Shown: in pieces, positions 1 to 64,000 of the stretch
How positions within the stretch are numbered: the first letter of the stretch is position 1
Layout: each line of letters starts with the position of its first letter
From: Bremia lactucae
Lineage: Eukaryota > Oomycota > Peronosporomycetes > Peronosporales > Peronosporaceae
Assembly: GCF_004359215.1 (NCBI RefSeq)
Contig: NC_090613.1
Coordinates: 1,441,382-1,505,381, forward strand
DNA: 64,000 bases
Direction of reading: 5' to 3'
Position numbers and translations under genes: made by a program
Notes under the pieces: model-generated
Databases searched by the model: none
What the model saw: the letters and a program-made list of their open reading frames with translations, nothing else
What the model was told of the DNA's origin: nothing

Positions 1-335
1 ATCCGTGTCCACGTAACATTCGCAGTTGGATCACCGCATTTAGCGTTATCCACTTTGCTGCCGCCTTTCGCTTGCCTCATCTCCGAAAGACACCGAAGCC
101 TCAGTATTATACAATTCAACAATACCCATTTCGTCTGCGACTGTAGATCGACATTGAGATCGTGCAACGAAATTTGAGTATTCTGCTTACAATTTGGCTT
201 TCTTCAGGCCATTTGTCTTCGTTAAAAGGCTGAAGAAGTCGAGGCTTGTTAGCATTGTAACTAACGACAAGGAATTCAGCCAATTGGACTAATTTTCTGT
301 CTTTAACCGAATTTCCAAGTCTGTTTTTCTTAAAT
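1..335. other. 5' flank of the transportin-like gene
   Basis: No open frame or RNA gene could be supported here. It presumably holds the promoter and 5' UTR of the HEAT-repeat gene that starts at 336. A T-rich stretch precedes the ATG. Confidence 0.4.
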
Positions 336-3300
336 ATGGAGCTCCCGCTGGTTCTAAGCGCCGTGCAGGCTCTCTACGGAATGGTGCGTCGTAATCCACA
401 AACATTTGTGCACGATCTCGATGCTATTTCACTTACTTAATTGATATTTCTGTACTGGGTACGCTCAAATATCATAGGAAGGAGTTGTGCGACAGCGCGA
501 AGCCAACGAGTTTTTACACACGTTTTCGTCTTCCGATGCCGCTTGGTCAGTATGCTTTCAATTGCTACTGGACGAATCCTTAATGTTGCCACCCGAGACT
601 CTTTTTTTTGTGGCCAACATGCTCCATACAAAGGTGCGCAAGGAATGGGTACGGGTACCAGTAGAATTGAAGGTCTCTATGACAGCGTCTTTGCAAACGC
701 TCATTCACGCTTTACGGACTGCAACGCGGCCAGTATTTCACCAAGAGCCATTACTTAGTAAACTCTGTGCGATTTATGCAGTTGTAATGATCTCGTCCCC
801 GGATGATTGCAGAGGTCTTCTGTCGCAATTGCTGGCTAGTTCCTCGGTTTCTGGAGATGCTGGAGAACTTGCGTTTTTGCTGATCTTTTCTCGCTCTGTA
901 TGTGAGGAGATGAAGGATGCTGAGCTCGGTTTTGCTGATAATGATGCAATGGAAATGCATCTAAGTGCGCTGAGCGGAGAAATGGTAGCTTTAATTGGTA
1001 AAATCGTGCTTACTCATGAAAATCAAAATGCACGCGTGGCTAGTCTTCATGGAAAAGCTTTACTATCTTTAAAGGTGTGGATTGGACGAGCAGGTCTATC
1101 CCTTGCGTCATTGTTTTCTAAAGACAAAGCTGTGCTTTATGCGCTTTTGAAAGCCCTACAGACCAATTCACCATATTTACGCGTATGTGCTGAGATCTTA
1201 ACAAAACTTATTGGAGTCGCTTCATATCCGATTCCTGCTCACTTAAAAGAGACCTTGTGTTTTGTAGCTCGAGAGCTGCTTAAGACACGAAATACTTGTC
1301 AAAGCGCTGTTGCTACCAAAGAAGATGAAGTGAGCCACGCACTTACAGATGTCGTCTCAGCATTTTGTGAAACATACGCAGATTGGATTATTAAGGAAGA
1401 GTGTCCTCAAGAGTCTCAAGCTCTAGGTGAATTCATGCTGTACCTGGGCTCTCATCCACGCCGGCAAATTGCGTCGCTCACTTTTGAGTTCTGGATGGTC
1501 GTTCAAGATGAATCTGTCGCGAAGCGAGCTCGTTTTTTTCAGCGTGATGCCTTTGTACAGCTTTTTGAAGTCATGCTGAAGCAATGCCAGTTTCCAGGAA
1601 ACGCAAAGGAAATGGATTCATTGGAGCTCGACGACCTCACAGCTTTTCGAAAAGGCCTCCATGGTGTCACGGAAGTTTTCATATCGATTTTTTCGCTTTC
1701 AAAAGAACAATATCTTGCTCATTTACTTTCGCTGCTTGTGTCGACTAGACCGAGTAATTGGCAAAGCGTTGAAGTCGCACTTTTTGCTGTCTCTACAGTT
1801 GCTGATGAAATTAAGAAAAAGCTTTCTAGTCACACCCCAGAGCTGGAGAACTTGATGCTTCAAATAATACCAACTGTTTTGTCAACAACAATCAACACTC
1901 ACTTTCTCGTGATTGTGACAGCCTCTCGGCTGCTGGGTCAATTTAGTGCCTGGATCAATGACAAAGCCTTGGCAGCAGGCGTATTTAATCTGGTGGAAGC
2001 TGTGTTACAATATCTGACGAATGCGCTTGGACTTGATGCAAGTCGTTCAAATGCTGCCAAGAGTTTTATGCAGATGTCAACGAACTGCACGACTTGTCTT
2101 GCTGAAATGCAGCCGAACGTCCTTGTGGCTAGCGTTCAACAATTTGCATTGCCCAACCACGAAGTAATGCCGATCGAGGATCGATTATATGTTGTAGAGG
2201 GCCTTGTTCGCGCCGCGGCTGTCTCGCCTCATTGCTCGATTATTCTGAAGACTGTGCTTTCTGATTCATTGACTCGTTTAGGTCAAGCGCTGGGAGAAAC
2301 AGGGGCTGATGATGTGGCTGTAGCTCATGTTGTTTGCAGCGAACTACAGGTGTTTGGAAAGGTGATGCGATTCTTAGATGCACCTGCCGATGTTGCAGGG
2401 GGGGAGGCTGTTACTCAGTGGGTCGTTGAGCTTATTTGGTCTCACTTGGATCCCATAACACCACGGTTTGAAGCCAATGAGGCAGTGATGACAGCATTGT
2501 TTGAGCTTTATGGATGGTGTTTGCAGACTCTCAGGCATGATATGGCACCTCAACTTGGCAGTATTGCGACTTTGATTGTACGAGTATTTGAGCAGCGACG
2601 GTATGTGGCTCCGCTCGAGTGTGCTTCTGTAGCTGTTGATGTTTTTGCGAAGGATGCAAGCGCTGAGATTGTTGAGAGTTTTCGTGGTTTAATGGGTGCT
2701 TTAAGTCAATCGGCGTTTCAATTCTTCATACTCCATTCTTTGGCCGAATCACCAGATGTACTGCGTTCGTTCTTTGAATTGGCTTACCGCTTTCTGCTCT
2801 TCTGCCCTGCTGCAGTCCTCTGTACTGCCGAATTTCCAGTTCTTCTTGATCTCAGCTTAGCCTGCTTGGGAAATCAGGATCGTCTCTCGACGAATGCAAT
2901 TTTAATGTTTTTAACCTTTTTGCTGAACGAAAGCGCGTTCAAGCTGGCTTCATTTACTCCAACGATCAACGCTAGTGTTCTGGACGCTGGACAAACAGAA
3001 AAATGGATCAAAAGCCTCATCGAAGCACTTGCAATAAAGTGTCCGAATACTCTCTTTGACTCGCTCTCGAAACTATTGTACGCACTGCTAACAACATTTG
3101 CTGGCAATGAGCGGGTTCAAGCAGTGCTAAGGCAGTCTTTGTCAAGCGACACATTAGGTGTGACTGCATTACGACCTCAAGACCGACAGCAAGTGCTGCA
3201 AACGTTGCTTCGACTTGCTTCCCAGCCCTCAAACTATTCCGAGCGACGTTTTCGTGGCTTCTGCGCCGACTTTGCCAAGGTTTGTAGGAGGGAGCTAACA

Positions 3301-3336
3301 GCGGATACGCTTTATTCAATTGAAATGTCTAATTAG
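336..3336 (+). CDS. Transportin-3/importin-13-like nuclear transport receptor
   Basis: Importin-beta superfamily karyopherin, expected to carry cargo (SR-type proteins for TNPO3, mixed cargo for IPO13) through nuclear pores under Ran control. I read two exons, 336-383 and 478-3336, about 968 aa in total. The first encodes MELPLVLSAVQALYGM, which matches the start of TNPO3-type proteins. The intron (384-477) begins GTGCGT and ends TCATAG, and the second exon continues with EGVVRQREANEFL. An annotation starting at 487 would rest on a GTG and miss the true N-terminus. The rest is all-helical HEAT-like repeat sequence without breaks, close to the 920-970 aa usual for the family. It lies tail-to-tail with the MAPR gene, 106 bp away. 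The importin-beta assignment is firm; the choice between TNPO3 and IPO13 is not. Confidence 0.85.
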
Positions 3337-3442
3337 CGACTGTGAATGAGAGAATTATTATTGAATGGTAAAACCGGCTTCGTTGACGCCTAAGCAAAGT
3401 AATGTCGAATTATCAACTCGTCGCGGCAAGACAGATGATAAT

Positions 3443-4267
3443 CTATAGGAATGCCAACTCTCCGACCTGCACGGACAAATGGAATTTGTGTAAGATTTGC
3501 TGTTTATACCTTTTCTTTCGAAAGATGGCGCTTACGATTGGGTACTTTTCATAGTAAAACGTCTTGGTTTCAGAGAGCTCTTTCAGCTTTTTTTCATCAA
3601 AGTCCGAGACGTCGTCATTTACGTCCTATATTCCAATACAATTACCGACAGTACATAGCAATCTCTATGATCATATTGCTAGTGAATGATACCTCTGGTT
3701 TAAGCGACCCAAGTGCCAGAGCGCGTGTGCAAGCCTGTAAAACCGAAACAATCCCATCAATCGCGTTTTATACAGTTCATTTCCAGAATTGAGTCTGATG
3801 TACCGTTCCCGCAAACATGCTGTAGGATTTGCCCTTGCCATAGAACTTGGCACCTGAAGTCACATCGAGAACCTATAGCAATACGCATCCATGAACACTA
3901 TTTAATGACCGCTTTTCTTGTGCTAGATAGTATTGCCGCGTACTTTGCCGCCAACTGCAAGAAGTATTGGCGACGTCTCGTCCGAACCATCATACCTGCG
4001 TGTATAAAAGATGAGTAAAGATTATTATTTGAGCTCGCCGACTATGCAATGGACTCACATGCGCAACTGGTCCAAGGTATACTTCGGGAGCTCCTTAGCT
4101 TCGGCTGCCAACTCGTTCTCGGCGCCTTTGCCCGTAATGAGCATCGAGAAAGGGTACGGGCAGCTATAGCCACTAGAGATTAAAAACTGCTCGATCTGCG
4201 GCCATGCTAATGCCACCATGGCCACTAAAAGTGCCAAGCCAAACAGGAAAAACCGTCCTAAGCCCAT
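3443..4267 (-). CDS. Membrane-associated progesterone receptor (MAPR)/cytochrome b5-like heme protein
   Basis: MAPR family (PGRMC1/Dap1-like): a heme-binding cytochrome b5-like domain on a membrane anchor that assists ER sterol-synthesis P450 enzymes. The gene is split into six small exons that I joined by splice signals and phase: 4267-4059, 3995-3944, 3872-3804, 3734-3693, 3625-3536 and 3466-3443. All donors are GT and all acceptors AG, every phase closes, and the product is 161 aa. Exon 1 has a transmembrane segment (residues about 4-20) and ends in YTLDQLRM. Later exons give MYDGSDETSPILLAVGGK, VLDVTSGAKFYGKGKSYSMF and ALGSLKPE, all hallmarks of the domain, and the protein ends YPIVGELAFL. 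The tyrosines of the MAPR heme pocket fall in the YDG and KFYGKGKSY segments. The ATG at 4267 is preferred because it directly precedes the anchor. It is divergent from the hydratase gene. Confidence 0.9.
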
Positions 4268-4381
4268 TTCGTCTGCTGTCGTTATGCCAAATGTCGCCAC
4301 TTGGTTATGCCTGACGTTTGGACAAAACGACAAATACCGTAAAATACCGGTATGAAATAACAATTCGAGTTGCAATAATTG
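4268..4381. promoter_or_regulatory. Shared divergent promoter region, MAPR / hydratase-2
   Basis: Only 114 bp separate the two start codons, so transcription signals of both genes must overlap or lie in the 5' leaders. No specific motif is claimed. Confidence 0.55.
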
Positions 4382-5278
4382 ATGACCTTCGACATAAAAA
4401 AGATCCTCAGCAGCCCGGAGGCGACATTCACGGCCTCATACAACCAGCGTGATTTATTGCTCTATGCTGTCGGCATTGGAGAGTCGGCGCTGCAGTTCAC
4501 GTACGAGTTCGATGAAAATTTTGCTGCTTTTCCGCTTTACCCCGTTTGTCTACCTTCTAAGGGGCAATCGCAGGACGTGGTACCATTCCCGCCCGAGACC
4601 ACCTCATTCATTCCCGATGGTATGCCTACTGTCAATCCCGCTATGATTTTGCATGGTGAGCAATCAATCAAAATCATACGGCCATTGGATCCCGCGGGTG
4701 GCTTGCTGACCGGAAAGACAAAGGTGATCTCCTTTTATGATAAGGGCAAAGGTGCGCTCATGGAGACGTACACGCAATTCGAAGACGCTATTGGACCCGT
4801 AGCCACGCTCATTAGTGGGTCATTTATCCGAGGCCTTACGGGTTTTGAAAGTCAGGGTCGCAAGCTTCCGCCTCGCGTGCAGATTCCCAAGCGTCAACCG
4901 GATATTTTCGATGAATTCCAGACATCGCCTCACCAAGCACAAATTTACCGCCTCTCAGGTGATTACAATTCGTTGCATATTGATCCAAACATTGCTTCAA
5001 GCGTAGGGTACAAGCAGCCTATTCTCCATGGTCTGTGCTCCATGGGGGTGGCAAGTCGTGCACTGTACAAGCATTTCTGTAGAGGCGTCGTCGCACGCTT
5101 CAAATCGATTCGTGTGCGTTTTTCAAGCCCGTGCTACCCAGGCGAGACCATTCAAATCCGCATATGGAATGAAGGCAATGGCAAGGTGCTTTTCCAAGCC
5201 CTAGCCAAAGAACGTAGTATTGTCATCTTGGACAGTGGCGAGTTCTTGTACGATGTCAATGCTTCCTCACGCCTCTAA
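4382..5278 (+). CDS. Peroxisomal 2-enoyl-CoA hydratase 2 (MaoC-like, hot-dog fold)
   Basis: Hydrates trans-2-enoyl-CoA to (3R)-hydroxyacyl-CoA in peroxisomal beta-oxidation. The 298-aa protein has the two-hot-dog arrangement of eukaryotic hydratase 2: a degenerate N-terminal half (about residues 1-150) and a C-terminal MaoC half. The hydratase-2 motif is visible as GDYNSLHIDP near residues 192-201, with the catalytic Asp and His, followed by GYKQPILHGLCSMG. The last three residues are SRL, a good type-1 peroxisomal targeting signal. In animals and fungi this domain is fused to dehydrogenase and SCP2 units; here it stands alone. The ATG at 4382 is used; an upstream in-frame TTG at 4379 is not needed. 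The carrier gene follows on the same strand after 66 bp. Confidence 0.93.
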   Translation: MTFDIKKILSSPEATFTASYNQRDLLLYAVGIGESALQFTYEFDENFAAFPLYPVCLPSKGQSQDVVPFPPETTSFIPDGMPTVNPAMILHGEQSIKIIRPLDPAGGLLTGKTKVISFYDKGKGALMETYTQFEDAIGPVATLISGSFIRGLTGFESQGRKLPPRVQIPKRQPDIFDEFQTSPHQAQIYRLSGDYNSLHIDPNIASSVGYKQPILHGLCSMGVASRALYKHFCRGVVARFKSIRVRFSSPCYPGETIQIRIWNEGNGKVLFQALAKERSIVILDSGEFLYDVNASSRL

Positions 5279-5344
5279 GAGCATTTTTTGTTAAGATGTT
5301 CATTTTTAAATTTCTTAAAAGCATGTTCGATTTTATGTCGTTAA

Positions 5345-6229
5345 ATGAGCTTTTCGAACAGCGGGCTGTCTCCTTGGACTAAATCTGTGCTCGCTGGCTC
5401 TGTCTCAGGCATGGCAAGCGTGGCGGTTTGTCATCCCTTTGACACCATTCGTACGCGGTTGCAAGTTTCCCCAGCGCACTTCCGCGGCTTCTTTCATTGC
5501 GTCCAGCAAACCGTCCAGCAAGAATCGATGCGGGGCTTGTACAAAGGTTTCTTACCTCCATTCTTCAGTCAGGGAGTGTACAAGGCCGTCATTTTTACCA
5601 CATCATCCACGCTGCGTAACGACGTGCTTCCTTTTATTCCGCTTCTCCAACCTGTGCTCACCCCAACAGTCTTGTCTTTAACGGCTGGAGCGATAGCTGG
5701 TGGTGCCAACGCCTGCCTGGTGGCACCAGTAGAGCTCGTACGTAATCGGTTGCAAATGCAATACATAAATCAACTAGAAACGCGGTACTACCGAGGTGCT
5801 TATCACTGTGTTATTCAAGTGATTCGGAAAGAGGGCAAATTGGCATTGTGGAAAGGTCTGTCCACCACTATAATTCGGGACTCGTTAGGTGTTGCCTTCT
5901 ACTTCCTTGGTAACGACGTTGCGAAGCATTTTCTTGCTAAGAAAGAAAGATTTGGAGAAACAAGTACACTACTTACTGCTGGTGCTTTCGGTGGCATCTG
6001 CTACTGGGCCGCAGCGTTGCCATTTGACACGATCAAATCGCTGATCCAAGCCGATGGACAATCAGGCAAGTACACAAGCACTGTGTCGAGTATGAAAAGA
6101 TTGATACACGAACAGGGTGTGCTACAGCTCTTTCGCGGATGGCAAGCTGCTTTTTCGCGTGGAATTCCAAGCGCTGCGATTACGTTCTGGACATTTGAAC
6201 GCGCAAAAGCAAGACTAGACAGGTTGTAA
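5345..6229 (+). CDS. Mitochondrial carrier family protein (SLC25)
   Basis: Six-helix inner-membrane metabolite carrier of 294 aa, the family's normal length. Three repeats are clear, each with the Px[DE]xx[KR] signature: HPFDTIRTRLQ, APVELVRNRLQ and LPFDTIKSLIQ. G-rich stretches typical of the helices follow. The general look (GSVSGMASVAVCHPFDTIRT near the N-terminus) recalls the carnitine/acylcarnitine and ornithine group, but the substrate cannot be fixed from sequence reading. It is intronless. Its place directly behind a beta-oxidation hydratase is compatible with acyl transport but proves nothing. It is convergent with the oxidoreductase gene, 104 bp apart. Confidence 0.93.
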   Translation: MSFSNSGLSPWTKSVLAGSVSGMASVAVCHPFDTIRTRLQVSPAHFRGFFHCVQQTVQQESMRGLYKGFLPPFFSQGVYKAVIFTTSSTLRNDVLPFIPLLQPVLTPTVLSLTAGAIAGGANACLVAPVELVRNRLQMQYINQLETRYYRGAYHCVIQVIRKEGKLALWKGLSTTIIRDSLGVAFYFLGNDVAKHFLAKKERFGETSTLLTAGAFGGICYWAAALPFDTIKSLIQADGQSGKYTSTVSSMKRLIHEQGVLQLFRGWQAAFSRGIPSAAITFWTFERAKARLDRL

Positions 6230-6333
6230 GAAAAGCATCGAACAAGGTTCACACGAAGACTATAAGACCTTTATGAAGCAAACAAGTATAGCAGGCAGTG
6301 GTAATAAAACAAGAAATTAAAAAGTGCCCTAAA

Positions 6334-7334
6334 TCACGAGTTGCGCTTCGATAAATCCATATACGCGCGTCGCAATTGCGTCGCGATCGATGCAACTCGT
6401 TCTCCTAATCCAATGGCTTTATCCTTAAACAAGTTATGAATGGAATCGGGATCGGTGGGGTAGCAAACTGATGGAAAGTCTTGACTCTTAAGGGTCGCAG
6501 GTCGAAAGGGCCCTTCTCCCACAATAGCAGATGCCCCAAACGCACTCGTCCAGTGTTCTCCTCCGACGATAATCATGCGAAAAATCATGAGCGAGTGCAG
6601 CAAATTCACCATTGTGAGCTCTTCGCCAGCTGAAAATCCGCCACTTGTGACAAAGACAGCGCCAACCTTGCGGCTGAGGTCTTCGGCAAATGACCAATTA
6701 CCCATGAACTTGGTCATCTGTCAGTAAACAGAAAAATAAATGACAAGTTTAATGAAATTCATACTTTTAAAAATGCTGCTCAGACCTTTGGCTCAACGTT
6801 TGCATTTATCACATGCGTTCCCAAAATTACAGCATCCGCCCACAAGACGTCATCAATAAACGACGCATTTTCCAGCCTACGCATGCGCAATGACTGTGTA
6901 TCATTTCCAACTATACTCTGGACGCCAATTCCTACAGCCTCTGCAAGTTTTTGAAGGTGCGGGCCGTCAGAGAATGCAATCAACACGTTTGCCGCTTCGT
7001 CTTGATGAACGCGCTGCAACACGCCGCCAACGACACCACGAGACTGAGTATGTGGTTGATTGTACAATTGCTGCTGCATATGACGCGTCTCTAATCTAGC
7101 CAACATCTGGTGCGAAAGACTGATGACGTGCATAAGGCCTATCGCCATACTTAAGCAAAAGATCAACAACAACACGCCCGCCGCACGTCGAAAGCGCAGT
7201 GCATCAACATTTCGCGGAGAATTCAAGGCATTTAGGTTTCTGAAGTTCGTGTACAAACTTGCTGTCGGCACGGGAATGCGTGGAGGACGCAGTGGTCGTA
7301 GCTCGTTCCGGTTGACGATACCATGCGAGTTCAT
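6334..7334 (-). CDS. Membrane-anchored flavodoxin-fold NAD(P)H:quinone oxidoreductase-like protein
   Basis: Two exons, 7334-6786 and 6717-6334, joined by a 68-nt intron (GTCTGA to CTGACAG), give 310 aa. A hydrophobic segment at about residues 50-72 predicts a single N-terminal membrane anchor after a basic, proline-rich tail. The rest resembles the flavodoxin-like fold of WrbA and NADPH-dependent FMN reductases. VLIAFSDG and the strand DAVILGTHVIN come in exon 1, and KFMGNW and GAVFVTSGGFSAGEELTM (the FMN-loop region) in exon 2. The usual phosphate-binding loop after the first strand is weak (FSDGPHLQ), so flavin binding is not assured. It is head-to-head with CBS. The family call is moderately sure; substrate and membrane are unknown. 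Confidence 0.72.
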
Positions 7335-7637
7335 GTAAAAGAATGATATATCTCGAATTGATCATTAACATACAAATATTTTTTTTTGCACTGCGAACGG
7401 TGATTGGAGTAAATGCTCAACTTGCGACACTTAATCTACTGAAGACCAATTGGAATCAGAAAAAGAACAGAAAAAGTGCACATTATTTTCTAGCACCAAA
7501 AGCTCAATAAAATTCAAGAATTATTACGAATGTTTAATGTGAATGGTTTAGAATCCGTGTAGGTTTTGAGCGAATCTGAATTTAAAAATAAATTGGTTCG
7601 GAAATTTCAAAGAAGCTATCTAGTTCTTGCAGCACGA
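7335..7637. promoter_or_regulatory. Divergent intergenic region, oxidoreductase / CBS
   Basis: 303 bp between two divergent start codons, AT-rich with T and A runs near 7376 and 7465. It must hold both promoters; no consensus motif is asserted. Confidence 0.45.
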
Positions 7638-9179
7638 ATGGCTTCTCCATCCGGCCCGCACGCAGCTCCATCCGTTGAATGCTCGTCGCCCAAGTCATGC
7701 TTTGTGCAGCAGCCCCACGTTCATCGCCCTCGCCAGTCGGAGCCTAAGATCCTCAACTCGATTCTGGACCACGTAGGCAACACGCCACTCGTGCGTCTCA
7801 ATACAATTGCCAAGAAAGCGTCCCTTGAGTGCGAGCTCTTGGCCAAGTGCGAATTCTTCAATGCCGGTGGATCTGTCAAGGACCGTATTGGTAAGCGTAT
7901 GGTGGAAGATGCCATGGCCTCTGGTCGCATTAAACCTGGCGACACGCTCATTGAGCCTACGTCCGGTAATACAGGCATCGGTTTAGCCCTCGCTGCCGCG
8001 CTGTATGGCTTTCGTATTATCATAACTCTTCCAGAGAAAATGTCGCTTGAGAAGGTCGACATGCTCAAGGCTCTTGGTGCTGAAATCATCCGCACGCCTA
8101 CTGAAGCGGCTTGGGATTCGCCCGAGTCGCATATTGGCGTGGCGAAGCGTCTTGTGAAAGAGATTCCAAATGCTCATATTCTCGACCAGTATAGCAATCC
8201 GTCAAATCCTTTGGCGCACTATGATGGGACAGCCGAGGAGATTCTGGAGGCCTGTAATGGACACGTCGACATGGTTGTTATGGGTGTAGGAACCGGTGGT
8301 ACCTTGTCTGGTACAGCTCGAAAGATTAAAGAAAAGTGTCCGAATTGTATTATCGTAGGTGCTGACCCAATTGGTTCGATTCTAGCCGAACCAGACCACC
8401 TTAATGATGAAAATCGCCTGCAATCCTACCAAGTCGAAGGTATTGGCTACGATTTTATTCCGAACGTGCTGGACCGTTCACTAGTTGATCGCTGGATTAA
8501 AACGGGTGATCAAGAGTCGTTTCTATTGGCACGTCGTTTAATTCGTGAGGAAGGATTGCTGTGCGGTGGCTCGTGTGGTTCCGCCGTGGCTGCGGCGCTC
8601 AAGGCAGCAAAGACTCTGAAAGCTGGACAACGTTGCGTTGTGGTGCTGCCCGACTCGACTCGTAATTATATGTCCAAGTTTTTATCAGATGACTGGATGT
8701 ATGAGCATAACTACGTGACGGATATGTCCAAGAGCGTGCTGAGCTCCACGTGGTGGGCCAAGAAGAATGTGTCGGAGCTGTTATTGCAGGCGCCCGTGAC
8801 GATCACGCCAGACTTGACGTGCATAGAGGCAGTAGATATCTTGAAAAAAGAGGGTTTTGACAATCTACCCGTCGTAGCAGACGACAATTCGATCGTTGGT
8901 GTCGTGTCTGAGGGAAATCTCATTGCGCAGCTAATGCCCGGACGTGTACATCCAACGGACACGGTTGAAAAGGCCATGTTTAAGCAATTTAAACAAGTAA
9001 GTCCACAAACTTCATTATACGAGCTCAGTCGCATCTTTGACCGTGACCACTTTGCTCTCGTCGTGACGGAGCAAAAACGCATCCGCAAAGGCGGCGAGGC
9101 CGAGACCAAGTCCGTCATTTTTGGCGTCGTCACGCGTATTGATTTACTCACTTACATTACGCGGAACGGTGTTCAATAA
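7638..9179 (+). CDS. CBS: Cystathionine beta-synthase
   Basis: PLP enzyme condensing serine (or activated serine) with homocysteine to cystathionine, the first step of transsulfuration. It starts at the ATG at 7638 (513 aa), not the in-frame TTG at 7566. The PLP-binding lysine is in GGSVKDRIG (K81), the phosphate-binding loop is EPTSGNTGIG, and GVGTGGTLSG follows. The C-terminal part (about residues 385-505) holds two CBS domains in the order of human CBS (PVVADDNSIVGVVSEGNL and DHFALVV), so allosteric control is possible. The N-terminal extension has a Cys and His pair (C15 or C21, H27) where heme-type CBS carries its ligands. It is intronless, and all landmark motifs are intact. Confidence 0.97.
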   Translation: MASPSGPHAAPSVECSSPKSCFVQQPHVHRPRQSEPKILNSILDHVGNTPLVRLNTIAKKASLECELLAKCEFFNAGGSVKDRIGKRMVEDAMASGRIKPGDTLIEPTSGNTGIGLALAAALYGFRIIITLPEKMSLEKVDMLKALGAEIIRTPTEAAWDSPESHIGVAKRLVKEIPNAHILDQYSNPSNPLAHYDGTAEEILEACNGHVDMVVMGVGTGGTLSGTARKIKEKCPNCIIVGADPIGSILAEPDHLNDENRLQSYQVEGIGYDFIPNVLDRSLVDRWIKTGDQESFLLARRLIREEGLLCGGSCGSAVAAALKAAKTLKAGQRCVVVLPDSTRNYMSKFLSDDWMYEHNYVTDMSKSVLSSTWWAKKNVSELLLQAPVTITPDLTCIEAVDILKKEGFDNLPVVADDNSIVGVVSEGNLIAQLMPGRVHPTDTVEKAMFKQFKQVSPQTSLYELSRIFDRDHFALVVTEQKRIRKGGEAETKSVIFGVVTRIDLLTYITRNGVQ

Positions 9180-10512
9180 ACGGATAGGGATTCCTACAGT
9201 AGCTAGTCACAAGGCGCGCATAATCAATATATATTTTGCTTTCGGTTTCGGTCGAATCCTTTGGTGTTTCTTCCTATTTATGACTTTATCATGGTAAAGC
9301 TGCCGACTCTCACGAAACCTCTTGCCTCCACACAGCGGCCACGGGATGAATACAACCGGGCTCTGACACTTTCACTGGACAACTATTATTTTTTGCTCGA
9401 TCATGTTTTCGCATGCTTTGATAGGGCTTGCCTGCGCTCTTGACACATGTGTTTGTGATGGCCTTCGAATCATCCTATAGTAGTTTTTCTGCAGACAAAA
9501 TCATGATGACGGAAACAACGGCTGTGTATCTGGCATTCGCACAATCAAACAATGTTCGAGCAGCTACCGTTCACGCTAATTCAAAGGTTGACGATGCTAG
9601 ACCAAATATTGGACGAAAGTCGACTTCGAGGCATATTGTAGTCCGGAGAAGAAGCAACGGAATCCTTTTCTTTGCTAAAACTTTGCGCACTCTGGGTTTC
9701 CCTCACGATTCTGGGATCATCGGTAGAATGATTTGTCTCCACGGACTCGAATGAGACTTATTTGCAGTGTTTCTGCGAAGCGAATGAACTGTCATAATGG
9801 TGCCTCACCTAAATTCGTTTCGACATACTAAGAGACGCAGCGTCACGAAATGTGAGCTTAATCACATCCTTCACCTAAGACAAATCGATCATCTTTGTTA
9901 TAAATGGTGTCGATAGTTCGCCTGTGCGTTGGCCATTCGAAGCCTTTGCGTATTACTTCAGCGGACCGTATTCAATTCGCTTGCTCATCACAGCTACAAA
10001 GTCGCACAAGCTCGATGCACTAAATGGCTTAAAATCTAGCCTCTCGTTTTTCACACACAAGCCGCGTCGATCAAGCACTCGATAGTGCCCCAGCTATACT
10101 TGCATATTACATATCCACAAATTTAAGCGCAAGACATTCAATGCAATCGTCGTAGCAATAATACGCGAATATCTTGACGGCTCTTGCTTAAGTTTAAACA
10201 CTGTTGCATTCCATAGAACAAGAGCCTTGATGTTGCTGCGTCTTCAATGCAATCATAATTTGAGCTTGAATAAACTCCGCAAATAAGATAGAACGACATT
10301 GCTTTATGAGACGCCAACAAAAGCTGTTGTTTAAACACATTGCTAACGTAGTGCGCCATTCAGCCGCGTATTAATGGAAGTAGCTCTACCTTTAAGGGAA
10401 AATGTCGATTATTCGGCACTAATACTACAAAGATTGCAAGCCTGGCAACGAGCACCGCCAAAAGCCCCAGCCAAACTCGGGGCACTTGTCACTTGCAAAC
10501 ATGAGAAAATCT
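9180..10512. other. Intergenic region without supported gene
   Basis: 1.3 kb between CBS and adenosine kinase. Open frames up to about 108 codons exist on both strands, but none shows recognizable domains, splice-linked partners or protein-like composition. An undetected small or effector-type gene cannot be excluded; I saw no signal peptide followed by an RXLR motif. Confidence 0.5.
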
Positions 10513-11550
10513 TTAGTCCTGGAAGTCGCAATTCTCCGGGAACGTGCAGCCTGAGCGCGTAAGCACGACCTGAGCGGCCCAGTGGCCAGCACGCACGCAT
10601 TGCTCAAGAGGTAAATCCAGCGCCAAGCGGGAAATGAAGCCACCAACAAAGGCATCACCAGCGCCGTTAGTGTCCACGATTGATGAAGTCTCCATCCTCG
10701 GCACATCATAAGTATGCACTCGTCCCTGATGCACTACAATGGTGGCATCCGCGCCTTGTGTAAAGACGACAGTGCGGCAGCGCGAGCCGCTGATTTTTTC
10801 AAGCTGTGCAGTCTTGAGGGCAATTTTCTTAATATCAGTTCCCCAGTCAAGCACCTTGCCAAGCGCCAATGCCTCGCTCTCGTTGGCAAATACAAAATCA
10901 GCGTACGGAATGACAGACATGAGCGGATCTTTAAATATCTCTACAATAAAAGGAGCTGCCAGGTTGAGAAGAAACGTTTTGTTGTTCTCGGAGGCATGTT
11001 TCGCAAGTGTAATGACAGCTGTGGGGGAGACAGTGAGATGGAAACCGGCCGAGTAGAAGAATTGGCCTTTGTGGATGATTTCTTGACTTTCTGGCTTGGC
11101 CAAATGGTCATGATGGAAATGGTTGGCAGCGGAAAGATCTGCAATGAGCGAACGCTCGGATTCGTGAACGCATACGGCACACGTGCCGGTCTTGATATTA
11201 GCGTGCTCGAGGTACGAAACATTGACACCGTCACCCTTGGCGCACTCCATCAACTTCGCGCCATGCTCATCTTTACCTACAGCGCCAAAAAACGCCGTAG
11301 CTGTCTTGTTGTGCTTGTTAAGCATCCACTGCGCCACGCGAATAGAGTTTTGCGTGGCGCCACCAGCCACGAAGGCAGGCTTGAGCGTCTGGAGCTCCTC
11401 GAACATGGGTACATGGCTCTCATCCGCGAGAATAGCATTATTCAGCTTGAGACCATATTTGTTGAGAAACTCAGGCGTGACATCGACCAAGATGTCAAGA
11501 AGTGGATTGCCGAGTCCTACGATGGAGAGCGTCAAGTCTTTCGAGGTCAT
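10513..11550 (-). CDS. Adenosine kinase (PfkB family)
   Basis: Phosphorylates adenosine to AMP with ATP (purine salvage; it also clears adenosine from the methyl cycle). 345 aa, uninterrupted, with a start ATG at 11550. The N-terminal GLGNPLLDI and the glycine motif GGATQNSIRVAQWML are those of eukaryotic adenosine kinases. The PfkB signature 2 is VDTNGAGDAFVGGF, with the catalytic aspartate near residue 299. The length equals that of the human and plant enzymes. It acts in the cytosol or nucleus. An open frame on the opposite strand (10714-11607) is a shadow. The MAK11 gene lies upstream in the same orientation, 255 bp away. Confidence 0.95.
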   Translation of the reverse strand: MTSKDLTLSIVGLGNPLLDILVDVTPEFLNKYGLKLNNAILADESHVPMFEELQTLKPAFVAGGATQNSIRVAQWMLNKHNKTATAFFGAVGKDEHGAKLMECAKGDGVNVSYLEHANIKTGTCAVCVHESERSLIADLSAANHFHHDHLAKPESQEIIHKGQFFYSAGFHLTVSPTAVITLAKHASENNKTFLLNLAAPFIVEIFKDPLMSVIPYADFVFANESEALALGKVLDWGTDIKKIALKTAQLEKISGSRCRTVVFTQGADATIVVHQGRVHTYDVPRMETSSIVDTNGAGDAFVGGFISRLALDLPLEQCVRAGHWAAQVVLTRSGCTFPENCDFQD

Positions 11551-11805
11551 GGCTACAAACTTAACGACTATGTATCGAAGGGGAAGTCAAAAGTTTGTAT
11601 CCAATGAAGATATGTGTATATCCGAGCCACTCAATAACGATCCTCCGTCTACAGCAAAATTCTCTCTTTCTATTTCAATGCCAATTTCTTGTATGTAAAA
11701 TTAAAAGAAAAAACGTGAGCATAAAAACGCAAGGGATTGAAATTTTGCAAATACAGTATCATAAAAATTCTATTGCGGTTTAGGCAGTCAATCAAGGCAA
11801 ATGTT

Positions 11806-13258
11806 CTACTTTGTTGTTGTTTTCTCCGTCAATTTGCGTTTCTTGTTTCTGTTGTCTTCATCTGTTGCGTTACTGTTGTCATCGTTTAACTCAACAATCA
11901 CGTGGGGAGTATTAAAAGATGGAGGAACTGGTGTCTTCTGCAAAATTTTCTTTTTTGCTTTTTTTGACTCAACAAGAGCAGTATCACCTTTATCACCTTC
12001 CTCAACATGTTGTTCGCTTGCGACGCATGCGGACAAACAAGTTACTCGAGGTTTGGTAAGGAGAATCGTCGAGGCTATCGGCTTTACGGATTTGTTTGAC
12101 TCTTCAGGTAATGACTCGTCCAAAGTGATTGAGGCAAAATCCCAAATTTGAAACGCACCACTAGACGTAGCCAGAACAATCCACGGTAGTTCATCCTTGC
12201 CGTGTGGGTACACCACTTGCAAGCATCGAATACGGGCGTCAATATCCTCGTGACTCACCTTTGCCATCAGTCTGCAACACAGATGCCTTAGACATGAGTC
12301 ATGAGAGACAAACAGCAGATGAAGCACTAACATTCCATTGATGGTCCAGATAGTTATTTGCTTATCATCCCCACCGCAGACAACGTATTTGTCAGTGGCA
12401 AATACGGCGCACTGAATCTTTTTCGAATGTCCCAGCGTACCTACTAGCTATTGTATACATTTAAATATCGATTAGCCACTGCTTTGGAGGTCGCAGATTT
12501 TGACCTAGAATCAGTAAGAAACCACCTCTGCATTCATATTAAAAACCGATAAGTCCTTGCCGAAGCCAAGACCGTAGTGCGTTCCTGTCTGCGAGAACAT
12601 CACGAGCTCCGCTTCCTTTTCCAGCCGACGAATAAAGGCAATTCGTCCTTTCACGAGATTCCACATACGCAAAGTGCGATCACGAGCTACTGAAAGACAC
12701 ATTTTTCCACTTGGATGCACTGCTATCGAGTTAATCTCTCCCCTATAAGCGATGAAAGCACCACCATTAATGATCGTGTACTTCAGTCACAGCACCAGCA
12801 TCAAACCACTCACTTGTGGCCACCAAGAATATGAAGACAATTCCAGTCTGATGTGCGCCATATACATATAGAGTAGTCGGCGCTACCACTAAGAACGTGG
12901 CTCTGGCCAAAGAACTCGAGGCTCGTAATGGCACCATGCTGCTCCATAAGACTGCCGACTTCCACACGCTTGTCGACATTGTAGATTCTACATACGCAAG
13001 CGCATATCAGCATTATTTTGCTCGTTATAACGATTCATAACTTGTAGTAGCCTCATCGCACTTGATCATTTCATCACTGGCACCAGACAGCAGCGTTTTT
13101 CCTTGCTTGGCGGCCATAAGAGCAACGCTTTTGATACACTCCGCATGTGCAGCATAGCCAAAGGTGAGTTTCATCTTGGTGCCTTTGCTTGAAGTGTCTG
13201 TCGGGCATTCCCAACCATAGAGCAAGCCTTCATATGTCCCAGCCACCACGCGAATCAT
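11806..13258 (-). CDS. WD40 ribosome-biogenesis protein MAK11/PAK1IP1 homolog
   Basis: Nucleolar WD40 protein needed for 60S subunit assembly (MAK11 in yeast, PAK1IP1 in animals). Five exons: 13258-13062, 12987-12814, 12742-12523, 12447-12332 and 12271-11806. All introns are GT-AG (72-83 nt), phases close, and the product is 390 aa. Recognizable pieces in order are MIRVVAGTYEGLLYGWE, LLSGASDEMIK then IYNVDKR, LSGSADYSICIW, HPSGKMCLSVARDRTLRMWN, GGDDKQITIWTING and a last blade ending FQIWDF. The C-terminal 90 residues are lysine-rich and end in KKRKLTEKTTTK, a likely nuclear/nucleolar signal, as in homologs. The start is the ATG at 13258; the GTG at 13294 is not used. Confidence 0.92.
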
Positions 13259-13812
13259 GTTGCCAAAAAGTTGACAACTGCTGGTGGACACCACATACTT
13301 CGTTTAAATGCGATCACGAAAAAGGATAATTGCAACTGTGTGACGAGTTAGAATGTTTATGTAACCGTTTGGGAGATCGGGAACTCTTACGCTTTTTATT
13401 GCACTAAATGGAACATATTTTGCCGAAATTGATGGATAGACCCAATTAGTTAGTTGAATATGGAACGAGAGATCTGTCAAAGCACTTAACTATTGTTGGT
13501 GGATATATAATGACAGACGTTCTGCCGAGCCGCTTATTAGGGCGCTACACCAGAACGCCCTCTAATATGGAACATGTCTCTCGACGCACAAGCACCTTCA
13601 AATCTGGTCCACTTTTGTGAAGTTTCGAGATACACGAAACCCAAATTCAGATTTATGTCTTTTTAGAAGAGGAGTGTATAGATAAGGATCAATGTCAATG
13701 TGTCAGATGCTAGCTAAACTTGTAAGTGATTAAAAATTTACTTATAAAGTCAGCTACAGTAATGCACAAGTTGGCACAAAATAATCTGCACAAGAATTAA
13801 GCAGCGCGGTGT
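13259..13812. other. Intergenic region; contains the outer end of the inverted duplication
   Basis: No gene was found. From 13384 on, the sequence is shared in inverted orientation with the right arm ending at 34521. The shared part holds the 3' flank of the duplicated gene. Confidence 0.5.
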
Positions 13813-15090
13813 TCATGATCGCGCACTTTTATGGAAAACGACAGAGCTAGGCTTATCCGGCTGTACGCCCATTAGTAAGAGTAATGTCTCGCGATGGTTC
13901 CACGACAGCACCATCTGCCGAATTTTGTCCCCCTCGAAGGTGAAGAGTGACTTCCCGCTGATGCAGATCTTCTCATGGCGTGGCTGCACGCCAAGAAAAG
14001 GATAGATCTGTGTGCCACTAAAGGTCCACGTGGCCAAAAGCTCTTCATTGCAACCTTCGCGCTGAATGACGTATTCCTCCATTATTCCATCGGGAAATGC
14101 ATCCAGAAGCAGATTCCAGTGGGACAACACAGCCTCGAGACCGTGCAGACCCTCAGAAATGTCAGGACTGATGAGCGTCACATCCTTTTCGTAGACACTA
14201 TTCGCTATTTCCTCTATGTCCTCAATGCCTCCTGTATTCCAAGCCTCTAAGATCCTATGCAAAACGTTATACCTTCGTTGGTATCTAATCTCCGCCTCCT
14301 TGACCTTGCTAGCGCTTTTAATGTTAGCGTTAAATTGTTTCGATCTCTTCAATTTTATCGCTGCGTTAGTCTCTCCTGCAGGTTTCGCTCTTTTTCGCTT
14401 GCGATCGCTGTGCATTGTATGGTCTGTCGACAGCAAAAGTACATTATCTTTGCACGCCTCTAAATTATGTAGCTCTGCGCCAAAGCCAAGGCTCGTGTCT
14501 ATGCTCGGGATCTGCAGCATTTGAAAATAATGCTTCTGATCATATATTAAAGTCTGATCGGCCGCAAGAATGGGCGAGTCGGGTGTAAAATCGATGTTTG
14601 CAAAGGGCTCGAGGAAGTCTTCAGCCGTAGCAAGCAAGTATTCGTCCAATTCCAAGTCCAAAGAAGCGTTTGCGCTTGCAAGGTCATCTGCGGCTGGATT
14701 CAAGCTGTCAAACGTTTCCTCCCACTCGCTCCATTCGCAACTTGGGCGAGAGGGCAAATGGGGTGATGTGGTGACATCGCTCTCAGGTGCACTGGCAGCA
14801 TCCGAGGAAGTGGATGCCGATGCGACAAATGGACGCATTGTTGAGATTGAGCGCGCAAGACTAGACGATTGCGGAAATGGCATGCTTTCCATATAGTTGA
14901 AGTGGTCCGCTGACACGCCCTGGTCATCGCAAAAATGATTTTGCAACCTATAGTGGCTCATTCGCAAAAATTTCTCTCGAATTTAATTGTCTCGCCAAAC
15001 TTTTTTAATAGGAATCTGACTTGATATTTTGGTCACAAAATGTGACGGACGTGCGTCGTAAAAAAAGTTTGTGAAGGCGTGCGAAAAATT
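13384..15090 (-). repeat. Left arm of a 1.7-kb inverted gene duplication
   Basis: This 1707-bp block matches 32816-34521 in reverse complement with few differences. It covers a whole gene, about 430 bp of 3' flank and about 130 bp of 5' flank. Just outside the inner end, both arms carry the same LTR in the same relative orientation. That suggests the LTR was already there when the segment was copied. Confidence 0.9.
13813..14961 (-). CDS. SnoaL-like (NTF2-fold) domain protein with acidic/basic N-terminal half, copy 1
   Basis: 382 aa starting at the ATG at 14961 (a TTG six bases upstream is not needed). The N-terminal half is serine-rich and acidic. The middle (about residues 190-235) is strongly basic, with RKRKRAKP and KLKRSKQ, a likely nuclear signal or DNA-contact region. 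The C-terminal 150 residues (from RRYNVLHRILEAWNTGG) look like a SnoaL/NTF2-like cone: SVYEKDVTLISPDISEG, the conserved W in LSHWNLLLDAFPDG and a final MVLSWNHRETLLLLMG. The layout resembles oomycete bZIP-like regulators, but I see no leucine zipper, so a transcription role is only a guess. The second copy at 32944-34092 differs at about nine residues. Both are intact. Confidence 0.78.
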   Translation of the reverse strand: MSHYRLQNHFCDDQGVSADHFNYMESMPFPQSSSLARSISTMRPFVASASTSSDAASAPESDVTTSPHLPSRPSCEWSEWEETFDSLNPAADDLASANASLDLELDEYLLATAEDFLEPFANIDFTPDSPILAADQTLIYDQKHYFQMLQIPSIDTSLGFGAELHNLEACKDNVLLLSTDHTMHSDRKRKRAKPAGETNAAIKLKRSKQFNANIKSASKVKEAEIRYQRRYNVLHRILEAWNTGGIEDIEEIANSVYEKDVTLISPDISEGLHGLEAVLSHWNLLLDAFPDGIMEEYVIQREGCNEELLATWTFSGTQIYPFLGVQPRHEKICISGKSLFTFEGDKIRQMVLSWNHRETLLLLMGVQPDKPSSVVFHKSARS

Positions 15091-15465
15091 CGGCAAGACT
15101 AATTTCTGCTGATCGTTACATTACATAGAACTTAACGTGATTAGCAAACATGTGAGTTTACGAACAATGACAGTTTGACATCCTAGCAGTGCAACATGAG
15201 TACACTTTAGAAGAAAATCGTATAGTAGCCAATGCCAATTGCTTATTAATAAATTGAATTTTAAGTATTCTAATTTTGCCTAAGATTGGAGGCCAAAAAA
15301 AGCAAAGGCGCATTGCTTGAATAATATTCCTAACAAGAGCTGATGCGCGGCTTCTACGGATTAATTATAAAATACATTCGAGCTGCAGCATAATCTAAGA
15401 GTCCCGGTTAAGGTCGCGACACGGCGTGCAAAAAGTGCTTAGTGACTAATTTAAAAAAGAATTTC
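15091..15465. other. Spacer between the duplicated gene and the 3' LTR
   Basis: 375 bp of AT-rich sequence without a gene. This stretch is missing from the right arm, where the same LTR (truncated) abuts the gene flank directly. Confidence 0.5.
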
Positions 15466-16247
15466 TGTAACGGGGCACTGCCGATGTAGCGGGGCACTAC
15501 GACTTGTACTGCTTCAGTACAAGTCCACTTCGCACTGCTTCAGTACAAGTCCACTTCGCACTGCTTCAATTGCGAGTGGTGCCTTACGTCACTTCACGTA
15601 CACTAGTACGTGCAGAGGAAGACTACTCTTTACGACAACTACCTTAAAGAGGGTTAAATGAATACTGTATTAATATACTTAAGTTTCTCTTCTTTCTATC
15701 TGTTAATGCTAACTTAATTATAACTAATACTGCAGGCGGGCACGTCGTAACGCGGCCACGCTCTACTTAGACACACACCCTAGCACAGCGAGGAAGCGGT
15801 TTAACCTGCTTCTCTTGCGTGCAGTGAGGTAGTGTGGTGGGCGTTAGCGACCCTACCCAACGCACTAAGTACTCTGGTTAAGTGTCGTCATGGTAGCAGT
15901 AATCCGGCTCCTCGTGCGCACTTACCAATAGGAAGTAGTTTTCAGACTGATCAATATTTAATCGTATCAAATATAAATACCTATTTTTACCATCTCTATA
16001 GATAACACTTAATATGTATTGCGAGTGTATCCTTCTAGATACCTCGCGTGACGGATGACGCTGGGTGTCATCCTTCCTAATGTGAATGCACCCATGTGCA
16101 TCACATACACAAGGATTGGTCACAAATGTGCACTACGCCCGAGTGCTGGGTCTACTTACTATAATTTAGTAATTGACCATCCCCTTAAGTACACTTGGTG
16201 TACTTAACGGGGACTGTGTAACATTAGGGCAACTTTAGCCGGTTACA
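15466..16247 (-). repeat. 3' LTR of element A
   Basis: 782 bp, bounded by TGTAAC and GTTACA. It is longer than the 5' LTR because the first 280 bp (15466-15745) are absent from the latter. This extra part has tandem copies of a 26-27 bp unit with CTTGTACTGCTTCAGTACAAG-like palindromes. It is shared with the LTRs of the element at 44225-50703, so the two families are related. Confidence 0.85.
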
Positions 16248-16261
16248 CCACCCCCCCCTTT
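16248..16261 (-). other. Polypurine tract of element A
   Basis: On the minus strand AAAGGGGGGGGTGG abuts the 3' LTR, as expected for the primer of plus-strand DNA synthesis. Its position also fixes the element's orientation. Confidence 0.8.
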
Positions 16262-16603
16262 ATGAACGAATTAATATTTTTAATTTCGTCAAAGAGGAGA
16301 GAGGAACTGCGAGCAGCTTAACGCGCTGCTAGTTCACTCGATCACTCTAGCGCACGTGTTTCCAATAACGGCGCCAAAGTTGCCACCTAAAAGGGGCCAC
16401 GTTGGTGGATCTCTGCGAAGACGCCAACTCAACCTCACACTAAGCGCACGCGCCGCGTTAATTCGCCGGCCGCGTCAAATGACTTAGTCGAAACGCCGAC
16501 AGCTACTGCTGCTGTCGCGTTAACAGGGCTAAAGGATCCATCCCACTTTAACAGCGGTGATGTCGATCCGTCGCTCATTGTCGACCACAATGAGTCGACA
16601 CCG

Positions 16604-17985
16604 TTGCCGTCACCGCATAGTAGTGATGCGGACAACGAGCTCATGAGGAAGGATGATGGCGCATTATTGCCCATACAAACTTCTCTCATGGCTCATAACA
16701 TAGAGACAGCAGCATTTACAAATGCTGTCTCGTCGTCTGCGCTGGAAAGCGCAGCGACCATTGATGAGAGCGCTGCCAATGAAGGCGCAGTCGCTTCTCC
16801 ATTGAGTAAAACCACAACGCCTTATGCTCAGACCATAATCCATAATGGTTCTGACATAGAGGATTCGAGCCTAAAACTCCGCCGACGACACGTGAACGTG
16901 CTCAGTCGGTGTCAAAAGCCAGTCGTTTAGAACGTGGCTATGTGACGGGTGGCATTCCAAAGATGCCCCTTCCAGCTAAATGGCCTCGTTTAATCGGGCC
17001 AAGAGCGTCGCTCCTAGAGCGCGCTCTTGAACGCGCATAATTATAATGGCGTCTTTTAATCATGGAAGACTCAGGGAAAATCGCTTGGGCGTATTTTCCC
17101 GATCCCGGTCGTGTTGCGTACAAATGAAACGCCCGACCAATACGAGGCGGAATTCCTGCGCCGCATCCATCCGCATTCCGATGCGATAAAACAGCGGTTG
17201 CAGCGAATTAATTTCACTCGCTTGCGTGTGAAAGAAATCATGGGCGGTACTGTACCCCCTGTTTCTTCTCACAACGCTACTTCTGCTAGTCCATTTGAGA
17301 CTAGCGTAGAGGCCTCAGCTGGTCCTCCTTTTCATAGGCAGCCACCAAGCCGGACACATCAATACGTAGGGTATCGATCGGTTCCTAAGAGTCAAAAATC
17401 TTCGGGTAACCTTTTTATTGGACGAGGATCTGATACCCTTGCCTCACGGAGCGGTGGGCAAGCAACTTTCCAACAAGAAGCGTTGATTCCCACCCGCATC
17501 CACCAGTGCAGGTGGCGCCCGATAGGAGTAGCGATCTCGCCCACCTACTCGCGGCTGCCTTACCTTCGTACGTTCAGTTGCATGCGTTAAGCGCTGCTGA
17601 ACGACGTATTGCGCATCTCGAGGGTCAAGTCTCACGACTGACCTCGGATCTCGTTGATGTCCGAGCGAAGGCTCGTCAGGGTTATGACCGCCAGAAGACT
17701 CGCTTGGACCTTTTTGAACGAATAATGCTGAGGGATCCGCGTTACTCGCGTGATGTCCCTCGATCTCCAAGTCCTGTTCGTGAGGGAGGAATCGGTCCGA
17801 TAGCTTTATGCCTTCTCCGTCCCCCTCATCCAAACGACGCTCGACTCACAGTCGGCGTCACCATCGGTCTCCTTAGCCAGATGGGAATATTTGACCTCAT
17901 TTGGGTCCACATACCGTTTCAGACGACCCTCGTAAAATACGGGGTGCGTCTTCATATACGGGGGAAGGGTGAGCCTATAATTTAG
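16604..17985 (+). pseudogene. Antisense ORF of element A (broken), coiled-coil protein
   Basis: Open frames 16604-16930, 17111-17590 and 17506-17985 run opposite to pol, between the integrase end and the 3' LTR. Their composition is protein-like: a serine/alanine-rich part, a middle segment beginning NETPDQYEAEFLRRIHP, and a charged heptad-like stretch (AERRIAHLEGQVSRL, then RLDLFERI) predicting a coiled coil. Frame changes near 17105 and 17580 break it. The 17111-17985 part recurs at 19922-20796 in the duplicated segment. No known family was recognized. Similar antisense frames lie at the same place in two other elements here. Confidence 0.5.
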
Positions 17986-19104
17986 GTCTCCAACCTCGTC
18001 AACCACTGTAAAGGGCCCAATGAAACGCGGCAACAACTTCGTAGTACCTCCAGGTAGTACAGAAATTGCATTTTTAGGTAGGGTAGCAGTACTTAATAGT
18101 ACATTTTCACTCACTCTAAAGCGTTCATTATTTTTGCAACCATTTCTGTCCGCATATTCTTTTTCCTTGTCCTGTGCGCTTGCCATCGCGTCACGGACTT
18201 TTCGTGTGATGGCTAATCGCTCATCCACAAAGCATTGAGCCTTGCTCACGCTTTTAGCATTTAACTCGCCTATGACACCGCCTAGAGGTCGGTTATAATA
18301 AGACGTAGTTATATTGACCACTGCTAAACTGGCAGGGTCACTAGGGCAAGTTTCAGTCTTTGAGATAATACCCTCATGGGTCATCGTCATATTGACGAAA
18401 CTATGTCCCTCTTTCGCACCGAGCATAGTGTGGGGCCCTTCCCCGCTAAGACTTGGGCTGCGCACAAACGAGACTGGCGTCTGAGGATGGCGCAGTCCAT
18501 AATATATAAAACGGCGTCTCACCCGTACTGGCGTGGTCACTGTAATTTATAGCGAACTCCACAAAGGGCAATTGCTTGCTCCACTCTTTGGGAGTTGCTA
18601 TAGTGCGTAAGACATCTGCAACGACCCGGTTAGCACGTTCTGTTTGGCCATCGGTATGGGGATGAGTTGCGGTCGACATGTGGAGCTTAGTACCTAGCAG
18701 ATCAAACACAAGTCGCCAAAAACCAGACGTAAAACGTGGATCCAAGTCCGATACTATGGACTCGGGCATCCCGTGTTGTCGGTATACAGGATCCAAGAAC
18801 AAGAGAGCTGCCTTCTTGCCTGTGATCGATGGTTACATGGGGCTAAACGCATCATTTTGACCAATCTATCTACAAAGACGACGAGTCTCGTCCGACCCGT
18901 GTGGTCGGGCGGCTTGCCAAACATGAAGTCCAGACTTACTGACTTCCAACAGATGGTTGTAATCGGTAGGGCTTCAGTGGCGCACTGCTGGACGGTGCGG
19001 GTTAATGCGCTGACACTGTTCGCTAGAGCGAATTTAGTTGGCCACCCATCTATGTAGATGTGACCACCAAAATTCCTCTGACACTCGTAAGAATGTCTTT
19101 TCAC
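17806..19104 (-). pseudogene. Integrase of element A, first copy
   Basis: Frames 19104-18754, 18802-18446 and 18540-17806 together cover a Ty3/gypsy integrase. The catalytic-core start appears as VFVDRLVKMMRLAPC, the second Asp region as SIVSDLDPRFTSGFW, and the third as HTDGQTERANR. The GPY/F-like module (RFIGPFTVVDEVGDLNYRL) comes at the C-terminal end and is followed by an acidic tail. The frame shifts twice within the core, so no full-length enzyme is encoded. Confidence 0.85.
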
Positions 19105-19237
19105 GGCCTAGATGCCCTTTAGATGGCGCATCATGGAGATCGTGAAGGATCATCAGCTTGAGAACTGTGCCATGAGGCCCATAGATTCTCAAGGGATCAC
19201 AAGGTGACAGCTGATGCCATAACAGCCATCGCTGTAG

Positions 19238-19846
19238 CTAAAGCGAATTAGCTTTCAAGTACGGAAGGAAAACCTTTCGTCCACCAAAGTGATCCAACAG
19301 CAGGCGACAGTGGTCGTCCTGACTGTAGCTCTCTTTTATCTCAGAGGCCAATGAGCTTGTCACGTGGTATGCCTTCACGGCTGCCAACGTGGACGGCTGA
19401 AATTGTGCTTTCGCACTAGACACACTTTCCTGGTGTCTAACCTCGAAGTCTGGTCTGCGCGATAAAGCGTCAGCCAAGACATTCGACTTACCCGGCTTAT
19501 ATTCAACTTTGAAATTAAATTCAGAGAAGAATGTGAGCCATCTTGCCATTCTAGGCGAGAGGTGCGGTGAGTTTATTGCGGTCCGCAGTGATGCGTGATC
19601 CGTATAAACCACAAATGGTTCGGTGCCCAATAGGTGCACACGAAACTTGACAAGAGCATACTTTATTGAAAGTAGCTCTTTGTCATGCACAGGGTAATTC
19701 AGTTCCGCGGCTTTTAATAGCCGGGACTGATAAGAGATGACACGGTCAACGCCGTCGTCATCCTTCTGCATGAGCGCGCTGCCGATTGCAAAATTACTTG
19801 CATCGCAGACGACGCTAAAGGGCTTATCCGCGTCTGGCAATGCCAA
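19238..19846 (-). pseudogene. RNase H region of element A (end of first copy)
   Basis: 202 codons of the Ty3-type RNase H: FSVVCDASNFAIGSALMQKD at the start, then the PVHDKELLSIKYAL and VYTDHASLRT motifs, and NVLADALSRRPDFE at the end. The frame is open but runs into the N at 19868 just before the RT end, so it is cut from its own RT. Confidence 0.85.
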
Positions 19847-19867
19847 GACCGGTGCCTCTACAAGAGA

Positions 19868-19868
19868 N
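19868..19868. other. Single N at the junction of the direct duplication
   Basis: The only ambiguous base I noticed. The sequence right after it (19869 onward) restarts exactly at the equivalent of 17058. The base right before it corresponds to 22593, where the second copy runs on into RT. That is the pattern of two contigs with overlapping ends joined without merging. Confidence 0.85.
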
Positions 19869-20616
19869 AATCATGGAGGGCTCAGGGAAAATCGCTTGGG
19901 CGTATTTTCCCGATCCCGGTCGTGTTGCGTTCAAATGAAACGCCCGACCAATACGAGGCGGAATTCCTGCGCCGCATTCATCCGCATTCCGATGCGATGA
20001 AACAGCGGTCGCAGCGAATTAATTTCGCCCGCTTGCGTGTGAAAGAAATCATGGGCGGTACTGTACCCCCTGTTTCTTCTCACAACGCTACTTCTGCTAG
20101 TCCATTTGAGACTAGCGTAGAGGCCTCAGCTGGTCCTCCTTTTCATAGGCAGCCACCAAGCCGGACACATCAATACGTAGGGTATCGATCGGTTCCTAAG
20201 AGTCAAAAATCTTCGGGTAACCTTTTTATTGGACGAGGATCTGATACCCTTGCCTCACGGAGCGGTGGGCAAGCAACTTTCCAACAAGAAGCGTTGATTC
20301 CCACCCGCATCCACCAGTGCAGGTGGCGCCCGATAGGAGTAGCGATCTCGCCCACCTACTCGCGGCTGCCTTACCTTCGTACGTTCAGTTGCATGCGTTA
20401 AGCGCTGCTGAACGACGTATTGCGCATCTCGAGGGTCAAGTCTCACGACTGACCTCGGATCTCGTTGATGTCCGAGCGAAGGCTCGTCAGGGTTATGACC
20501 GCCAGAAGACTCGCTTGGACCTTTTTGAACGAATAATGCTGAGGGATCCGCGTTACTCGCGTGATGTCCCTCGATCTCCAAGTCCTGTTCGTGAGGGAGG
20601 AATCGGTCCGATAGCT

Positions 20617-21915
20617 TTATGCCTTCTCCGTCCCCCTCATCCAAACGACGCTCGACTCACAGTCGGCGTCACCATCGGTCTCCTTAGCCAGATGGGAATA
20701 TTTGACCTCATTTGGGTCCACATACCGTTTCAGACGACCCTCGTAAAATACGGGGTGCGTCTTCATATACGGGGGAAGGGTGAGCCTATAATTTAGGTCT
20801 CCAACCTCGTCAACCACTGTAAAGGGCCCAATGAAACGCGGCAACAACTTCGTAGTACCTCCAGGTAGTACAGAAATTGCATTTTTAGGTAGGGTAGCAG
20901 TACTTAATAGTACATTTTCACTCACTCTAAAGCGTTCATTATTTTTGCAACCATTTCTGTCCGCATATTCTTTTTCCTTGTCCTGTGCGCTTGCCATCGC
21001 GTCACGGACTTTTCGTGTGATGGCTAATCGCTCATCCACAAAGCATTGAGCCTTGCTCACGCTTTTAGCATTTAACTCGCCTATGACACCGCCTAGAGGT
21101 CGGTTATAATAAGACGTAGTTATATTGACCACTGCTAAACTGGCAGGGTCACTAGGGCAAGTTTCAGTCTTTGAGATAATACCCTCATGGGTCATCGTCA
21201 TATTGACGAAACTATGTCCCTCTTTCGCACCGAGCATAGTGTGGGGCCCTTCCCCGCTAAGACTTGGGCTGCGCACAAACGAGACTGGCGTCTGAGGATG
21301 GCGCAGTCCATAATATATAAAACGGCGTCTCACCCGTACTGGCGTGGTCACTGTAATTTATAGCGAACTCCACAAAGGGCAATTGCTTGCTCCACTCTTT
21401 GGGAGTTGCTATAGTGCGTAAGACATCTGCAACGACCCGGTTAGCACGTTCTGTTTGGCCATCGGTATGGGGATGAGTTGCGGTCGACATGTGGAGCTTA
21501 GTACCTAGCAGATCAAACACAAGTCGCCAAAAACCAGACGTAAAACGTGGATCCAAGTCCGATACTATGGACTCGGGCATCCCGTGTTGTCGGTATACAG
21601 GATCCAAGAACAAGAGAGCTGCCTTCTTGCCTGTGATCGATGGTTACATGGGGCTAAACGCATCATTTTGACCAATCTATCTACAAAGACGACGAGTCTC
21701 GTCCGACCCGTGTGGTCGGGCGGCTTGCCAAACATGAAGTCCAGACTTACTGACTTCCAACAGATGGTTGTAATCGGTAGGGCTTCAGTGGCGCACTGCT
21801 GGACGGTGCGGGTTAATGCGCTGACACTGTTCGCTAGAGCGAATTTAGTTGGCCACCCATCTATGTAGATGTGACCACCAAAATTCCTCTGACACTCGTA
21901 AGAATGTCTTTTCAC
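20617..21915 (-). pseudogene. Integrase of element A, second copy
   Basis: Identical in its predicted peptides to the copy at 17806-19104, with the same frame shifts at the same places. Two real insertions would be expected to differ more. A 92-codon RNase H C-terminal remnant (22327-22049) precedes it in reading order. Confidence 0.85.
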
Positions 21916-22305
21916 GGCCTAGATGCCCTTTAGATGGCGCATCATGGAGATCGTGAAGGATCATCAGCTTGAGAACTGTGCCATGAGGCCCATAGATTCT
22001 CAAGGGATCACAAGGTGACAGCTGATGCCATAACAGCCATCGCTGTAGCTAAAGCGAATTAGCTTTCAAGTACGGAAGGAAAACCTTTCGTCCACCAAAG
22101 TGATCCAACAGCAGGCGACAGTGGTCGTCCTGACTGTAGCTCTCTTTTATCTCAGAGGCCAATGAGCTTGTCACGTGGTATGCCTTCACGGCTGCCAACG
22201 TGGACGGCTGAAATTGTGCTTTCGCACTAGACACGCTTTCCTGGTGTCTAACCTCGAAGTCTGGTCTGCGCGATAAAGCGTCAGCCAAGACATTCGACTG
22301 TATTC

Positions 22306-22460
22306 TCTTGTCAAGTTTCGTGTGCACCTACTGGGCACCGAGCCATTTGTGGTTTATACGGATCACGCATCACTGCGGACCGCAATAAACTCACCACACC
22401 TCTCGCCTAGAATGGCAAGATGGCTCACATTTTTCTCTGAATTTAATTTCAAAGTTGAAT
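22306..22460 (+). repeat. Inverted 155-bp RNase H segment
   Basis: This piece is the reverse complement of about 19502-19661 with several substitutions, while flanking sequence on both sides is in normal orientation. About 85 bp beyond it are missing. It destroys the RNase H frame of this copy. Confidence 0.8.
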
Positions 22461-22463
22461 AGA

Positions 22464-23345
22464 TAACACGGTCAACGCCGTCGTCATCCTTCTGCATGAG
22501 CGCGCTGCCGATTGCAAAATTCCTTGCATCGCAGACGACTCTAAAGGGCTTATCTGCGTCTGGCAATGCCAAGCCTGGTGCCTCTACAAGAGATTGCTTC
22601 ACTGATGTGAACGCATTATCTTGTTCTTTTAGCCAAACCACTCTGCGTTCTTTTAAGGAGTTCATATGATGGTATAGTTCGCTCAGCATATTTCTTGCTA
22701 TACTTATGCAAGTAATAAGCGAGCTCTATACATTGGCACAAATCCTTCACATGCCGTGGGATTGGCCATTCCTCTACCGATTTTACCTTGTCTGGGTCTG
22801 CTCGTACACCATGCGTACCTACAATGCAGCCCAGCGAAGGTGTCTCGGGGACCCCAATGACGCACGTTTGCAAGTTACGTACAATTGGGTGTCTTCCAAG
22901 TCTGCTACACAGCGTCTTAATGACGCTTGTGTGAAAATATTGCGGTCAGACCGTCCTCGGTCCTACTATGCACAAAAACATCGTCAAAATAATGGGGCAC
23001 ATAGGCACGGTGCTGACGCATCACGTGAATCACCACTCGGTTGAATGTTGCTGGTGTGATTTTGAAACCTGAAGGCATCACAAGCCACTCCCAAAGCATA
23101 CTGGTTGGAGTGCTTACTGCCGTTTTGGCTACATCGGACTTTCTAATGAGTACCTGATAGTAGTGGTAGTAGCCATCCTTTAAATCCAACGCAGAAAAGG
23201 TAGTTGACTTTCCCATGGAGTTCAACCAGACATCTTTCCGCGGGATTGGCGTTTGCGCCGGAATGTTTGCCGTGTTCAGCTTATTGTAAGCATGAACCAC
23301 CCGCCATTCACCTGTGGCTTTACGCACACAAAGGTCGGGCTGCAT
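22464..23345 (-). pseudogene. Reverse transcriptase and RNase H start of element A
   Basis: Frames 23345-22917, 22873-22616 and 22689-22363 give the RT fingers/palm and connection. TPIPRKDVWLNSMGKSTTFS and LDLKDGYYHYYQ hold the first catalytic Asp, WLVMPSGFKITPATFNRVV the substrate-binding region, and HYFDDVFVHSR the YxDD box. The thumb and RNase H start (FRVVCDARNFAIGSALMQKD) follow. At least two frame shifts are visible, one right after the YxDD box. Confidence 0.85.
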
Positions 23346-23474
23346 TGAGGCGATTTGCTCTCACGCACAAGTCCCGCCTTAGGTCGCTTGTCGATGAGCT
23401 CATCGATATAATCGACTTGTTCTTCGGCAACGGGCATTGCCTGGTCACACAATATTTGGTGCCAGGTTTGAGGT

Positions 23475-24470
23475 CTATCTCGTGCCCGATGCCCTTATCT
23501 GCTTGTAGGCGGCTCGGTGCTTCTTCTGCAAACACATCGCGATATTTCTCAGAACCTCAAAGAACAGACTGTCTCTTAAGGTATCCCAGCCTTGAGCAGC
23601 GAACCGATTCTTTTTGTCCGTTTCTAAGACGCTCTCGCCCATTGTGGACGACGAGCAACAGTCCACCAAGATCTCTCCTGAAGCTGGTGCGACTACTTCG
23701 TGGATCTTTACTTCCTTTAATTCGGCAAGCAACAGATTCCACGACATCTCCGGGAGATTTACTATCTCCTCGGCAAATTTAAAGACTTGCCGAAGCACCT
23801 CAACTGAGTATGCCTCCGCAATTTTGTCTGTGACGGCCTTGAACACCTCGTTCGAAGGCCCGTCCTCTTTATTATAGACTGATTCAAAGGTCACTCGTTT
23901 ACACTCCTGGCTAACGCACCCTTTACAACCGCACCAGGCTCTTGGCTTTGTGCCGGTTTATGCGACGCATGACTTCCTGTCAGCTCGCTGTCTACTGCCA
24001 CAGGCTCTCGGCTCTGTGCAGGACACTCGGACGCATGACTGCTTGTCATCGTCCTTTTCTCTACCTCAGTCTCCACGAGCTGGGTAGGAATTGGTGACGT
24101 CTGACATCCCGTCAACGCACCCTCAACTGTGTTCGACACGACAACAGTTGCATACGCCTCTCGCAGGAGCACATCATATCCGGTGTCCTGCGTAGAGTTC
24201 GCAACTGTGCGTGTACGCCAGTCTATCCATGGTTGGTACTTTGCCAACCATGGCATGCCTAGGATGAGGTCATACGGACTCTCCATACCTAGCACTGTGA
24301 AGTTCTCCTCACAAGAAAAGTCACTGAAGCTGAAGGCGAGTTCTAACTGAACTCCCTCAGCTTAACGAGCGCGCCGTTCGCTAAACGAACGGTCGCCTCC
24401 TCTCGCTTGCCATCCTGGCAAAGCGACTCAAACATCGCCGCTCTCTTTCTTAGAGCCGCGCGTTTCACAA
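23475..24470 (-). pseudogene. Protease and linker of element A
   Basis: Frames 24295-23891 and 23894-23475. LGMESPYDLILGMPWLAKYQ is the second, flap-distal part of a retropepsin as in gypsy elements of this type; the catalytic DSG lies in the degraded stretch upstream. A serine- and proline-rich linker with an imperfect 12-15 residue repeat (SHASECPAQSREPVAV, then SHASHKPAQSQEPGAV) leads towards RT. Confidence 0.7.
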
Positions 24471-24654
24471 GATTTTGTGATGCATTTGAATCCACTGGGA
24501 GGGTCACCACCTGGTCATAGCCTCTTACTTGAGCGCTATAGACCAGCAGGGTTGAGGTCCGAAATTTCGAGACCTCAGGGCTATGCTACCCATTTGTTCC
24601 ACAACTCTGAACTTAGGGTAGCTTCAGAGTCCGCGTCAGTAGGGCATCCCGCCC

Positions 24655-25743
24655 CTACTGCGCTCCTGCATTTCCCGACCCCTTAGTGGTCGATGCAGAA
24701 CTCATGCGTCTCGTGCGCTGGTTCTTGCCATCGCCCTTTGGGTAGGGAGTCCTCATGCTGGGCGTCTTCGGCCCAGCAGGGACCCTGGCATAGCAGCGAG
24801 CCATAATATGGCCGCGCTTGCCGCATTTATAACAGACCACGTCTGCGTTGCCCAACACCATGGGAGTGGCATCTGACCTCTCGGCCGACGGCTTATACCA
24901 AGCTGTGCCGTGGCACTGTTGTAGGATTGCTCCTCAACCAAGACAATTTGGATTGCCTCTTCCAGCGTCTACGGCACCTTTCTGTAAAGGTCCTGTCGCG
25001 ATGGGCCATGCCGTAGTCCGCTCATAAACGTGGGCACCTTAATGTGCTTCGGAATCGGACCTACGCTAATGGACGCCGACAGCGAGCGCATCTCATGCAC
25101 ATACTCTTGCAGAGATCGCTTCGCCTTTCGCGCTCCAAAGAACCGCGCCTGAAGCAACACTTCGTTGTTCGGCAGCTGGTACATGGCGCGAATTTTGCTT
25201 AAAGATCGCCTATGCAGAGAACGCCTTTCTATCTGCCATAAGCGCCGAGTAAACCAACTGAGGCCTTACTGCGCAGATGCGACATGGCGTACGACACCAT
25301 CCGGCTGTCGTCCTCGATGAGCTGCGCGACACCACATTGCTCCACGGCTAAAAGCCAGTGGACAATCGTGTGCGCCGCAGTTCCATCGAACTTGGGCCGG
25401 TCCATCCGAATGGCCCTCGGCTGATGCGGCCTGGCAGAGAGCATCTCAACAGTCCTGTTGAGAGCCTCGCTCCGAGCCTGCTATGCCTCAGCTCATTCTG
25501 AGTCTAAGTGACGGACTCCGCCGCAGCATGGCCCTGTGCCTCGGACGCGGCCCTCCGCTGTCCGAGCACGAATGCCTCAAACTGCTCCAACTGAGCAACA
25601 TGTTGCTCAGGAGGACTACCCAGGAGCCTGGCCAGGGCTTGTTCACCAAGTCCCTGCGCCATTAGCCCTGCCACCTCCCGATGATGTTCGGAGAGGTGGG
25701 GAAAATGAGCCCAATCAATATTGAGGCTCATCCTCACGTACAC
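24655..25743 (-). pseudogene. Gag of element A
   Basis: Frames 25743-25504, 25444-25229, 25184-24969 and 24861-24655. The third shows the retrotransposon gag helix set (LQEYVHEMRSLSASI). The last has a perfect CCHC zinc knuckle, CYKCGKRGHIMARC, for RNA binding. Stops or shifts separate the pieces. Confidence 0.8.
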
Positions 25744-25773
25744 ACGCAGAGATGCGGGTCGTGGGGAAATTTT

Positions 25774-25785
25774 CTAGTGCTACCA
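25774..25785 (-). other. Primer-binding site of element A
   Basis: TGGTAGCACTAG lies two bases inside the 5' LTR on the coding strand. The same TGGTAGCACTT start follows the LTR ends at 51759 and 55686, so all these families seem to use one tRNA primer. I could not assign the tRNA. Confidence 0.55.
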
Positions 25786-25787
25786 AG

Positions 25788-26290
25788 TGTAGGCGGGCAC
25801 GTCGTAATGCGGCCACACACTCTAGCACAGCGAGGAAGCGGTTAAATCAGCTTCTCTTGCGTGCAGTGAGGCAGTTGTATAGGGCGCGTTAGCGGCCTCA
25901 CCCAACGCACTAAGTACTTTGATCGTCAAAGTACTCACGGGAGCGGTAATCCGGCTCCTCGAGCGCACTTATCAAGTAGAAAGTAGTTTTCAGACTGATT
26001 TATATTTAATCGCCTATTTTTACCAATCAAAATGTCATCTCTATAGATAGCACTAATATGTATTGCGAGCGTATCTTTCTAGATACCTCGCGTAACGGAT
26101 GACGCTAGGCGTTATCCCTTCTAATGTGAATGCACCCATGTGCGTCACATGCACAAGGCTTGCTCACAAATGTGAACTACACACGAGTGCTGGGTCTAAT
26201 TACTTTAATTTAGAAAATGACCATCCCGTAAGTACACCAAGTGTACTTAACGGGGAGTGTGTAACATTAGGGCAACTTTAGCCCGTTACA
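25788..26290 (-). repeat. 5' LTR of element A
   Basis: 503 bp, TGTAAC to CTACA on the minus strand. It agrees with 15746-16247 and 32177-32750 but lacks the last 280 bp. At 25913-25935 it carries a perfect 10-bp stem with a 3-nt loop that is absent from both relatives. Confidence 0.85.
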
Positions 26291-27045
26291 AGTGCTCAGT
26301 GACATATAGTGACCTAAGTGCTTTCTTCGAGTTGCTGATATCTGTTGAAAAATCTTCTTGTCAACGGCTTATTAAGAGAGTCAGTACACACAGAAGTCGA
26401 CGAGAAGATTTTTAAACAAGTATTAGCAACTTAGATGCGTACAAAGTTCCCCTTGGTATCAAAATCCAGTTGACGACGCCACAGCTCGAGTGCAAAATAA
26501 ACAAACAAACGATCTGGGCAGCTTGCAAGAAACGCCGCTCGCTCTATTTGTTGCACGGATACTCAAATCCTGTTAAAATCTATTTGCCTTGTAATTTGGC
26601 TGCTTCCCGAATTTTGCAAATGAGCACTGCGAGCATTTTTTTCGAATTTTAATCTTCATGTTCGGCACTTGCTTCACAAGTAGCCAACAAGTGCAGCTAC
26701 CCAAAATACTGCGGCTGCGAGTGCATATTTTAGCCTGATGCGCCATCGCTCTTCACATCTATAGCAATAATTATTCTTTTCATCCTGCCACTGTTTCTCG
26801 AATTGTCAGTGGCAATTCGTTCGAAACCAGACATGCGCGGCTCTCGAACTTTAGTCCTCACCCACGAGTTGACTTGAGTGAGCGCATGCTGAAGCACCAA
26901 AGCTGCCTTAGTGCTTGCATATTCTCTCTTTTAGTAGACGCCAAGAGGCTATCGCCATCACGGACGTTTCTATTGGGGAAGAGTGATGATCAGTAAGTTG
27001 CTTTTAGTGTGGTTAACATAGATTTCGACCCAGATCTCTGTCAAA
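26291..27045. other. Intergenic region upstream of the first GT71-like gene
   Basis: 755 bp between the LTR and the glycosyltransferase ATG. Short frames (60 codons) show no features. It probably holds the promoter of the gene at 27046. Confidence 0.4.
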
Positions 27046-28839
27046 ATGCCACCGAAGCGCACCTCTTCTCGTTATGGATCAACACAGACGCCACCCAATA
27101 CTCCTCAAGGTGCTCTTCGCGTGCGCATATTTATACTCTACTCTTGTATTGGGCTGTATTTACTGGGCACCGTGATGTGGGGCATCGGTCCCAGCGCCTC
27201 GTTCTCAAATTTCGGCAAAGGTGCCAACGTTCACTGGAGGCGGCAGTTGCGACGGCAAAAATGGAAAGACACGTACGATAATAACGTTGGCATGACAATC
27301 AATAGGAATTGGATGGAACAGCTCTTAAAAATGGACAGACCGCCTGAATTGCGCTGCATCGGCTGGAAACAGACCGATAGTTGTAACCTCCCGGCAACGG
27401 AATTGCCCACGCGAGATCGAGGCTGTGACCAGTTTGTACGTGGTGGAGCCGGAGGTTATTGTGTCATGGAAGATGATGCTACGGGACAGAAAGTTGAGGT
27501 CATGCATACAGCGTGTGGGACACTTTTCCCTAGTGTGGCGATAAGTTGTCGCCATGGAAGCGACTTTGTACGCTTTCAATGGCAAGTGGCAAAACTTGCC
27601 GCAGCGATCCAACACGAGAGAGAAAGTGCGGTTCACGATGATAATTTGAAACGTACGAGACATCGTGAGGGCATTGTGATGGTCATTTATCCAAAGCTTT
27701 TGGTGAGTGCATATGCTTCGATTCGTACGTTGCGGGCGATTAACTGCACACTGCCAATCGAATTATGGTATTGTGCGTTTGAAATGGATATGGGAAACGG
27801 GACCTCATTGCTGGATGGCATTCCTAAGAAATTACAACAAGATTATGGCCCGGTGACGCTACGTGCCATTATAGATGCGCAAGTAATAGGCTTTAACTCG
27901 AAAGTGTATGCTATCACCAATAGTGAGTTTGAACATGTCCTCTTTTTGGATTCAGATAACGTCGCTGTCCGAGATCCAAGTTATCTATTTAACCTGCCGG
28001 AGTTTGAGCAAACTGGAGCAATTTTCTGGCCGGATTTTTGGCATCCAGGTCACACAATTTTCAACATTCATGATGACTCGTTGCTATGGGAGCTCCTTGA
28101 CATGCCGTTTATCGATATGTTTGAGCAAGAAAGTGGGCAGCTATTGATCGACAAGACGAAGTGCTCGGCACCACTGCGGATGCTTAACCTCTTGGCTTTT
28201 CATGACCCTAATTTATTCTCTCGATACAAGTTGACGCATGGTGATAAGGATCTTTTTCGCCTTGCGTGGCTCAAGACAAACTCCCCATTTCATATGATAG
28301 CATACCCACCAGGAATCGCTGGTACAGTGCGCGCGACGAAATTCTGCGGTATGTCAATGGTCCAGTATGATACAACTGGACAGGCATTGTTCTTGCATCG
28401 TAATGCTAGAAAGATAACCGGAGGAATCGAAGCAGAGAACACACCAGACGAGAAAATCTGGACGCATCTGCAACGTTTTCGTTATCGTGCTTCTTCGCTT
28501 GAGGTGCGAGATCTTAAGGCAACGGTCAAGTCGCACCTAAAATCTAGTATTAAATATATGGTGGATGCCTCACTGAAACCGTCGGATGTTTTGATAATAT
28601 CGTACCAGCAGCTGTGCAAGAAATACAGTATCCAGATTTATGGTGCTTCTCCGGAGTTTCACAAAGCTCAGTGGTGCTACGGCCAGCCAACTGTCACTGC
28701 ACCCATGTACAAGACCAGTTTGTTGAAAGAGACGGCATTTTTCGGCTTGGAGGATATATTGTTAAATTTTGCGAATGACGCGGTAACATTGTTGTCAAAA
28801 TCGGCAGTAGAATATATCGCGGATAGTATTGTATATTAA
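27046..28839 (+). CDS. GT71-like alpha-mannosyltransferase (MNN1/MNN2 type), type II membrane protein
   Basis: 597 aa, intronless. A short basic tail is followed by a membrane anchor (about residues 26-48) and then a lumenal part, as in Golgi glycosyltransferases. A cysteine-rich stem (RCIGWKQTDSC and GGYCVMEDDATG) precedes the catalytic domain. That domain starts at GIVMVIYPKLLVSAYASIR, and the DxD box is HVLFLDSDNVAVRDPSYLF, typical of Mannosyl_trans3 enzymes that use GDP-mannose and Mn2+. FWPDFWHPGH and HGDKDLFRLAWL follow, also seen in GT71. A C-terminal 120-residue extension is unassigned. The diverged paralog lies tail-to-tail 282 bp downstream. Role in glycoprotein or cell-wall mannan building is inferred. 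Confidence 0.8.
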   Translation: MPPKRTSSRYGSTQTPPNTPQGALRVRIFILYSCIGLYLLGTVMWGIGPSASFSNFGKGANVHWRRQLRRQKWKDTYDNNVGMTINRNWMEQLLKMDRPPELRCIGWKQTDSCNLPATELPTRDRGCDQFVRGGAGGYCVMEDDATGQKVEVMHTACGTLFPSVAISCRHGSDFVRFQWQVAKLAAAIQHERESAVHDDNLKRTRHREGIVMVIYPKLLVSAYASIRTLRAINCTLPIELWYCAFEMDMGNGTSLLDGIPKKLQQDYGPVTLRAIIDAQVIGFNSKVYAITNSEFEHVLFLDSDNVAVRDPSYLFNLPEFEQTGAIFWPDFWHPGHTIFNIHDDSLLWELLDMPFIDMFEQESGQLLIDKTKCSAPLRMLNLLAFHDPNLFSRYKLTHGDKDLFRLAWLKTNSPFHMIAYPPGIAGTVRATKFCGMSMVQYDTTGQALFLHRNARKITGGIEAENTPDEKIWTHLQRFRYRASSLEVRDLKATVKSHLKSSIKYMVDASLKPSDVLIISYQQLCKKYSIQIYGASPEFHKAQWCYGQPTVTAPMYKTSLLKETAFFGLEDILLNFANDAVTLLSKSAVEYIADSIVY

Positions 28840-29121
28840 AGGACCCCTAGCTTGCAAAAGTATGTAAATATCTTATATTGACATAATGACAACAGAAATT
28901 GTCGGAGTTGCACGCAATGATATGGAAATGAAGATTTTAAAAGAACTTGCACTCTAAGAAGGTACGGATTAAGTTTCGTAAAGTATTTCAAAGCTCCTGG
29001 ACTGAAATAGGCATCAGAAATCGATGACGCAATCGAAAATATCATGCTTTACTGTATGTAAATGCTTCAATACTGTTGATGAAATTGCTTCTGCGATAAA
29101 AAATCTCAAAGTCTGTCAAGA

Positions 29122-30960
29122 TCAGTTGACAAGATCGTTCGGCTCCTTTTTATTCGTTCGAGTGATTTGTGCGGCATTCATCGCATACCTGCGCAAGTCT
29201 GTCTCGAGGTTACTAAAGCTTAAATTTGCAAAAGGTTGAAAGTAAAAGTATTTGTTTTTCATCATCATATCCACCACACCATAGCATGTCTGGCCCTTTG
29301 GGAATCCATCAAGAGCTACATGTACGTCAATCTTGTAATGGTTTCTCTCTGGTGCCGTACGAAAAGAAAGCAGATGAGTCCAATAGATTGCATCAGGATA
29401 CCCATCGACTTCCGGAATATCCAAAGTGGGCATGAGCGAAATTGAGGCTTTCTTTAATTTCTCTCTAGTTTCCTCGATCGTGTGAATGACGCGTTCATTA
29501 GATTGGGATAGCAGCCGTTCTGGAGTCACAGGAAGACTTGTGGCAGTCTTAGGATGCACTCGTTTCAATTCGCCTGTGAGCTTGCGGGTATTTCGATGTA
29601 GGAATAAAACGTCGCCATAAATGTCGTGTTGTGCCATTGCAATACCGCAAAACGAATTATTTATAGCCTTACCAGCAACAGCTGGGGGCACGTCTATCAT
29701 GTAAAAAGGTAACTTGAGTTTTAGCCAAGCAAGTCGAAACAAATCTTTATCTCCGTGCACCAATTTTAGATTTTTGAAAAAGTTGGGCGTATGAAAGGAA
29801 TAAAACTTGACCAATTCAAGCGCAGCACCATGTCGTCGCCGGTCAATAACCAATTGTCCACTTTCCTGTTCAAACATATCGACAAACGCTTGATCAAGCA
29901 GCTCCCACAGCAACGACTGGCTGTGGATGTTAAAAATCGAGTGTTTTGGATGCCAAAAATCCGGCCAAAAAATTGCACCAGTGTCTGTAAACTCCTGCGA
30001 TTCAAACAAAAAACTTGGATCTCTGACCGGCACATTATCCGAGTCAAGAAATAAAATACTATCAAAGTGACTGTGATAAATTGCAAACACTTTTGCATCA
30101 AACCCTATCGCCTTCTTATTAATAATTTCACGGAACGTCACATTCCTGTGCACTTGCGCAAGTTGGCGCAGCGGTGCCATCGAATAAGGAGCTGCGTCCA
30201 TCTCTTTTTTTCGGTACCATAGCTCAATCGGCAACGAGCACAGCAAGACTTCTCGAAGCGCTCGGATTGACGCATAGGCACTCGGCACAATTTTTGGGTA
30301 CACTACCATTACAATTCCCTTCGACTCTTTTTCTGAGTTCTTGATTATATTTGGCAGAAGGAAGGTAGAGTTAAGCGCTTTGCTTATTGCATCATTCGCA
30401 ATTATTGGAAAATTGAAAAAAGGTTCAGCATCGAATCACCGAAATTGGCCTCCCGAGCGCACGCTTCGGCAATATCTTTGCATGACTCGAAATCTCTCCT
30501 TGGTATGCTTGTCCTCCACCTCACAGTATCCTGACTCCATGTAAGGCACCAGCATGTGACATGGTTTGTCTAATTGTGGCAACCTCGAGCCGTAAGGACT
30601 GCAACTATCTGTCGCTCGCCAGCCGACGCATCGGAATTCTCGAAGTCTCTTTGGACCTTCTGGCAACATTTTCACACTGCGAGCGTGCTCTTCCGCTTGT
30701 GCTGCTTCACTGGCCACTGATTGGAAGTTTGATATTGCTTGAATAGTGTCGAGAGCTCTATGCTTAGACCAAAATACTACCACGAATCCGCAAATGTACA
30801 GGATACCGCAGTAAAGTATCAGACGTGACCACCGATTCGATAAAGCCGATGAAATTGTTTTGGGTTTATCATGGTGATGCAGTATTAATGGAAGTGGAGT
30901 TAGCGAGGCAAGGCTCGAACGGAGGCGGCTTGAACTTTTGGCCATTGCACCGCTTCGCAC
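29122..30960 (-). pseudogene. Second GT71-like mannosyltransferase, interrupted by an in-frame TGA
   Basis: Paralog of the gene at 27046, convergent with it. Frame 30960-30436 holds a basic tail, an anchor (about residues 45-66) and the cysteine-rich stem (RCVGWRATDSC). A TGA at 30436-30438 stops it. The same frame continues without any other break into the catalytic domain (GIVMVVYPKIVPSAYASIR, SILFLDSDNVPVRDPSFLF, HGDKDLFRLAWLK) and ends at 29122. At the stop, copy 1 has an arginine codon, so CGA to TGA is a simple explanation. A 54-nt intron (GTGATT to AATAAG) would restore the frame but has a poor acceptor and would remove residues that copy 1 keeps. The region after the stop could still be expressed separately. 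Confidence 0.72.
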
Positions 30961-32176
30961 AGAGACACTGGCTGTATAAGTTGAACAAGGTAACGTAAAT
31001 TGTGTATTTACATTTTATGGAACAAATTTGTCAGAAAAATAAATTGAAGGTTTTTTAAGTTCGAATATGATTTAAATTTATATAAAAATAATCACTTTTC
31101 GCTAACCACCATTTTAAGAACTATTTAAAATATTAGGATTGAACGTACTTTCTCTCGCATTCCGACGAACGCTGTAGCGGAGAAACCTCGCTCCTAAAGT
31201 CAGAGGAAGACTTTCAGGCTCAGAGAGTCACTTAGAGACCGAAGGAAACATCAAAAAGCGTCATAGATTGATCGTCGAAAGCTCGTTTCAGCACGCAATG
31301 CCACCAATATCTTCGGCAGTCCAGCATGCTAACATTTTACTATGGCCGAGTAGTCTATTGAATTTATGGCTTTAACAACTCAGAGTCGCAAACCATTAAA
31401 GCTTAGGGAATCCTTGTTTAAGGGATTCATGGGTTCGTAGAACCAAGTGGTAACTAGCGCCCTTGGGATATACTTTAGAAAGGCTTTTATCTCTTACAGA
31501 CCAATGCGCAAGCCTTAGAAAAGAACTTAACGCTTTAAAATCAAAAGGCAAAATGCACTTTATTCAATTATTTAAATCTAAGAACCTTACCCTAGCTAAA
31601 TTAAAATAGATTTTGGCCGCCGGATTTATATCTGGCGGCGACTACATTTGTTACCCAAAATAAATGGGATTTATGTAACTAACTATTTTAGAATAGGATA
31701 AAAGGGTATTTAACCCATAAAGTAAATTTACCACAACAACGGTTCTCCTACCGATATGTGCGCAACGAAGTGCCAAACCCTAATCTTTCAATTTTATCGA
31801 CTTGCGTTCATAGATTCGTTTAACATATCCGTAGCATCGTTGTCCCTGATGGCATTCACTGAAAAGGTTAAATGTACTGAGCGCTAAACACTGCTCGAGA
31901 GGTGTCGGAAACTTGAAAATCTTTCAGCAGTCCAATGACCGTCACTACGCCGCAAGAATTAAGCTTTTTTAATGACATGCTGCAGAAGCCTCAATCCATC
32001 GCCTCGTTTCGGTTTAAAAACAGAAAATTTTTGTGCAGGCGACTTAGCAAATCACATTTTTTTTTAATCATTACCACTGCTAAAGGTCAATGTTCACGCG
32101 ACGAAGAGCGACAAGAATGAGTTTTGACAATATTCGCCATTCAACGCAAAACGATTTATTTTTACGCCAGCGCAAG
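30961..32176. other. Intergenic region with repeat remnants
   Basis: 1.2 kb without a supported gene. A stretch at about 31165-31255 resembles 51405-51480 (GCGGAG...CCTCGCTCC...GTCAGAGGAAGACT...GAGAGTCACTTAG), so an old LTR remnant is likely. The rest is AT-rich. Confidence 0.5.
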
Positions 32177-32815
32177 TGTAACAGGCTAGAGTTGCCCTAA
32201 TGTCACACAGTTCCCGTTAAGTACATTAGGTGTACTTAAGGGGATAGTCAATTACTAAATAATAGTAATTAGACCCAACACTCGGGTGTGGCGCACATTT
32301 GTGACCAACCCTTGTGGATGTGATGCACATGGGTGCATTCACATTAGAAGAGATGACGCCCAGCGTCATCCGTGATGACGGCTAGCGTCATCCGTTACGC
32401 GAGGTATCTAGAAAGATACGCTCGCAATACATATTAAGTGCTATCTATAGAGATGACATTTTAATTGGTAAAATAGGTATTTATATTTGATACGATTAAA
32501 TATAAATCAGTCTGGAAACTACTTCCTACTTGGTAAGTGCGCACGAGGAGCCGGATTACCGCTCCCATGACGACACTTAACCAGAGTACTTAGTGCGTTG
32601 GATGAGGTCGCTAACGCCCACTACAACTACCTCACTGCACGCAAGAGACGCAGGTTAAACCGCTTTTTCACTCTGCTAGGGTGTGTGTCTAAGTAGAGCG
32701 TGGCCGCATTACGACGTGCCCGCCTGCAGTATTAGTTATAATTAAGTTAGCATTAACAGATAGAAAGAAGAGAAACTTCATTATATTAATACAGTAATCA
32801 TTTGACCCTCTTTAA
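32177..32815 (+). repeat. Truncated LTR of the element A family
   Basis: Starts TGTAACAGG and follows the 3' LTR of element A in reverse complement to about the base matching 15650. It then jumps straight into the 5' flank of the duplicated gene. Its U5-side end and the 375-bp spacer present in the left arm are missing, consistent with one deletion. It contains a tandem doubling of a 20-bp unit near 32350-32395 (GATGACG...CGTCATCCGT). Confidence 0.8.
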
Positions 32816-34521
32816 ATTTTTCGCACGCCTTCACAAAACTTTTTTACGACGCGCGTCCGTCACATTTTGTGACCAAAATATCAAGTCAGATTCCTATTTA
32901 AAAAGTTTGGCTTGACAATCAAATTCGAGAGAAAATTTTGCGAATGAGCCACTATAGGTTGCAAAATCATTTTTGCTATGACCAGGGCGTGTCAGCGGAC
33001 CACTTCAACTATATGGAAAGCATGCCATTTCCGCAATCGTCTAGTCTTGCGCGCTCAATCTCAACAATGCGTCCATTTGTCGCATCGGCATCCACTTCCT
33101 CGGATGCTGCCAGTGCACCTGAGAGCGATGTCACCACATCACCCCATTTGCCCTCTCGTCCAAGTTGCGAATGGACCGAGTGGGAGGAAACGTTTGGCAG
33201 CTTGAATCCAGCCGCAGATGGCCTTGCAAGCGCAAACGCTTCTTTGGACTTGGAATTGGACGAATACTTGCTTGCTACGGCTGAAGACTTCCTCGAGCCC
33301 TTTGCAAACATCGATTTCACACCCGACTCGCCCATTCTTGCGGCCGATCAGAGTTTAATATATGATCAGAAGCATTATTTTCAAATGCTGCAGATCCCGA
33401 GCATGGACACGAGCCTTGGCTTTGGCGCAGAGCTACATAATTTAGAGGCGTGCAAAGATAATGTACTTTTGCTGTCGACAGACCATACAATGCACAGCGA
33501 TCGCAAGCGAAAAAGAGCGAAACCTGCAGGAGAGACTGACGCAGCGATAAAATTGAAGAGATCGAAACAATTTAACGCTAACATTAAAAGCGCTAGCAAG
33601 GTCAAGGAGGCGGAGATTAGATACCAACGAAGGTATAACGTTTTGCATAGGATCTTAGAGGCTTGGAATACTGGAGGCATTGAGGACATAGAGGAAATAG
33701 CGAATAGTGTCTACGAAAAGGATGTGACGCTCATCAGTCCTGACATTTCTGAGGGTCTGCACGGTCTCGAGGCTGTGTTGTCCCACTGGAATCTGCTTCT
33801 GGATGCATTTCCCGATGGAATAATGGAGGAATACGTCATTCAGCGCGAAGGTTGCAATGAAGAGCTTTTGGCCACGTGGACCTTTAGTGGTACACAGATC
33901 TATCCTTTTCTTGGCGTGCAGCCACGCCATGAGAAGATCTGCATCAGCGGAAAGTCCCTCTTCACCTTCGAGGGGGACAAAATTCGGCAGATGGTGCTGT
34001 CGTGGAACCATCGCGAGACATTGCTCTTACTAATGGGCTTACAGCCGGATAAGCCTAGCTCTGTCGTTTTCCATACAAGTGCGCGATCATGAACACCGCG
34101 CTGCTTAATTCGTGTGCAGATTATTTTGTGCCAACTTGTGCATTACTGGAGCTGAGTTTATAAGTACATTTTTAATCACTTAAAAGTTTAGCTAGCATCT
34201 GACACATTGACATTGATCCTTATCTATACCCTCCTCTTCTAGAAAGACATAAATCTGAAGTTGGGTTTCGTGTATCCCGAAATTTCACAAAAGTGGACCA
34301 GATTTAAAGGTGCTTGTGCGTCGAGAGACATGTTCCATATTAGAGGGCGTTCTGGTGTAGCGCCCTAATAAGCGGCTCGGTAGAACGCCTGTCATAATAT
34401 ATCCACCAACAGTAGTTACGTGCTTTGACAGATCTCTCGTTCCATATTCAACTAACTAATTGGGTCTATCCATTAATTTCGGCAAAATATGTTCCGTTTA
34501 GTGCAATAAAAAGCGTAAGAG
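32816..34521 (+). repeat. Right arm of the 1.7-kb inverted gene duplication
   Basis: Reverse-complement partner of 13384-15090. Similarity ends at 34521 on the outside and at 32816 on the inside. Identity is high in both gene and flanks, so the copy is recent or kept alike by gene conversion. Confidence 0.9.
32944..34092 (+). CDS. SnoaL-like (NTF2-fold) domain protein with acidic/basic N-terminal half, copy 2
   Basis: 382 aa from the ATG at 32944, with the same layout as copy 1: serine-rich acidic N-terminal half, basic centre with RKRKRAKP, and C-terminal SnoaL-like domain. Differences from copy 1 are single substitutions (for example FCYDQ for FCDDQ, AGETDAA for AGETNAA, MGLQPDK for MGVQPDK), mostly outside the folded domain. 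No frame break in either copy suggests both are functional. The promoter side differs: here a truncated LTR lies 130 bp upstream of the start codon, whereas copy 1 has a 375-bp spacer before the LTR. Confidence 0.78.
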   Translation: MSHYRLQNHFCYDQGVSADHFNYMESMPFPQSSSLARSISTMRPFVASASTSSDAASAPESDVTTSPHLPSRPSCEWTEWEETFGSLNPAADGLASANASLDLELDEYLLATAEDFLEPFANIDFTPDSPILAADQSLIYDQKHYFQMLQIPSMDTSLGFGAELHNLEACKDNVLLLSTDHTMHSDRKRKRAKPAGETDAAIKLKRSKQFNANIKSASKVKEAEIRYQRRYNVLHRILEAWNTGGIEDIEEIANSVYEKDVTLISPDISEGLHGLEAVLSHWNLLLDAFPDGIMEEYVIQREGCNEELLATWTFSGTQIYPFLGVQPRHEKICISGKSLFTFEGDKIRQMVLSWNHRETLLLLMGLQPDKPSSVVFHTSARS

Positions 34522-34694
34522 CCATAGGACAAGTTTCGTTCTAAGTGCACTCTGTACCAATGCCAAAAACGTGAAAACGGTACATTTATCTGTAAGACGC
34601 AAAGCCGAGTTTGAAATTATGACCCTTTAGCTCAAAATTAAACGGCCATTGGCCGAAGAACTAGGAGGTCGATCCTGTCAGCGCCCTAGCATTA
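34093..34694. other. Intergenic; 3' flank of copy 2, then unique sequence
   Basis: Up to 34521 it belongs to the inverted repeat. 34522-34694 is unique and holds no supported gene. Confidence 0.5.
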
Positions 34695-36284
34695 TCATAT
34701 TTTCTTCTCTTGGTGTTGGAGGAGATATATCCGACCAGGAATGGGCTCGCCGCTCTCTTTGCGCACTCGAACATCTTGTTGGATAGCTACATCAAAACCC
34801 CATCGACAAACCAGATTCATTATGTACTCGTGCGAGTGCTGAAATCGACCCGAATTTGCCAAGCGAAAGCCGGCCAACAATTCAGTCGTTTCGTCACTGG
34901 CATATTCAATGGGCAACAGCTCAATAGAGAATGCCATCCAGCCCGTAGAGAGGCGAAGTTTACGCGCACACAGCTCAAACACCTCCTCTAATGCACCAAC
35001 ATATATCCAGACGTCAGCAGAAATTAAAAGATCCAAAGAATTATCTTCGCATGACTCCAGGAATGGTACTATGTCAGCAGCTGTTCAAACAAAAGAGCGA
35101 TAAATTGATTGTTTGTACAATTCCATAAAGATGAAGGAAACAATTCGTCGTACTATGCAATTCATCGTAATTTCCCTCATCACGTGTTTTCTTTATCATC
35201 AAGGGCGAGATGTCAACCTACAAACCAACAAGTTCATCAATCCAAATTCATCCCAATCGTTAAAGCATTCCTACCCCAATAAGATATTTTACGTGCGGAC
35301 GTAGGAGGCGACCGCAAAGGCCAGTACCGCAGCCAACGTCAGCTACAATCCATTCTGGCGCAGCTGTAGAGTATTTTGAAGGAAACCCAGGCGGTGATAC
35401 AAGTGTCAAAGCCTTAACAAGTTGCCACGGCACTCGGTACTTTAAATGTGCAATAACTTTTTCCTCAAAACAGTCGGCAAGCTCATCGAAGACCTTAGCA
35501 ACATAAGCAGGGGCGGCTTTTTTAATACTGGTAGCACCATTTAGTGTTGCAAGTGCGTGAACTGCTCGGACGTGGCTATCACGATTTGCTGTGATAATTG
35601 TTTTATATCCTGACACGACAAGGTCAGGCTCTTCTTGATAATAGACAGATCTGTGTTGGAAACATTACGAATAAGTATACAAATGGTCAAAATGCCCATC
35701 AACACACATGATCGTACCGAAGAACAGTATGTGCCACTGAGTCACTGTCGTCTAATGTGACAACGCGCAGCATGCTAGCCACGGCAAAGTAAGTCTCACC
35801 TATTACAGTAAAATGATGAGCTTGCTTTGAGTATGTGAGATTACAAGATCAAAAAAAAGTCTGCTTACATACCGATCGTATGCAAAATGACGGCAAGGTT
35901 AAAATTGGCTTTTGGACACGTTGGACAATGCAACAAGACCCTCACGAACATTGACAGGGCTGAGTAAAATTGGCCGGTTTCGTAAAGTTGCAAGGCCTCA
36001 TTGCGCATATGTACAAGTACTGGGTCATCAACTTTAAGAAAATTAAAAGTCTTGGCATTTTCACAGGCATCTCGGAGTCTCCAGAATGGTCGAAGTGCTT
36101 CACAAGCAACAACTGAGACTCCGTGGCTCCTCAACAGCTGACAAAGCAAATTCCCTGTTGACATCATGCAGCTGCAAGAGTCAATTCCAGCAATACAGCG
36201 AATATCTATCACAATCACATATAACTTACACGGAGATTCGGCCATGTCCTCAGTAGACAAACAATATTTTTGACAAATTTCGTT
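34695..36284 (-). CDS. TPR-containing SAM-dependent methyltransferase (COG4976 type)
   Basis: Five exons closing in phase: 36284 (or ATG 36245)-35873, 35799-35718, 35650-35275, 35217-35154 and 35080-34695. From the ATG at 36245 the product is 426 aa. The first exons carry TPR-like helices (NEALQLYETGQFYSALSMF, CPKANFNLAVILHTIG, then ETYFAVASMLRVV). Exon 3 has the Rossmann motif I, VADVGCGTGLCGRLL. Exon 4 starts VDISPLMIKKTRDEGNYDEL, the acidic loop that binds the ribose, and exon 5 has LDLLISADVWIYVGAL. The order TPR then methyltransferase is that of predicted methyltransferases of COG4976; substrate unknown. A possible 57-nt intron (GTGTAA to TTGCAG) near 36175-36233 could shorten the N-terminus. 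The frame is open upstream to a good acceptor at 36285, so it may be fused to the thioredoxin-like exons. Confidence 0.82.
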
Positions 36285-36353
36285 CTGAATGTCGACACGG
36301 ATAATTTAATCACATACTGGTCTTCCGCTTCAAAAAGATTATTGCTTACATAC

Positions 36354-36777
36354 TTCGAGCAATGCTAACGACTCCAGAGTTAGAGCTTGTCCTTGAGCAC
36401 CCATGAGGACGCACGCCGGTAGAGCCTTCACATTATAGTGTTTGCACAATGAACGAAATATTCTAGCAGAAGCAACAAGCCAGAGCATAATGCACTTATA
36501 CAAAGTAAGTATGATGTAATGCTTTATCGTACACTGGTTCAAGCTTCTGCCCTTTCGTGTTGTTGCTGTCACCTAAATCTTCATCTTCACCAATCCGGCG
36601 AATTTCCACCAATTCGATCAAAGGCTGCTGCAAGCAAAGAGCACTGATTCCGCCTAGAATCAGACGAAGCCGAGGGAGGACTAATGCGTCAGCAGATTGC
36701 ACCCATGCACTAGTAAAGTACGCAAGCGTGTACGGCGCTGTGCCGCTGTCAATCAGTCGAACGTTTTGAGCTTTCAT
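36354..36777 (-). CDS. Thioredoxin/nucleoredoxin-like domain exons, active-site cysteines missing
   Basis: From the ATG at 36777 one reads VRLIDSGTAPYTLAYFTSAW, the first strand and helix of a nucleoredoxin-like fold. The usual WCxxC is WVQSA, so no redox centre remains. After an intron of roughly 45-60 nt around 36490-36535 (exact sites uncertain), the fold continues as LWLVASARIFRSLCKHYNVK, then ALPACVLMGAQGQ with the cis-proline region. It ends in a GTATGT donor after LALLE at 36354. The next acceptor in phase (36285) leads into the methyltransferase frame. Either this is the N-terminal domain of that protein or a separate gene whose 3' end I could not find. The gene is head-to-head with Tom40, 174 bp apart. 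Confidence 0.62.
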
Positions 36778-36951
36778 TATTGTTAAAGCACCATTTGACT
36801 GGTCAAAAATTGTTGTCAATCAAGATATAATTGGTTAAAACTGCTTTAATTCATGCTGGGCGAGCCGCTCAATCGATCTCCAGTCAACACTGGAAGCCTC
36901 GTGCTGTTTATTCGCCCAATCCTAGTGTGTCTTATTTGTCTGCCCGTCATC

Positions 36952-37979
36952 ATGGGTAGTGCACCGAGCAAGAATGAGTGCGCATCCAGCAAGAAATATT
37001 CTGTGCTTGCAACGAGTGTAACTCCTGTACGTATAGGTCTCTGATACATTCGCCTTTCAACACCTGAACCGGAATCGTTCTGTAGGACGAAGACTTGCCC
37101 GTCTATATGCAACAGGTAGAGCAAATTGAAAAGGATCAATCGAAGTTGCCGAACCCAGGCCTCTATGAAAATGCTCCAAATGAGCTCAAAGGCCCCGTTA
37201 GTCCAGACGTTTTCGATGGCTTTCGCTTTGACTTTACGCGCATCTTAGGTCAAAGCTGCTCCACTTCACACTCGTTCCTGCTAGGCACACCCATGATACC
37301 CGGTGGTCTATACCAATTTGGCGCCAACGTTGTGATGGGCAACCCCATGGATCCACCTACCTTTCTAATGAGCAAGATCACACCGGACGGGTATCTCGAC
37401 GCTCGCTGGAATCAGAAACTATCAAACAATTGGAAGATGCGGGCCAAGGCACAGCTTAAAAATGAAGAGCATGGATCTCAGGCTCTTGCTGACTTTGACT
37501 ACACTGGAGATGATTTTACGTGGAACATGAAAATCTCTAATGGTCCGCTTTTTGGGGTCAGCTACCTGCAGAGTGTCATGCCGAACCTTGCTCTTGGTGT
37601 CGAGGCGTACTATCACGGCAAGCATCGTAAGGTTATATCAGCGTACGCTGGTAAGTGGACGGACCGCGATTGGGTAGGCATGGCCACGTATGGTGCCATG
37701 GGTACGCTGCAGCTGGCATACCTGCGCAAGGTGGGCCATCGAATTCGTTATGGCTCTGAACTCGTGTATAATCACGCTTCGGGTGAAGCACAGACCACTT
37801 GTGGAGTGGAAATGGATCTAGGTCAGACACGGTTTGTGTCCAGTGTGGACTCGACTTACCGCGTGGCTACAAGCATCGAGTCGCGTGTGTTGCCCAACTT
37901 TGTGCTATCATTGTCTGCTGAGGGTTTTCCACTCAAGGACGACTTCAAATTTGGCTATGGCGCACAGCTTTCATTCTAA
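36952..37979 (+). CDS. TOM40: Mitochondrial outer-membrane translocase Tom40
   Basis: Beta-barrel channel through which nearly all nuclear-encoded mitochondrial proteins enter. Two exons, 36952-37026 and 37086-37979, with a 59-nt intron (GTACGT to CTGTAG), give 322 aa. Exon 1 encodes a short tail, MGSAPSKNECASSKKYSVLA. Exon 2 starts DEDLPVYMQQ. The Porin_3-type barrel begins near NPGLYENAP and FDGFRFDFTRIL, and alternating strands follow (SYLQSVMPNLALGVEAYYHG and GMATYGAMGTLQLAYLRKVG). The barrel ends FKFGYGAQLSF, a normal beta-signal with the final aromatic residue. VDAC is the main alternative, but the length and the NLALGVE-type strand fit Tom40 better. Confidence 0.88.
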
Positions 37980-38632
37980 ATTTAATGTCCCAACGCAGTT
38001 CAAGTAGTACGACTGCAAGGGTCAGCAGCATATGGTCGGTATTGAGGGGTGCACAAGATATTCTGTAGCCTCGCCTCGAGTATTCGTCGTCTAGAGTACA
38101 AAAGCAGATTTCATTTTTATTGACTATTTGCATTGATATGATAAAGCGAGTTGCCAAATTAACAGAGTGTGATGTAAACGGGCAATTTTACAGGAGGATA
38201 AGCGTAACTATCAGCTAAGACAAGTGCTATATCACCCTTTTTCCTTAAATTCACACCCTTTATTATTTGTGCGAGGGAGGTGGACTGTTTCGATTCTACA
38301 ATAATAATAAAATATTAATAAAACCACCCTTTCAAAACTACTATCATATCTTCTTCTCCCGCGCCATTCGGTTGAGTTTTCAGCCGGAAGCAGCTTTATG
38401 TAACGCGTGTTACGAAGCTCTATGCTCACCACACAGATTCCTTTGAACCTGATTGGGGCACCCTGAAAAGCTTTTCGCTATGCCGCTGGATCCTCTCGAA
38501 ATTATGTGATAAAACCTTTCTGGTGTACACGATTGATCCAATAAACCAAACATTTTTACGATTAGAATTCTTTAATGATGAGGCTCTGAATGCATAACTT
38601 CTAAAAACCAGAAGTTTTTTAAACGATGCTTT
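37980..38632. other. Intergenic region between convergent genes
   Basis: 650 bp between Tom40 and alpha-actinin stops, AT-rich, with small frames on the minus strand that show nothing protein-like. It probably contains both 3' UTRs. Confidence 0.5.
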
Positions 38633-41496
38633 CTACAAACTGAAAATAAAGTCTGTAAATTTCGCCGTGTCAACCGTTTTCGTGTCGTCATCAAGCAGTT
38701 TTGGCGCATGCTTCATGATAAACTCGATTTGGGACGCGTCAAAACGCTCATGAATCAATTCGTACGTGAGTTCTTCACCCGTGAGAATGTCCAACGCTTC
38801 ATAAACGTCATCCTTAGAGGAGCCGCTCTGTAGCTGCTCTGTGCAGAACGTGGCAAACCCATCGAATGAAATCTCATCGTTGTCTTCCTCGTCGATCTTG
38901 TCGAAGTAGTCGTGGCAGTCATCTTCGCTCAGACTTAAACCAAGACCCTTACAAGCCATAATAAACTCATCGCGAGCAAGTACACCATCATTGTCCAGGT
39001 CAAAGTGGTCAAAAACCTCCTTAATCTCTTTGGCCTGCTGAGGAGTTAGACTGCCGACCTCACTTAAAGCCAACTCCATTTCAAGCGATTTGACTCGGTC
39101 GCGGACAGCCGTCTCAAGCGACGTAAATTGTGCTCGGAGACCGTGAATTGTGTCTGTTGTGAATGGATTTGTGTGCACCTGAAGCCGTTCAAGCTCTTCA
39201 TGAATGCGTTCGAGTTTCTCCATATCCTCCGTAAGCGGTGTATCTATAGCATTTTCCGCGTCATCCTCTAATTGCACGGACTTGATGTCCGTGACTTGGT
39301 CTCCTTCTTCATTCTCAGGAGCTACTGTGCCGTTAGCCGGCGACTCGGCACCGGTAATCTCGGGATCTTCAGGTTTTTCCCCTGTTTCATCCTCAAACAC
39401 AGCAATGGTGTTCGAGCGGAATAGACGGTGACGCAGCAGCACCATGGAGCTAAATTGGTCCTTAAGCGAACCCTCGACAACATTAATCAATTGCGTGCTC
39501 TGAGCGCAACGCTCTTTAATGCGTGCAGACAAGTTAGCAAACTCACGGCACACTTCGTCACGCTTCTCCACGTTTGCAAGTTCTTCTTCGTAGTAGCCAC
39601 GTTTTTCGGCCAGCGAACCCAATAGCTTTTGCACACGCGCATTCGTCTTTTCAATCAGCGCTACGTCGCTCTCACGACCAGCTTCAGCGAGAATGTGCTT
39701 CTTCTCAACCAACTTTTCGTTTTCGCTTACTACAGCGTTTTGTACCTTGGGGACGAGCACAGTGTCAAATTGGTGTTTGGCAGCGACAACACCTGCAGTC
39801 GACACGTCTTGAAGCTTGGTGGCGGCCTCAATCTCCTCGTCCATCTCTTCTATGACGTACTTGAGGTTTCGCATCAGTGTCTTGGCATCCTTTGCAACGG
39901 CATCCATGTTTTGTTGCACACGAAGGCAATCTTGCAGGTTCGACTTTACTCCTTCCACCATTTCTTCTGCCATGGCAACGAACTTTTTCATCGCATCCAC
40001 ACGCTCGAGCGTTGCTTTTGTGTCATTATGTTCCTCGGACAGTCCATCCGCTTCAGTCACAACTGTAGCTAAGAGTTGCTTGTACCGTGGAAGCTCAATG
40101 TCTTGTAAGAAAGCAACGCTCTCAAGCTTTTCTTCCGCATCAGCCGTTGACGTGACGCGTAAATCCTCGGCAAAAAGAGATAGCGCCTCTTTCTCTTTCG
40201 CCCACGACTCGACTTTTTCCAAGTCTTTCACCACCTTGGTCAAGAATATTTCCGTCTTTTGATAGCTTTCTAGGTTTTGACGCAGCTTCAGCTCAAATGC
40301 CGTCTCTAGCTCGTCCAATTGTGCCTTGAGTGCTTGCAACTTTTCAATGGGAGGGTCCAAATTAGGCACCGCGCGTCCATTGTTCTTGCAACTGGCAATC
40401 CAACGTCCAGCGCATCCTTCTACCGCCACAAATTGCGCTTCCCGAGGTGGTTTGTCGTTCTTTTTATAGTCCAGGTGACGAGACAAGGCCTCCTTTATGT
40501 CCGGAATATGGCGTGGCTGACTTAGTGTCTGAAAGCGCTCCGTCTGTTGCTGTAGCCACTCGTTAAGACCTGACGCGTTCTTGTCAAACTCAATAGCCAA
40601 CTCCTGGTGGCGCTGTGCAATGTTTAGTGCCTTAGAAATAGTCGTCACGGCTTTCTTTTTCTGCACACCCGACGCGAACTCCTTGAAAAGTAACGACACG
40701 TACGTCGTGATACTTTTTTCATCTGGCTTTGCCTGTCCAGCCACATTTTCAACTTCCAATAGCTGCGGAATGCGAAGCTTTTCACGGGCAATATCAAATG
40801 CTAATTTAACATTCGTCTGGGCATCCTTGGGGTCCAGTGAATTGAAATCAATAAGAGTAGGTGCGTAGCGATGAATTAAGGCACAAAACGCCATACCATC
40901 AGCCCAGCTACCCGAAAAATTCTTCACCTCAATGGTGGGGTAATCAGCCAACGAGCGATTCACCCACAGCAGTAATCCGTCCTTTCCAGAGACGCCTTCT
41001 ACGTCGATTTCAGCCACTTGAAAAGCCTTAATTAGAGTCCACATGAGGCCAAGTACCAGCTTGTTGTTGCCATCCAAAATGTCAGAGGACCCAATGTTTG
41101 TCACATTTACATTCTTCTTTTGCATAAATGCAAAGGCAAAGTTGAGGTTCTCCATCTTTTGAATACGCATACGTGGCTTTTTGTTGAATTTCTGCCAGCA
41201 AACAAGATACATAACATTACTACGTGTAGCAAATACTACAACAGTATCCAACGAGTTACGTACGCGGCACACTTTCTCACGGCAAATGATTTGAAGGAGA
41301 GAAATGAGGCGAATTCCGTCCTTTAGATCTTGGTACAGGTCATCGATTGTCATGCGCTTGCGCGACAGGTACGTGTTCGCCCACTACACATCAGAAAAGT
41401 TACCGTTAAATGTTCAAATTCTTTGTATTCGCATGAACGTACTCTAGTGAACGTGTTTTTCTGCACATCCACCCACTCTTCGTTGTAGCCAGCCAT
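38633..41496 (-). CDS. Alpha-actinin
   Basis: Actin cross-linking protein. Three exons: 41496-41443 (MAGYNEEWVDVQKNTFTR), 41383-41273 (WANTYLSRKRMTIDDLYQDL...CREK) and 41191-38633. The introns are GTACGT to TGTAG and GTGTGC to GGCAG. The second intron has no stop in frame, so it could be mistaken for coding; leaving it out restores the family pattern. Product about 907 aa. Two calponin-homology domains (residues about 8-240; KDGLLLWVNRS and FSGSWADGMAFCALIHRYAP mark the second), helical spectrin-like repeats (about 260-760), then paired EF hands near 775-850 with DLDNDGVLARDE and DEEDNDEISFDG, the first well suited to bind calcium. The length is typical of the family. Confidence 0.95.
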
Positions 41497-43623
41497 GCTA
41501 TGTGGGATGGGGGACTTCGCTCTTGGTAGGTGTGGTCTTTTGTTGTCTTTTATTCTTAATAGCGGACCAGTAACGATTGCGCTGGTTCTCACTGATCAAA
41601 TGGGATACTGCACACCGTCGGCCGATAGTTGCAATTTCTGCGTTCAGCGAAGGCTGTTCTTGCAATTTCTAGATTGGCTTGGGCCTCTCGGTTGATATAC
41701 CGGTTTTATACTTTAAGCACGGTCTACGACCAAGGTTGCCTGCCGCGATTTGAGTTCAGAAACTATGACAGAAGAGTTGCTTCTTCGTCACGCGCAAATA
41801 AGGGGCAAAAATAATATTGTGTATCTTATTTGAATATAAACCATCCAAATTCTGTCTAATAAAATTCAGCACTGTTGTGGTCAAAAGTGCACTTTTAAGA
41901 TGTCGGAGGTTGTGAGTATTTACATTCGCGCAATTGTGCATTACACACGCTATTGAACGACAATAAAGGAGCGACAACCAAGTCATAGGGACGAAACGCG
42001 GTGATGATTATCATTTGTACTATTCGAAGTGCGACAATAGAATACATTGTCGAAGCTGCTTGGAGAAGTCGGGACGAAGAAAAAACCCGCTTATCGGCAA
42101 TAATCGCAGATTAACAGACAACGTCTTAAAAAAATTGTCTTTCCCAGTATATGTTACACACCCTTTTCTAAATAGTTTTTGGAAAGTTATTATCATAAAA
42201 TATAATTAATGTCGTTATGCGAGAGACATGTTAATATGCGAAACATCTACTACTATGACCTGTTAAGAAATGATTTTTTTGCTTACCGCAAATAATCGAA
42301 ACTAAACTAGTATAGCCGGTATAAAGAGGTATTCATGACTTGCTCGTTACGATTTTATTATATCACATCTACGTCCTTTATCCACGCGAATTGGTCCGCT
42401 CGATGCAACAGCGAAGCACGACAGTGCAAAACCAATATTTTGGGATTTTCGGATGTGCAGCGATTGTCACTCGTCACGATGTACGAATAAGCTCTGCTGT
42501 GTTTAATCCTGTTGTGCGCACGCTATAATCAAAACTTGCTAAAACCTCTTCAAATGACCTGTGTGAAAGCATTCCCCACTTACTTTCTCGGGCAGTTTTT
42601 AAAACTGGCTACTTTTTTAAATGGACTGGACTTTTTCCAGGAAACTCGCATTTCTTTGATTTACGCATCTGAATAATCTACACCCTGTCGCAAGAATTCT
42701 TCGTTAAAAGTACAAAGCCCGCTATTACAATAAAAGGCGTATGCGGAATCTGATTTTGACATGTGGACGGCATGCTCGATAAACTTACTTTTTGCCTGGT
42801 TTGTCGACTTTATCCTCTCCCCAAGTTAAAATTGTAAGCGCTGAAACGCAACCAAAAAATTTCGCCTAATTAGTTAAAATGGAGACCTGCCATGTTAAGC
42901 AGACGATGCGTTTTAATTGATCTCGTTTTCTTCCCCCGTTGTTCGTACACATACGATGCCACAATGCAAAGAAAGGCCGCAGCTTGTTCTTTGCCTCGAT
43001 GGAAAGGAATATTCAGTGTTTCGTGGGCTGAGTCGCCAGGTAACCTGCTTGTACTTCAACTCGTCGTGGAATTGCACATACGATGGTATTCTTTTACGCC
43101 TGATGATAATTACTCATACAGTATATGGATGCGTTAAATATCTAAAATAATGTTGACCCTGCATTAACAGTGGCAAAAAAGTTTGTGATCAGTAGATGCG
43201 ACGGCATCAGCAAAAAATTACTATATTCGATTTAGTTTTGGTTTCAAAACCTAAATAGATTTAGTATTTGCAAAAAATCGGAAAAAATATCTAATAAAAG
43301 AAAATTTGAACTTTCAGTTGCTTTCGCTCGACAAAATGTATCCCGATAGATAACTCCATTACGTTTGTCAAAATGACAAAAACTCCAGCTCGGACGAAGC
43401 GTATACATGAATTGCATTGCGCATGCGTTGAGGATGTAATGGGGCAAATTTCATATTAAACCGTTAATGTGGTACTTTTACATTATAGGTAAATATCCTT
43501 TATGTAATTGATTTAGTTAATATCATTAAACACCGTTATTATGGGTAATACGAGTGGCAGCCACCACATAGAGAGAGCGATGGTGGCCAAAATCAATCTT
43601 AAGTGTAATAGTGTTAGATTTTG
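41497..43623. other. Long AT-rich intergenic region
   Basis: 2.1 kb without a gene I can support. Frames of 60-80 codons (for example 42340-42528 and 42892-43137) lack domains and have AT-rich codon use unlike the neighbours. It ends at the Mutator-like element. Confidence 0.5.
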
Positions 43624-43798
43624 GGAGCCGTTAAAGTGCCCTCAGTTTTTCGTTAAAATGCCCTCAGTTGTATTTCATTGGCTAAGGTTCACCCTACATT
43701 GCGTCAAAAACACCATGTGACCACTTTCGTGAAATGACCATTTAGACGTAAAATTCAGCTCCCTTAGAATCAACCAGCATAATTCAGCTGGTAATTCC

Positions 43799-44020
43799 AT
43801 GAACATTTTCGCACCTCCTCTGCAAATGTCCTACAGCCCTCTCGAGGCAGCAAAGGAGGCCGTTGATATTCATGCCCGCGAAAATGGATACGCTGTACGC
43901 ATCCGTCGAACTGAAAAAGTTGGAAACAGAAAGGACGGGGACGTCAAGGGTAAAAGTCGAAAAACTGAGGGCATTTTAACGGCTCCCTCATGTAACTATT
44001 CGCTGCAATTTTACTACTGA
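43799..44020 (+). pseudogene. FAR1-like DNA-binding domain fragment of the MULE transposase
   Basis: The 73 codons include SPLEAAKEAVDIHARENGYA, then VRIRRTEKV, which resembles the N-terminal FAR1-type DNA-binding domain of MULE transposases (conserved A-AKEAV-A-ENGY-VRIRR pattern). The frame ends inside the extra terminal-repeat copy at 43966. The mirror copy lies at about 51010-51100 on the other strand, within the right terminal repeat. Confidence 0.5.
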
Positions 44021-44224
44021 AGTATTAAACACGATGTACTCGTTCAACATCTACACTCGCAACGGATCGTGTCTCTATCAAGAGACTGGAATGTTCACGG
44101 CGGCAAAAGTGTGACGTACTCAGACCCGGAAGAACAAAACCGTCTGCACTTTATTCTGCTCTTCTCGCTCGAGGAGTTTGTTCGTAAGATTGCTCTCATG
44201 ACGGCAATGCAGACAGGGACAGAT

Positions 44225-44647
44225 TGTAACTGGGTTTATCGTTACATGAAATTAACACTTAAAGGTTGGTAATTAATATATTACTTTAAAGGTAGATAAT
44301 ATTTGGAGGATATTACTTTACATAGTAATATTCGGAAAGCTTATTCATTGGTAGATATAGGCCTTTATATTTACTTACTCCGCGGTCCAGTCAGCACTGG
44401 ACGCGCCCAAAGAAAGACAGATAAGACTTTAGTATACAATTAAGCTAGTATAAATAGATCGAAATAGAAGCACTTAACTATATTAAATTCAGTTTACTTT
44501 TAATTCTCTCTTAAACAAGTCTTTTAAAGAAAGTCTTCCCTCTGCACGTACTAGTGCACGTGAAGTGATGTGTGGCACCACTTGCACTGAAGCAGTGCAA
44601 AGTGCACTTGTACTGAAGCAGGTACAAGTCGGCAGCGCTCCGTTACG
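44225..44647 (+). repeat. 5' LTR of element B
   Basis: Begins TGTAACTGGG; the end is GTTACG where the partner has GTTACA. The last 150 bp (from TCTTCCCTCTGCACG) also occur in the 3' LTR of element A. The possible primer site CCTAGCAGCACTT follows, a diverged form of the TGGTAGCACTT of the other elements. Confidence 0.88.
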
Positions 44648-44759
44648 CCTAGCAGCACTTTGTAGTCCGTCCAAGGACCACAGTTCTATCATTTAACATG
44701 GACATGTTAGATTATTAGAAATACGCATCACGTTTCGCGTTATAACTACTCCTTTCTAA

Positions 44760-45646
44760 GTGACATCTTAAGGAGTGCGGTCGAACGAATGAGTTCACCG
44801 TAGGGAATGATGCCATCCTGGCGATGCTGTCCGGTATGGACAGAGATGCCCTCCATTCAGCCATCGCCAAGTTCATACAACATGAATTTGACGAGACGAA
44901 GGAAAAGGCAGCCTTGCTTATCAGCAAGGCTATCAACAGGCAGGACTGTTGAGGTTCCAACAGGTACAGAACCCTGTACCTGGGTTGACGCACACGCGTC
45001 GTCCTGAAACCTTAGAGATAGGGTGTAAAATACATTTAAGTATAGGGGAGTCAAAGAAGACTCCCTCTTAAGATGCTTCGTCGAATTGGACGATGCCATA
45101 AGAGCTCGTCCCATTGTCGACGAGCAGATGCAAGTCGCATTTGCTCAGTTGGCAGGTCGTGCCAAAACTTGGGCACTAGGCCTTACGTTGCGCGACCCAT
45201 ATGTCTTTGGGTCGCTAGAGGCTTTTAGAGCCCGGCTGAATCAGACGTCTGAACCGCTAAGTTCAGAGCTCGATCAGAGCTTCTGAAACTCAAGCAAGGC
45301 AAGCGTGATGTTCACGCTTATGCCCAGCACATACGACTCTTAGCGAGTTGTTACACAAACAACCCAGTCCATAGAACACACGTTGATTACGGTGTTCATG
45401 CAAGGACTTGCAGATGGTCCCGCAAGGACCCACCTGTTCCGCTTGGAACTGGATACGCTTGAAGAAGCAATATCAGTTGCGGAACAGGAGGACTTTAGCT
45501 TGAGACAGGCTAAAGCTAGTTCGTCATCGTATCGTCCTCCAAGACGACACGAGTTAGGAGGTCCAGAACCCATGGACCTCTCTTACGAGAAACCTCGCTT
45601 TTCGAACAATAAACGATTGCAGAAATGCAATTGCTGCCAAAATTAA
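44760..45646 (+). pseudogene. Gag of element B
   Basis: Pieces in different frames: LLISKAINRQDC near 44915-44950, 45086-45286 with QVAFAQLAGRAKTWALGL (the AxxxxLxGxAxxW pattern of retrotransposon gag), and 45383-45646 with a C-terminal MDLSYEKPRF. No intact zinc knuckle is left. Confidence 0.7.
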
Positions 45647-45926
45647 GAAACTGCGCTCAGGAGTGCAGTGCCCCCACGCCCAGTACCGAGAGGTACTAAA
45701 CGTAAATATGGACCGAATGCCAAGAAGGGCAACGGTCGGGGGTCCGACGTTGTTGTGAAAACGCAACCGCGAGGCGGACCGCCAAAAAATGGTCGGGATC
45801 AGTAGGGGTGCGACGCTCTACTGATATAGCAACCACACAAGAATTTGCAACTCTCTTGACGAAAGTTGATCCAGACATACAACACTATGTGTCTCTGAAC
45901 CTAGCGATGAGGTATCCCTCATCACC

Positions 45927-46409
45927 TTGAAGTTAAAAGTGACAAACGATGAGTCACTGAGAGCCCTAGTTGACTGTGGGGCGTCGAACAAATTTATTCG
46001 TCGCCAGTCGCTAGAGGGTCGTAGGCTCAAATATGTTGAGTTCGACATCCTTCCAACGCGGATGACGGTGCGTCTAGCGACAGGCGCAGTACTGAAACAC
46101 GTAGTGAAATCCCACTACACTTTAAAAAGTTTACAGTACGATGATGATTTCATCCTACTGGATTTGATGGACAAATTTGATGTCATCCTACGTTTACCTT
46201 GGCTCAGAAAGAATGAGTCAAGAATCAGCTGGCAGCATCGATCCGTAAAGATGCCTGCCACTTGTTCATCAGATGGCCATCTGATGAACGTCTTGAAGCG
46301 TGCACAAGCGTGTGGGTGTACTACGAGTGAGTGCGATGGCCTGACTTGTGGTGCGGTCGTTAATACGACTGCACAAGATCACAGTGTGATTACTAATCAC
46401 ACTGTGTAG
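45927..46409 (+). pseudogene. Retropepsin-like protease of element B
   Basis: 160 codons with the active-site loop ALVDCGASNKFI, where the usual DSG is DCG, and the second part DKFDVILRLPWLRKNE. VRLATG lies between. The Ser to Cys change also occurs in element C4 at the right end (63570 region), so it is a family trait rather than a fresh mutation. Confidence 0.8.
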
Positions 46410-47159
46410 GTACCTGCCGGTGGCTGTGCGAATGCACAGGCAGCACCGAAGTTCCACCACTCGAATAAGTCGAGTGGATTTAGACATGAATGTACGCCTA
46501 GCGAGCGACATTTAAGGAATATAGCGGTTGTCCAAACGGGACATCACAATGATCCTCGGTCTAGTAGAGAATTGGCCATAGAGGACCCGAATGTGATAGC
46601 ATAATCACAGTCGGAAGACGTTGAGGAAACAAGTCTTCACGTACTTGAGGAGAAATCTACTCAAATAGTTAATGCTGAAGTGACTAGATTCAGCATCCCA
46701 AGGAATGAATCCCTCGGCAGTCTGAGGATAAATCCCAGGAAGAAATTGAGTCATTGAATGTCTTGGTTAATGACGGATAAAGAGTACGCGCTTATACTCT
46801 TGATCTGTATGCACCTCCGAAATTAACTTCGGAGATAATTCAATTACCAACCCTAGAGCCTAAGCGGTTCTTGAGAGATCTGCGTGGTGGTAAAATCAAG
46901 CATCTCTGCGCACTCGTCACAGAGAACGAATACGTAAACGATTTTCGGTCAGCGGTATATTTTGCAGAGAACGAACGGGTTCTCAGCAGCTCATCGATGG
47001 ACGAAACTGTCCTCGATGTGAAGACTCGGATTGAGAGATTTACTACTCAATCCTGGGAGTCACTTAAGACAAATCCTTTGTACAACGATTTGATGGAATT
47101 CGGGGATGTATTTTCTGAAGCAGTTCCGTGTGAGTTGCCTATAAAAAGGCACTCGACAT

Positions 47160-47932
47160 GAGATCGAGCTCAAACCGGGCTCGAAGTACTGTGTCACGAA
47201 GCAATGGCAATTGCCTCGTGCACAAATACTTGCGATCGATAAATTCTTTATCGATCGATTTAAAGCGGCCATGTAAGGGATTCAACCTCCCCACATAGCT
47301 CACCGACCTTCTGTGTGCGACAGGCAACAGGATGGTGGCGGATAGTGCACGCATTCAATAAAGTAAATGCAGCAGCGGTACCGGCTCAAACACCGATTCT
47401 AGGAAAGTCGTAATCATAGATGGTATATCTGAATTACTATCTTTTCGTCTACGGATCTGATGGATGGATTTTACCAGATCCTTTCGCGTGAACGGGACAT
47501 CCCGCACACAGCAGTGAGCACTCCCAGTGGGATGCTCTGGGTATGGCTAGTTATACCACAGGGGCTTAGTAACGCCCATGCTACACTTAACAGATGCGTA
47601 ACGGATCTGTTGAGACCGGTACGAGAATTTGCACCGAGTTATTTTCACGATGTATTCGTCCATAGCCGGGCTATGACGGAACGACGGACGTGGAAGTGCA
47701 TAAAACCCACGTTCGTCAGGTTCTTACACTTGTGCGAAAGCATGAGTTGTTACGCAAACTCAAGAAGTTTATATTCGCTGCAAGCAAAATACCACTTCTT
47801 GGGCGCATCGTTGGAAAACACGGCTTGCGCCCCGATCCCGAAAAGATCAAGGCAATTACCGACTGGTCAGTTCCAATCGATGTCAAGGGACTTAGAGAGT
47901 TCCTTGGGCTAGCGGCGTACTTGCACAAGTAG
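47160..47932 (+). pseudogene. Reverse transcriptase of element B
   Basis: Degraded RT: RTPSGMLW-like VSTPSGMLWVWLVIPQGL, NAHATLNRCVTDLL, then YFHDVFVHSRA, where the YxDD box reads YFHD. The thumb side is in another frame (47690-47932: LLGRIVGKHGLRPDPEKIKA and LREFLGLAAYLHK). Stops before 47460 remove the fingers. Confidence 0.82.
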
Positions 47933-48042
47933 TCACGCAAATATGCCGAGATGACAGTTCATCTCTCTCGTCTCTTTAAAAAGACGAGAAATGGTTATGA
48001 AACGCTGATTGTCAGCGTTCCGTTGAAGGAATCAAGCAAAGC

Positions 48043-48540
48043 TTGATGCAATTACCCATCTTGGCGTGGATAATATTAATTAACAATCTTTTATTGTTAA
48101 TTTCATGTAACGATACACCCCGTTGCTGCGCGTTAATGCAATACGATACAGACGGCGCGGAGCGCGTCGTCTGTTACCAATCGCGTCAGCTGCAACCAGC
48201 TGAACGCAATTACCCAGTGCATGACAAGGAACTCCTTGCCATGAAATATGCACTGGCTAAATTTAGGGTCTATCTCCTCGGAGATAGACCGTTCATCGTA
48301 TATACGGACCATGCGTCATTACGCACGTCCGTAAACAGCCCACACCTCTCGCAAAGAATAACGAGGTGGCTATCCTTCTTCGCAGAGTATAATTTCTGCG
48401 TCGAATATAAACCAGGACGACTTAATGTCGTCGCTGATGCGTTATCACGCCGACCCGATTTCGAGTCGGCTGCGCGCTCCAACAGTGAAAGTGATCCCAC
48501 TATTGCAACACTCACTACGAGTATTCCTAACTTTGTTTGA
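48043..48540 (+). pseudogene. RNase H of element B
   Basis: 165 codons with QYDTDGAERVVCYQSRQL, PVHDKELLAMKYAL, VYTDHASLRT and VVADALSRRPDFE. It is the best preserved domain of the element; its first 30 residues are aberrant. Confidence 0.85.
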
Positions 48541-48679
48541 TGACATAAAGAAAGCCTACACAGAAGATAAAGATATTCTGCTTTTAATGGATCATCTGAT
48601 GAATCTATCTAATAAATCTCTTAAAGATTTACCGGCTTTATATCGATCGTCATGAGATCGATACACAACACGCAACGGC

Positions 48680-49263
48680 TTGCTGTACTACACAGCCGTT
48701 GCCGGTGACATTCCACGTGTCGTCGTCTCAACTCACAATGATTTGCGCTTGCGCATTATGTATCAGTGTCACGATGCACCAACAAGTGGGCATCGTGGAC
48801 GTGAGACTACTTATCTCACAGTAAGTCGCGGCTTTTACTGTATCAGCTCGTGCGCAAGTACAATCGTGCTTGCGAGGTGTGTGAACGGGTGTAACGTAGC
48901 CGTTCTGTTCGTGCCCCTAAATAACCTCTACCACTTCCAGCAGAGTGTTGGCAGTCTATATCTATTGACTTCGTCTTCGGATCCGAAGGCGATCACAAAA
49001 ACAATGGAATCCTTGTTTTGGTAGACATATTCAGCAAGATGGTACATCTTGTTGTAGTACCAGAGTCAGTCACCGCTCCAGTCTGTGCCTACGTCTCTAT
49101 CGACACGGTATTCAGACTCTACGGTTTACCTCGTGAACTAATCGCTGATAGAGACCCACGATTCACGGCGGAATTTTGGCAATCCGTGTTCCGATCTCTC
49201 GGAACACGGCTATCTATTTCAACCTCTGATCATTCAGAGGCAGATGGTGAGACGGACGCGTAA
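48680..49263 (+). pseudogene. Integrase of element B
   Basis: Frame 48680-49024 has the zinc-binding HHCC part (CHDAPTSGHRGRETTYL). Frame 49018-49263 has the core: LVDIFSKMVHLVVVPESV, LPRELIADRDPRFTAEFW and the third acidic region, SEADGETDA, where the usual HPQTDGQTE has decayed. The chromo or GPY/F end is missing. Confidence 0.82.
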
Positions 49264-49616
49264 ATCACGTCCTCGAAGAATACTTCGAGGTTACGTCCAA
49301 TCGTATATCCGAATTGGAGCTAGTTCTTACCGATAGTCGAGCTCGCCATCATAATTCGGTGCATGCGTCTGCAACGCATATCCACCCAATTAGAGGGATC
49401 CTCTAGTTTAAGTGGGGGCAACATCGAAAGAGATAAACTCAGCAATAGTGATGACACTATTGTTAGCCATTATACCAACGATGCTCAAGAAACGTATCGA
49501 GATTAAATACTTCCTCAGCGCGAATGTTCTTCGCGCTGGGATCAAGGCCTTGTAGCTTTGTTGCAATAAATAAGAGAATTTATTGTGAGGAGTAGTCTAT
49601 CCAGACAAGAAACTGA

Positions 49617-50178
49617 CTAGCCTTTCGAACAAAAGTCACGACTTCTTCTCAGGGGCAAGACGATACATTTTGTTGTCTTCGCTCTTGAAGCAGGGGTATC
49701 ACAAGAATTTTTATTACGATGGCTTGCGCCATCGTCTTCACAACGCACAGAAATATGTGCGGGTGATGGCACGGGAGACGGGGCTGGCGATGACGAATAA
49801 TCCTCATCGTCGAAACTAAACATGCTATAGCGAACGCTATTAGCCCGTCTATCCGATTGATTCCCCTCGTTCAAGGGCTCATAGTCAGCCGCCTGACGAT
49901 GATCAGGCGACTGTTCTGTTTTCCCCGAGTCGGCCATTTCGTCCGACTGCGTAGTCGACCTTCAAAAAAGGGCTGCATTCACGTGGTGAATCACCACGTG
50001 CACCCGCACCATCTAGTGTTGCGGGAGAAGACGATACAACGGCAGACGGAACGTCTGCCGCAAGAGACAACAACGTGTCACCCGCAGCTGCATGAACCGC
50101 AGCCGAAGGCGCCGCACTATACCGCATGGACTTGTTAACCATGCGATAGAATTGCCAATGATGGTTCTGACCAATCAA
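49617..50178 (-). pseudogene. Antisense ORF of element B
   Basis: Two minus-strand frames, 50178-49903 and 49937-49617, opposite to pol and just inside the 3' LTR. They read as one broken protein: alanine-rich first (VHAAAGDTLLSLAADVP), then MADSGKTEQSPDHRQAADYE and an acidic, proline/serine-rich part (FDDEDYSSSPAPSPVPSP). No homologous family was recognized. The position equals that of the antisense ORF in element A. Confidence 0.5.
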
Positions 50179-50259
50179 TATCGTATTTAATTAAGTGGTC
50201 CTATAGTGACCACTCTATCCAATGACAGTCAGAGTGATTGTCGTTTGAGGGACGGGTGA

Positions 50260-50703
50260 TGTAACAGGGTGTATCGTTACATGAAATTAACACTTAAAGG
50301 TTGTTGATTAATATATTATTTTAGAGGTCGATAATATTTGAAAATTATTACTTTACATGGTAAATATTCGGAAAGCTTATCCATTGGTAGATATAAACCA
50401 ATATATCTTCTTGCTCCGCGGTCCAGTCAGCACTGGACGCGCGCAAAGAGAGAGGCGGATAAGACTTTATTACGTGTTTTGTATTAGTTTATAATTAAGT
50501 TAATATTAAATAGATCGAAACAGAAGCCTTAATTATATTAAATACAGTTTTTTTCTTAAAAACTTTCTTAAATCAAGTTAATTAAATGGAGTCTTCCTCT
50601 GCACGTTCTAGTGTACGGGAAGTGACGTAAGGCACCACCCGCACTGAAGCAGTGCGAAGTGGGCTTGTACTGAAGCAGTACAAGTCAGTAGTGCCCCGTT
50701 ACA
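50260..50703 (+). repeat. 3' LTR of element B
   Basis: 444 bp from TGTAACAGGG to CCCCGTTACA, preceded by the purine-rich GAGGGACGGGTGA (polypurine tract). CAGAT follows at once. Confidence 0.9.
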
Positions 50704-50789
50704 CAGATACAATTGGAACGATGGAGGAGAAATACATCGGAGTTTAAGTTTGTGGCCAGGGCCTTAGAGCTGTGTGACCCTAAAGCCCC

Positions 50790-50890
50790 AGTGCATAGAA
50801 GATGCGGCATGTGCAGAGATGCAGTCCATAACTTGAGAAGTTGCCCACTACGCTCAGTGCCTACAGCAACAGCATCAGAAGTGGACTAAG
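50790..50890 (+). pseudogene. CCHC zinc-knuckle fragment of the MULE protein
   Basis: In one frame the sequence reads RRCGMCRDAVHNLRSCPLR, a perfect C-x2-C-x4-H-x4-C zinc knuckle as found near the C-terminus of many MULE transposases. It lies right of the retroelement insertion and inside the MULE. A stop follows about 15 residues later. Confidence 0.6.
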
Positions 50891-51259
50891 ACTGCATTAG
50901 ATCAATGTTAAAGCCACTACCTTACCATTCTTCGTGGGTCGAAATAAATCGTAACAGTTTTGGTTTTAGAATCCCCACCATCAACGTAACATCTTACATA
51001 GAATAGACTTCTGCATGAATATCAACGGCCTCCTTTGCTGCCTCGAGCTGTAGGTCAATTGCAGAGGAGGTGCGAGAATGATCATGGTGTTATCAGCTGA
51101 ATTATGATGGTTGATTCTAAGAGAGCTGAATTTCACGTAGAAATGGTCATTACACGAAAGTGGTCACGTGGTGTTTCTCATGCAATACAGGGCGAACCTT
51201 AGCAATCAAATACAAATGAGGGCATTTTAACGAAAAACTGAGGGCATTTCAACGGCTCC

Positions 51260-51484
51260 TTAGATATATATCTTAAATAAAGTTCGATTCCACTTTTGAT
51301 TTTATAGCGTTAAGTGCCTGTTAAGGCTCGCGCAGCGATCTGTGAGAGTACCAAGCCGTCCTAAGGTATATTCTCTCGGCCACTAGCTGCCACTTTGTAG
51401 CGGAGCTACCTCGCTCCTTAAGTCAGAGGAAGACTTGTAAACTTAGAGAGTCACTTAGTGCGATAGAACTTAAAGGTTCGACAA
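51260..51484. repeat. Old repeat remnant
   Basis: The stretch 51405-51480 resembles 31165-31255. No gene. Confidence 0.45.
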
Positions 51485-51758
51485 TGTAACGGGGTCATAT
51501 GTGACTGGTGTACTGACACACTAAGGATATTTTGACTATGTCATATAGTCGGGATGTGTGTCAATATATCAGGGAATATTGCTGGGTTATCGTTATGATT
51601 CAGCTAGGTACGAATGCCACGTGTCGGCACCTCAAGCACGGAGTATTGATATTTAGTAGTACTTAGTAGCTTGAATTATTATTGTAGTTAGACTGCTTAA
51701 AGATTACAATATATCAGCTTAGAACTTCCTCTGTGAGTTGCTGTGTGACCCAGTCACA
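51485..51758 (+). repeat. 5' LTR of element C
   Basis: 274 bp, TGTAACGGGG to CAGTCACA. Its middle and end recur at 54990-55166, and its first 77 bp recur inverted at 54811-54887. Confidence 0.8.
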
Positions 51759-51979
51759 CCTGGTAGCACTTGTAGTCAGACTCGCGGCCAAGGATTGAAA
51801 CAATCTGGATGGCACTCAGGATAGACGACCCTGAAGACTATATGCCTCTCATGCAGAACTGACTATCCTCACCTTTCTGATGCCCATTGGGCGACGCTTG
51901 AAATGACGGTCAGCTTGTAAGGCGGGGAGACTTTTGTCGGGTTCTCTCCCTGACTGCCGACCAACAAAGGGCTCAAATT

Positions 51980-52800
51980 ATGCGCTTTGAACACTCCGAG
52001 TCCTCTCTCATTGATCACTTGAGTACGGCGGCGCAAGATGCCGCACGTACGGCAATGAGAGCTGATGCACAGGGCGCCTCTTCGACGCCGGCGTCGTATA
52101 TGCCGCGTCTAGATATGTCGAAGTCGGTGAAGATCCGCGTTTTCACGTTCGACGGGACGGAAGCGGATAGCTTGGTCTTCTGGATCCGAGAGATCGAGAT
52201 TGCGCTGAGTGCAGGCCAGATTCACGACGCGAGGTCTTAAGTGGCCTTTGCCCTTTCGAACCTGGGAGGCCGGGCAAGGGCGTGGGCTATGGCCAAGGAG
52301 ACGTCTTCTCCGGGATACTTTGTCTCGTAGGAGCTCATGGCTCAGGAGATGCGAACGACATTTCGGATCGTGGCCTACCGTCATCGTTCGTTGTTCTTGC
52401 GCAGCAAGCAAGGAAACCGGTCCTTACAGGACTATGTCATGGAGCTCCACAATATTTGACGCTGTCATGGCCGGGGCTCCGTTGTCGGAAGAGGTAAAGG
52501 TCACGGACGGTGTCCGAGTCGGTCCTGTTCACACTGAACGCTTTCGAAGCGACTAGTTCAAAGAAGCTGTGCACATAGCTCTGCTGGAAGACCACTGCAC
52601 GAGATCGGCCCAGGGCCACGTCGGTTCGACGGAATTCGCCGAATGCGCCACCCCCATGGATCCGAACGGGCATCCGCGCTGGGGAAATTCGAAGGCCGGT
52701 GGCCGGTGTGTGTTTCAAGTTTAATGCGCTTGGGCATTATCGCAGAACCTGCACCAAGAACCCATGGAAGGTAGTCCATGATAAATTTGCTTCGACGAGA
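51980..52800 (+). pseudogene. Gag of element C
   Basis: Frame 51980-52240 starts at an ATG. It has a helical N-terminus (LIDHLSTAAQDAARTAMRAD) and the gag core VFTFDGTEADSLVFWIREIE. Later parts shift frame. Near 52705 CFKFNALGHYRRTC is a zinc knuckle with its second Cys changed to Phe. Confidence 0.75.
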
Positions 52801-52904
52801 CAAAATCTGAACGAAGTGAGCGTTGAAGAGTCGGAAAACGAAGTCTCCCAGTAGGCGCGAGACGTCCTACTGGGAGGTCACTCGCTCTCAAGAAAGGAGG
52901 AAGG

Positions 52905-53537
52905 TTGCATCCTCCTCTTTCTGGAGAAAGAGTCCCGAAGACAACACTGTTGTTGTTGTCTGTGGACACTGTGCGGTCAAACTTGGTGGTAGTTACCGCT
53001 AAGGTGAAGAAGTACGAAGACCCCATGACGATCTTGATTGACTCTGGCGCGTCATACAACTTTGCGACTAAGGCCAGTGTGGAGAAGAGTCAAGCGTTGT
53101 ACGTCAAGGCTATTGAAGACTCGAAGAGCAACAGCAAGGTGTCCGTTCGCCTAGCGACAGGATCGATCGTATCGACTCGTACGATTTTGTTAACCTTAAT
53201 TCTCAAATTTGATGAGTTTGACTCTGAAGATCCGTTCATTGTCTTGGATATGGACGATCGGTATGATCTCATCATCCTTGGGATGCCATGGCGTATGAAG
53301 CATGAGCTATGGATCGACTGGTGTAGTCGCACCGTGGGTGCTGGTCACGAACTACTCGTGGAACTAGCCTTGGTAGGTAATGTCCCCTTCTCGACACGCG
53401 ATGGATTTGTGCATGAACATCGCATTCCACACATAGAACGCCACTTTGCCGGTTTGGCGGAGTTGGTGCATGAAGAAGGCCGTCGAGTATCGACTTGGGT
53501 CTTAGTAGACCCAAGTCGATACTCGACGGCCTTCTGA
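52905..53537 (+). pseudogene. Retropepsin-like protease of element C
   Basis: Catalytic loop ILIDSGASYNFATKASVE with intact Asp-Ser-Gly, then VSVRLATGSIV and YDLIILGMPWRMKHELWIDW. The open frame ends inside a perfect 29-bp hairpin at 53474-53535, so its last residues are written by the inverted copy. Confidence 0.8.
53474..53535. repeat. Perfect 29-bp inverted repeat, 4-nt loop
   Basis: Arms 53474-53502 and 53507-53535 are exact reverse complements around TAGT. Confidence 0.95.
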
Positions 53538-53589
53538 GTCAGCCTCCACAAAGGAAGTCGCGATCGAGAGCAATTGCGCAAGCGGTAGT

Positions 53590-54200
53590 GCCGCAGACAC
53601 TACTGCTTAGGAAGTCGCTGTCGCTGTGCGACGCGCAAATGAAGGATTTGTTTCCTCTTTCATCGGAAGTCGCAAACATGGGCGGTTGCGCACAGAATAG
53701 TGCTGGTCACTATTGCTCAAGAAGGCGATGTTGCTCGGCGACACGTTAGTGAAGGAGATGCGCTTCCTCCTTTACCGGAAGACGAAACCGTCGGGGGTTG
53801 AAAGCGGTAATGCTGTGTCCACTTCCGTTCAGGAAGACGCAGTCGTTGAGCGACGCGCACGTAAAAGAGATGAGTTCACTCCTTCACAGAAAAGCGTAAT
53901 CGTTGGACGACGCGTAAAGGGTGGTGAGGCTGGGTCAGTCTCCACCCAGGAAGACGCAGCCGCTGGGCGACGCGCTCGTCGCAAAGATGGGTTCACTTTG
54001 AAGTTTGACGTCCCTCTTCCAAAACTTTAATTGCATATTTGCCATTAATATTATCGTCCCCCCTTATTGGTTGACCTTTTAATCATTTTGGGATGAAATG
54101 ACGACACGAGTTGTGTCGCCAGCTTTGTCACAGGAAATCGCAGTTGTTGGACAGCGCGTACAAGGCGGTGAGACTGGTTCAGTTCCCGCACGTAAGGCGT
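53590..54200 (+). repeat. Degenerate tandem repeats encoding a basic repeat peptide
   Basis: Five or six units of roughly 100-130 bp share a core like GAAGACGCAG...GGGCGACGCG. In the frame 53713-54030 they give repeats such as QEDAVVERRARKRDEF and QEDAAAGRRARRKDGF. Related codons appear near 54130. Confidence 0.6.
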
Positions 54201-54239
54201 AAAAGCACGGCGATACGCACAAGATGGGGCAGTAAGTAC

Positions 54240-54522
54240 TCCCAGTGGGACGTTGTGGGAATGGTTGGTCATGCCTCAGGGGATTTCCAACGCACCAGCT
54301 ACGTTCAAAAGGCTGGTTACGCAACGCTTTCGGCCGATGCGGCACTACGCGCAGACGTATTTCGAATATATATTCGTTCACAGCAAGGCGGGAGGGAGTA
54401 AAACGGATGGTCAGGTGCGTATCGAGCACATTCGAGCGGTGTTGATGTGCATACGCGAGAATCGACTTTTTGTGAACATCAACAAGTGCTTCTTTGGGGC
54501 GGAAGAGATTCCCTTTTTGTAA
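54240..54522 (+). pseudogene. RT fragment of element C
   Basis: 90 codons: MWEWLVMPQGISNAPATFKR, then FEYIFVHSKAGG (the YxDD box reads YFEY), then RENRLFVNINKCFFGAEEI. Upstream and downstream domains are absent. Confidence 0.8.
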
Positions 54523-54810
54523 TGTTTCATTGGGAAGGGTGGAATCCGTGCGGACCCGGGAAGATTCGTGCAAATGCACAATGGCCAACGTCGTCGTCCC
54601 AGAAGGATTTGTGCAAGTGGTTGAGTCTTGCGAATTATTTGCACAAGTACAGCGAGAATTACGCAAAGATGGCCAGGCCATTGACCAACTAGCTGAAGAA
54701 CGATGTGGTCTGGTCGTGGGTGGACACAGTAGAGGTGCTTGTTCGCCGGTATGGCTTAAGCTTGTGGGTCTAATCGAGACGTCGTCACGTGTTTTACACT
54801 CGCACAACTG

Positions 54811-55166
54811 ACACACATCCCGACTTTATGACATAGTCAAAAAAAACTTAGTGTGTCAGTACACCAGTCACATGTGACCCCGTTACACCCTCCCACAACC
54901 AAATAGGAAACACCGTTCACTGGAAGGGGGAACCCGAAGGGAAGTGACACAACGAGTCTGCCACTCTGGCACCGACACACGCAGTCCTACATCAGGGAAT
55001 ATAGCTGGGTTATCGTTATGACTCAGCTAGGTACGAATAACACGTGTCGGCACCTTAAGTACGGAGTATTGATAATTAGTAGCCTTATTATTGTAGTTAG
55101 ACTGCTAATAGATCTCGATATATCAGCTTAGAACTTCCTCTGTGAGTTGCTGTGTGATCCTGTCAC
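54811..55166. repeat. Rearranged 3' LTR of element C
   Basis: 54811-54887 is the reverse complement of the first 77 bp of the 5' LTR. About 100 bp of other sequence follow, then 54990-55166 matches the rest of the LTR in direct orientation. A local inversion with a breakpoint in the LTR would give this. Confidence 0.75.
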
Positions 55167-55690
55167 ATACAACGTTGTATAAGATCGTAGTTGAACGGGG
55201 TGTGCCGTTACATAAGTATTATTTCCGATAAGAAAAATAATAAATGTTATTGAATTGAGAGGAAATAAATAAAGAATAAGATTCTTATCTTTATTAATTT
55301 TGACTTGAATAATTCCAACGATACCAAATTTGATATTATTGATGAATACGACGATAGCTCTATTGATTGGCTGCTTTAAGTCTAAATCAACCCCTACAAT
55401 CGTTTCAAGACACGATTGTGCGGTGCGCAAGGAGGCGCCATACTTAGTTAGATATTTATAATACGTTCAGTAGTAGATAGAAGATCGTTACGTGGAAAAC
55501 TCATTATATTAATACACTTTTATTTTTCCCTAATTCTAAATTCATTGAATAAACTTTGGTAGCTAAAGACCCGTAGCAACCTAGAAATCTTCCTCTGTAC
55601 TCTTGTCTTCGTGAAGTTACGAGGCACCCTACCTACACTGTAATCAGTAAAAGGTTAACTATACTAGTAAAATGTGCCCCGATACACCTG
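55167..55690 (+). repeat. Further LTR-like sequence
   Basis: Ends in GTGCCCCGATACA followed by CCTGGTAGCACTTCGTAGTC, the same LTR-end plus primer-site layout as at 51759. So an LTR of another copy ends about 55684. Its left border is unclear. Confidence 0.55.
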
Positions 55691-55779
55691 GTAGCACTTC
55701 GTAGTCCAGCCACGCGCGTTCCATCCAATATGGACATGTTAGATGAAGAAGGATGTGAGAGATGGGGCGAATAAGTTGC

Positions 55780-56250
55780 AGTGCGTAAAGACTATATATC
55801 ACAAACAATTTGAGCCTGGCAGATGAACTCTGAATTTGACTAGAGCATCCTTCATTGCAAATAACTATATTTCATGAACTGGGCAATTCTTTTCCGCAGA
55901 TTTAAGCTGTCTAGACTCGAACGCAATTACACATTCGCGCCCATCATCATCTGTTTGTGACAAAGCACTGCGGTGGCAAAATTCGATGCGTCACAGACGA
56001 CACGAAAGGCCAATTTCGCCAGAATCGGGGCATGAATAAGACTATCCTTAGCTGCTTGAAAAGCATCATTCTCGGTGCTAGTCCAGCACCAATCGGTATC
56101 GTTTTAGGAGATTAAATACTGCCTAGCCATACCAGCGTAATTCTCGCTATTTTTGTGTAAGTAGTTAGCGAGACGCAACCGCTTACGCGTATGTTTTTGG
56201 TTTTTAGGAACCGGCCAATCAACTATGGGGTTTACCTTAGCGCCACGCTT
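55780..56250 (-). pseudogene. RNase H fragment of another gypsy element
   Basis: On the minus strand, short pieces read like the start of a Ty3 RNase H (VCDASN-like, then DDDGRECVIAFESRQLKSAE and a PVHE-like box). Frames are broken, and no neighbouring domains are attached with confidence. Confidence 0.5.
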
Positions 56251-57595
56251 TCAATGAAGCACACTAAGATTGACTCCATTTTGGATTTCGCCAAACAATT
56301 TTAACGTGCCTCATCTGATCCCAAACTATACAACGAAGGAATCATCTATACATTCCGGGCGATTGGTGGTAACACGCGAATTGCTACGAGCTCTCTACAC
56401 GGTCTTCCACTCGGCCGTCGATAGGTATGGAGCAGTATTGAACGGTGACCACCTTGCTCTTAGCAGTCAGAATACAAGGTAAGTTTAAGTATATTCGAGG
56501 TCAGCTGCATTCTTATCGCGTATGCATTTGTTAATTCTTCAGCTATGCGTGGATATTTGGAATTCGTGTTCAATATTGGTACTTTGTCAAGTGAACGCGT
56601 GTGTAAGGTAGACATTCTGAAGATCTGGCTGTCTTTTCGGAACATATAACAGGTATTTTGTTTTATGTCAATTTCAGTTAGACATATTTTCTAACATTAC
56701 TATATTGCTTGCTCACAGAGAGGCGATTCACAAGTGCAGAATACATCAAAGCCACGTAGAATATGAGTCCGATAACTGGCTGTCAAAGCTAAATCTCGAA
56801 TTCTCTATTTGGTGGAATGGACTTAATTTGACGACGGAAGGCAACGATAGCTGAAATTATTGCTGGATTATTGAAACGACACTTTGTCATTAACCCATCT
56901 CGATAGAAAGGTGATAAATGTCGCTAGTCTCAGTTATAAAACCTTCATCAATGACTACAAGAAAATCAGCCGAGAAAAGGCATCTTGGGTTACGACTTTG
57001 ACGTAGCGTATCAGCCGATATCGCTGCATATTCCTTTGCAACGTTTCTTTACGGCAGCTGTGTGGGTAATCTGCTTTGGTCATCAGGTCTAGGATACTCC
57101 ATTTTGATGGATGGCCTAGTGCGGGCGTTTGAGTTTGTCGTTGTGCCCTGTATGTTTGCTAAGGAGGACTTCAAAAATTCAGACATAGGTGCATTCATCT
57201 GCGTGTATTGTTCCCTGGACGACAGCTTGCCATTTGCAATTTGTTTTTTTGTTGACGTCCGACGCAAACCGCTCCCTTCATCTTTGTGTACTCGAGCATA
57301 CGCACAATAAACAAGACGTTCTGTATTTTTGTGCCAGCCTTGTTTGTCTTTGATCAAGCACGTTTTTTGCGAACCCGTTCTGCATGGCACTGCTTTGACT
57401 GCGTCCTCTGCTTTTATGAGAGGAGAGAAAAATACATTGGGTGGATATTCCATAAACTTAAGTGGGACAGCGTGTCGAGAAGTGAGGAGATAGGGGTGTC
57501 CGGTTAACAATGGCGAGGTGTCCGGATAGCAGCTCCCATTATTAGATTTAGTGTAATCTAAATAAATTAATTTCTCTTCTAGGAATTAATTTATG
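56251..57595. other. Unassigned region
   Basis: Frames 57049-57510 (minus, 153 codons) and 57062-57310 (plus) overlap and neither shows a domain. No repeats with the rest of the window were noticed. It is probably decayed mobile DNA. Confidence 0.4.
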
Positions 57596-58700
57596 TAACG
57601 GGAAACCCTGTAACCCCACCTTCACCAACAGTCACTATGTGACTGATGTAGAGTGACAGAGAATACTATTCTGTTCCTCTTTGTAATAAAGCACTTGTTG
57701 GTTTCTTTTAATTATAAATTTTGTTTGCGCATGGTTTTTAAGGTCTGTGTAAGGGCGCAAACATGGCAGCTACACGACTTGGTGTAGCTGCTAGTGATGC
57801 AAACATATCGGTAGATCTACTGCGGGGAGCAAGTCGCCTCCAACTTCGATTGGAGGTGACTTTTACGAGTCGGCGTCATCGTCGGACTCGGTGGCCACTG
57901 TAAAGACCTCCGGTCCGCCCGGGGCCGAATTCGCCAAACCAGTGGGTTCCAATGAGACAGATTAAGTTTTGACGTCGAGAATGTTGGAGGGTACTTTCTT
58001 GGTGAAGAGTCATCTTGTGAGACTCCGTGGAAAAAAGCGGTACTGTTGACGCAAAAGTGCATTACCCGGAACGAAGTGGTCGTAAAGGTGTCTTTGAAGA
58101 GAATGTTGCTGGTGGTTCAAGTGATGCTATAATGCATTACTAGGAACGAAGCGATCGCAAAGATCACTTGAAAAAGAACGTTATTCCAGGATTAACATAG
58201 CCAATGGGAGAGGGATCGTAATATGTTGCGGATTGCTCCGGTAAAGAAACCCTAGTTGCCTTCGTCTGGTATGATCAACGAACGGTATAATAAAACCTTG
58301 TTGTTCGACTCATCCAGGCTTTAGAATCCTGGCCAGGACAAATCGAATTTCTTCATTGATGCCTTTTTTCGGCATCGATCGTTTACTTGCAAGCGGGATT
58401 AGGATATAACTGCCTTGTATAAAGCTTGGGAAACATTCATACAGAAAAAAATGTTTCCCAAGCTTTATACAAGGCAGTTATATCTCAAATTTGCAAAGCG
58501 CAGCTGGCTTGACAAAGAGTTACGTTACGTTACCGGTTTGAATAATGGTACGTAGTCGGTGCACGCTATAAGCTGCACCGTTTGTCTAAAAAGGTAGGTT
58601 TGGTTTGCCTCTCGTGCGGAGACTCATGTCCATGATTTTTAAGGGTGCAGGTCATGCCCCTTAGGAGGCATACTCCCTATAGATCCTCATTGGAGGACGC
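57596..58700 (+). repeat. LTR-like start and degenerate repeats
   Basis: TGTAACGGGAAACCCTGTAA at 57594-57613 looks like an LTR terminus. At about 58060-58190 two similar units (GGAACGAAG-GGTCGTAAAGGTG type) stand in tandem. No coding frame could be supported. Confidence 0.45.
58403..58484. repeat. Perfect 35-bp inverted repeat, 12-nt loop
   Basis: Arms 58403-58437 and 58450-58484 are exact reverse complements, AT-rich on the loop side. An RNA of this region would fold into an uninterrupted 35-bp duplex. Confidence 0.97.
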
Positions 58701-58963
58701 TCATCTCTTGTGAGATGTGCCTAGATTGAGAACCTCCAATTCTTTTGCGAGCGCGGGATGGGCTCGTTCTCTGATTGACCCTCTGTCGAGAAAGATGGGT
58801 CTCGTCGTAATGTCGTACGCCATTATCAGGTAGGAAAGAGGTTCAAAACTATAATGCGAGGGTGTATACCGTCGCCAACAAACGAGACTATTAGTTCGAA
58901 CCCCCTTTACCTCACGGTGGCTCGAGAGGCATTCAAAACGCTTCTCACCACTCGAAAGCGTCA

Positions 58964-59329
58964 ATGGATGTGGAGGGGGAGGGAAAATCTGGTTCGCCTC
59001 GTTTGACGAACTCGAACCAACATCGTGATTTGAATCAAACGCTTCACTATTTGACGAAGGACATTGATCACGAGCGATCCCGTCGCCGCGAGTTCGCGGT
59101 GACGGTTGATAGTGTTTCTCGTGACCAGTTGAGAAGTTGTGCGCAGGTTGCGACTGATCAACTGGCGAACGAAAGGACTGATCAGTTCCGTCAAAACGAG
59201 CTGGTGTTAGCTTGTCAGAAGACCTTTTCATTAATGGAAAGACTGGATCGTCTGGTTCAAAAGTATCAGACTCTGTTCCGAGATCAAAAGGCTTTGGCGG
59301 ATGCCCTAGACCGTTCCGGTGTAAATTGA
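58964..59329 (+). CDS. Coiled-coil ORF antisense to element D
   Basis: 121 codons, highly charged and helical: HERSRRREFAVTVDSVSRDQ, then QLANERTDQFRQNELVLAC and RLDRLVQKYQTLFRDQKALA. It lies downstream of the minus-strand integrase and reads the other way, as in elements A and B. A minus-strand frame (59450-58701, 249 codons) overlaps. I prefer the plus frame because of its regular heptad-like pattern. Function unknown. Confidence 0.4.
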   Translation: MDVEGEGKSGSPRLTNSNQHRDLNQTLHYLTKDIDHERSRRREFAVTVDSVSRDQLRSCAQVATDQLANERTDQFRQNELVLACQKTFSLMERLDRLVQKYQTLFRDQKALADALDRSGVN

Positions 59330-59356
59330 ATTCGGAAGAAGCCTCGTACTTATGAT

Positions 59357-59794
59357 AAGCAGTGGTCCGTTTCGTCAAGGATTCCATCGCTGATCGGTAG
59401 ACCGACAGAAACGGAACTCTGACAAAAATGGAAGAGCAAACATACTTCATTTATTGTTGATGACCTAGTCCTACTGTCTACGGTAAACCTACCAAAACAT
59501 GTAGTGACGAATGTAGGCAGTAATAATATACCTGGCCAGTAATTTATTGCTGCCTACATAATATACCTAATATACCTGGCCAGTAATTTATTGCTGCCTA
59601 CATAATATACCTGGCCAGTAATATATTGCTGCCTACATTCGGCACTACATGTTTTGGTAGGTTTACCGTAGACAGTAGGACTAGGTCATCAACAATAAAT
59701 ATAAGTATGTTTGCTCTTCCATTTTGTCAGAGCTCCGTTTCTGTCGGTCTACCAATCAGCGATAGAATCCTTGACAAAAACGGACCACTGCTTT
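59357..59794. repeat. Foldback structure: 165-bp arms around a 35-bp tandem repeat
   Basis: Left arm 59357-59521 and right arm about 59629-59794 are reverse complements at roughly 95% identity. The centre has three copies of a 35-bp unit containing CCTGGCCAGTAATTTATTGC. Confidence 0.9.
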
Positions 59795-60098
59795 TCTAGC
59801 CAACATGAAATCACCTGCTGACACGAATTTATTGGTGCTATCAGTGCGACCGGCTCGCACTTCGGATGTGTCGAGCATTATTGTTATCACTCAAACCATT
59901 GTTTTCGATGCTGAGTCTTTCAGCATCGTTATTAAGGTCAGCGATGGCATTATTGTCCTTACTGAGTTTGTCCACGTTAGTGTTGATTAGAATAATATTG
60001 GAATCCTTCGCATTGACCTTAGGGCCAATGTGTGATGAGCAAGAGCTAGAAGGTTCTTTGCTCGAGCGAGTCCCTCTCCCCCTAAATAAGAGTCACTC

Positions 60099-60869
60099 TC
60101 AAACAAGGTGGGTATACGTGGATGGTGTAAGCCGTTCACGAAAACGGTATATGCTTTGTAGAAGCATGCACTGAGTTGTTGATGGTAAAATTCTACCATC
60201 AGCCAGAACTCGCTTCAACTCGTAAAAGAGGGTGGTATCCGCGAAGTATATCTCTTCGAGGATACGGTTTGCACGCTTCGTCTGACCATCTGTTTCACGA
60301 TGCCCAGAAGTTGCAATTTTCTGAGCATCGTGAAACAGATGGTCTTTGAGCACAATTTGCCAAAATTCCGCCGTGAATCTAGGGTCTTGATCTGAGACCA
60401 GTTCGCGGGGTAGCCCATAGAGTCGTAATATCGTGTCAACAAAGATACAAGCACAGCCTTTAACTGTGATCAACTCCGGTACTGCAGCAAGATGTGCCAT
60501 TTTGCTGTAATGATCAACAAAAACAATAATACCGTTTGTTCCTATGTTCGTCGTCGGGGAATCCGAAGACAAAGTCCATGGATTTAGGCTGCCAACACTC
60601 TGCCGGAACAGGCAGAGGTGGTAACGGAGTACGGGATTAATCTTTGGGCTTCACCGTTGACAAAATCCGCAAGCACGTTTAAACTTGCGGACGAACTCAT
60701 ACTGGCGTGGCCAGTAGAAGTCGCGACTTATCGTGAGATAGGTCTTCTCACGTCCACGATGACCAGTTATTGGTGCATCGTGGTACTCATACATGATGCG
60801 TAATCGCAAATCATTATGGGAAGGGATGACGACACGAGATGTGTCGCCAGCAATGGCTGTATAATACAA
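60099..60869 (-). pseudogene. Integrase of element D
   Basis: Frame 60869-60651 has the HHCC part (YHDAPITGHRGREKTYL and CGFCQR). Frame 60572-60099 has FVDHYSKMAHLAAVPELI and LPRELVSDQDPRFTAEFW, then GHRETDGQTKRANRILEEI. Between the second and third acidic motif, foreign residues (DHLFHDAQ) are written by a 20-bp hairpin. Confidence 0.85.
60284..60343. repeat. Perfect 20-bp inverted repeat, 20-nt loop
   Basis: Arms 60284-60303 and 60324-60343 are exact reverse complements within the integrase core of element D. Confidence 0.95.
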
Positions 60870-60964
60870 TTAACGATTGCGTGCTGTATATCAATCTGTT
60901 GAGGAACGATAGAATTTCGACAATCCTTTTAAGGATTGTTGGGATAGATTTCTAAGGTAATCCA

Positions 60965-61400
60965 TTAACCCTTTAAGAGCCTTATGTTCTTGATAATCTC
61001 TTCTAATGTCGTCGAGTAATGTTGACGACGGAACACTAATTGTTGCAACAGTGGCCTTATCACTGTTGATTTGCACAGCCGGCTCAAATTCGGGCCGGTG
61101 CGAAAGGGCATCAGCGACGACGTTAAGTCGTCCTGTTTATACTCCACGGAGAAGTTATTTTCCGCGAAGAAAGACAGCCATCTCGCCATTCTTTGCGAGT
61201 GGTGTGAACTGTTTACGGCCGTGCGTAAAGACGCATGATCCGTATATTTAATGAACGGTCTGTCTCCCAATAGATAGACCCTAAACTTAGCCAGTGCCTA
61301 TTTCATGGCAAGGAATTCTTTGTCATGCACTGGGTAATTGCGTTCAGCTGGTTGAAGCTTGCGCGAGTGATAACAGACGACGCGCTCTGCGCGGTCTGTG
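60965..61400 (-). pseudogene. RNase H of element D
   Basis: Frame 61270-60965 starts MGDRPFIKYTDHASLRTAVN and includes MARWLSFFAENNFSVEYK. The stretch to 61400 adds the PVHDKE box in another frame. It is the direct counterpart of 48190-48450 in element B. Confidence 0.8.
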
Positions 61401-61541
61401 TCATATTCCATGAAACGCACAGCCGATTGCAAAATTACTGGCGTAACAGACCACATAAAATGATTAGTCTTTGGTCAGAAAATCGCCAGGATTGGCGACT
61501 GCATCAAGCTTTTCGTGATACCCTTGAAGGAACGCTGACAA

Positions 61542-62560
61542 TCAGCGTTCCATGACCACTTTACATTTTTTTTCAACAAGGAAGAAAGATGTACTGTCAT
61601 TTCGGTATAATTGCGCGAGTACTTGAGCAGATACGCCGCTAAACCGAGGGGCCTTTTTAAGTACCTTTACATCGACGGGCACAGGCCAATCGGTGATCGC
61701 CTCGATCTTTTCTGGATCGAGGCGTACACCGTGTTGCACCCAAGAAGTGGTGTTTCGCGTGCAGCGAATATACACTTCTTGAGATTTGCATACAACTGGT
61801 GCTTACGCGTGTGTGTAAGAACCGTGCGAATGTGGGTACGATCTACTTCAACATCCGACTTATCCTTCATGGCTCTGCTATGAACGAAGACATCATCAAA
61901 TAACTCGGTGCGAAATCCCGCGCCGATCTCAATAGATTGGTAACACATCTGTTAAAATGTCGCAAGGGCATTACTAAGTCCCTGTGACATGACAAGCCAC
62001 TCCCATAGCACCCCGCTTGGGGTGCTTGCTGCTGTATACGCGATATCCTGTTCACGCATGAGGATTTGATAAATCCATCTATCAGATTCATTGTCGAGAC
62101 GATAGTACTCTTGGACGTACCATCAATGATTACGCCGTTGCAGCGTTCAATTTATCAAATGCATGCACAATCCGCCATCCTCCTGTTGCTTTACGCACAT
62201 AGAAGGTGGAGAGCTATGTGGGAAAATTTGATTTCCTTACACGACCCGCTGCTTAGCTATCCGGAAAGAATTTTTCGATCACCAATGCTCGTTCACGTGG
62301 CAATGGCACTGCTTCATGACAGAGTATTTCGATTCTGGAATCAGGTCGATTTCGTGTCGAGTGCCTATATATCTTTAGGCAACTCGCACAGTACTAATTT
62401 AGGGAAGACATCCTTGAATTCGATTAAATCCTTATATAAAGGGTTTGTCTGCAAAGACTCCCAGAATTGGGACGTAAAACGTTCAATCCGAGTCTTCTCA
62501 TCGAGAACACTTTCGTCAATCGATGAGCTGCTAAGAACCCGTTTTAGTCTCAGGTAACAC
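61542..62560 (-). pseudogene. Reverse transcriptase of element D
   Basis: Frames 62091-61867, 61948-61667 and 61775-61542: LSCHRDLVMPLRHFNRCVTN is the substrate-binding region, and FDDVFVHSRAMKDKSDVEVD starts in the YxDD box. The thumb has CIFAARETPLLGC and LDPEKIEAITDWPVPVDV. The upstream RT parts to 62560 are in pieces. Confidence 0.75.
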
Positions 62561-62952
62561 TATTGCAGACCGAATATCGGCCACATAGTTGTCATTTGTG
62601 GCAAGTATGCAGATCTGCTTGACTTTGCCACTTCGCAGACCACGCAAGAACCGATTCGGTTCTAGAAATTGTAATTGAGCTATCTACGAAGTTAACTTCA
62701 AAAACGCTATCAAAAAAATTAAGCGTATAAGCGCCTGCACCTGATCCATGCTTTAGAACATATTTCGAAAGGTACCTGAGAACTTTTGACCAAAGGTTTC
62801 CGTGGACTTCTACCCACAGAGTCTTGGAGACTTATTCCCTAAAGTTTTATTTGGGGGGTATCCTCCCGAAGCAGTGATTGCGCTACCACAGCGAGATCAT
62901 CTACTATAGATTCTCCATTCGATCTATGACTTTCGCGCTGCCTCTTATAAAC

Positions 62953-64000
62953 CTACATTCCAGATGTTCTTGGATGTTGCTTTCCAAGCAAGTATCCTTG
63001 AATCGTACCGCTCAACTTATTCGAGAGGTCGAACTTCGACGCTCCCTGTGCTTGTGCACAGCCGTCGGTAACTATGTCCACGTCACAATGGTGGACCTTT
63101 GACTCTGCCTGTGTTTGTGCACAGCCGCCGGGATCTAACTTCACAGTGTGTTGGGTATTCACACTGAGGTCTTGTGCAGTCATGCAAACGACCAATCCTC
63201 AAGTGAGGCCATCGCACTCACTTATAGGACATCCACACGCTTGTGGACACTTCAAGACGTTCATCAGTTGGCCATCTGATGAACAAGAGACAGGCATCGT
63301 TCCGGCTTTTTGCTTCCAATTCATACATAGCTCAGCCTTTCTGAACCATGGTAATCCAAGGATGACATCAAGTTTCTCATCCAAATCTAGTACGATGAAA
63401 TCACCATCCTTTAACGTGTATTCAATACCAACTACAAGTTTCTTTACTGTTACAGATGCGCCTGTTGCAAGGCGCAACGTCATCCTCGTTAGAGATATAT
63501 CGTGCTCAACAAACTTGAGCCAATGTTCCTCTAGCGATTGGCGTCAAATAAATTGTCTGACGCCCCACAATCGACTAGGGGCTTTAGTGGCGACTGTTTT
63601 GACTTTTGGATTTGCAAGGTGATGAGGTTAACCCCATCCCCTGGGGCATTTCTACAAAATGTTTGTGTATGAGGAGCAACTTTCGTCAAAAGGCCTGCAA
63701 ATTCTTTTGACGTTGCTGAATTAGTAGGGCGCTCTGCACCTACTTACCCCGACCGTTTTTGACGATCCGCCTCGCGGTTACGATTTCGCAACAGCATCGG
63801 ACCCTCGTCCTCCGCTGTTCTTAGCATGAGGCCGATCTTTTCACTCAATGTTTTTAGGCACTGGCCGTGGGACACTACACTTATAGGTGAATTGGCCCGC
63901 CTTTTGAAAACGATTATATTTTTGTAAACGTTTGTGCCTTGAAGAGCGATATTTCTTGCTCTCTTACATACGAGAGGTCCATGGATGCTGGACCTCCGTT
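62953..64000 (-). pseudogene. Protease and C-terminal Gag of element D (partial)
   Basis: Frame 63483-63199 gives MTLRLATGASVTVKKLVVGI and DEKLDVILGLPWFRKAELCM, the second half of the protease. The active-site loop with DCGAS lies near 63570 in another frame. At the window edge ASMDLSYVRE matches the Gag end of element B. Confidence 0.75.

Follow-up and report, generated by a model that had tools for sequence, protein, structure and literature searches.

The window, a 64-kb stretch of the Bremia lactucae genome, contains a 6479-bp element at positions 44225-50703, designated here element B (Table 1). B is an old insertion of a Ty3/Gypsy LTR retrotransposon, with recognizable LTRs and a CAGAT target duplication. 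Its two LTRs are 87-89% identical in ungapped blocks and 81.2% identical over the gapped alignment, and the element has TG...CA boundaries, except that the 5' LTR terminates in CG. On the + strand, the domains follow the order protease, reverse transcriptase, RNase H and integrase, which is that of Ty3/Gypsy elements, with the integrase core match lying under its curated cut-off. According to the available part of the Bremia lactucae genome report (PMC6570648), in which Gypsy elements account for 58.6% of the assembled sequence, the domain order, LTRs and target duplication are common to B and oomycete Ty3/Gypsy elements; the same text makes no mention, for Gypsy elements of this species, of the hairpin saturation seen in the B lineage. 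A domain search of L017, a stem-rich relative, identified Chromo and Tf2-1 SH3 domains (L017:5305-6117), a chromodomain behind the integrase being the mark of the chromovirus branch of Ty3/Gypsy. Related proteins exist in Peronospora effusa (82% identical) and Phytophthora fragariae (67% identical). In B itself, a segment of the RNase H coding sequence is replaced by a foreign patch, an LTR-like repeat that recurs with 100% identity at no fewer than 39 other genomic places and carries its own stem. A pattern search for relatives in viral contigs returned five matches, none of which was a relative.

Table 1. Features of element B. Stem rows come from a direct scan of B for perfect stems of at least 8 bp with loops of 0-8 nt.
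Feature	Position	Strand	Basis
5' target site duplication CAGAT	44220..44224		sequence reading; same as 50704-50708
5' LTR (TGTAAC...GTTACG)	44225..44647	+	LTR-LTR comparison; ends from sequence
stem 8 bp, loop 6, LTR	44310..44331		scan
stem 8 bp, loop 3, LTR	44582..44600		scan
stem 8 bp, loop 8, LTR	44606..44629		scan
stem 9 bp, loop 4	44910..44931		scan
stem 9 bp, loop 4	44961..44982		scan
stem 8 bp, loop 8	45192..45215		scan
stem 8 bp, loop 3	45301..45319		scan
stem 8 bp, loop 7	45558..45580		scan
aspartic protease piece (RVP_2), stop-to-stop frame	45870..46409	+	Pfam 2.3e-8
stem 13 bp, loopless	46264..46289		scan; genome pattern search
stem 13 bp, loop 1	46380..46406		scan
stem 8 bp, loop 5	46457..46477		scan
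stem 11 bp, loop 3; both loop orientations exist genome-wide	47233..47257		scan; genome pattern search
reverse transcriptase piece (RVT_1)	47433..47912	+	Pfam 2.2e-8
stem 8 bp, loop 8	47966..47989		scan
RNase H piece (RT_RNaseH)	48001..48540	+	Pfam 2.7e-27
stem 8 bp, loop 3	48001..48019		scan
foreign patch, LTR-like repeat	48067..48115, minimum extent	+	differs from aligned copies shown
stem 10 bp, loop 5, within foreign patch	48078..48102		scan
stem 11 bp, loop 2	48267..48290		scan
stem 8 bp, loop 7	48641..48663		scan
integrase zinc-binding piece (H2C2)	48656..49024	+	Pfam 4.9e-7
integrase core piece (rve)	48925..49263	+	Pfam 2.6e-6; 28.1 bits, under curated cut-off 32.6
stem 11 bp, loop 4	49184..49209		scan
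stem 8 bp, loop 4	49271..49290		scan
stem 8 bp, loop 4	49443..49462		scan
stem 9 bp, loop 5	49516..49538		scan
stem 8 bp, loop 6	49564..49585		scan
stem 8 bp, loop 4	49716..49735		scan
stem 10 bp, loop 1	49980..50000		scan
stem 9 bp, loop 3	50040..50060		scan
3' LTR (TGTAAC...GTTACA)	50260..50703	+	LTR-LTR comparison; ends from sequence
stem 9 bp, loop 3, LTR	50664..50684		scan
3' target site duplication CAGAT	50704..50708		sequence reading

The initial annotation had described B as packed with short perfect hairpins, and had listed 14 stems of at least 8 bp. All 14 are perfect, with the length given for 11 of them being exact and those at 44911, 46380 and 48267 each being one pair longer. The direct scan detected 26 such stems, compared with a mean of 0.3 in ten dinucleotide shuffles; with the same loops of 0-8 nt, 50 stems of at least 7 bp (3.2 in shuffles) and 77 of at least 6 bp (12.6) were counted. 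For stems of at least 6 bp, the excess extends over loop lengths of about 2 to 13-15 nt, with a peak at 3-6 nt. At loops of 3-15 nt and at least 8 bp, B contains 31 inverted repeats (1.5 in shuffles), versus 2 mirror and 6 direct repeats. Folding of 150-nt windows, each compared with 10 shuffles, yielded a mean z of -3.85, with 86% of the 43 windows below -2, indicating that folding energy is raised above that of shuffles throughout the element. These data confirm that B is packed with hairpins.

Such density is absent from the host genes tested, which show no stem excess over shuffles; the initial annotation had not noticed it there. The host DNA at 1-12 kb has no stem of at least 8 bp at loops of 0-8 nt (2.0 in shuffles) and three at loops of 3-15 nt, and its folding is unremarkable (mean z -0.03). 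Other parts of the window are enriched, less than B: 8 stems versus 0.4 in shuffles in the 22-28 kb region, and 15 versus 1.8 at 50.7-64 kb. Of the five side examples previously cited from elements A and D in support of the same saturation, three are perfect as given, and those at 61534-61556 and 61703-61733 are imperfect. Close to the A examples, the tract 17058-22299, which has a Tf2-like SH3 domain, is stem-poor, with 2 stems in 5.2 kb (loops of 3-15 nt). Any excess in three Copia elements of the same genome is mild (4 stems versus 1.3 at 8 bp or more, 17 versus 7.8 at 7 bp or more). Since Copia elements use reverse transcription as well, reverse transcription alone is insufficient to produce the saturation. 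An origin in base composition, codon usage or assembly artefacts is highly improbable: several loci do contain N stretches and gaps, but the excess vanishes in dinucleotide shuffles and, in open coding stretches of B relatives, in synonymous shuffles. In addition, the hairpin at 46264-46289 is found at 1879 places in the genome with at most 3 mismatches, compared with none for a reversed control, and host genes are normal and Copia elements nearly so.

Comparison of about 50 loci of the B lineage revealed copy-specific stems, which surpass those of all relatives by up to 12 bp. Among 1031 stem instances with at least three homologues, 52 beat every homologue by at least 2 bp, 29 by at least 3 bp, 18 by at least 4 bp and 8 by at least 6 bp. 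Three sets of control pairings treated with the identical pipeline gave, at these thresholds, 9, 1, 0 and 0 of 71, 9, 5, 1 and 0 of 51, and 10, 7, 2 and 0 of 50. The share of exclusive cases of at least 2 bp is higher in the controls (9/71) than in the stems (52/1031), which are distinct only by their absolute number and long gains. Several of the exclusive stems are based on comparison with only 3-6 homologues.

Some of these stems arose by single-event rewriting of one arm to match its partner, with 18 exclusive gains of at least 4 bp versus 0, 1 and 2 in the controls. At locus L036, one arm has been swapped for the reverse complement of the other, yielding a 21-bp stem that extends a short inner stem present in the 14 relatives shown; at least 7 of its pairs are broken in all 26 comparable rows, and a 33-nt piece from its interior has a single exact match genome-wide. 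Locus L040 displays a similar arm rewriting, and an insert in L017 can be read, from its sequence, as putative inverted copies of both flanks. No strand direction of rewriting was apparent in 29 cases (3' arm 14, 5' arm 10, tie 5), the corresponding numbers among the 2-bp gains being 4, 15 and 4.

The same signature was found in the differences between copies. Among 57,925 pairwise difference clusters, 130 are explained by a nearby reverse complement, versus 5, 7 and 12 for the mirror, complement and direct controls. When stem-loops of equal length were compared (41,944 comparisons, with a further 2084 of unequal length excluded), 164 loop inversions were detected, versus 23 in 141,207 control windows. 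The hairpin at 47233-47257 has 286 genome matches in one loop orientation and 48 in the inverted form with the same flanks; among the latter, the loop is exactly inverted in 43, and 30 are exact throughout. These many copies indicate that the inverted form has been propagated. Taken together, reverse-complement clusters above controls, arm rewriting and loop inversion constitute the known signature of template switching and not that of RNA-fold selection. They show that, for at least some stems, the neighbouring strand served as the copying template, as opposed to an origin in slow RNA-fold selection, and we conclude that template switching over short distances at hairpins has probably rewritten the DNA of the B lineage repeatedly.

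The other explanation initially offered was selection for an RNA that folds over its full length, which would build stems by many small substitutions. RNA viruses with genome-scale ordered RNA structure have raised folding energy from end to end, and B resembles them in this respect. Paired sites also change together: copies at 86-90% identity display 1630 double changes versus 618 under independence, 73% of them Watson-Crick, and 122 Watson-Crick double cells were counted versus 58-64 expected. Because paired changes exceed chance, RNA selection may contribute. Variation is depleted in stem columns, mostly slightly, with pi at codon positions 1, 2 and 3 of 0.097, 0.073 and 0.132 versus 0.101, 0.104 and 0.146 in other columns, and of 0.116 versus 0.137 outside frames. 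As opposed to ordered viral genomes, B and its relatives show neither consistent strand asymmetry nor G-U preference, and long stems arise in single, templated multi-base events. Family-level mismatches (GU 7, AC 8, other 4), recurrent changes (52 versus 86 pairs) and distinct single states (329 versus 380) all lack a preference for G-U over A-C, the exception being B alone, in which single mismatches lean to G-U (14 versus 7-10). Sense and antisense folding do not differ beyond shuffles in five of six copies, the sixth, L030, folding better in sense by two standard errors. Finally, a second recurrent Watson-Crick type is found in only 9 of 822 supported pairs. Whole-length RNA selection is therefore unlikely as the source of the pattern, and the mutational alternative, in which short stretches are copied onto the opposite strand, is the part of the initial proposal that is directly supported, by copy-specific stems, arm rewriting and loop inversion, each above controls. 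Dense perfect stems accompanied by double changes at paired sites are commonly taken to prove that an RNA structure is under selection; since this pattern is partly mutational here, covariation alone can mislead. Apparent compensations in B at 48080-48100 were rejected, as they reflect the foreign patch being forced by the alignment onto a homologous hairpin; four pairs from this interval remain in the counts of distinct single states and Watson-Crick double cells.

Stems lie where the protein is tolerant, which is compatible with both models. Compared with 109 distant homologues, stem codons are less conserved than codons elsewhere (0.487 versus 0.632, p=0.0004); with 8 near homologues, the difference is not clear (0.822 versus 0.853, p=0.06). 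Strongly conserved residues show departures at similar rates inside and outside stems (6/50 and 17/184). Codon register was discarded as a discriminator: the helices number 32, 25 and 36 by register (17, 9 and 19 at support of at least 4 rows), a slight shortage in the least flexible register that does not separate the models.

Of 876 stem instances, 806 have an intact counterpart in one or more other copies, so that the origin of most stems is deduced rather than seen, and we infer that template switching is also the source of most shared stems. Stem loss rises with copy age (r=0.51, 40 rows; 189 of 578 cells). This decay in resident copies suggests that stems form in the transposing lineage, and that switching acts mainly there, either while reverse transcription or second-strand synthesis is under way or in freshly produced copies, and not in old residents. 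In the younger half of the copies, 19 of 419 stems are exclusive gains, and in the older half 24 of 534 (p=0.007 against age-proportional gain); the correlation between age and gains per stem is 0.20 (p=0.17), a weak age test since old copies lose stems and gains are hidden there. Dating of events by LTR pairs was dropped, too few pairs being available. Template switching in resident chromosomal copies during replication or repair, with transposition merely spreading the stems, is rather improbable: two studies describe this mechanism for DNA replication (PMC8794818, PMC8604942), the events affect either arm and run in either direction, and single-copy events such as L036 exist, but stems are lost with age in residents, exclusive gains are not age-proportional in the weak test above, and the Copia segments and the Tf2-like Gypsy tract of the same genome are stem-poor. 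Inside B homology, 38 gains of at least 2 bp were counted per 2232 private substitutions. With 16 sites per 8-bp stem, this rough balance would sustain about 1 stem per kb, versus about 3-9 observed, pointing to a higher rate in the active lineage or to another force retaining stems.

Short-range template switching could operate as follows. Chance pairing of two nearby stretches would allow the growing strand to fold back on itself or to switch to the opposite one, after which synthesis would continue with the partner arm as template. An imperfect stem would thereby lengthen and become perfect, in some cases at the cost of old sequence and in others with the loop inverted, and each new stem might seed further events. 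Tentatively, the replication cycle of the lineage may act as a hairpin writer, in which cDNA synthesis folds back or switches so often that perfect hairpins, coding parts included, outpace point mutation, and the rewritten forms are amplified.

Hairpin saturation like that of B was not found described in the titles and abstract openings listed by searches of the open-licence literature; its components have precedents. Hairpins are both generated and preserved by template-switch mutations (Monttinen and Loytynoja 2022, PMC8794818), with one-event perfect stems made by reverse-complement copying, multi-base compensatory change and, rarely in that study, loop inversion, as in B; these were RNA genes in modest numbers, whereas the B lineage is a mobile element saturated over coding and non-coding parts. 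In yeast genes, arm homogenisation and spacer inversion occur at short inverted repeats in coding DNA (Abraham and Hazkani-Covo 2021, PMC8604942), as in B, but they concern 39 genes in the strains studied, compared with dozens of hairpins in one 6.5-kb element. Among great apes, 4017 short-range template-switch events were reported from six comparisons of human, chimpanzee and gorilla (PMC7954356), clusters there being likewise explained by a nearby reverse complement and near-perfect inverted repeats being typical sites; B homology holds 12-38 exclusive stems (from at least 4 to at least 2 bp) per 2232 private substitutions, the rates being measured differently. With 1879 near-matches of a single hairpin, the B family provides a natural experiment for measuring how hairpins are formed, retained and inverted by template switching, and whether retroelement replication drives it.

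Judged by its LTRs (87-89% identity in ungapped blocks, 81% over the gapped alignment), the CAGAT flanking both ends and its pol domain order, element B is a Ty3/Gypsy element. Pieces of protease, RT, RNase H and integrase follow one another in a reading frame interrupted at several places, and the RNase H region harbors a foreign LTR-like repeat, identical at no fewer than 39 other genomic places. All 14 stems listed for B in the initial annotation were present. Perfect stems of at least 8 bp (loops 0-8) numbered 26 across the element, where 10 dinucleotide shuffles averaged 0.3; the counts were 50 versus 3.2 for at least 7 bp and 77 versus 12.6 for at least 6 bp. With loops of 3-15, repeats of at least 8 bp were inverted in 31 cases, mirror in 2 and direct in 6. 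Host DNA at 1-12 kb had no stem of at least 8 bp at loops 0-8 (2.0 in shuffles) and 3 at loops 3-15; one host protein finds its closest match, at 88% identity, in Plasmopara halstedii. We shuffled open coding stretches synonymously (60 shuffles each, stems of at least 8 bp). In five relatives, the shuffles never matched the observed counts: 13 against 0.55 (maximum 4) in L034, 13 against 0.52 in L045, 11 against 0.53 in L060, 7 against 0.38 in L044 and 7 against 0.17 in L032. B's own two short stretches were weaker (3 against 0.2; 2 against 0.28, the latter inside the shuffle maximum). Two Copia frames, each with 2 stems against about 0.7, stayed within a shuffle maximum of 3, and none of three host genes had a stem. 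The comparison with shuffles and host coding sequence, proposed in the initial annotation, leaves the excess standing for B under dinucleotide shuffling and for the relatives under synonymous shuffling.

The 20 copies fetched around a B fragment carried 22-45 stems of at least 8 bp (loops 3-15) per 7.6-kb locus, and 30 further Gypsy loci, each with 1.9-3.3 kb of known sequence, carried 4 to 30. For three Copia elements, whose open frames span 1320-1373 aa, the counts were 2, 2 and 0 (0.7, 0.5 and 0.1 in shuffles); at 7 bp the excess was mild, with 17 against 7.8 summed over the three. In flanking DNA lacking B homology (37 segments, 55,139 bases), 95 stems were counted against 8.7 in shuffles, the segments ranging from 0 to 7.7 per kb. 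With identities assigned by eye, without family search, no 8-bp stem was found in segments L015 (Copia pol), L011 (Copia gag), L016 (aldehyde dehydrogenase) or L043 (another Gypsy integrase), the last of which held 10 at 6 bp against 2.3; L028, a second Copia-like segment, had 2 in 1.9 kb. Among the stem-rich segments is what we regard as the 3' portion of the B lineage, with a chromodomain and a Tf2-like SH3 domain in locus L017. Another Tf2-like SH3 domain lies in a 5.2-kb window tract that carries 2 stems. Within the loci sampled, stem saturation is thus a trait of one lineage and not of retroelements or repeats at large. Two units of 2431 bases, 99.6% identical and in the same orientation, lie within the stem-poor SH3 tract.

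Copy-specific changes bear on how stems arise. At least three homologues were available for 1031 stem instances; of these, 52 were longer than every homologue by at least 2 bp, 29 by at least 3, 18 by at least 4 and 8 by at least 6. At the same thresholds, control pairings gave 9, 1, 0 and 0 of 71 (mirror), 9, 5, 1 and 0 of 51 (A-C/G-T) and 10, 7, 2 and 0 of 50 (A-G/C-T). In locus L036, whose displayed relatives share a short inner stem, the sequence past the 3' arm was lost and a perfect reverse-complement copy of the 5' side fills its place, giving a 21-bp stem; a like change in L040 resulted in 13 bp. We read an L017 insert with two adjoining exclusive stems as inverted copies of both flanks. 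The rewritten arm was the 3' one in 14 of 29 cases and the 5' one in 10, with 5 undecided. Of 57,925 pairwise difference clusters, 130 were explained over at least 10 nt by a nearby reverse complement (at 71 positions, the longest resembling long-palindrome self-matches rather than events); the mirror, complement and direct-copy controls explained 5, 7 and 12. Separately, loci L012 and L013, 97% identical over 5.4 kb, differ at one hairpin by a deletion in one arm and a corresponding change in its partner.

Of 41,944 stem-loop comparisons of equal length, 164 showed an inverted loop, and control windows gave 23 in 141,207; the 164 fall on 23 inner-arm hexamers, some representing the same site. 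Genome-wide (up to 2 mismatches), one B hairpin had 286 matches in one loop orientation, about 100 of them listed, and 48 in the other with the same flanks, two places appearing in both lists. Of these 48, the loop was exactly inverted in 43, and 30 were exact throughout, indicating that an inverted form was amplified. The mechanism is already known. Published work attributes both the creation and the repair of hairpins to template-switch mutation (PMC8794818), and likewise the homogenization of arms and the inversion of spacers (PMC8604942). Searches of open-licence papers on retrotransposon hairpins and template switching, by title and opening of the abstract, turned up no description of one LTR-element lineage saturated by it.

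Among 578 comparable cells for 28 majority helices, 189 had the helix broken (140 cells with gaps were excluded). Loss climbed with a copy's private substitutions (r = 0.51, 40 rows) and was close to neutral expectation (0.30 against at least 0.22). When 49 copies were split by age into halves, the younger ones had exclusive gains of at least 2 bp in 19 of their 419 stems and the older ones in 24 of 534. Gain proportional to age predicts 25% in the younger half (p = 0.007 against); gains per stem correlated with age at a rank coefficient of 0.20 (p = 0.17). Inserted copies therefore lose stems over time, with no clear build-up of gains while they are resident. We infer that the transposing lineage is where stems form. 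By rough arithmetic, measured gains predict a balance of about 1 stem per kb, against 3-9 observed, so either the rate in the active lineage is higher or another force helps.

Selection for an RNA fold may act as such a helper. As a reading of its own in the initial annotation, along the whole RNA, it is disfavored by single changes: G-U and A-C cells were near equal at 82-86% identity (4301 and 4344), in a separate count (1950 and 2119), among distinct states (329 and 380) and in family-level mismatches (7 and 8), although G-U led by about 15% below 78% identity and an early count in B alone tilted to G-U (14 against 7 to 10). For six copies, sense minus antisense folding energies departed from those of shuffles by -0.05, -0.64, +0.12, +0.59, -0.52 and -1.35 kcal/mol; standard errors were 0.6-0.7, and only L030 reached about two of them. 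In favor of selection, variation in B-defined stems was reduced: second codon positions showed a clear reduction (0.073 versus 0.104) and most other positions a slight one. Paired double changes exceeded independence. Watson-Crick double cells numbered 122 against 58-64 expected, and the other double cells 86 against about 60-64. Arm-to-arm copying also accounts for the Watson-Crick excess. The alternative initially proposed, copying onto the opposite strand, is supported by exclusive stems, rewritten arms and inverted loops above controls.

Positions of the features discussed (in the window unless a locus is named)
Feature	Position	Basis
Element B, scanned region	44225-50703	
LTRs of B	44225-44647 and 50260-50703	sequence identity of pair
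Foreign LTR-like repeat in B	48067-48115 at minimum	
Hairpin with two loop orientations	47233-47257	
Subfamily examples of paired changes	48556-48585 and 48669-48705	
Differing hairpin of L012 and L013	L012 2970-2989; L013 2967-2992	
Tract with Tf2-like SH3 domain	17058-22299	
Direct copies in this tract	17058-19488 and 19869-22299	
Inverted duplicate	13384-15090 and 32815-34521	
Frame with SnoaL-like domain	32938-34092	
Putative mannosyltransferase genes	27046-28839 and 29122-30309	Mannosyl_trans3
Hairpin	58408-58479	
Short repeated units	59509-59640	

Recurrent A-C mismatches in B-family stems outnumber G-U ones (86 against 52 pairs), a hint that, on the sense strand, G-to-A changes are commoner than C-to-T ones. 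Elsewhere in the window lie a 1.7-kb inverted duplicate, 97.5% identical, with a 384-aa frame in each copy, one of them containing the SnoaL-like domain; the two putative mannosyltransferase genes, in opposite orientations; and a hairpin whose arms measure about 30 bp, some 1 kb past which short units are repeated directly and inverted.
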